Shown here piece after piece: positions 1 through 26,611 of a DNA stretch of 26,611 bases. This DNA is from a virus: the IMG/VR virus record IMGVR_UViG_3300021964_000430, positions 1 through 26,611 of that record; one strand, 5' to 3'. Made by a program: the position numbers and the translations under genes. The notes under the pieces were generated by a model that had not been told where the DNA came from, made no database searches, and saw nothing but the letters and a program-made list of their open reading frames with translations. Positions within the stretch are counted from its first letter, which is position 1. Each line of letters opens with the position of its first letter.

Positions 1-5
1 CAGGT

Positions 6-2729
6 ATGTTAGCAAACAACCCATTAGGTTATGCATTGTTCAATACATATTTTGCTCCAGTATTAAGCAAACCAAACTTTGCTACAATAGAAAGTATCTT
101 TGGCGAAAATGATACAGGCGTGTCAGGATATGTTGTTGATGTAATTTCATCTGGTGACGCTGTTGGTGATGGCGACGCTATTATAATTAGAAAATCAACC
201 AGTGACGGAAGTTTCCTTCCAGTACCAGGTAGCTATGACACCGTTATAGAAGGAGGTCAATTAGATTATACAACTGCTCAAGGTATACTAGCAGAAGAAA
301 TTAATATTGACGGCGATGGATTTGCAACGCCTACAAACAGTGGCGGCCCTGATGAACAATTACCTGGTAGAGTTTTTGACACAGTAGATATAAAAGTTTA
401 TGAAAGACCAACTAGTGGTTCAAGCCAAATACACAGTCGTAACTATATAGGAGATGGTGTTACTACAGAATTTGGAATAGGAACAGATCCTATTTTAGAT
501 AAGAATGTATTTGTAAAAATTGACAACGTCATTCAAACAGCCTACACTATAGATAATACTACAGATAAAGTAAAATTTACAACTGCACCTCCTGCAAATT
601 CAAACATAAACATTGTGACACTTGACTATAGCGGAACAAATATTCTAGACTTAGACGAGTTTGTGTCTGATGGAAGTAGTGCTGATTTCCTAACTAACAT
701 TACCTATGCAAATAATTTAAGCAGCTTAGTAACAATAGACGGAAAACGTGTAGAGCATGTAATTACAAAGAGCAACTCAACATATGCGGCGGAAAATAGA
801 ATTGTTATTAGATTCGCTGAACCACCAGTTGCAGACGCAGTAGTCAAGTATGCAATATTTGAAGGTGAAATACAAAACTTTAGTGCAGTTACTATAGATG
901 AATTTACAGCAGACGGAAGCACTCAACCTGTGTTTGATTTAACACAGACTCCTTTCACACAAAAACCCTATGAATGGTTTACTATTGTACAAGTAAATGA
1001 TACTATATTAAATGCTGGATATTCACAAAAATATACTATGACTGATAGTAAGGAATATCAGCTTAAATTATGGCAAGTTCCTACCGGAAGTGTACGAGCA
1101 GGACAATTAAGAATTTATCTAAATGGCCAAGAACTTACTTACATACAAGAGTGGACATTTACAAGTTCAGGTCAATTTAATCCTGCATTAGATGATGATG
1201 AACAATCAGGTAGTGCAATATTGCTGAATGCAAATGTAGGCTCTGCAGGCGATATTTTAAGAGTTTATGTTGTCGGTCTAGAAGATAGCACAGCCAGTGG
1301 CGGCGATTATAGATATGGTTATTATGATAACGATAACAATTTTGTAGAAGATACTAGTAAGTTATACATTTATTCAACGTTGAATGAAAATGATAAAATC
1401 AAAGTGTATCAATTTAGCAACCACGATAGCCAAGGCATAGAAAGACAAAACTTAGATGTAGTTGAGCGTACATTACTATCACCTGGTGTAAACACAGGCA
1501 GACAGGTGTTTGTGCTTGATGGCAGCACTGCAAATTTAAATTTAAATCCAGCACTAACAATACAAAAAAATTATGCTGTATATTTGAATAATATTAGAAT
1601 TGATGATCCTAATTACAATACACCACAACAAACAAATAATAATGCAATAATACAGACAATATTTGGTGCAGAACAAACAGTTTTAGATTTACAAGAGTTA
1701 GGAATTGCAACAGCAACAGATGACGTAATTGAAATAGTCGAACTTGGTGCTTCTATAACACCAGACGACGGTACAGCTGATTGGTACGAATTAAGACAGC
1801 TTAGAGCAGGTTATATAAATTTACAAAGTCCAGCAGTTGATGATCAGTACGTTTGGGTAGTCAAGAATGGTAAATTATTAGATCCTTCTGTAGATTATGT
1901 GATAACACCCAACAAAATGCGTATCAAATTAACTGATACTCTCAACGAAAATGATACTATAGAAACATTCCATTTTGCTAAAGAAAGTTTAAAAAATAAA
2001 TTTGGATGGCGCCAGTTTAAAGATATTTTAAACAGAGATATCTACAAAAGATTAGACGGATCACAAAATTACAAATTGGCTGAACCATTAAATTATAATG
2101 ATAGAGTCATTGTTGTAGAAAATAGCACCAATTTGCCAGATCCAGTACCAGGATCCAGATACCCTGGGGTATTATTTATAGACAACGAACGTATAGAATA
2201 TTTTAGAAAAAGCGGAAATGTTCTTACACAACTTAGAAGAGGAACATTAGGGACTGGAGTAAAATCTACATATCCTGTAGGAACGGAGTTTTACGATCAG
2301 AGTCAAACTGCGTCGATGCCGTATAAAGATGAAGTAATCACATCTACATTTACTGCTGACGGCACTAGCAGTACATACGAACTTGATTTTACACCTACTA
2401 GTGTAAATGAGTTTGAAGTTTTTGTAGCAGGTCGTAGACTTAGAAAAACAACACTAGAATCATACCAGCTAGATACAACTTTAAGAACAACATATGCAAC
2501 ATCAACTGAAGTAATAAGTCAAGATAGTCCTGAAGGTGATGTTACATTACCGGCAGAATTTAGTATTACAGGCAGTAATTTGGTATTGCTTGAAACACCT
2601 GGAGAGAATCAGAAAGTAATAATAGTGCGTAAACAAGGTAGACTTTGGAATGATACAGGAATAGCGTTAAGTAATGCTGATAGCGATATTAGTAGATTCT
2701 TGAGATCCACAACAGTTGACTTACCCTGA
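6..2729 (+). CDS. Large repeat-containing virion structural / tail-fibre-like protein (5' end may be outside window)
   Basis: Protein of at least 907 residues, probably a virion surface or tail-fibre-associated component. It is built from repeated modules of the form [F/Y]-x-x-DG-[S/T/V]..., then a strand ending in V-x-[V/I]-[D/N/A]-[G/N], seen near residues 146, 218, 299, 501 and 782; such modules are common in phage fibre and adhesion proteins. Around residues 710-755 is a segment with PGVLFIDNERIEYF followed by LRRGTLGTG, which I recognise from marine T4-like phage structural proteins. No signal peptide or enzyme motif is visible. The ATG at 6 is only the first start inside the window: the frame is open back to base 3 and no ribosome site can be seen, so the true start may lie upstream. 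The gene ends in TGA inside a GATAAATA box. The structural role is well supported; the exact position in the virion is unknown. Confidence 0.8.
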   Translation: MLANNPLGYALFNTYFAPVLSKPNFATIESIFGENDTGVSGYVVDVISSGDAVGDGDAIIIRKSTSDGSFLPVPGSYDTVIEGGQLDYTTAQGILAEEINIDGDGFATPTNSGGPDEQLPGRVFDTVDIKVYERPTSGSSQIHSRNYIGDGVTTEFGIGTDPILDKNVFVKIDNVIQTAYTIDNTTDKVKFTTAPPANSNINIVTLDYSGTNILDLDEFVSDGSSADFLTNITYANNLSSLVTIDGKRVEHVITKSNSTYAAENRIVIRFAEPPVADAVVKYAIFEGEIQNFSAVTIDEFTADGSTQPVFDLTQTPFTQKPYEWFTIVQVNDTILNAGYSQKYTMTDSKEYQLKLWQVPTGSVRAGQLRIYLNGQELTYIQEWTFTSSGQFNPALDDDEQSGSAILLNANVGSAGDILRVYVVGLEDSTASGGDYRYGYYDNDNNFVEDTSKLYIYSTLNENDKIKVYQFSNHDSQGIERQNLDVVERTLLSPGVNTGRQVFVLDGSTANLNLNPALTIQKNYAVYLNNIRIDDPNYNTPQQTNNNAIIQTIFGAEQTVLDLQELGIATATDDVIEIVELGASITPDDGTADWYELRQLRAGYINLQSPAVDDQYVWVVKNGKLLDPSVDYVITPNKMRIKLTDTLNENDTIETFHFAKESLKNKFGWRQFKDILNRDIYKRLDGSQNYKLAEPLNYNDRVIVVENSTNLPDPVPGSRYPGVLFIDNERIEYFRKSGNVLTQLRRGTLGTGVKSTYPVGTEFYDQSQTASMPYKDEVITSTFTADGTSSTYELDFTPTSVNEFEVFVAGRRLRKTTLESYQLDTTLRTTYATSTEVISQDSPEGDVTLPAEFSITGSNLVLLETPGENQKVIIVRKQGRLWNDTGIALSNADSDISRFLRSTTVDLP

Positions 2730-2735
2730 TAAATA
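2728..2735 (+). promoter_or_regulatory. Late-promoter-like box GATAAATA
   Basis: GATAAATA matches the T4-type late promoter -10 box (TATAAATA), given as NATAAATA for cyanomyoviruses. It overlaps the stop codon of the preceding gene and ends 18 bases before the ATG at 2754. The same box with the same 18-base spacing precedes the gene at 7361. Seven-base AT-only cores occur by chance in such DNA; the repeated intergenic placement is what supports the call. Confidence 0.55.
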
Positions 2736-2753
2736 ACACAGTAGGACATAAAA

Positions 2754-3368
2754 ATGAATGATAATCTAAAAGAAAAAAGTGGTATACTAATTAAAGGTCA
2801 TATAAAGATATTTGATCCTGAGACTAAAGAAGTATACATTGATAAAAATAATGCTATTCATTACGAAAATATGAGTATAGCGTTAGCCGACAGTGTCGGA
2901 AATAGAGGTAATGGCTGGATTTACGAAATGAGTTTTGGTAATGGCGGTACAAGTGTGGATCCTACAGGTATTATTACTTACTTGACGCCTAATTCTACAG
3001 GAACAAATGCAAGTTTATACAATCAAACTTATACTAAGATTGTAGATGACAATAGCGTAAACAACACTGATCCAGTAAGAAATAAAATTGAAACACGTCA
3101 CGTAAGTGGTACAAATTATACTGATGTTCTTATAACTTGTTTGTTAGATTACGGTGAACCTAGCGGGCAGGACGCATTTGATACAGCGACTGATCAAAAC
3201 AGTTTATATGTATTTGATGAACTAGGACTAAAAGGTTATAATGCAAGCGGTACAGGAAATTTACTAACACATGTTGTATTCCACCCTGTTCAAAAAAGTT
3301 TGAATAGATTAATTCAAATTGATTATACTGTTAGAATCCAAAGTCTTGCTGGCACGGTCGGGGAATAA
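2754..3368 (+). CDS. Virion structural protein, conserved type in marine T4-like phages
   Basis: 204-residue soluble protein with no signal peptide or membrane segment. It lies between a large structural protein and three tail fibres and has its own late-promoter-like box upstream, so a virion role is likely. The C-terminal part contains LYVFDELGLKGY, a phrase I associate with structural proteins of T4-like marine phages, and the composition (many N, T, G, S; beta-rich) fits a fibre- or baseplate-associated protein. The start ATG at 2754 has a modest AGGA ribosome site at 2743-2746. The next gene starts 3 bases after the stop, so the two are co-transcribed. No specific T4 homolog can be assigned from sequence alone. 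Confidence 0.7.
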   Translation: MNDNLKEKSGILIKGHIKIFDPETKEVYIDKNNAIHYENMSIALADSVGNRGNGWIYEMSFGNGGTSVDPTGIITYLTPNSTGTNASLYNQTYTKIVDDNSVNNTDPVRNKIETRHVSGTNYTDVLITCLLDYGEPSGQDAFDTATDQNSLYVFDELGLKGYNASGTGNLLTHVVFHPVQKSLNRLIQIDYTVRIQSLAGTVGE

Positions 3369-3371
3369 TAA

Positions 3372-5387
3372 ATGGCATATACAATAGCATATACAGACCA
3401 AGCAAACAAAGGAACAATAACTGTTGAAGATAATACTATCAACACAATAACTTCTTTAGGATTACCTGGTAGAAATACCACTGCATATGGTACAACTATT
3501 GCTACAAACTTTTTACATTTATTAGAAAACTTTGCAAGTGCCACTGAACCATCTACTCCGGTAGAAGGGCAGTTATGGTATGATACAACTCCTGGCGTAG
3601 AACAATTAAAGGTATATGACGGAACAAATTGGGTAGCAAGCGGCGGACTAAAAAAAGCAACTACTGCACCGCAAGCAGGGCAAAGTTTAATTGGAGATCT
3701 TTGGGTAGATACTGATAATCAACAATTATATTTGTTTAGTGGTTCAGGATGGGTATTAGTCGGTCCTAACTTTAGTGACGGATTAGTTACAGGTGCAACA
3801 CCTGTTACTGTGATAGGTACAGATGACGTTACATACAATGTTTTACAAATTGAGGTAGATGCTAAACCAGTAGCACTTATAACGACACAAAGTTTTACAC
3901 CTAAAGTTGTTATTCCTGGATTTAGCACACTTAACCCAGGATTTAATTTAACTGCAAATAATATTACAGGAGATGGTGTTCCTAAGTTTTATGGAACAGC
4001 AGAAAAGGCTGAAGGATTAATTGTAAGCGGAAATACTATTGCAGCTGGAAACTTTCTTAGGGGAGATGTTACAAGTACAACAGCATTTCCTATTAATGTA
4101 CAAAACAACACAGGAATAAACTACGGTATAAATGCCGAAATGAATATTGGCGTTGAAGGAAATGCAGGTGTATTCCAACATAACATTGCTGGTTCATCTA
4201 TTGACTTCAAAGTAAAGAATGATGGAATATTAAAAAATGTTCTTAGATTAGATAGTGACTTGAAAGTTGGTATTAATAATGTTGCTCCTGACCAAGAATT
4301 AGATGTCACAGGTAACATACAAGCAAGCGGACTTATAAACACTACATCAACTGTAAATAGTACAACATTTGCTGATGGCAGTATTAGGACGACAGGTGGA
4401 TTAGGTGTTGCACAAGATACAAATATAGGTGGTAAACTAAATGTAACTGGTATTACCACTACGAGAAATATAGTACCTAACGAAAACAATACAAAAGATA
4501 TTGGTAGTACAACTGCAAAATATGCAAAAATGTATGCAACAACATTTATTGGAAACTTAACAGGTAACGTAAGTGGTACAGTTTCAGGTAGAGCAGGAAG
4601 TTCAGATAGATTAACTAGTGCAACAACGTTTAGATTCGCAGGAGATATAACAGCTGCTGACACTGTATTTGACGGACAAACAGGCGGTACATTAAAAGTT
4701 TTTAATACAAGTATTAGTAACGACATTGTTGCTGGTAAAACAAATGTTCTGTCTTCTCAAGCAGATGACGAACTACTAATTAACAGAACATCGGGCGATA
4801 CTGGACTTAAAAAAATTAACAGAATTAATTTGTTCAGTGCAATACAAGGATTAACACCAGTAGGAACTGTAGTTCCTTTTGCAGGAGGTGCCGCACCTGT
4901 AGGTTGGTTAATATGTGATGGTACAGAAGTTTTGATAAGTGCCTACGGACAATTACATAATGTAATTGGTACAACATACAAAGCATCACCTACTTCAGGA
5001 TATTTTGCACTACCTGATTTACGAGGTAGATTTTTATTAGGTGCAGATAATATGGGCGGAACAAGTGCTGATGTTGTTACATCAGCGTCTGCAGATGTTA
5101 TTGGTGCAAAAGATGGTGCAGAACAAATTACAATAACAACAGAAAACTTGCCTGAACACGAACATGATCTTAGAGGTGATAGCGGCGACCAATACTATGC
5201 TATTAGAGATGTAAGCGGCACACCGAATGATAATGACGCAATCGTTTATGATGCACCAACAGGAACAGGTGCTGGTCAAGCCTATCCTGCAAGTGGTGGC
5301 ATATTAACAGATGATAGTGTAGGGCAAGCAATAAGTGTTATGAATCCATTTATGACAATGAATTTCATAATTTATACTGGAGGGTAA
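3372..5387 (+). CDS. Tail fibre protein with C-terminal phage tail collar domain
   Basis: 671 residues. Residues 1-190 form a module shared with the next two genes: N-F-x-x-LLENFA, then G-Q-[L/I]-W-[Y/F]-D, YDG-x-x-[W/F], GD-x-W-x-D, and L-[V/I]-GP, presumably the part that attaches to the particle or to partner fibres. The middle (about 200-490) is a low-complexity beta-rich shaft with LDVTGN and YATTF-x-G motifs. Residues about 497-671 are a phage tail collar domain: GTVVPFAGG, GWLICDG, PDLRGRF near 549, LPEHEHDL near 593, and a C-terminal NPFMTMNFIIYTGG, the typical end of this family. Collar domains in T4-like phages sit in short fibres and receptor-binding tips. The start ATG is 3 bases after the previous stop, with GGGGAA just upstream. 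Function as a fibre is well supported; receptor unknown. Confidence 0.87.
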   Translation: MAYTIAYTDQANKGTITVEDNTINTITSLGLPGRNTTAYGTTIATNFLHLLENFASATEPSTPVEGQLWYDTTPGVEQLKVYDGTNWVASGGLKKATTAPQAGQSLIGDLWVDTDNQQLYLFSGSGWVLVGPNFSDGLVTGATPVTVIGTDDVTYNVLQIEVDAKPVALITTQSFTPKVVIPGFSTLNPGFNLTANNITGDGVPKFYGTAEKAEGLIVSGNTIAAGNFLRGDVTSTTAFPINVQNNTGINYGINAEMNIGVEGNAGVFQHNIAGSSIDFKVKNDGILKNVLRLDSDLKVGINNVAPDQELDVTGNIQASGLINTTSTVNSTTFADGSIRTTGGLGVAQDTNIGGKLNVTGITTTRNIVPNENNTKDIGSTTAKYAKMYATTFIGNLTGNVSGTVSGRAGSSDRLTSATTFRFAGDITAADTVFDGQTGGTLKVFNTSISNDIVAGKTNVLSSQADDELLINRTSGDTGLKKINRINLFSAIQGLTPVGTVVPFAGGAAPVGWLICDGTEVLISAYGQLHNVIGTTYKASPTSGYFALPDLRGRFLLGADNMGGTSADVVTSASADVIGAKDGAEQITITTENLPEHEHDLRGDSGDQYYAIRDVSGTPNDNDAIVYDAPTGTGAGQAYPASGGILTDDSVGQAISVMNPFMTMNFIIYTGG

Positions 5388-5392
5388 GAGTA

Positions 5393-5977
5393 GTGAGTTA
5401 TAGACTAAACAGAACAGACGGTGAATTACTAGTAGACTTAACTGATGGTATACTTGATACAACTACTACCGACTTAACCTTAATTGGAAAAAATTATAAA
5501 GGCTTTGGTGAATTCTTAAACGAAAACTTCATTGCTCTTTTAGAAAATTTTGCATCAACATCTCAACCTACAAATCCTATGGTAGGTCAATTATGGTATG
5601 ATAAACAAGATGCAAGGTTAAAAATTTATGATGGTACAGTCTTTAGACCTGCTACAGGAAGTGTTGTAAGTAGCACTCAACCTAGTAATCTTAACAAAGG
5701 CGATATTTGGATTGATAATGAAAATAACAAATTATACATTTGGGACGGATCTGAACTTACCCTTATAGGACCTGAATATAGTGCTGCACAAGGAAAAACA
5801 GGATTTGAAGTAACGAGTCAATTAGATGCAACCGATGTGCAACGCACTATATTAAAATTATTTTTAGGTGGCACACTTGTTGGTATATTTTCACCAGAAA
5901 CATTTTATATTTTACCTGAATATTCTATAGCGGGATATCCACAAGTTGTTGGTGATTCACAAATAGACAATTATTAG
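5393..5977 (+). CDS. Tail fibre paralog, N-terminal fragment (gene broken by frameshift)
   Basis: 194 residues equivalent to the shared N-terminal module of the genes at 3372 and 7361: ENF-x-x-LLENFA, VGQLWYD, KIYDGT, GDIWIDNEN, KLYIWDG, LIGPEY. It starts at GTG 5393 with a strong GGAGGG ribosome site at 5379-5384, overlapping the end of the preceding gene. The reading frame stops at TAG 5975-5977, just where the paralogs continue into their shaft. The frame one base back continues immediately with LLEKGFNVVNSGFFYRGTAT, which matches the paralogs at the same point, and runs to 7323. Length 5393-7323 is 1931 bases, one short of 644 codons, so a single missing base explains the break. It may be a real mutation, an assembly error, or less likely a -1 recoding site. 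Confidence 0.8.
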   Translation: MSYRLNRTDGELLVDLTDGILDTTTTDLTLIGKNYKGFGEFLNENFIALLENFASTSQPTNPMVGQLWYDKQDARLKIYDGTVFRPATGSVVSSTQPSNLNKGDIWIDNENNKLYIWDGSELTLIGPEYSAAQGKTGFEVTSQLDATDVQRTILKLFLGGTLVGIFSPETFYILPEYSIAGYPQVVGDSQIDNY

Positions 5978-6180
5978 AAAAAGGTTTTAATGTAGTTAAC
6001 AGCGGATTTTTCTATAGAGGAACAGCAACTAGTGCTAAAGGACTTTTAGATGACGCAGGTGTTATTAGAGCTGCAGAAAACTTTATACCTACAGATGCAA
6101 ATGGCGCAACTACAGGTAGTTTAAAAATTAAAAACAGTGCAGGACTAAGTGTAGGAGTTGGCGAAACAGAATATGCAATT

Positions 6181-7323
6181 TTGAAAATTTCAGGAACTAC
6201 AGCAACATTAGAAACACAACAAAGTAATGCAGATCTTGCACTTAAGGTTAGATCCGGAAGTAGTTTCTTGCCTGCTGTTTATGTAGATACTAGTGAAAAA
6301 TATGTAGGCATTTGGAAATCTAATCCAGCATACAGTTTAGATGTAACAGGAGATGGTCGATTTACAAGTAATCTTACAATTGGTGGTAACTTACTAGTTG
6401 AAGGTGACACAACGTATTTGAATACAAGTACGCTAAGAGTCGAAGACAAAAATATTGAATTAGGACTATTAGATGACAGCACCGAAGGTGATGATACAAC
6501 TATAGACGGCGGCGGAATTATTTTACGAAGCTCAAATGGTAGTAAAGACTGGACCTGGGAACAAGCAACCAATAGTTTTACTTCCAATGTTGATATTGAT
6601 CTAGAAGAAAATATAGCAAATCCAGATCCCTCTTATAATATAAACGGTACAAGCATTCTAACTAAGACTACACTTGGTAGTACAGTTAACAGTGCGTTAG
6701 GAATTACAAGGGTAGGTACACTATCAGAACTTACTGTTGATGATATAAGTTTAAACTCTGCAACAATTACAAGATTAAATGGTACTGGACTTAATATTGT
6801 AGCAGGCGGCGATATTACTATTGACAGTCAAAATATTACAGGACTAGCTGAACCTTCTGCAACAACAGATGCAGCAACAAAAAACTACGTTGATGTAGAA
6901 TTATACAGTAAAGATGTAATTATATCCTTTGATATAACAGGATTATCGGATCCTGCTGTTGTTGGTTCAGGTGACGGTCCAAAAAATAGTATTGCTACAT
7001 TGTTAGAAAATATGCAGTCTGCAAGCAACTATCAAACAGGAACGACAGCATACGTAATGGCAACTTCATATACAGGATCAACAGTTTCTGGTATTACTGT
7101 TGATATTACAACTAGCCCGGATACATCTGGGGTACTTACTAAGTCTAGTATTGCAGTAGATAAAGACAATGTAAGCAGTTCTGAAACAGTAATTCAAGAT
7201 ATTAGCCAAAGTAACGATGCAAGCGGTGTTGCTACATTGACAGCTTTAAGATATCTTTACGAATATACAGTATCTGGAGCTACATGGACATTTGTACGTA
7301 GGACATTACAGACAGTAACATAA
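6181..7323 (+). CDS. Tail fibre paralog, distal (C-terminal) fragment
   Basis: Distal part of the frameshifted fibre. Homology-bearing sequence in this frame begins at about 5956, but no ATG, GTG or TTG occurs in frame before the TTG at 6181, and that TTG has no ribosome site, so independent translation is doubtful. The 380 residues resemble a trimeric fibre shaft: YVGIWKSNPAYSLDVTGDG, then a segment beginning LTIGGNLLVEGDTTYLNTS, and later ITGLAEPSATTDAATKNYVD, a phrase typical of phage fibres. The C-terminus (about 250-380) is T/S-rich and has neither a collar domain nor the peptidase-like end of its neighbours. If the frame were restored the whole protein would have 643 residues. The 203 bases between the two fragments (5978-6180) code in this frame and hold no separate gene. 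Confidence 0.7.
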   Translation: MKISGTTATLETQQSNADLALKVRSGSSFLPAVYVDTSEKYVGIWKSNPAYSLDVTGDGRFTSNLTIGGNLLVEGDTTYLNTSTLRVEDKNIELGLLDDSTEGDDTTIDGGGIILRSSNGSKDWTWEQATNSFTSNVDIDLEENIANPDPSYNINGTSILTKTTLGSTVNSALGITRVGTLSELTVDDISLNSATITRLNGTGLNIVAGGDITIDSQNITGLAEPSATTDAATKNYVDVELYSKDVIISFDITGLSDPAVVGSGDGPKNSIATLLENMQSASNYQTGTTAYVMATSYTGSTVSGITVDITTSPDTSGVLTKSSIAVDKDNVSSSETVIQDISQSNDASGVATLTALRYLYEYTVSGATWTFVRRTLQTVT

Positions 7324-7334
7324 TGACAAAAAGC

Positions 7335-7342
7335 GATAAATA
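7335..7342 (+). promoter_or_regulatory. Late-promoter-like box GATAAATA
   Basis: GATAAATA in the 37-base gap before the third fibre paralog, ending 18 bases before its ATG at 7361; identical in sequence and spacing to the box at 2728-2735. It fits the NATAAATA late motif of cyanomyoviruses. Confidence 0.55.
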
Positions 7343-7360
7343 AACATATAGGGGTAATAC

Positions 7361-8878
7361 ATGTCATATACAATTAACAGATATAACAATGTTCAGCTAA
7401 CAGTTGTAGAAGATGGTACTATAGACCAGACTACAGACTTAAAACTAGTAGGTAAAAACTATGCTGGATATGGAGAAATACAAAACGAAAATTTTGTATT
7501 TTTACTAGAAAATTTTGCAGGTGGTAATCAACCACCCAAAGCACTAAGTGGTCAAATTTGGTTCGATACTAGTAATAGTAAACTAAAATTTTATGATGGA
7601 ACAAAATGGAGAACTACTGGTGGAGCTGAAGTAAGTGCAACTACCCCTGCTGGACTTGCTTTAGGTGATTTTTGGTGGGATACAGGAAACGAACAATTAT
7701 ATGCATACAACGGCACGTCTTTTGTATTAGTAGGACCACAAGGTGTAGGCGATACAGTCACACAATTCCAAAGTGCTAACATCAGAGATAACGGCGGAAC
7801 TTCTAGACCAGTTATTAAATCTATTATTAACGATGAAGTTATTCATATTATCAGTGCCCAAGAATTTACAATTGGCACAGAAGATGCATCTGCCTATCCT
7901 GGATTTGATGTTGTTAGACAAGGTTTAACTCTTAAAAATACTATAAACTCAACAGGCGGTGTTACATCAACAGGACACAGGTTCTGGGGTACAGCTTCTA
8001 ATGCTTTAAAACTAAATGGCATTGATGCAAGTAATTACGTAGTATCTACTCCAGGATCAGCAACAGAATTTACTACACTAGTTGAATTTTCAGATCTAGG
8101 ACTTACTGTAGGTAACACAAACGACTTAGCGATTAAAATTGTAGACGATAATAAAGGATTAATTGCAAACGAACAAGGAACACAAACATATTTCCAAGTT
8201 CAAAATTCAAGTGCGGCACAAAAGATGCCTTTAAGATTAACAGCAGATGCAATATTACCAGGATACAGTAATGTAGCAACCTGGACAGGAGTTGAAACTG
8301 TAAATATTGGTTCAGCAACAGCAGGATTCAGCACAATATATGCAACCACATTTAGTGGAACAGCTACAAATTCACAAACACTAGAAGTTGGAGGCGTGTC
8401 ACGTAGTGCTTCAACAAGTGCTACTAATAATACAGTGGCAGCCAGAGACGGCACAGGTGACATTACAGCAAACGTATTTAATGGAACTGCTACTTCGGCG
8501 CAGTTTGCTGACTTGGCTGAGAAATATACTTCAGACGCAGATTATGAACCGGGTACTGTAGTGGTATTTGGCGGTGAAGCAGAAGTAACAGAATGCAAAA
8601 CATTTTGTGACACAAGACTAGCAGGTGTTGTATCAACAAATCCAGCACATTTAATGAATAACACTATTGAAGGTGTTGCTATAGCACTTAAAGGGCGTGT
8701 ACCTTGTAAAGTAGAAGGTATTGTTAGAAAAGGTGATATATTAGTAACAGGACCAGTACCAGGAACGGCAACATCGCTCAAAGCTGACAGTGCTTATCCT
8801 AGTCCGCATTGTGTAGTAGGAAAAAGTTTAGAAGACAGCGACGATGCTGGAGTCAAAACTATAGAAGTTGCAGTTTAG
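7361..8878 (+). CDS. Tail fibre protein with peptidase/autoprocessing-like C-terminal domain
   Basis: 505 residues, third member of the fibre family: shared N-terminal module (NENFVFLLENFAG, SGQIWFD, FYDGTKW, GDFWWDTGNEQLY, LVGPQG) and a short shaft with IYATTFSGTA like the first paralog. The C-terminus from about residue 380 (FADLAEKYTSDADYEPGTVV, then ECKTFCDTRLAGVVS, KGRVPCKVEG, VRKGDILVTG, VVGKSLED) resembles the end domain of phage fibres related to the Peptidase_G2/IMC type, which can act as a self-cleaving trimerisation chaperone; the family link is from memory and no catalytic residues are assigned. Three cysteines cluster there, unusual among these fibres. AGGGGT at 7350-7355 is the ribosome site. 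Fibre identity is firm; self-cleavage is inference. Confidence 0.8.
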   Translation: MSYTINRYNNVQLTVVEDGTIDQTTDLKLVGKNYAGYGEIQNENFVFLLENFAGGNQPPKALSGQIWFDTSNSKLKFYDGTKWRTTGGAEVSATTPAGLALGDFWWDTGNEQLYAYNGTSFVLVGPQGVGDTVTQFQSANIRDNGGTSRPVIKSIINDEVIHIISAQEFTIGTEDASAYPGFDVVRQGLTLKNTINSTGGVTSTGHRFWGTASNALKLNGIDASNYVVSTPGSATEFTTLVEFSDLGLTVGNTNDLAIKIVDDNKGLIANEQGTQTYFQVQNSSAAQKMPLRLTADAILPGYSNVATWTGVETVNIGSATAGFSTIYATTFSGTATNSQTLEVGGVSRSASTSATNNTVAARDGTGDITANVFNGTATSAQFADLAEKYTSDADYEPGTVVVFGGEAEVTECKTFCDTRLAGVVSTNPAHLMNNTIEGVAIALKGRVPCKVEGIVRKGDILVTGPVPGTATSLKADSAYPSPHCVVGKSLEDSDDAGVKTIEVAV

Positions 8879-8883
8879 TGTAG

Positions 8884-8891
8884 CATAAATA
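8884..8891 (+). promoter_or_regulatory. Late-promoter-like box CATAAATA
   Basis: CATAAATA in the 42-base gap upstream of the structural gene at 8921, ending 29 bases before the ATG; an AGAGGA ribosome site (8905-8910) lies between. Third occurrence of the NATAAATA motif in an intergenic gap of the structural module. Confidence 0.5.
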
Positions 8892-8920
8892 TAGTAGTAC
8901 TGATAGAGGAATATTAAATT

Positions 8921-9862
8921 ATGGCAGTTACCGACGGCGATAGCATTACAGCAGCACAATATAATGGTTTACAAAGTAGAATAAACACCATTATGGGAAC
9001 CGGTTCGGGTACTAACGGATATGGACAGACTCTAGCAAGTTCCCAAGTATCAGCAGGCGATGTCATTACAGCATCTGATTTTGATAACCTACGCACAGAT
9101 TTAAATAAAGCAAATAATCATCAATCAGGCACTAATGCGGCTATAGGTAATATTGCTGTTGGACAAATTATTGGTGCAGATGCTAGTGGAACAAGTTTAG
9201 GTGCACTAAATGTTACTACAGAAGGTTTTAACGACTATGATGTAGCAGTTGGTGTAATAGAAACAAATAAATTATTACTTGATTCGGGTAATAGTTCTGT
9301 AGAATCAGCAACAACCAGCCAAAGAACAACAGCTTGGGGCGGCGGAGGCGGTGGCACAGTAGATCATGTGTTTACTGTGACATTTTCTAGTGCAAACGCT
9401 AGAAGACACTTCTTTAACTCAGGCGGCGAAATAAGATTTAGTGCAAGTAGATCGGGCGGAAGCGGATCTAAGAACACTGACTGGTCAAATTTATTGACTA
9501 ATATGGGTACAATTAAAATGAACTATACACAAACTACGTCAACTGGAACAGGTTCAGGATCAAGTATAGGAAATAATGATTTGACTGGAACTTATCAAAC
9601 AATTTTTTCTAAATCAGGATCTGGAGTATATGCAGAAAACCTGTATAGAATTAGAGCTAGACAAGACAGTTCATCAGTGTTGAGATTTGATATTGACTTT
9701 CAAGACAACGATCTTGGTGACGATCAGGGTGGAGCAGGTTCAACAGGTCCTGTAGATGAAAATGTAACCGGAACACTTACAAGCACTATACAACAGCTTA
9801 GAGCAACAGGATCAAACGTTTCAGTAGCAACTCCTACATACACAAATACTTCAAACTTATAA
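8921..9862 (+). CDS. Glycine-rich virion structural protein (fibre-associated)
   Basis: 313 residues. The N-terminus has two copies of a short motif, GDSITAAQYNGLQSRIN (6-22) and GDVITASDFDNLRTDLN (46-62), a pattern I have seen in structural proteins of marine T4-like phages. A run of six glycines (140-145) leads into a beta-rich domain beginning VDHVFTVTFSSANARRHFFN (148-167) and IRFSASRSGGSGS, which I associate with virion proteins of cyanophages and pelagiphages. The C-terminal third is S/T/G/D-rich, consistent with an exposed adhesin or decoration domain. It has its own late-promoter-like box and an AGAGGA ribosome site 10 bases before ATG. It is the last gene of the structural module; a sigma-70-type promoter follows directly. 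Confidence 0.75.
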   Translation: MAVTDGDSITAAQYNGLQSRINTIMGTGSGTNGYGQTLASSQVSAGDVITASDFDNLRTDLNKANNHQSGTNAAIGNIAVGQIIGADASGTSLGALNVTTEGFNDYDVAVGVIETNKLLLDSGNSSVESATTSQRTTAWGGGGGGTVDHVFTVTFSSANARRHFFNSGGEIRFSASRSGGSGSKNTDWSNLLTNMGTIKMNYTQTTSTGTGSGSSIGNNDLTGTYQTIFSKSGSGVYAENLYRIRARQDSSSVLRFDIDFQDNDLGDDQGGAGSTGPVDENVTGTLTSTIQQLRATGSNVSVATPTYTNTSNL

Positions 9863-9873
9863 TCAAATAATAC

Positions 9874-9902
9874 TTGACAAACTAGTAGTTTTAGTATATA
9901 CT
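9874..9902 (+). promoter_or_regulatory. Sigma-70-type promoter for the radical SAM/glycosyltransferase operon
   Basis: TTGACA at 9874-9879 and TATACT at 9897-9902 with a 17-base spacer, an almost perfect bacterial vegetative promoter. Transcription would begin near 9909, giving a leader of about 20 bases, with AAGGAGAT (9917-9924) as ribosome site for the ATG at 9928. It is the only such promoter I see in the window. Its type differs from the NATAAATA boxes of the structural genes, suggesting that the downstream operon is read by unmodified host RNA polymerase early in infection. Confidence 0.75.
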
Positions 9903-9914
9903 ATAACAGTATAC
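9893..9914 (+). promoter_or_regulatory. Possible operator: palindrome overlapping the -10 box
   Basis: AGTATATACT (9893-9902) is a perfect 10-base palindrome that contains the -10 box; AGTATAC recurs at 9908-9914 on the predicted transcription start. Two related sites over the core promoter could bind a repressor or activator. AT-rich palindromes arise easily by chance, so this is tentative. Confidence 0.25.
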
Positions 9915-9927
9915 ACAAGGAGATCCT

Positions 9928-10275
9928 ATGGACGAACGACTAGAAAAAGCTCTAGAATTTTCTAATTTTTTAGAAACACAAAATAATCAAAAGCGTATTT
10001 TCCTCAAACAATATAAAGATAATCTTATTCATTATGTTTACGGACATAAGTTTACTGCATCTACACAGTTAATAAATTTATTGTCTGTTCTTATAGAAAC
10101 TGATCAAGAACAGATAGTTATCTTAGATGATAATGAAACTCCAGTAACAATCGACAATCCTAAAGAATTTATAAAAGATATTGTAGGCGTGTATCTCTTT
10201 GCAAGTAGAAAATATGCTAAAGACTATGATGATATAAAAAAGAATCGGTCTGTTGAAGGTTTAATTAATATATGA
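9928..10275 (+). CDS. Conserved hypothetical protein of T4-like marine phages
   Basis: 115-residue soluble, charged, mostly helical protein of unknown function. Its start (MDERLEKALEFSNFLETQNN) and end (KKNRSVEGLINI), with an internal I-[V/I]-LDDNETPVTI strand, match a small protein family I recall from T4-like cyanophages, where it is unassigned. It is the first gene of the operon, driven by the sigma-70-type promoter and an AAGGAGAT ribosome site three bases before the ATG at 9928. Its stop overlaps the next start (ATGA). No DNA-binding helix-turn-helix or cysteine motif is visible, so it does not look like the regulator of the operator-like site or an iron-sulfur partner. First position and strong translation signals suggest an abundant product. 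Confidence 0.72.
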   Translation: MDERLEKALEFSNFLETQNNQKRIFLKQYKDNLIHYVYGHKFTASTQLINLLSVLIETDQEQIVILDDNETPVTIDNPKEFIKDIVGVYLFASRKYAKDYDDIKKNRSVEGLINI

Positions 10276-11120
10276 CAAACGGAGTAGTATTATTTGCTTT
10301 TAATAATTCAGACATAGATTATATAAAACAAGCTATATATTGTGCAAAACGTGTAAAAAAATATCTAGGACTGCCAGTACAGCTTATAACAGACTCTGCT
10401 GACTATATGGAGGATACTTATCCTTTTTATAAAAAGTACATTGATGAAGTTACATTTTCGCCTGCTCCAAAAAGCACAAATAAAAAATTTTATGACGGTA
10501 TATATTTCAACAAAATATTAGAATGGAAAAATAGTGCCCGTGACAGTGCTTTTGCTCTTTCTATTTTCGATAAAACACTTGTTATAGATACAGACTTATT
10601 AATTAGTAACGATAAACTTTTAAGGTGTTTTGAGTCTACCGATGATTTTATGATCGCAAAGGACTATAATTTAATAAATCAAAATAAATCACATCCTGAT
10701 TTAGACAGGATAAGTGACACTACTATACCTATGTATTGGGCAACTATTTTATATTTTACAAAAAGTAAAACGTCTGAAACAATATTTAATTTTGTTCAAC
10801 ACATTAAAGAGAATTATAATTACTATAGATTAATTTACAGCATTACAGAAAGAAAGTTTAGGAATGATTTTGCTTTTAGTATAGCAATTCATACAATGCG
10901 AGGATTTGTAGAAGATTGCAGATGGCCTACTACTATTCCTAGTGATATGTGGGTGTCTACTGATAGAGATATTCTATTAGATGTAAAAGATAGTACAATT
11001 AAACTATTAACTAATAAAGATAATGATTATACTGCTGTAAAAATAAAAGATGCTACTACACATGTAATGAATAAATTTAGTTTGAACTCTTTTATAGACA
11101 AGGAGTTTACAAATGAGTAA
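10272..11120 (+). CDS. GT-A-like glycosyltransferase family protein
   Basis: 282 residues. The N-terminus (NGVVLFAFNNSDIDYIKQA, then CAKRVKKYLGLPVQLITD) reads as the first beta-alpha-beta of a nucleotide-sugar-binding fold, and KTLVIDTDLL (101-110) supplies a D-x-D motif (D106, D108) where GT-A glycosyltransferases bind the metal and sugar nucleotide. No membrane segment, so it should act in the cytoplasm. It is a paralog of the next gene: same NGV-x-L-x-A-x-NN-x-D start, same LVTD/LITD strand, same D-x-D placement. It overlaps the preceding gene by 4 bases (ATGA) and the next by 8. Donor and acceptor cannot be told. Family confidence is moderate because it rests on fold-level motifs; a sugar-binding non-enzymatic role is an alternative. 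Confidence 0.6.
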   Translation: MTNGVVLFAFNNSDIDYIKQAIYCAKRVKKYLGLPVQLITDSADYMEDTYPFYKKYIDEVTFSPAPKSTNKKFYDGIYFNKILEWKNSARDSAFALSIFDKTLVIDTDLLISNDKLLRCFESTDDFMIAKDYNLINQNKSHPDLDRISDTTIPMYWATILYFTKSKTSETIFNFVQHIKENYNYYRLIYSITERKFRNDFAFSIAIHTMRGFVEDCRWPTTIPSDMWVSTDRDILLDVKDSTIKLLTNKDNDYTAVKIKDATTHVMNKFSLNSFIDKEFTNE

Positions 11121-11919
11121 CGGTGTTTGTTTAGTAGCCCAAAATAATGCTGATACAAATTATGTAAGACAGGCATATGCATTAGCATTAAGTATACTTG
11201 CTTTCTCTCCTAGTACAAACATAAGTTTAGTCACAGATGATGATGTGCCGTACAATGTATTTGATAAAATTATTCCAATACCATGGAGTGATATGTCCTA
11301 CAATAACTGGAAGATTGAAAATCGCTGGAAGGTATATCATGTAACACCATACAGAAATACAATAGTTTTTGATGTAGATATGCTAGTGCTTGAAAATATT
11401 GATTATATTTGGAATCATTATCACGATCTTGTTTTTACTAGTAATGTAAAAACATATAGAAATGAATTAGTAACAAATAGATATTATAGAAAAACATTTG
11501 ACGCTAACAACTTGCCTAATGTTTATACAGGAATGTACCAATTTTCAAAGTGTAATAACACCCATGCATTTTTTGTATTGTTAGATTTAATAATGAGGCA
11601 CTGGAAAATTTTTTATAAAAAGTACGCACCTAACAAATTTCAAGATTGGTGTAGTGTTGATGTTTGTGCAGCAATAGCTTTAAAAATATTAGACAATCAA
11701 GGAGACACGTTGCATAACGATAGCTTGCTATCTTTTACACATATGAAACCCCATGTACAAAATTTTACTTATCCACCTACAAAATGGACCGATATTCTTC
11801 CTGTAGATTTAGATAAAACTATTATTATAAATGGTTACAAACAATCAGGGGTTTTACATTATGTAGAAGACGAATTTTTAACAGATGATGTATTAAAATG
11901 GTTAGAGGAAAAAATTTAA
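11113..11919 (+). CDS. GT-A-like glycosyltransferase family protein (paralog of preceding gene)
   Basis: 268 residues. MSNGVCLVAQNNADTNYVRQ begins a Rossmann-like half; LVTDDD (39-44) ends the second strand; NTIVFDVDMLVL (82-93) carries the D-x-D motif (D87, D89). Later YTGMYQFSKCN fits the acceptor-side strand of GT-A enzymes. It pairs with the gene before it as a tandem duplication, but the two have diverged in the C-terminal half, as expected for different donors or acceptors. AAGGAG (11100-11105) gives a strong ribosome site 7 bases before the ATG, inside the previous gene. The stop overlaps the next start by one base (TAATG). Cytoplasmic, no signal peptide. Substrate unknown. Confidence 0.6.
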   Translation: MSNGVCLVAQNNADTNYVRQAYALALSILAFSPSTNISLVTDDDVPYNVFDKIIPIPWSDMSYNNWKIENRWKVYHVTPYRNTIVFDVDMLVLENIDYIWNHYHDLVFTSNVKTYRNELVTNRYYRKTFDANNLPNVYTGMYQFSKCNNTHAFFVLLDLIMRHWKIFYKKYAPNKFQDWCSVDVCAAIALKILDNQGDTLHNDSLLSFTHMKPHVQNFTYPPTKWTDILPVDLDKTIIINGYKQSGVLHYVEDEFLTDDVLKWLEEKI

Positions 11920-12458
11920 TGTTTTATATATACTTTGACCTAGACAGTAAACATATTTTAAGTATTGTCAACGAAAAAAATAATTCTAATGAAAATTATG
12001 TGACAAAATCTTACAAGGATGTAGAAAAGTTTCTGACAGGAGAATTAAATTTTAATGAATATAAACTCCAAGAAGATGTTAGAGTAAAAGGAACTTTCGA
12101 TATTGTTCCTATAGATTATGAGATTCCAACTGATTACACACACCCTTATACAACAATATCTAAAACATCTACACAACAAGAAAACAGTATACAATTTATA
12201 AAAAATAAATCGAGTCTTATTGCAAATAATTTTATAGATAAAGAAATCTGTAATGACCTTATTAGCGGAACAGATTATATAAAAGAATATTATATTGTAA
12301 AAAGTAGTAATAGATTTGTTTTGCTAGATAGTTTTCAAATTAATCTAAAAGACTTTGCCACACAACAACAATTAGTGATAAGTACAAACATTACTGACGA
12401 AGATTTTTATATTCTAACACATAACAGTCATATAGAACATGTATATAATGGAGAATAA
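11919..12458 (+). CDS. Hypothetical protein in glycosyltransferase/radical SAM operon
   Basis: I do not recognise this 179-residue protein. The start is set at ATG 11919 (TAATG junction) because AGAGGA at 11904-11909 lies 9 bases upstream; an in-frame ATG at 11898 would add 7 residues but has no ribosome site. It begins MFYIYFDLDSKHILSIVNEK, a beta hairpin-like start, is rich in N, K, I and D, and has a single cysteine and no membrane segment or catalytic signature. A second half from about residue 85 (SIQFIKNKSSLIANNFID) is separated from the first by a polar T/S/Q stretch, so it may have two small domains. It sits between two glycosyltransferase-like pairs and may assist them. Confidence 0.65.
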   Translation: MFYIYFDLDSKHILSIVNEKNNSNENYVTKSYKDVEKFLTGELNFNEYKLQEDVRVKGTFDIVPIDYEIPTDYTHPYTTISKTSTQQENSIQFIKNKSSLIANNFIDKEICNDLISGTDYIKEYYIVKSSNRFVLLDSFQINLKDFATQQQLVISTNITDEDFYILTHNSHIEHVYNGE

Positions 12459-12459
12459 A

Positions 12460-13377
12460 TTGAAGATTATTGATTACGATATTATCTACCTGTCATATGA
12501 TGAGCCTAATGCTGAAAAGAACTATGCAGATTTACTTACTAAAGTACCATGGGCAAAGCGTGTACATGGTGTAGAAGGATCAGACGCCGCACACAAAGCC
12601 TGTGCAGAATTAAGCGAAACAGATAGATTTATTACTGTTGATGGTGATAATCAAATTAATCCAGCATTTATATTGCAAGAAATAGATTTTAAACAACACG
12701 CCGATTTGGAACACAGTGTGATTAGCTGGTGTGGCAAAAATATTATTAACGGACTTATGTACGGAAACGGTGGACTTAAATTTTGGCCTAAACAATATGT
12801 ATTAAATATGAAAACACATGAAAATGCTGATCCAAATAACTTACAAGCTCAAGTAGACTTTTGCTGGGATTTAAAGTACATACAACAGAACAGTTGTTAT
12901 AGTAACGTGTACAATAATGAAACCCCGCAACAGGCCTGGAGAGCAGGATTTCGAGAAGGTGTTAAGATGGCACTTGATCAAGGTGTAAAACCTTCCAATG
13001 AAGATTTTTTGAATGGACATTGGAAAAATTTACATAGACTATGGATTTGGCTTATGGTGGGTGCAGATGTAAAAAACGGTAACTGGGCAATCTACGGAGC
13101 AAGAGAAGGATTGTATAAAACTATGTGTACTGACTGGGACTATGTAAATGTACGCGACTTCGAATACCTAAATGATATATGGAAAAAGAATTATAGTGAA
13201 ATTGCTGAAGATAAGCTGGCATATGAAATTATGGGACTAGGAGAAACACTAAAACACGAGCTGGGGGTACCAATAGCAACAGATCCGTTGGATGCAGAAC
13301 AAAGCAAGTTTTTCAAATTAGTGTATCAAAACCCTAGCCGTAACCCTCAACAACAGTTTGTGATTGATCCAGAATGA
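12460..13377 (+). CDS. GT-A-like protein with YGxGG[LV]K motif
   Basis: 305 residues from TTG 12460, chosen because GGAG (12450-12453) lies 6 bases upstream and the product then begins MKIIDYDIIYLSYDEPNAEK, like the paralog at 14605; ATGs at 12439 and 12448 have no ribosome site. Motifs: RVHGVEGSDAAHKAC (34-48), FITVDGDNQINP (57-68) with D-x-D D61/D63, and YGNGGLKFWP (101-110). The two proteins share HGV-[K/E]-G, a D-x-D and YG-x-GG-[L/V]-K-[L/F]-[F/W]-P, so they form a distinct family. A D-x-D after a Rossmann-like start suggests a nucleotide-sugar transferase. This copy is about 80 residues longer. It overlaps the following radical SAM gene by 4 bases (ATGA). Enzyme activity and substrate are inference. 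Confidence 0.6.
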   Translation: MKIIDYDIIYLSYDEPNAEKNYADLLTKVPWAKRVHGVEGSDAAHKACAELSETDRFITVDGDNQINPAFILQEIDFKQHADLEHSVISWCGKNIINGLMYGNGGLKFWPKQYVLNMKTHENADPNNLQAQVDFCWDLKYIQQNSCYSNVYNNETPQQAWRAGFREGVKMALDQGVKPSNEDFLNGHWKNLHRLWIWLMVGADVKNGNWAIYGAREGLYKTMCTDWDYVNVRDFEYLNDIWKKNYSEIAEDKLAYEIMGLGETLKHELGVPIATDPLDAEQSKFFKLVYQNPSRNPQQQFVIDPE

Positions 13378-14612
13378 AAAAAGATACAATATGTGCAATA
13401 CCGTGGATGCATTTAAATTTTGAACCTAATGGAAAAGTAGTCCCTTGTTGTTTGACCTCCACACATAATTATTTTGCAGGAGATCTCACTACACAATCTA
13501 TTGAAGAAATTTGGAACAGTGATAATATGAAATCACTTCGTTTACAAATGATTAATGGGGAACAGCCTAAAATATGTAGTACTTGTTTTAACAAAGAAAG
13601 TGTCACAGGACTAAGCGGACGTATACATAATAATAAAGCATTTCCCCAAGTACTTGAGCGTATTCCAGAAATTACTGACGAAACTGGCCATGTTTCAGAA
13701 ATGAATTTACTTTACTGGGATTTTAGATTTAGTAACTTGTGTAATCTTAAATGTAGAAGTTGTGGACCAAGGTACAGCAGTGCTTGGGTACCAGATGCAA
13801 AAAAATTAGGACTAATTTCAGATCAAGACAAAGTATGGAACATTGATTCTGTCGATGATGCAAATAATTTTGATTTTCTTACTGAACAAATTGGTGTTGT
13901 TGAAAAGATTTATTTTGCTGGAGGCGAGCCGTTGATGATGGACGAGCATTGGCAAATACTTGAGCTGTTAGATAAAAACAAAAGACATGATGTAAAGATA
14001 TGTTATAATACAAATTGCACTACATTTACATACAAAAATAAAGATGTATTCGATTACTGGAAGAATTGGAATGCCGACAAGTTAGAAATATGGCCCAGCA
14101 TAGATGAAATAGGTCCCAGAGCAGAACTTATACGTTCTGGAACTGTTTGGACCAAAGTAGAAAATAACTTAAAAAGATTAACAACCTTAGATAATGCATT
14201 AATAAAACCTGGCATAACAGTGGGTGCTTGGAACGTATTTAGACTTCCTGAAATAATAACACATCTAGTAGACATTGGTGTAATTAACAGCGAGCGACAT
14301 CATCAAAACTTTTTTCTTAATTTAATAGAAATGCCATTACATTATAACATTGCTATATTACCAGATAAATTTAAAAACAAGACTAGAAAGCGTCTTGTTA
14401 AGTTTATTGGTAGTTTTAATAAAAAATATAATACTAACATAAAAGAACATTTTACTCAAATAATATCTGAGCTATCAAAGGAACATAATCCAAACGCCGC
14501 ACAGCGATTTGTAAACATGACAGCAAAAGTAGACAATGTAAGAAAAGAAAAGTTTTATGATGTCGTTCCTGAATTAAAAATGCTAAAAAGGATTTATCCA
14601 ACAGATGTATGA
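13374..14612 (+). CDS. Radical SAM protein with N-terminal SPASM/twitch-like domain (copy 1)
   Basis: 412 residues. Auxiliary cluster motif comes first: C7-AIPW, P24-C25-C26, the IEEIWNSDNMKSLR segment (43-56) and C68-x-x-C71. The radical SAM core follows with C123-NLK-C127-RS-C130, which binds the [4Fe-4S] cluster that cleaves S-adenosylmethionine, and the GGEP motif (183-186) that contacts SAM. In classical SPASM enzymes the auxiliary cluster lies after the core; here it precedes it, as in the family annotated 'twitch domain-containing radical SAM protein'. SPASM enzymes usually modify peptides, proteins or sugars by hydrogen abstraction. It lies between two paralogous GT-A-like genes, overlapping both (4 and 8 bases). 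Substrate unknown. Confidence 0.85.
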   Translation: MKKDTICAIPWMHLNFEPNGKVVPCCLTSTHNYFAGDLTTQSIEEIWNSDNMKSLRLQMINGEQPKICSTCFNKESVTGLSGRIHNNKAFPQVLERIPEITDETGHVSEMNLLYWDFRFSNLCNLKCRSCGPRYSSAWVPDAKKLGLISDQDKVWNIDSVDDANNFDFLTEQIGVVEKIYFAGGEPLMMDEHWQILELLDKNKRHDVKICYNTNCTTFTYKNKDVFDYWKNWNADKLEIWPSIDEIGPRAELIRSGTVWTKVENNLKRLTTLDNALIKPGITVGAWNVFRLPEIITHLVDIGVINSERHHQNFFLNLIEMPLHYNIAILPDKFKNKTRKRLVKFIGSFNKKYNTNIKEHFTQIISELSKEHNPNAAQRFVNMTAKVDNVRKEKFYDVVPELKMLKRIYPTDV

Positions 14613-15276
14613 TATAGCATTTATAAGTTATAACGAAGTGGAAGCAGATCATAACTGGCAACAACTCAAACAAAAGTTTCCCTATGCTAAACGAACACAC
14701 GGCGTAAAGGGAATACATCAAGCCCATATTGAAGCAGCAAAAAAAGCCTGTACTAGAATGTTTTATATTGTTGATGCAGATGCTGTTATTTTAAATGAGT
14801 TTGATTTCAGTTATGTACCTCCAAAATACGAATTAGATCATGTGCATGTTTGGCGAAGTCAAAATCCAATCAACGACTTAGTATATGGATACGGTGGTGT
14901 AAAATTATTTCCAAGAACCAAAACTATAAAAATGGATACTAGTAAACCAGATATGACTACAAGTATTAGTGATAAGTTTAAATTGATGCAGGATATATCA
15001 AATGTAACAGCATTTAATGTAGATGAATTTAGTACATGGCGTAGTGCATTTAGAGAATGTGCAAAATTAAGTAGTAAAACAATTGATAGACAAAACGAGG
15101 ATGAAACAAATGAAAGACTTAAAATATGGACAACAGTGGGAAGAGATGCTCCCTTCGGCGAATACGCTATTAAAGGTGCTGTTGCTGGCAGGGAGTACGG
15201 GATTTCTAGCGGGGCTGATCTTGGGTTAATAAACGACTTTAACTGGCTTAAGGAGAAATACAATGCAGATTGCTGA
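14605..15276 (+). CDS. GT-A-like protein with YGxGG[LV]K motif (short paralog)
   Basis: 223 residues, paralog of the gene at 12460. MYDIAFISYNEVEADHNW matches that protein's start, then RTHGVKGIHQAHIEAAKKAC (30-49), FYIVDADAVIL (53-63) with D-x-D D57/D59, HVWRSQNPINDL and YGYGGVKLFP (94-103). The fold-level reading is a GT-A-type nucleotide-sugar transferase acting in the cytoplasm; I recall similar unassigned proteins in T4-like marine phages. It flanks the first radical SAM gene on the other side from its paralog, so duplication and insertion, or paired use with that enzyme, are possible. Start ATG 14605 overlaps the previous gene by 8 bases; no other in-frame start nearby. The C-terminus ends inside the next gene's start (14-base overlap). 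Confidence 0.6.
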   Translation: MYDIAFISYNEVEADHNWQQLKQKFPYAKRTHGVKGIHQAHIEAAKKACTRMFYIVDADAVILNEFDFSYVPPKYELDHVHVWRSQNPINDLVYGYGGVKLFPRTKTIKMDTSKPDMTTSISDKFKLMQDISNVTAFNVDEFSTWRSAFRECAKLSSKTIDRQNEDETNERLKIWTTVGRDAPFGEYAIKGAVAGREYGISSGADLGLINDFNWLKEKYNADC

Positions 15277-16030
15277 AATACTAGATAGATTAGAACTACT
15301 ATACCCGGACAACTCTATCTTTAGTGATCTAAGAAAAACCTTATTAAGTCAAGATAAGTTTGCATTGTTTAGAATTATACAAGAATTTACAGGCAGTCAA
15401 TTAATTGAAGGTATGCGTAAGTATAAAGACGATGACAGTTTTAATGCAGACTGTTTTAGTCGAGGACAACTAGAAAGCAAACTATGGTTGTTAACCGAAC
15501 TAGGAAAACTTAATGTAGGACTAGGCACAGTGTTCTTATGTGCAGGATGGTATGCTACACTTGCTACAATGTTATTTGAAAGTGACATTAAAATAGATAA
15601 AGTTAGATCTTTCGACATTGACGAGTCATGTGTAGACATTGCTGAAACATTCAATAAGCCGTGGTTTGTAGATAAATGGCGTTTTAAAAGTATTACACAA
15701 GATATTATGGATATTAATTACAACGAACATGTTTGGCAGTATTGGAGTAATGCTAATAATAGAATGAGCTACCCTATTACTGATAGTCCAGATACTATTA
15801 TAAACACAAGTTGTGAACACATTGAAAACTTTCAAGAATGGTATGATCTAATACCAGATGGCAAGTTAGTTGTATTACAAAGCAATAATTATTATGAAAT
15901 TGAAGAACACGTTAATTGTGTCAGAAGTATAGAAGAGTTTGCAGTAAAAGCACCTATGGATAATATTTTATACAGTGGCGAATTAGATCTGCCCAAGTAC
16001 AAGAGGTTTATGTTAATTGGATTTAAGTAA
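15263..16030 (+). CDS. Predicted SAM-dependent methyltransferase-like protein
   Basis: 255 residues. An N-terminal helical part (1-80) leads into a Rossmann-like core: GTVFLCAGWYATLATMLFE (88-106) where class I methyltransferases have the glycine-rich SAM loop, VRSFDIDESCVDIAETFN (114-131) with the acidic residue that would hold the ribose, ITQDIMDINY (144-153) after strand 3, and PDTIINTSCEHI (176-187) at motif IV. The glycine loop is degenerate (C-A-G-W), so binding of SAM is likely but not certain. I recall similar proteins in T4-like cyanophages, sometimes called methyltransferases. AAGGAG (15250-15255) precedes the ATG, which lies in the previous gene. In this operon it could methylate a transferred sugar or a protein side chain; target unknown. 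Confidence 0.62.
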   Translation: MQIAEILDRLELLYPDNSIFSDLRKTLLSQDKFALFRIIQEFTGSQLIEGMRKYKDDDSFNADCFSRGQLESKLWLLTELGKLNVGLGTVFLCAGWYATLATMLFESDIKIDKVRSFDIDESCVDIAETFNKPWFVDKWRFKSITQDIMDINYNEHVWQYWSNANNRMSYPITDSPDTIINTSCEHIENFQEWYDLIPDGKLVVLQSNNYYEIEEHVNCVRSIEEFAVKAPMDNILYSGELDLPKYKRFMLIGFK

Positions 16031-16241
16031 TTTAACATTAAGAGAAATGCAAACTGAAAGTGCAAGAGCACTTAGCACTATACAAGCGACTAATAATAAC
16101 ATACACCAATTTAACAAACAAGCACACCACAATAGTGAAAATTGGTATAAGGCTGTAATAGAGTGGTATGTAGAACAATATGGCGACTTACCTAGTCGTA
16201 CAGGACCTGGCAAAGAAATAAAGTTAGTATTAGATGTATAA
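16017..16241 (+). CDS. Small conserved-looking helical protein, function unknown
   Basis: 74 residues from TTG 16017, with AGAGG (16002-16006) 10 bases upstream; an ATG at 16047 would give 64 residues but has a poorly spaced site. It is predicted mainly helical, with N/Q/H-rich centre (IQATNNNIHQFNKQAHHNSE) and a C-terminal EWYVEQYGDLPSRTGPGK. No cysteine, membrane segment or known motif. It overlaps the methyltransferase-like gene by 14 bases and the next radical SAM gene by 8, so it is clearly in the operon. Its size and place next to a radical SAM-SPASM gene raise the option of a partner or substrate protein, but it lacks an obvious leader/core layout and does not show a recognisable RRE (PqqD-like) pattern. 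Confidence 0.6.
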   Translation: MDLSNLTLREMQTESARALSTIQATNNNIHQFNKQAHHNSENWYKAVIEWYVEQYGDLPSRTGPGKEIKLVLDV

Positions 16242-17298
16242 TTACCAAGATATAAAAACAATACACCTTGAAGTAACACAAAACTGTCAAGCAAGTTGTC
16301 CCATGTGCGATCGTAATATGAATGGAGAAGGTATTAATCCTCACATAAATTTAGATGAACTATCACTGCAAGACTGTAAAGACATATTTACTATTGCCTT
16401 TATAAAACAATTAGACACAATGTATATGTGTGGCAACTTAGGCGACCCTATAGTTGCTCGAGACACACTAGAAATATTCAAATACTTTAGACAACACAAT
16501 CCTAACATGTGGTTAAGCATGAATACAAATGGAGGCGCAAAGAATGAAGAATGGTGGAGAGATTTGGCAACAACTTTTGGTCGCATGGGGGCTGTTATTT
16601 TTAGCGTTGATGGTTTACGCGATACTAACCATATCTATCGTCAAGGTGTTGTTTGGGACAACGTAGAACGCAACATGCAAGCATTTATAAATGCAGGAGG
16701 TAGAGCTCGTTGGGACTACTTAATATTTGAACATAACCAGCACCAAGTTGACGAAGCTGAAGCACTTGCAAATGCATGGGGATGTGAAAAGTTTATGAAG
16801 AAAAAGACTGGACGTTTTATTACACAAGATAGTAAAAAGAAAGAATCACACCAAGCAGTAAATCGCAAAGGCAAAGAAACACAAGAACTTAAAAAACCAA
16901 ATGCTAAGTATCTAAACAAAGCTCTTAGCAAACAAGATATAATTATAAACAAGTATGGTACTATGGACGCATACTATGATGCAGCACCGATTGTTTGTAA
17001 AGTTAAAAAAGAAAACAGTTTGTTTATTACAGCAGAAGGACTAGCACTACCATGCTGTTGGACTGCTGGACGCATGTACAAATGGTGGCACAAAGATCCT
17101 AAAGTAGAACAGATATGGGACTTTATTGATAAAGAAGCTTTAGATGCTCGTAACGGATTAGGCAAAGTTTTTGATACAGGAATATTTGATCGCATACAAG
17201 AAAGCTGGGCAAAGCCTAGTTGCGGCGACGGCAAGTTAAAGGTGTGTGCAATGAAATGCGGATCCGAGTTCGATCCTTTTGCAGAACAGTTCAAATAA
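16234..17298 (+). CDS. Radical SAM/SPASM protein, classical domain order (copy 2)
   Basis: 354 residues. The radical SAM core is N-terminal: C18-QAS-C22-PM-C25, then WLSMNTNGG (93-101) and VIFSVDGLRDTNHIYR (121-136). The C-terminal SPASM-like domain has C255, P273-C274-C275, C330, C338 and C342, enough for one or two auxiliary [4Fe-4S] clusters. Between them is a lysine-rich linker (about 190-245). It is a paralog of the genes at 22751 and 25656, sharing DGL-x-DTN-x-x-YR and the motif W-D-Y-L-x-F-x-H-N-x-H-Q-V-D (160-173). Classical SPASM proteins modify peptides, proteins or sugars. ATG 16234 overlaps the small upstream gene by 8 bases. Of the eight radical SAM genes this and the 22751 gene look the most like a bacterial SPASM enzyme. 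Substrate unknown. Confidence 0.87.
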   Translation: MYNYQDIKTIHLEVTQNCQASCPMCDRNMNGEGINPHINLDELSLQDCKDIFTIAFIKQLDTMYMCGNLGDPIVARDTLEIFKYFRQHNPNMWLSMNTNGGAKNEEWWRDLATTFGRMGAVIFSVDGLRDTNHIYRQGVVWDNVERNMQAFINAGGRARWDYLIFEHNQHQVDEAEALANAWGCEKFMKKKTGRFITQDSKKKESHQAVNRKGKETQELKKPNAKYLNKALSKQDIIINKYGTMDAYYDAAPIVCKVKKENSLFITAEGLALPCCWTAGRMYKWWHKDPKVEQIWDFIDKEALDARNGLGKVFDTGIFDRIQESWAKPSCGDGKLKVCAMKCGSEFDPFAEQFK

Positions 17299-17305
17299 GT
17301 ACAAT

Positions 17306-18715
17306 ATGAGCGATAAAACATTACCATCAGAAACTTTCTGTGCATTACCGTGGATGCATCTAAGCAGTAGACCAGACGGAAAGATGCGTACTTGTTGTAC
17401 ATCAAACGCAAGCAGTGTACAAGATCCAGATTCAAATAAAAAAATAGGTGGCGGAGAAGTTGGCATTGTAAAAAATGATGACGGCGTCCCTGCTAACTTT
17501 AATCATACAACATTAGAAGAAGCATGGAATAGTGGATATATGCGTAATGTTCGTAAAATGATGTTGCGTGGAGAAAAGCCTGCTAGTTGTTTAAAATGTT
17601 ACAAAGAAGAAGAACAAGGTCATCTTAGTAAAAGAAACTGGGAAACCGAATATTGGGGTCGTAGATACGACCTACAGCAGTTGGTAGATGAAACTAAGGT
17701 AGATGGTAGTATTCCTCCTAAGATACGCTATATAGACCTTAGATTAGGAAGTAAGTGCCAATTAGCATGTGTCATGTGTTCACCACATGATAGTACAGGT
17801 TGGATCAAAGACTGGAAAGCAATTACTCCTCAAATGAAAAATGAAAAACTTGCTAATACAAGTCAATGGACAAACAAAGGTCGTAATGACGGAGCAAGTT
17901 ACAATTGGCATAAAAACAATCCAAGGTTTTGGAACGATCTTATGGATCAAATTCCGCACATGTATCAGTTGTATTTTGCTGGCGGCGAAAGTTTAATTAT
18001 TGACGAACACTATGAATTGTTAGAAGAATGTATTAAACGTGGACATGCTAAGAATATGGAACTACGTTATAATTCAAATGCTGTAGAATGGCGTGATGAT
18101 TTATTTGACCTATGGGCACAGTTTAAGCGTGTGCGTTTCCATTACAGTATTGATGCCTATGGAGAACAAAATGACTACATACGTTATCCTAGCACTTGGG
18201 AACATCAAGAACGTGTGTTTCACATGCTAGATAATACAGCACCGCAAGTAGAAGTTACAACAGCAACTACTATTATGGCACTTAATGTTGCCTACGTACC
18301 AGAGTTTGTAAAATGGAAAGTTAAGCAAGGCTTTAAAAAATTAAACAAATGGCCCTTAGGAGCAGGCGGCATAAACATGCATTTTGCATATTGGCCACCA
18401 CAACTAAATGTAAAAGTACTACCTGCCCATATTAAAAGAGAGATTACAGACAAATACGAAAATGAATTTTTTCCTTGGATGGAAGAAAACTGGAAATTAT
18501 TTACAGGTGTAGAAGAAGCCGGCATTACTAAAGAGCAATGGCTTAATGCCCCTTACGGAATGAAACGCTTTAAAGGTATAATAAAGTTTATGAATTCAGA
18601 AGACTGGAGTGCTAGGCTTCCGGAAACAAAAGAATACTTAAATTTAGTAAACGAACGTAGAGGTTGGACAGAAAAATTCCCGGAAGTATTTCCAATACTA
18701 AAGGACATAATATGA
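17306..18715 (+). CDS. Radical SAM protein with N-terminal SPASM/twitch-like domain (copy 3)
   Basis: 469 residues from ATG 17306 (7 bases after the previous stop; the frame is open a little further upstream but that part lies in the preceding gene). N-terminal auxiliary motif: C12-ALPWMHLS, C30-C31, LEEAWNSGYMRNVR (70-83), C95-x-x-C98, then GHLSKRNWE. Radical SAM core: C151-QLA-C155-VM-C158, FAGGESL (224-230), and Y-I-R-Y-P-S near residue 290, a phrase shared with the copy at 20740. A long C-terminal region ends with WTEKFPEVFPIL, a pattern also found at the ends of sister copies (PELKML, FPQLRKI, PEMYQLI, LPELARY). This is the longest of the five proteins with this order. It overlaps the next gene by 4 bases. 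Confidence 0.85.
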   Translation: MSDKTLPSETFCALPWMHLSSRPDGKMRTCCTSNASSVQDPDSNKKIGGGEVGIVKNDDGVPANFNHTTLEEAWNSGYMRNVRKMMLRGEKPASCLKCYKEEEQGHLSKRNWETEYWGRRYDLQQLVDETKVDGSIPPKIRYIDLRLGSKCQLACVMCSPHDSTGWIKDWKAITPQMKNEKLANTSQWTNKGRNDGASYNWHKNNPRFWNDLMDQIPHMYQLYFAGGESLIIDEHYELLEECIKRGHAKNMELRYNSNAVEWRDDLFDLWAQFKRVRFHYSIDAYGEQNDYIRYPSTWEHQERVFHMLDNTAPQVEVTTATTIMALNVAYVPEFVKWKVKQGFKKLNKWPLGAGGINMHFAYWPPQLNVKVLPAHIKREITDKYENEFFPWMEENWKLFTGVEEAGITKEQWLNAPYGMKRFKGIIKFMNSEDWSARLPETKEYLNLVNERRGWTEKFPEVFPILKDII

Positions 18716-19425
18716 AAACTGTAGCAGTATTTGGTTGTAGTTTTTCAGAAGGTGTAAATACACTAGAAATTCACAGAAGCAAAAATAATTGGCCTTTATT
18801 TTTAAGTCAAAAACTAAATGATTGTAAAGTTTATAATTATGCTACAGGTGCCACTTCTATAGATTATATGCTAGAAAAACTATTAGAATACAAATACGAA
18901 AATCCAAATTCAATATGTGTATTTCAAGCTACTAAGCCACATAGATTCACCCGTGAGGTTTCCCGTATAGATTTAAACGAAAAATGGCAAACTAATAAGA
19001 AATTCAGTACTGAAAATTATCTTAAATTGGATAAAGAAAACCTTGTTAGGATTACAAGAGGAACTCAAATTGCTCCTGCAGATTTTAACAATGACAAAGA
19101 ATGTAAAAAAATCTTAAAATTTATAAAAAGTTACTATGATAATTATGACAATATGCACCAATTATTACAATTCAATAGCTATGTGTCAATGGCAAGTCAT
19201 GTAGCTGATTTTTGCTATATACATACCCGGAATGCTAACCAACCCTATCAACAAAATATAAAAAGTGGTTATTACGGCAAATATTTTACAGATATACCAT
19301 GTGTGAACGAAATTCTTGGTCATAAGTTTACGGAATTTTCACAAGATGAAGGAAACCATTTTAACATAGACGGTAATAAATGGATTGCTGCTTGGGTATA
19401 TAATAATATAAAGGATCTACTATGA
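18712..19425 (+). CDS. SGNH/GDSL hydrolase-like protein
   Basis: 237 residues from ATG 18712, with AAGGAC (18701-18706) upstream and a 4-base ATGA overlap. The N-terminus KTVAVFGCSFSEGVNT places S10 in a G-x-S-x-S-x-G context like block I of SGNH/GDSL esterases, and the C-terminus DEGNHFNIDGNKWIAAWVYN places H216 like block V (usually D-x-x-H; here E or D precedes it). Blocks II and III are not clear, so the oxyanion residues are unassigned. Such enzymes remove or transfer acyl groups, often O-acetyl groups on sugars, which would suit a glycan-tailoring operon. No signal peptide, so cytoplasmic. The next gene starts in its last codons (4-base overlap). Family call is moderate; activity is inference. 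Confidence 0.6.
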   Translation: MKTVAVFGCSFSEGVNTLEIHRSKNNWPLFLSQKLNDCKVYNYATGATSIDYMLEKLLEYKYENPNSICVFQATKPHRFTREVSRIDLNEKWQTNKKFSTENYLKLDKENLVRITRGTQIAPADFNNDKECKKILKFIKSYYDNYDNMHQLLQFNSYVSMASHVADFCYIHTRNANQPYQQNIKSGYYGKYFTDIPCVNEILGHKFTEFSQDEGNHFNIDGNKWIAAWVYNNIKDLL

Positions 19426-20747
19426 ATATAGATGATAAAAATTTTTGTGTAGTTCCTTTTGTACAATTAAACACTCGTGGAAAAGGTGATGCTAGAGTAT
19501 GCTGTAGTATTACTGGAATTGAAAGAGGCATACCTAAAGAACTATTACTAGACGAAATTACACCTGATAATTACACAGCAGAAACTCCTGTTTATAATCT
19601 AATGAATGACAGTATTGCAGATTTATGGAACAGCGATTTTATGAAAGACTTCCGCATGAAAATGTTAAACGGCGAACATATACCTGCCTGCGAATTTTGT
19701 CATCGCATGGAAGCAAGTGGATTAACATCTAAACGTATAGGAAAAAATAAAAGATTTAAAGAAAAAACATTACCTCTATTACAAAAATATTATGAACGCA
19801 ATGGGCATGTTGATATTATGCCACAGTGGTGGGAAATACGGTTGAGTACAAAGTGTAATCTAAGTTGTATTATGTGTACTCCAGGCCTAAGTTCAATGAT
19901 GTATAAAGAGTATTCAAAATGGGAAAAACAAGGAAAAAGTATTCCTATGATGCAAGGTGCATTAGACATTGCTAAAGATGGCGGCCAAGAATATTTAAGC
20001 AGCAGTAAATTTTTTAAAAAACAAATTATGGATAATCTTGAACATTGTTTGTTTATGGAATTTAGAGGCGGCGAAGTATTTGCAGATAAACCCAGTGTTA
20101 AATTTATTGACAGTATCGGTGATACGGGATATGCAAAAAATATTCAATTAGACATTAGTACTAATGCTACATTACTTACTGAAGACGTAATTAATGTTTT
20201 AAACAAATTCGGCGGCGGCACTCTTAGATTTAGTATTGATAGTTTTGAAGATGAAGATGAATATATTAGGTACCATACTGAATGGCAAAGTGTTATAGAC
20301 AGCATGACTAATTCAAGAAAACTTCACAAAGGTTGGCGATTTCTTACACAAACTACTGTGCAATCGTTAAACTGTTTGACCATGGATAAGCTAATTACAT
20401 TTTTTGATACTTACATTAAAGAAGACAACTCTCAAAGATTTTATCTAGGTTTTACAACAGTTAGAGGTAAAGATTATTTACGACACGAAATGGTTAGTTT
20501 ACAAGATAGAAAAGCACAAATTGAAAAGTTAGAAAATATACGAAGTAGTTTGCATATTTTTAATGAACATAAAAAGAAACAGCATTATAATGATGCATTG
20601 GATATGCTTATATCTACACTTGGTATGCCAGCATATAATAATGATGATTTAAATAAAAAATCAATAGAGTATTTTGAAACACTTACAAAACTTAGAGGTA
20701 TCGATTATTTTGCTAAGTTTCCGCAATTGAGGAAGATAAATGAATAA
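19422..20747 (+). CDS. Radical SAM protein with N-terminal SPASM/twitch-like domain (copy 4)
   Basis: 441 residues. N-terminal auxiliary motif: C9-VVPFVQL, C27-C28, IADLWNSDFMKDFRMKM (65-81), C90-x-x-C93, then GLTSKR. Radical SAM core: C145-NLS-C149-IM-C152, R-GGE (215-218) and FSIDSFEDEDEYIRYHTEW, where sister copies have S-I-D-x-x-G and YIRYPS. It is the most divergent of the five: the second position of the usual C-x-[I/L]-PW motif is VPF, and GGE is followed by V rather than P/S. A C-terminal helical tail ends with KFPQLRKINE. It overlaps the SGNH-like gene before it by 4 bases and the next copy by 8. Target unknown. Confidence 0.85.
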   Translation: MNIDDKNFCVVPFVQLNTRGKGDARVCCSITGIERGIPKELLLDEITPDNYTAETPVYNLMNDSIADLWNSDFMKDFRMKMLNGEHIPACEFCHRMEASGLTSKRIGKNKRFKEKTLPLLQKYYERNGHVDIMPQWWEIRLSTKCNLSCIMCTPGLSSMMYKEYSKWEKQGKSIPMMQGALDIAKDGGQEYLSSSKFFKKQIMDNLEHCLFMEFRGGEVFADKPSVKFIDSIGDTGYAKNIQLDISTNATLLTEDVINVLNKFGGGTLRFSIDSFEDEDEYIRYHTEWQSVIDSMTNSRKLHKGWRFLTQTTVQSLNCLTMDKLITFFDTYIKEDNSQRFYLGFTTVRGKDYLRHEMVSLQDRKAQIEKLENIRSSLHIFNEHKKKQHYNDALDMLISTLGMPAYNNDDLNKKSIEYFETLTKLRGIDYFAKFPQLRKINE

Positions 20748-22122
20748 AACATTATGTCCTATTCCCTGGATGAGTCAAAGTTATCGTGCTAACGGAGATA
20801 TTAGAGTCTGTTGTCAAGCACAACACGGCCCAACCGGCGGCATACTAAAAGATGAAGATGGTAATGTAATTAATGCTAGAGATAGCGATCTTAATCAAAT
20901 AAGAAATGCACCTATCGAAAAAGATATACGCAAGGCTATGATGAACGGAGAACGTCATCCAGAGTGCATTCGTTGTCATACTGAAGAAGATGCTGGAATG
21001 ACTAGTAGACGTATGCTTGAAAATAAGTTATGGATAAAAGGCGGATGGAATCAAATTAAGGAAGAAGATAAATTTACTTGGGAATACCTATTAGAAAATA
21101 CACACGAAGATGGAACTATTAATACAGATGTTATAGGAAATAGTTTCTTTGATCTACGTTTTGGAAATTTATGTAATTTAAAATGTAGAATGTGTGGACC
21201 TACCGACAGTAGCATGTGGTACGATGAACAAGTTAAACTTTGGGGAGATACTTATAAAGATAGTCATGGTACGGTAAAACTAATACCTAATGCGAAAGGA
21301 AAACATATTCCTGAAGTTAATGTATATGATTGGCATGAAAGTGAATCATATTGGGAGCAAATGGAAAACCATATTCCGCATATCAAAAAGTTGTATATTG
21401 TAGGCGGAGAACCTTTTATGATTGATCAACATTATGCATTCCTACAAAAATGTGTTGACCAAGGGTATGCAAAAGATATGGTTGTTGAATACAATTCTAA
21501 TATAACAAATATTCCTCAACGTGCTTGGGACATATGGAAACATTTTAGACGTATAGGTATAGGTGCAAGTATTGATGCTATAGGAGATTTAAACTATTAT
21601 ATCCGTTACCCTAGTCGTTTTAAAAAGATATGGGAAAATTTAAATAAACTGTCTAGTGCAGATGGAAATTTCAAAATTTGGTATGCAACAACTATTAGTG
21701 TTTATAATGTATTTGTATTACCAGAAATGCTAGAATATATTGTAAGAAATACTTTACCAAGAGTAAATGATGATGATATGAAACCAATCATGAGTCCTCA
21801 TCCATTACATGGTCCACATTTTTTAAACATAAGAATGTTGCCTAAAAAAGTAAAAGATAAAATTGCAAATAAGTTTGAAGACTCAAAAGAAAATTTAGAC
21901 AATATAATTGATGAATTTATCTTAGACGAAAGTAGAAATATTGCAAGCAAAGATCAAATGCGAAAAATACTTGACACATATAAAGAATTTATGTACGCTA
22001 AAGATATGAGTGCAAGTATACCTAAGTTTTGGGAACACACAAGAAAACTTGATGCTATTAGAGGACACAAGTTTGAAGAATACTGTCCTGAGATGTACCA
22101 GCTTATAAAGGATACAGAATGA
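20740..22122 (+). CDS. Radical SAM protein with N-terminal SPASM/twitch-like domain (copy 5)
   Basis: 460 residues. N-terminal auxiliary motif: C6-PIPWMSQS, V23-C24-C25, LNQIRNAPIEKDIRKAMMNG (51-70), C76-x-x-C79, then GMTSRRMLENK. Radical SAM core: C145-NLK-C149-RM-C152, VGGEPF (221-226), ASIDAIGD and YIRYPSRFKKIWENLNKL. A His-rich segment with IMSPHPLHGPHFLNIRMLP lies in the C-terminal half, where the copy at 17306 has MHFAYWPP and LNVKVLP, so the two are closest relatives. The C-terminal tail ends with CPEMYQLIKDTE. It is placed directly after copy 4 and directly before the oxygenase-like gene (8- and 4-base overlaps), so two radical SAM enzymes and an Fe(II) oxygenase would be made in step. 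Confidence 0.85.
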   Translation: MNKTLCPIPWMSQSYRANGDIRVCCQAQHGPTGGILKDEDGNVINARDSDLNQIRNAPIEKDIRKAMMNGERHPECIRCHTEEDAGMTSRRMLENKLWIKGGWNQIKEEDKFTWEYLLENTHEDGTINTDVIGNSFFDLRFGNLCNLKCRMCGPTDSSMWYDEQVKLWGDTYKDSHGTVKLIPNAKGKHIPEVNVYDWHESESYWEQMENHIPHIKKLYIVGGEPFMIDQHYAFLQKCVDQGYAKDMVVEYNSNITNIPQRAWDIWKHFRRIGIGASIDAIGDLNYYIRYPSRFKKIWENLNKLSSADGNFKIWYATTISVYNVFVLPEMLEYIVRNTLPRVNDDDMKPIMSPHPLHGPHFLNIRMLPKKVKDKIANKFEDSKENLDNIIDEFILDESRNIASKDQMRKILDTYKEFMYAKDMSASIPKFWEHTRKLDAIRGHKFEEYCPEMYQLIKDTE

Positions 22123-22754
22123 AAAATTGGTATAAAATTGAACTAGGAGATTTGATTACTGAAGCAAAAGAAATTTGGACTCATGTATGTGATAATATTC
22201 ACGAAGATAACCCTGTAATTAAACATATGAGAAAGCCTAATCCTTATTTTACACATGTAAATTTAGGAGTACAGTCTAAGCAATGGTCTTATTTTAGAGA
22301 ATTGTTTAATGAAATTACAGACGAACCTTGTTTACTTGAATTTTATGTTGCAGAACCTCATAATTATGTTGCTAATCCGCATACTGATAGAGGAAGAAGT
22401 GTTGCAATCAACATTCCGGTTCAAGTAAATTTGGAAAAAAGTGATGCATACTTTGGAAAATATACTAATTTAGATGATTATCAGCATACTTCTAATTATG
22501 AGCCTTATACTTTTAAACTTATTGACAGTAAAGGAAAGGCTAAACAAGAGATAAATCAGCATTTTCGAGGCAAATATCAAGCTGAATTATATGATAGTGT
22601 AAATTTTGATAAGTCAGTAGTTTTTAATCCTGCTATGCCTCACGGCGGTTACAACAACAGTGATGAGATTAGAGTTTTGTTAAGCCTAAGTTGGTTTAAC
22701 ACTAGTTTTGAAGAATTTACAAGTACAGCTAAGGATTTAGGTTATATTCTATGA
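22119..22754 (+). CDS. 2OG-Fe(II) oxygenase-like protein
   Basis: 211 residues. The central NPHTDRGRSVAINIPV (86-101) gives an H-x-D pair (H88, D90) and VVFNPAMPHGGYNNSDEIRV (167-186) gives the distal H175 and R185, the layout of double-stranded beta-helix 2-oxoglutarate/Fe(II) oxygenases (H-x-D...H and an arginine that binds 2-oxoglutarate). The spacing of about 85 residues between H-x-D and the second H is acceptable. LLEFYVAEPHN (72-82) would be the preceding core strand. Such enzymes hydroxylate or desaturate proteins, sugars or small molecules and need oxygen, in contrast to the oxygen-sensitive radical SAM enzymes around it. Both ends overlap neighbours by 4 bases. No signal peptide. 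Substrate unknown. Confidence 0.62.
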   Translation: MKNWYKIELGDLITEAKEIWTHVCDNIHEDNPVIKHMRKPNPYFTHVNLGVQSKQWSYFRELFNEITDEPCLLEFYVAEPHNYVANPHTDRGRSVAINIPVQVNLEKSDAYFGKYTNLDDYQHTSNYEPYTFKLIDSKGKAKQEINQHFRGKYQAELYDSVNFDKSVVFNPAMPHGGYNNSDEIRVLLSLSWFNTSFEEFTSTAKDLGYIL

Positions 22755-23854
22755 AATATTTAGAACCTATTGAGGTAAAATATTTACAATTAGATCATAA
22801 TTCTACTTGTAATCTAAGATGTCCTCAATGTGCTAGAACACATGAAGGTAACACACATCCTGACCTTCCTTTAACAGAACTTACAGTAGATGATTATAAA
22901 TGGTTCTTAAATGACCTTAAAAACTTAGATACAGTAATGTGGTGCGGAAACTATGGCGAAGTGGGGTTTTCTGAAACCTTCTTGGATTGCCTACAATATG
23001 TTGTGGAAAATACCCAAGCAAAATGTATAATAACTACTAATGCTAGTGTCAGGAGCGAAACTTGGTGGAAAGAGGTAGCTAAACTACTTAAAGGACGAGG
23101 AAAAGTAAATTTTTCAATTGATGGATTAGAAGATACCAACAAGATATATCGTGTAAACTCTAACTGGGATAGAATAGTTTCTAATGTTAAAGCGTTTAAC
23201 TCAGTTGGCGGTAGATCTCGATGGGACTACCTTGTGTTTGATCATAATGAACATCAAGTTGATGATGCTGTAGAACTTGCTAAAACACTAGGGTTTGAAC
23301 AATTTCAAATTAAATTAACTAATCGTTTTGTAAATGATACACAATATACACAAGGCGGAGAAGCACAAGCACAAGAAGTTAAAAACAAACGCAGTGAATA
23401 TGTTCTTGGTATGCCTAAAAATCCAAACTTTCAAGGAAGCGGCAAAACACAGAACCAAGAAATTATAGAAAAATATGGCTCCTGGAAAAACTATGTAAAT
23501 ACTACGCCAATAAAATGCAAATGGCAACCAAATGGTCAATTGTTTATAGATTTCGAAGCAAGAGTTTGGAGTTGTACTTGGACAGCTAGTGGATATCATC
23601 ATTACGGTGATAACACACAAAAACATCAAGCACAACAGCTATTTGACAAATACGGCAAAAATTTTAATAGTTTACGACATCATAGTATAGGAGAAATATT
23701 AAATAATGATTATTTTGCAAATGATTTTTGTGCTAGTTGGCAAGGAACTATGGAAGATGAAGTTCCTAAACTACTTGCTTGCGGTCGGACCTGCGGCACA
23801 GATTATGAATTTAGTTCAGCATACGGATCTAATAGGAGAATAATACAATTATGA
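22751..23854 (+). CDS. Radical SAM/SPASM protein, classical domain order (copy 6)
   Basis: 367 residues, paralog of the gene at 16234. Core: C20-NLR-C24-PQ-C27, MWCGNYGEVG (63-72), IITTNASV, VNFSIDGLEDTNKIYR (119-134), and RWDYLVFDHNEHQVDDA (157-173). The C-terminal auxiliary domain has C256, C275, C327, C344 and C348. One notable difference: where the relative at 16234 has the pair C-C, this protein has S-C-T, so one of the usual adjacent cysteines is missing. A linker of about 60 residues rich in Q, K and N (195-245) separates the domains, ending in IIEKYGSWKNYV, like NKYGTMDAYY in the relative. ATGA overlaps at both ends couple it with the oxygenase-like gene and the next radical SAM gene. 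Confidence 0.87.
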   Translation: MKYLEPIEVKYLQLDHNSTCNLRCPQCARTHEGNTHPDLPLTELTVDDYKWFLNDLKNLDTVMWCGNYGEVGFSETFLDCLQYVVENTQAKCIITTNASVRSETWWKEVAKLLKGRGKVNFSIDGLEDTNKIYRVNSNWDRIVSNVKAFNSVGGRSRWDYLVFDHNEHQVDDAVELAKTLGFEQFQIKLTNRFVNDTQYTQGGEAQAQEVKNKRSEYVLGMPKNPNFQGSGKTQNQEIIEKYGSWKNYVNTTPIKCKWQPNGQLFIDFEARVWSCTWTASGYHHYGDNTQKHQAQQLFDKYGKNFNSLRHHSIGEILNNDYFANDFCASWQGTMEDEVPKLLACGRTCGTDYEFSSAYGSNRRIIQL

Positions 23855-25107
23855 AAAAAGCAGATGATATTAGTCCATCAATGTGCATAATGCCATGGAC
23901 TGGATTAGCCACTGATGCAAGCGGCGGAATAAGACCCTGTTGTTGGATGGAAGCAATTACTCCTGATAAATTTTTAGGTAATCCTAAAGATTATAAAAAT
24001 AGTAATTATTTAAAAAATTTAAAACAAACTTTTCTAAAAGGCGAATACCCTGCAACTTGTCATCGTTGTAAAGCAGACGATCTCAAAGGAATGGAAAGTA
24101 AACGTGTAAGAGAAAATAAAACTTGGGAAAACCAAGGCGGAGATTGGAATAAGGTTGATCAAGAAAACTTTGATATAATAGACTTACGATTAAGCAACAT
24201 TTGTAATCTTGGGTGCGTTATGTGCGGACCTAAAAGTAGCAGTTTTATCCGCAAAGAAGTTGAGGAGAATTTTGAAAATTCTCCTTGGCATAATAAGAAT
24301 CAATTTAGAGGTGTAAAAGATTTAAATTTACTCCAGCCCTATTCAGATAATCAAATTGAAGAAATAATCGACGAAATAGGACCTAATGCAAGAATATATT
24401 GCACAGGAGGAGAGCCTAGTTTAGTAAAGAAAACTACTAGATTATTAGAAGTATTAGTTGACAAAGGCTATAATAAAACAGTTTTATTACAATTTAATAG
24501 TAACTTTCAAACACTTAATCAAAAATGGTTTGATTTATTAAAAATGTTTAAAGGAGATATGCTACCTAGTCTTGATGGAGTTGGTAAGACAGCAGAATAT
24601 GTTCGTTATCCATGTGACTGGGAACAGGTAAATTTTAATATAAAAACATTTATAGAACAATGTGGCGAAACATGGACAGTTAAATGTATGCCAACAGTAA
24701 GTATTGTTAGTATATTTGGTCTAAAAAATTTATATAAATGGTGGTATGAAGAAATACGTCAAGAAGTACCATTAGTAAATGAAAGACTTACTACCCACAA
24801 AAATATTGCAATGCGTGTGCAGGTCAACAATAGATTAGTTGCGCCTAATTACTATGATATAAGAAACTTACCAAATGCCGCAAAAGAAGCAGCAACAAAA
24901 GATATTGATTTTATAATTGCTAACTATGGCAAATATTTTCAAATGTCAAAGGAACTGTTATTTCTAAATGATGTAAAGAAACAATTAAGTTTAGAATCAA
25001 ATTTTGAGTTTTCTAAAACAATAGAAAGTTTAGATAAATTTGATAAAGTTAGGAACAACAGTTGGAGAGAAAGTTTGCCCGAATTAGCGAGGTACACAAA
25101 TGTCTAA
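23851..25107 (+). CDS. Radical SAM protein with N-terminal SPASM/twitch-like domain (copy 7)
   Basis: 418 residues. N-terminal auxiliary motif: C12-IMPWTGLA, P29-C30-C31, C70-x-x-C73, then GMESKRVRENKTW. Unlike its sisters the segment between CC and CxxC (YKNSNYLKNLKQTFLKGEYP) lacks the I-x-x-[I/L]-W-N motif. Radical SAM core: C118-NLG-C122-VM-C125, CTGGEPS (184-190), PSLDGVGKTAEYVRYPCDWE. The extra cysteines at 184 and in the YVRYPC segment are not in the other copies. The C-terminal tail ends LPELARYTNV like its sisters. It overlaps the classical radical SAM gene before it by 4 bases and the dehydrogenase-like gene after it by 8. Confidence 0.85.
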   Translation: MKKADDISPSMCIMPWTGLATDASGGIRPCCWMEAITPDKFLGNPKDYKNSNYLKNLKQTFLKGEYPATCHRCKADDLKGMESKRVRENKTWENQGGDWNKVDQENFDIIDLRLSNICNLGCVMCGPKSSSFIRKEVEENFENSPWHNKNQFRGVKDLNLLQPYSDNQIEEIIDEIGPNARIYCTGGEPSLVKKTTRLLEVLVDKGYNKTVLLQFNSNFQTLNQKWFDLLKMFKGDMLPSLDGVGKTAEYVRYPCDWEQVNFNIKTFIEQCGETWTVKCMPTVSIVSIFGLKNLYKWWYEEIRQEVPLVNERLTTHKNIAMRVQVNNRLVAPNYYDIRNLPNAAKEAATKDIDFIIANYGKYFQMSKELLFLNDVKKQLSLESNFEFSKTIESLDKFDKVRNNSWRESLPELARYTNV

Positions 25108-25663
25108 AATATTAGTAGCAGGAAATCCAGATTATGGATTGTCTAAAGCAATAAAATTTTTATATCCTGATGCTACATTTGTAAGTAGGACGCACGGCAA
25201 CTTAGATCTAAGTATACCTAGCAAGCAAAGAGAGCTTGCCGAATTGTCTATGGATTATGATATATTCATAGCTGTTAGTTGTATATGGAGATTTGCACAA
25301 ACTGAATATGTACAAGAAGTTGCTAAACGTTGGATTGAAAGGAAACATGGATATATTATTGCTATAGGCTCTAGTGCAGACACTCCGGTTAAAGGTACTG
25401 CTTGGATGTATCCTGCAGAGAAAAAAGCTCTTAGATCTTATTGTAGACAGTTAAGTCAAATTAGTGCAGGTGAAAATGATTGCGGCTTAAAAGTAACATA
25501 CCTAAGCCCTGGTAATATTCATACGCCTAAACAAGATGAAAAAATGCCCGATACACACAAATTAGAACCAGCATATATTTCAAGCGTAATTAAATGGTTA
25601 ATCGATCAACCTGAATCTATAAATATTAGCGAATTATGTTTAGATAGGATACTTAATGGTTAA
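25100..25663 (+). CDS. Short-chain dehydrogenase/reductase-like protein
   Basis: 187 residues with the layout of a compact Rossmann-fold SDR. KILVAGNPDYGLSKAI (3-18) resembles the NAD(P)-binding glycine motif; IIAIGSSADTP (86-96) offers the catalytic serine (S91 or S92); Y104-PAE-K108 matches the Y-x-x-x-K catalytic pair; and LKVTYLSPGNIHTP (130-143) matches the P-G-x-x-x-T region. It is shorter than the usual 250 residues, with the lid region reduced. SDRs oxidise or reduce sugar hydroxyls and keto groups, among many substrates, so a role in making or finishing a modified sugar is plausible. No membrane segment. It overlaps neighbours by 8 bases on each side. Confidence 0.72.
   Translation: MSKILVAGNPDYGLSKAIKFLYPDATFVSRTHGNLDLSIPSKQRELAELSMDYDIFIAVSCIWRFAQTEYVQEVAKRWIERKHGYIIAIGSSADTPVKGTAWMYPAEKKALRSYCRQLSQISAGENDCGLKVTYLSPGNIHTPKQDEKMPDTHKLEPAYISSVIKWLIDQPESINISELCLDRILNG
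25618..25625 (+). promoter_or_regulatory. Possible late-promoter-like box TATAAATA inside a gene
   Basis: An exact T4 late-type TATAAATA lies inside the dehydrogenase-like gene, ending 30 bases before the ATG at 25656. It could give extra late transcription of the last radical SAM gene, but a few such octamers are expected by chance in DNA this AT-rich, and it is not in a gap like the other boxes. Confidence 0.2.
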
Positions 25664-26366
25664 AGAAGGCTATCAAGGATTAAATGTTAATTACAACATA
25701 GCAAGAAGACTACACATAGAGTTAGGTACAAGGTGTAATCTAAGTTGTACCGGTTGTGCAAGGACAAGAATTATAAATTCCCCGCTATTGCCAAACGGAG
25801 ACTGGAGACTTTATCCAGAGTGGAAAATTGGCGATATTGGCCACGAAACTATGAAACACCTATTAGCTCCAGGCAATAATATTAAATATTTGTTCTTCAA
25901 CGCAAATTTTTCTGACCCTATCTATTGCGGTCATTTATTTGAAACATTGGATTATATTAATACGTTGCAAAATAGACCGGTGTTACAATTTAGTACAAAC
26001 GCCAGTGGACGAAGCCCTAACTGGTGGAGAGAATTTGCATCTAAGTTTAGAAAAGGTGATAAGATTGATTTTGCTATCGATGGATTACAAGATACTAATC
26101 ATTTGTATCGTATAAATGCAAAATGGAATAGTATTTGGAACGGAGTAAATGCATTCTTAGAAGAAAAGAAAAGATTAGGATTTAACTTACAAGTTACTTG
26201 GAGATTTTTAGTTTTCAAACACAATGTTCACCAAATAAAAGAAGCAAAAGAACTTTCAGAAAAATTAGGTATGAGGTTTAAATTAATTAAAGCAGCTCCT
26301 AGAACGCCTAATACACAGCAACCAGATCAAACTTGGAATGAAATTTTAAATATGGTAAACAGTTGA
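25656..26366 (+). CDS. Radical SAM core protein, classical family, lacking its auxiliary domain (copy 8)
   Basis: 236 residues. It carries only the radical SAM core: C27-NLS-C31-TG-C34, LQFSTNASG, IDFAIDGLQDTNHLYR (137-152), and RFLVFKHNVHQIKEA (183-197), aligned with the paralogs at 16234 and 22751. It ends at TGA 26364-26366 where those proteins continue through a linker into the SPASM domain. The sequence directly after the TGA, in the SAME frame, encodes that domain, starting with ATG at 26367. So this is either a split enzyme with restart, a readthrough case, or a nonsense mutation. AGGA (25646-25649) precedes the ATG at 25656, which overlaps the previous gene by 8 bases. TGA is an ordinary stop elsewhere in the window (for example 14612 and 18715). 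Confidence 0.85.
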   Translation: MVKEGYQGLNVNYNIARRLHIELGTRCNLSCTGCARTRIINSPLLPNGDWRLYPEWKIGDIGHETMKHLLAPGNNIKYLFFNANFSDPIYCGHLFETLDYINTLQNRPVLQFSTNASGRSPNWWREFASKFRKGDKIDFAIDGLQDTNHLYRINAKWNSIWNGVNAFLEEKKRLGFNLQVTWRFLVFKHNVHQIKEAKELSEKLGMRFKLIKAAPRTPNTQQPDQTWNEILNMVNS

Positions 26367-26611
26367 ATGGCAAAAAAGAAAAAAATATATCCAAAATGTA
26401 AATTAACGACTACGACTCACCCAACGCTTACTTGGGACGGATACGTTACTCCGTGCTGTCTATTAGCAGCGATCCCTTTTCAAGAAGTAAAAAAATTAGT
26501 AGGAAAAAAATTAGAACAATTACATATTTCTAGCGGAACAATAGACGAAATTAATAGAAGTGAAGCAATGTATCTGATAGAAAAATCATTTACCGAAAAT
26601 CCTATGGAACA
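26367..26611 (+). CDS. SPASM-like auxiliary domain, separate reading frame piece (3' end outside window)
   Basis: 81 residues are visible before the window ends, with no stop. The protein begins with a lysine-rich tail and has C11, then THPTLTWDGYVTPCC (17-31) with P29-C30-C31, and TIDEINRSEAM, equivalent to the I-x-E-I-W-N-S-x-x-M segment after the CC pair in sister proteins. This is the auxiliary iron-sulfur domain that the preceding 236-residue radical SAM protein lacks. ATG 26367 follows directly on that gene's TGA and is in the same frame; no ribosome site is visible, so restart after termination or readthrough would be needed. It may instead be the start of a larger radical SAM protein with an N-terminal auxiliary domain, like the five sister copies; the rest lies beyond the window. 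Confidence 0.72.
   Translation, partial: MAKKKKIYPKCKLTTTTHPTLTWDGYVTPCCLLAAIPFQEVKKLVGKKLEQLHISSGTIDEINRSEAMYLIEKSFTENPME

Follow-up and report, generated by a model that had tools for sequence, protein, structure and literature searches.

Arrays of several radical SAM (rSAM) genes have already been reported in phages. The Campylobacter phages CP220 and CPt10 (Firehammervirus), distantly T4-related like the source of the DNA analysed here, carry 11–12 rSAM genes, including one five-rSAM module with an amidinotransferase (PMC2853527). In CP220, nucleotide-diphospho-sugar transferases adjoin this module, and baseplate-type genes are located upstream. For T4-like pelagimyophages, the accessible part of the source describes a host recognition cluster, which in a SAR11 phage occupies the interval from VrlC to gp14, as a hypervariable island of tail fibers and glycosyltransferases (GT8 being the most represented), in which rSAM cassettes vary between genomes; in that part the cassettes receive a passing mention, and neither enzyme families nor a core order, fusions, or protein s (see below) are described (PMC7029224). 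The isolated Vibrio phages K566 and K567 carry a cluster of four rSAM genes of the N_Twi type, the type also found here. The implication in a preliminary description of this DNA that other phages carry rSAM genes only singly is not supported, in view of CP220/CPt10 (PMC2853527) and of the pelagimyophage cassettes (PMC7029224). As to chemistry, the twitch-type rSAM enzymes NeoN, BtrN, and HygY act on aminoglycoside sugars (PMC10991966). The chemistry proposed to be common to these three and the present enzymes is a radical attack on sugar carbons that relies on a single auxiliary cluster. They were not matched as close sequence relatives. Their auxiliary domain is C-terminal, while that of N1–N5 described below is N-terminal.

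The window, meaning the whole stretch of DNA analysed, is an entire contig of 26,611 nt, a fragment from an uncultivated T4-like aquatic phage. The gp23 gene was found in 11 of 15 long relatives. The label "marine" in the preliminary description is unsupported for this contig. All genes described here are on the plus strand. Four genes, t3 (3372–5387), t4 (5393–5977), t5 (6181–7323), and t6 (7361–8878), match PHROG tail, tail-fiber, and virion structural families (tail collar/tail-fiber-like and virion structural proteins), in agreement with the reported proximity of the array to tail-fiber genes, and their homologues stand upstream of the array in relatives too. Between tail fiber and array lies t7 (8921–9862), a conserved protein of 313 aa with no assigned function and no PHROG match, homologues of which were found in 50 fetched loci. 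The tail-fiber genes are adjoined by a unit of 20 genes on the same strand, overlapping or nearly abutting. This unit begins at about 9928, upstream of the first rSAM gene, and the start at 13374 given earlier must be corrected. Its first gene, a (9928–10275, 115 aa, found in 43 loci), has a good ribosome-binding site and is preceded at 9874–9902 by a promoter-like TTGACA-17-TATACT, although such matches occur here at chance level. Another member, h (11898–12458, 186 aa, no assigned function), was detected in seven loci by BLAST and in more by profile. The window contains no tRNA, no Rfam match, and no informative repeats.

With respect to the described systems, three CP220 rSAM proteins match the C-type profile of the window (E 3e-32 to 2e-37). 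The CP220 module differs, however, in that no N_Twi-type protein and no homologue of s, G1/G2, or M was found in it; compared with the window, rSAM genes are fewer, the order is not shared, and identity is weak (23%). Unlike the CP220-type module, the window gave no match to an amidinotransferase family. The window has content of the pelagimyophage-cluster type, tail fibers plus glycosyltransferases in a hypervariable island, a likeness by gene content. The K566/K567 genes show about 20–23% identity, and no GT-A, s, or C1 homologue was detected in the examined stretch there. What is new here is the scale, the conserved core, the gene fusions, s, and the split rSAM pairs.

The first description is confirmed in that, by profile evidence, all eight genes encode rSAM enzymes. 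Each of the eight coordinates is the start of a plus-strand ORF with a CX3CX2C motif, and Pfam Radical_SAM (PF04055) matches all eight with E-values of 3e-8 to 2e-3; the gathering score of 29.5 bits is exceeded by N1, C1, and C2, and the other five lie below it (E 3e-6 to 2e-3). Among relatives (266 of the N-type and 59 of the C-type, sets reduced to <70% identity) CX3CX2C never varies, so that a chance origin of the motif is excluded. Five genes, N1 (13374–14612, 362.9 bits), N2 (17306–18715, 419.7 bits), N3 (19422–20747, 283.7 bits), N4 (20740–22122, 370.4 bits), and N5 (23851–25107, 274.8 bits), exceed the curated cut-off of 170 bits of the N_Twi_rSAM family NF033640 and are members of it (275–420 bits). 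To our knowledge, this family name covers domains only and no activity is known. An in-frame TTG at 17279 could be an alternative start of N2. The four Cys of the N-terminal twitch domain are kept at 99–100% in the 266 N-type sequences. The second architecture, with the rSAM core first (motif at residues 18–34) and without the N-terminal Cys domain, is found in C1 (16234–17298, PF04055 34.4 bits), C2 (22751–23854, PF04055 33.3 bits), and C3 (starting at 25656); these score 41–51 bits against NF033640 and are hence non-members. C1 and C2 have a C-terminal auxiliary-cluster Cys set, and C-type relatives keep invariant Cys at both ends (59 sequences). Every one of the eight rSAM proteins is intact and has an extra conserved Cys set suited to an auxiliary cluster, which for the eighth is on a separate, contig-truncated ORF. 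The view of a single overlapping array holds with respect to strand and to overlapping or near-abutting genes, but the rSAM genes are not back to back, with other genes lying between several of them.

Similar gene sets were identified in hundreds of related phage fragments, with a maximum of 23 rSAM genes per record. The closest long relative carries 14 within 22.4 kb with the array continuing, in keeping with the earlier expectation that the true number may exceed eight. The same set and order recur in other phages: of 99 loci that could be compared, 97 show collinearity with the window, and 1590 of 1594 gene pairs over the 99 loci follow the window order. The core order is GT8-GT8-GT-A-[N1]-GT-A-methyltransferase-like-s-C1-N2, after which variable rSAM cassettes follow. 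For rSAM genes having a relative at least 66% identical, dN/dS is about 0.03–0.2, indicating purifying selection. Recent tandem duplication was rejected, as same-locus sister pairs numbered 5 against 6.2 expected by shuffling for the 266 N-type sequences, and 2 against 1.9 for the 59 C-type sequences. The paralogues are ancient, come from many clades, and are under purifying selection. Neither of the outcomes that would have spoken against the preliminary description came about: the co-occurrence is conserved, and the profiles place each gene among the rSAM enzymes. The recurring set and order, the purifying selection on the enzymes, and the fusion of partner genes in other phages support the earlier suggestion that the genes form a dedicated pathway and are not isolated accessory genes. 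Among 50,697 phage records no DNA match was found, nor did tblastn with s, G2, and g1 detect a match among isolated phages.

The rSAM genes are intermixed with predicted glycosyltransferases. The products of g1 (10272–11120) and g2 (11113–11919) are GT8-like: g1 is glycogenin-like with a conserved DxD (profile match to glycogenin weak, E 0.004), and g2 belongs to the same alignment. G1 (12439–13377), homologous to G2 and sharing its fold, and G2 (14605–15276) combine a GT-A fold with a conserved DxD (D57/D59), and both are predicted to be glycosyltransferases on the basis of the model of G2 (AlphaFold pLDDT 90.7; Z 11.7 to B4GALNT1 over 135 residues and 10.7 to the peptide S-glycosyltransferase ThuS); nucleotidyltransferases share the GT-A fold, so the fold alone is no proof of glycosyltransfer. 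M (15263–16030) is a conserved family, methyltransferase-like by motif, with no meaningful Pfam or PDB match. The accessory candidates are H (18712–19425), SGNH/GDSL-hydrolase-like (PF00657 E 0.0014, below cut-off), D (25100–25663), a short-chain dehydrogenase-like protein (SDR; PF00106 27.9 bits, over cut-off), and O (22119–22754), a possible 2-oxoglutarate-type oxygenase with few homologues and no family match. In relatives, carbamoyltransferase, cytidylyltransferase, GT7, and UDP-sugar dehydrogenase adjoin rSAM genes. An amidinotransferase-like protein beside rSAM genes in relatives was recognized by eye. The physical evidence given by gene fusions is the most informative: a G2-type GT-A domain is fused to an N_Twi rSAM in two phage types (L034 and L022/L025), and GT-GT-methyltransferase-like fusions, with M behind GT-A domains, are present in 28 ORFs. 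A GT-A neighbor accompanies 19 of 39 N1 orthologues against 31 of 405 other N_Twi genes (Fisher p 4e-10, uncorrected for shared ancestry), about half of the N1 orthologues being without an adjacent GT-A gene.

Since eight rSAM genes are intermixed with sugar-transferring enzymes and similar sets recur in relatives, the array therefore probably specifies a dedicated sugar-tailoring pathway. That it is a soluble, phage-borne pathway whose product decorates the receptor-binding apparatus is our leading proposal, held tentatively at somewhat below an even chance. Glycosyltransferases would assemble nucleotide sugars onto an acceptor, most likely the phage's own tail-fiber/adhesin proteins encoded immediately upstream; the rSAM enzymes would abstract H from sugar carbons via the 5'-deoxyadenosyl radical, by which the sugars would be epimerized, oxidized, dehydrated, or otherwise edited; and accessory enzymes (SDR and SGNH; in relatives carbamoyltransferase, amidinotransferase-like protein, and CMP-sugar synthase) would finish them. 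The variable 3' cassettes could allow quick change of the product under selection by receptors or host defenses. The two GT8-like and two GT-A-fold proteins co-encoded with M, SDR, and the SGNH-like protein count for this proposal; the weak or missing family matches of M, O, and H, and the finding that, of the PDB sequences, the sactipeptide maturase SkfB is closest to the N-type (E 3e-6), count against it. A bolder version, somewhat unlikely in our estimation, is a phage-specific, natural-product-like assembly line widespread in T4-like aquatic phages, in which up to about 20 rSAM enzymes would successively edit a glycan or glycopeptide made by fused GT-A/rSAM proteins, possibly on s as carrier, leading to a new class of virion or cell-surface structure diversified by cassette swaps. 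Radical SAM enzymes, which are sensitive to oxygen, catalyze reactions among the most difficult in biology, and these uncultivated phages give 20–40 kb to rSAM arrays by the tail fibers. A sugar edited by radicals as the product on the virion would mean a new layer of phage receptor recognition or defense evasion, and the arrays would then offer a large stock of as yet unused enzymes for editing carbohydrates. Thanks to the fusions and to s as a core gene, function could be addressed with a few constructs.

The gene s (16017–16241, TTG start), absent from the preliminary description, encodes a strikingly conserved helical protein of 74 aa with 394 relatives in IMG/VR. All of 82 independently found s loci carry rSAM genes, and C1, directly downstream of s in the window, is downstream in 80 of them, the other two ending with the contig within 1.65 kb. 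This arrangement raises the alternative of RiPP-like or protein maturation, in which s would be a precursor or scaffold and C1, N2, and other rSAM enzymes would introduce cross-links, epimerizations, or other changes into s or tail-fiber proteins before glycosylation. It is consistent with an aromatic-rich conserved stretch in s (NWYKAVIxWY), with the above similarity of the N-type to SkfB, with the glycocin S-glycosyltransferases SunS/ThuS among the fold-search matches of G2, and with SPASM/twitch domains, which are typical of peptide maturases, the substrates of characterized SPASM/twitch enzymes being mostly peptides. On the other hand, the alignment of s is conserved over its full length without a hypervariable core, and s is predicted to be folded (three-helix, all-helical model, pLDDT 80). 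Strict s-C1 dependence was rejected, as s implies C1 but many records, among them ones of 180 kb and 212 kb, contain C1 and lack s. No RRE/PqqD-like domain, leader peptidase or other peptidase, or transporter was recognized in the window by Pfam, NCBIfam, and PHROGs, and the number of rSAM enzymes (at least 14) is far above the needs of one small peptide. We regard this alternative as unlikely. The fold search with s was uninformative (best Foldseek E 1.1; VIA Z ≤3.2 to death domains), and its sequence matches in PDB were only partial, to designed repeats and antibodies.

The same sugar chemistry might instead act on host LPS or capsule precursors and block superinfection. Such remodeling of the host surface has been proposed for the pelagimyophage host-recognition islands (PMC7029224), and the glycosyltransferases here likewise adjoin tail fibers. 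No membrane segment is predicted in any window protein, and at least three predicted segments are found in only 3 of 348 non-rSAM genes of the arrays. Known phage O-antigen conversion systems use a flippase, a polymerase, and a membrane glycosyltransferase, none of which is found in the window. This lack of membrane proteins favors cytoplasmic sugar tailoring, and the position by tail genes in the structural region suggests late expression, making action on the host surface a doubtful reading.

Metabolic boosting, suggested for CP220/CPt10 (PMC2853527), would treat the rSAM genes as unrelated auxiliary genes aiding host metabolism. The 3' part indeed varies cassette by cassette, but the order is conserved, the gene unit is shared, and genes are fused, and no array gene matched a known cofactor-pathway equivalog at cut-off. 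Furthermore, N_Twi proteins over cut-off were found in only 3 of 398 bacterial genomes sampled from the phylum to which the MED685 MAG belongs, one of the three being that MAG, with its phage-like contig; on this sample a bacterial origin was rejected, and ordinary host metabolism is therefore not indicated, which renders metabolic boosting very unlikely. The least probable reading is nucleotide chemistry directed against viruses or competitors, with chain terminators like those of viperin, or else modification of DNA bases. N1 is weakly similar to prokaryotic viperin and N1 and N4 to a QueE-like PHROG, but the viperin NF038283 score is at most 27 bits against a cut-off of 180, no kinase or DNA-modification partner was recognized, and the many rSAM genes have sugar partners.

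The eighth rSAM gene, reported earlier as one gene at 25656, proved to have an rSAM core but to be split. C3 (25656–26366; CX3CX2C at residues 27–34; PF04055 E 0.002; phrog_21308 E 3e-18) is a core without auxiliary domain, and after its TGA a separate SPASM-like ORF, c3 (26367–26609; PF13186 SPASM 22.1 bits), continues in the same frame and runs off the contig, carrying auxiliary-cluster-type cysteines. In L055/L156 and L097, homologues of c3 stand alone next to short rSAM genes; L123 and L141 have pairs analogous to C3/c3. A sequencing error at the TGA is unlikely, because separate rSAM-core and SPASM-like ORFs, neighboring and overlapping, recur in L055, L097, L123, and L141.

A total of eight radical SAM (rSAM) genes had been claimed in the preliminary description of record IMGVR_UViG_3300021964_000430, a linear fragment of 26,611 bases that makes up the entire window, and each of the eight was confirmed at its coordinate. 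Five of these, N1 (13374), N2 (17306), N3 (19422), N4 (20740), and N5 (23851), far exceeded the curated cut-off of NF033640 (N_Twi_rSAM), and the other three, C1 (16234), C2 (22751), and C3 (25656), carry the rSAM motif close to the N-terminus. The N-types contain CX3CX2C plus four N-terminal cysteines, near-invariant among 266 relatives, and the C-types contain additional C-terminal cysteines, near-invariant among 59 relatives. The C3 core stops at TGA, and a separate ORF with auxiliary-cluster-type (SPASM-like) cysteines, c3, is located directly 3' (pair, 25656-26609). The split is probably real and not an artefact, because comparable neighbouring pairs were found in the related IMG/VR phage loci L055 (7545-8508)/L156, L097 (18994-19921), L123 (12487-13388), and L141 (4158-5166).

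The rSAM genes belong to a unit of 20 same-strand genes from 9928 to the contig end, with overlaps or near-abutting junctions throughout, in the order a, two GT8-like genes, h, G1, N1, G2, M, s, C1, N2, H, N3, N4, O (possible oxygenase), C2, N5, D, C3, and c3. Tail-collar and tail-fibre-like genes are located upstream. A GT-A fold was predicted for G2 with high confidence, the top structural matches being B4GALNT1 (Z 11.7), further GT-A glycosyltransferases including ThuS, and nucleotidyltransferases; G1 is a paralogue of G2. H matches SGNH hydrolases weakly, D matches the SDR family, and M is putatively methyltransferase-like from its motif alone. Separately, the protein at 2754-3368 shows 43-58% identity to proteins from jumbo phages, among them Sinorhizobium Phosso, Agrobacterium Atu_ph07, and Salmonella Munch; in some of these phages it is labelled structural, which points to a jumbo-type structural module.

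Alignment scans with the N-types and the C-types each matched at least about 600 IMG/VR stretches. When the 99 loci that have four or more core genes were compared, the gene order of the window was kept in 1590 of 1594 gene pairs, although close relatives among these loci are not independent of one another. Locus L096 is a near-complete copy of the layout, including the 3' cassette N3-N4-O-C2-N5-D, and its array extends further (14 rSAM genes in 22.4 kb). Among the fetched loci, the density reached 10 rSAM genes per 21 kb; such tallies are lower bounds, because a third rSAM type with the motif GKRCNxDCSYC, common in the arrays (L041:19108-20142, with related genes in 59 loci, and L265:10850-12028), receives low scores from either profile. 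Long relatives gave up to 23 PF04055 matches per record, and by direct counting the first 40 kb of G008 contain 21 rSAM genes, whereas about 48 kb of G014 contain 22. Since the T4 major capsid protein Gp23 is present in 11 of the 15 long records (one being a MAG), these relatives are T4-like phages. In the MED685 MAG (Gammaproteobacteria), contig C3 of 108 kb belongs to a T4-like phage and carries numerous rSAM genes as well as Gp23; as gp23 was detected on two more contigs, phage contigs appear to have been binned together with the host.

The rSAM paralogues of the window are deeply separated in trees and none are sisters, indicating that the array was built up from old subfamilies. Purifying selection was detected, with dN/dS of about 0.03-0.2 for rSAM genes having a relative at least 66% identical; the relatives of C3 are all distant. 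N_Twi genes are rare in bacteria, being found in three of 398 genomes sampled from one phylum, one of the three a MAG with a phage-like contig.

Among ORFs delimited stop to stop, N_Twi rSAM carries a fused GT-A domain in L034 (643 aa) and L022/L025 (984 aa), GT-A-GT-A-M fusions account for 28 ORFs, and N_Twi-N_Twi fusions are also present. A GT-A neighbour was found for 19 of 39 N1 orthologues versus 31 of 405 other N_Twi genes (Fisher p 4e-10). From the enzyme families, gene order, fusions, and the lack of membrane proteins (none was predicted in the window), the explanation we prefer is a soluble pathway that tailors sugars and targets the receptor-binding apparatus, in which the enzyme substrates would be sugars, subject to radical editing, and the acceptor would be the tail fibre.

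The principal competing explanation is that the array matures a peptide, in which case s would be the substrate. This strikingly conserved 74-aa protein (16017-16241, TTG start) has 25 invariant positions among 20 diverse aligned sequences. A scan with s only gave 394 relatives in IMG/VR, two in 84,980 prokaryotic genomes, and none among 50,697 phage records; s is essentially missing from bacterial genomes and does not occur in the isolate-phage collection. All 82 s loci examined contain rSAM genes, and C1 lies downstream of s in 80, the other two breaking off at the contig end; C1 occurs also without s. Three helices were predicted for s, and fold search gave no informative match. The protein may be a substrate, carrier, or partner.

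As a kind, multi-rSAM phage arrays are already known, because 11-12 rSAM genes were described for Campylobacter phages CP220/CPt10 (PMC2853527), variation of pelagimyophage host-recognition clusters by rSAM cassettes (PMC7029224), and enrichment of rSAM and glycosyltransferase genes in Tasman Sea viromes (PMC7150976). The CP220 module adjoins sugar-transferase-type genes with baseplate genes nearby, and our C-type profile matches three rSAM proteins of CP220. The scale, conserved core, fusions, s, and split pairs were not found described in the available portions of the literature on phage rSAM genes.

In the relatives, rSAM neighbours include carbamoyltransferase, cytidylyltransferase, GT7, UDP-sugar dehydrogenase, asparagine-synthase/QueC-type, NifU, and hydroxylase families. 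A PP-loop ATPase-like gene often adjoins rSAM genes (L153:2559-3224, immediately before C1, and relatives in 26 loci). A gene inside one array (L155:12044-12361) apparently encodes a NifU-type Fe-S scaffold, which would fit a high Fe-S demand. Directly 5' of the core GT-A gene, a ClpP-like protease gene was recognized by eye from the protein start in three phages (L131:7892-8479, L130:327-914, and L132:6946-7548).
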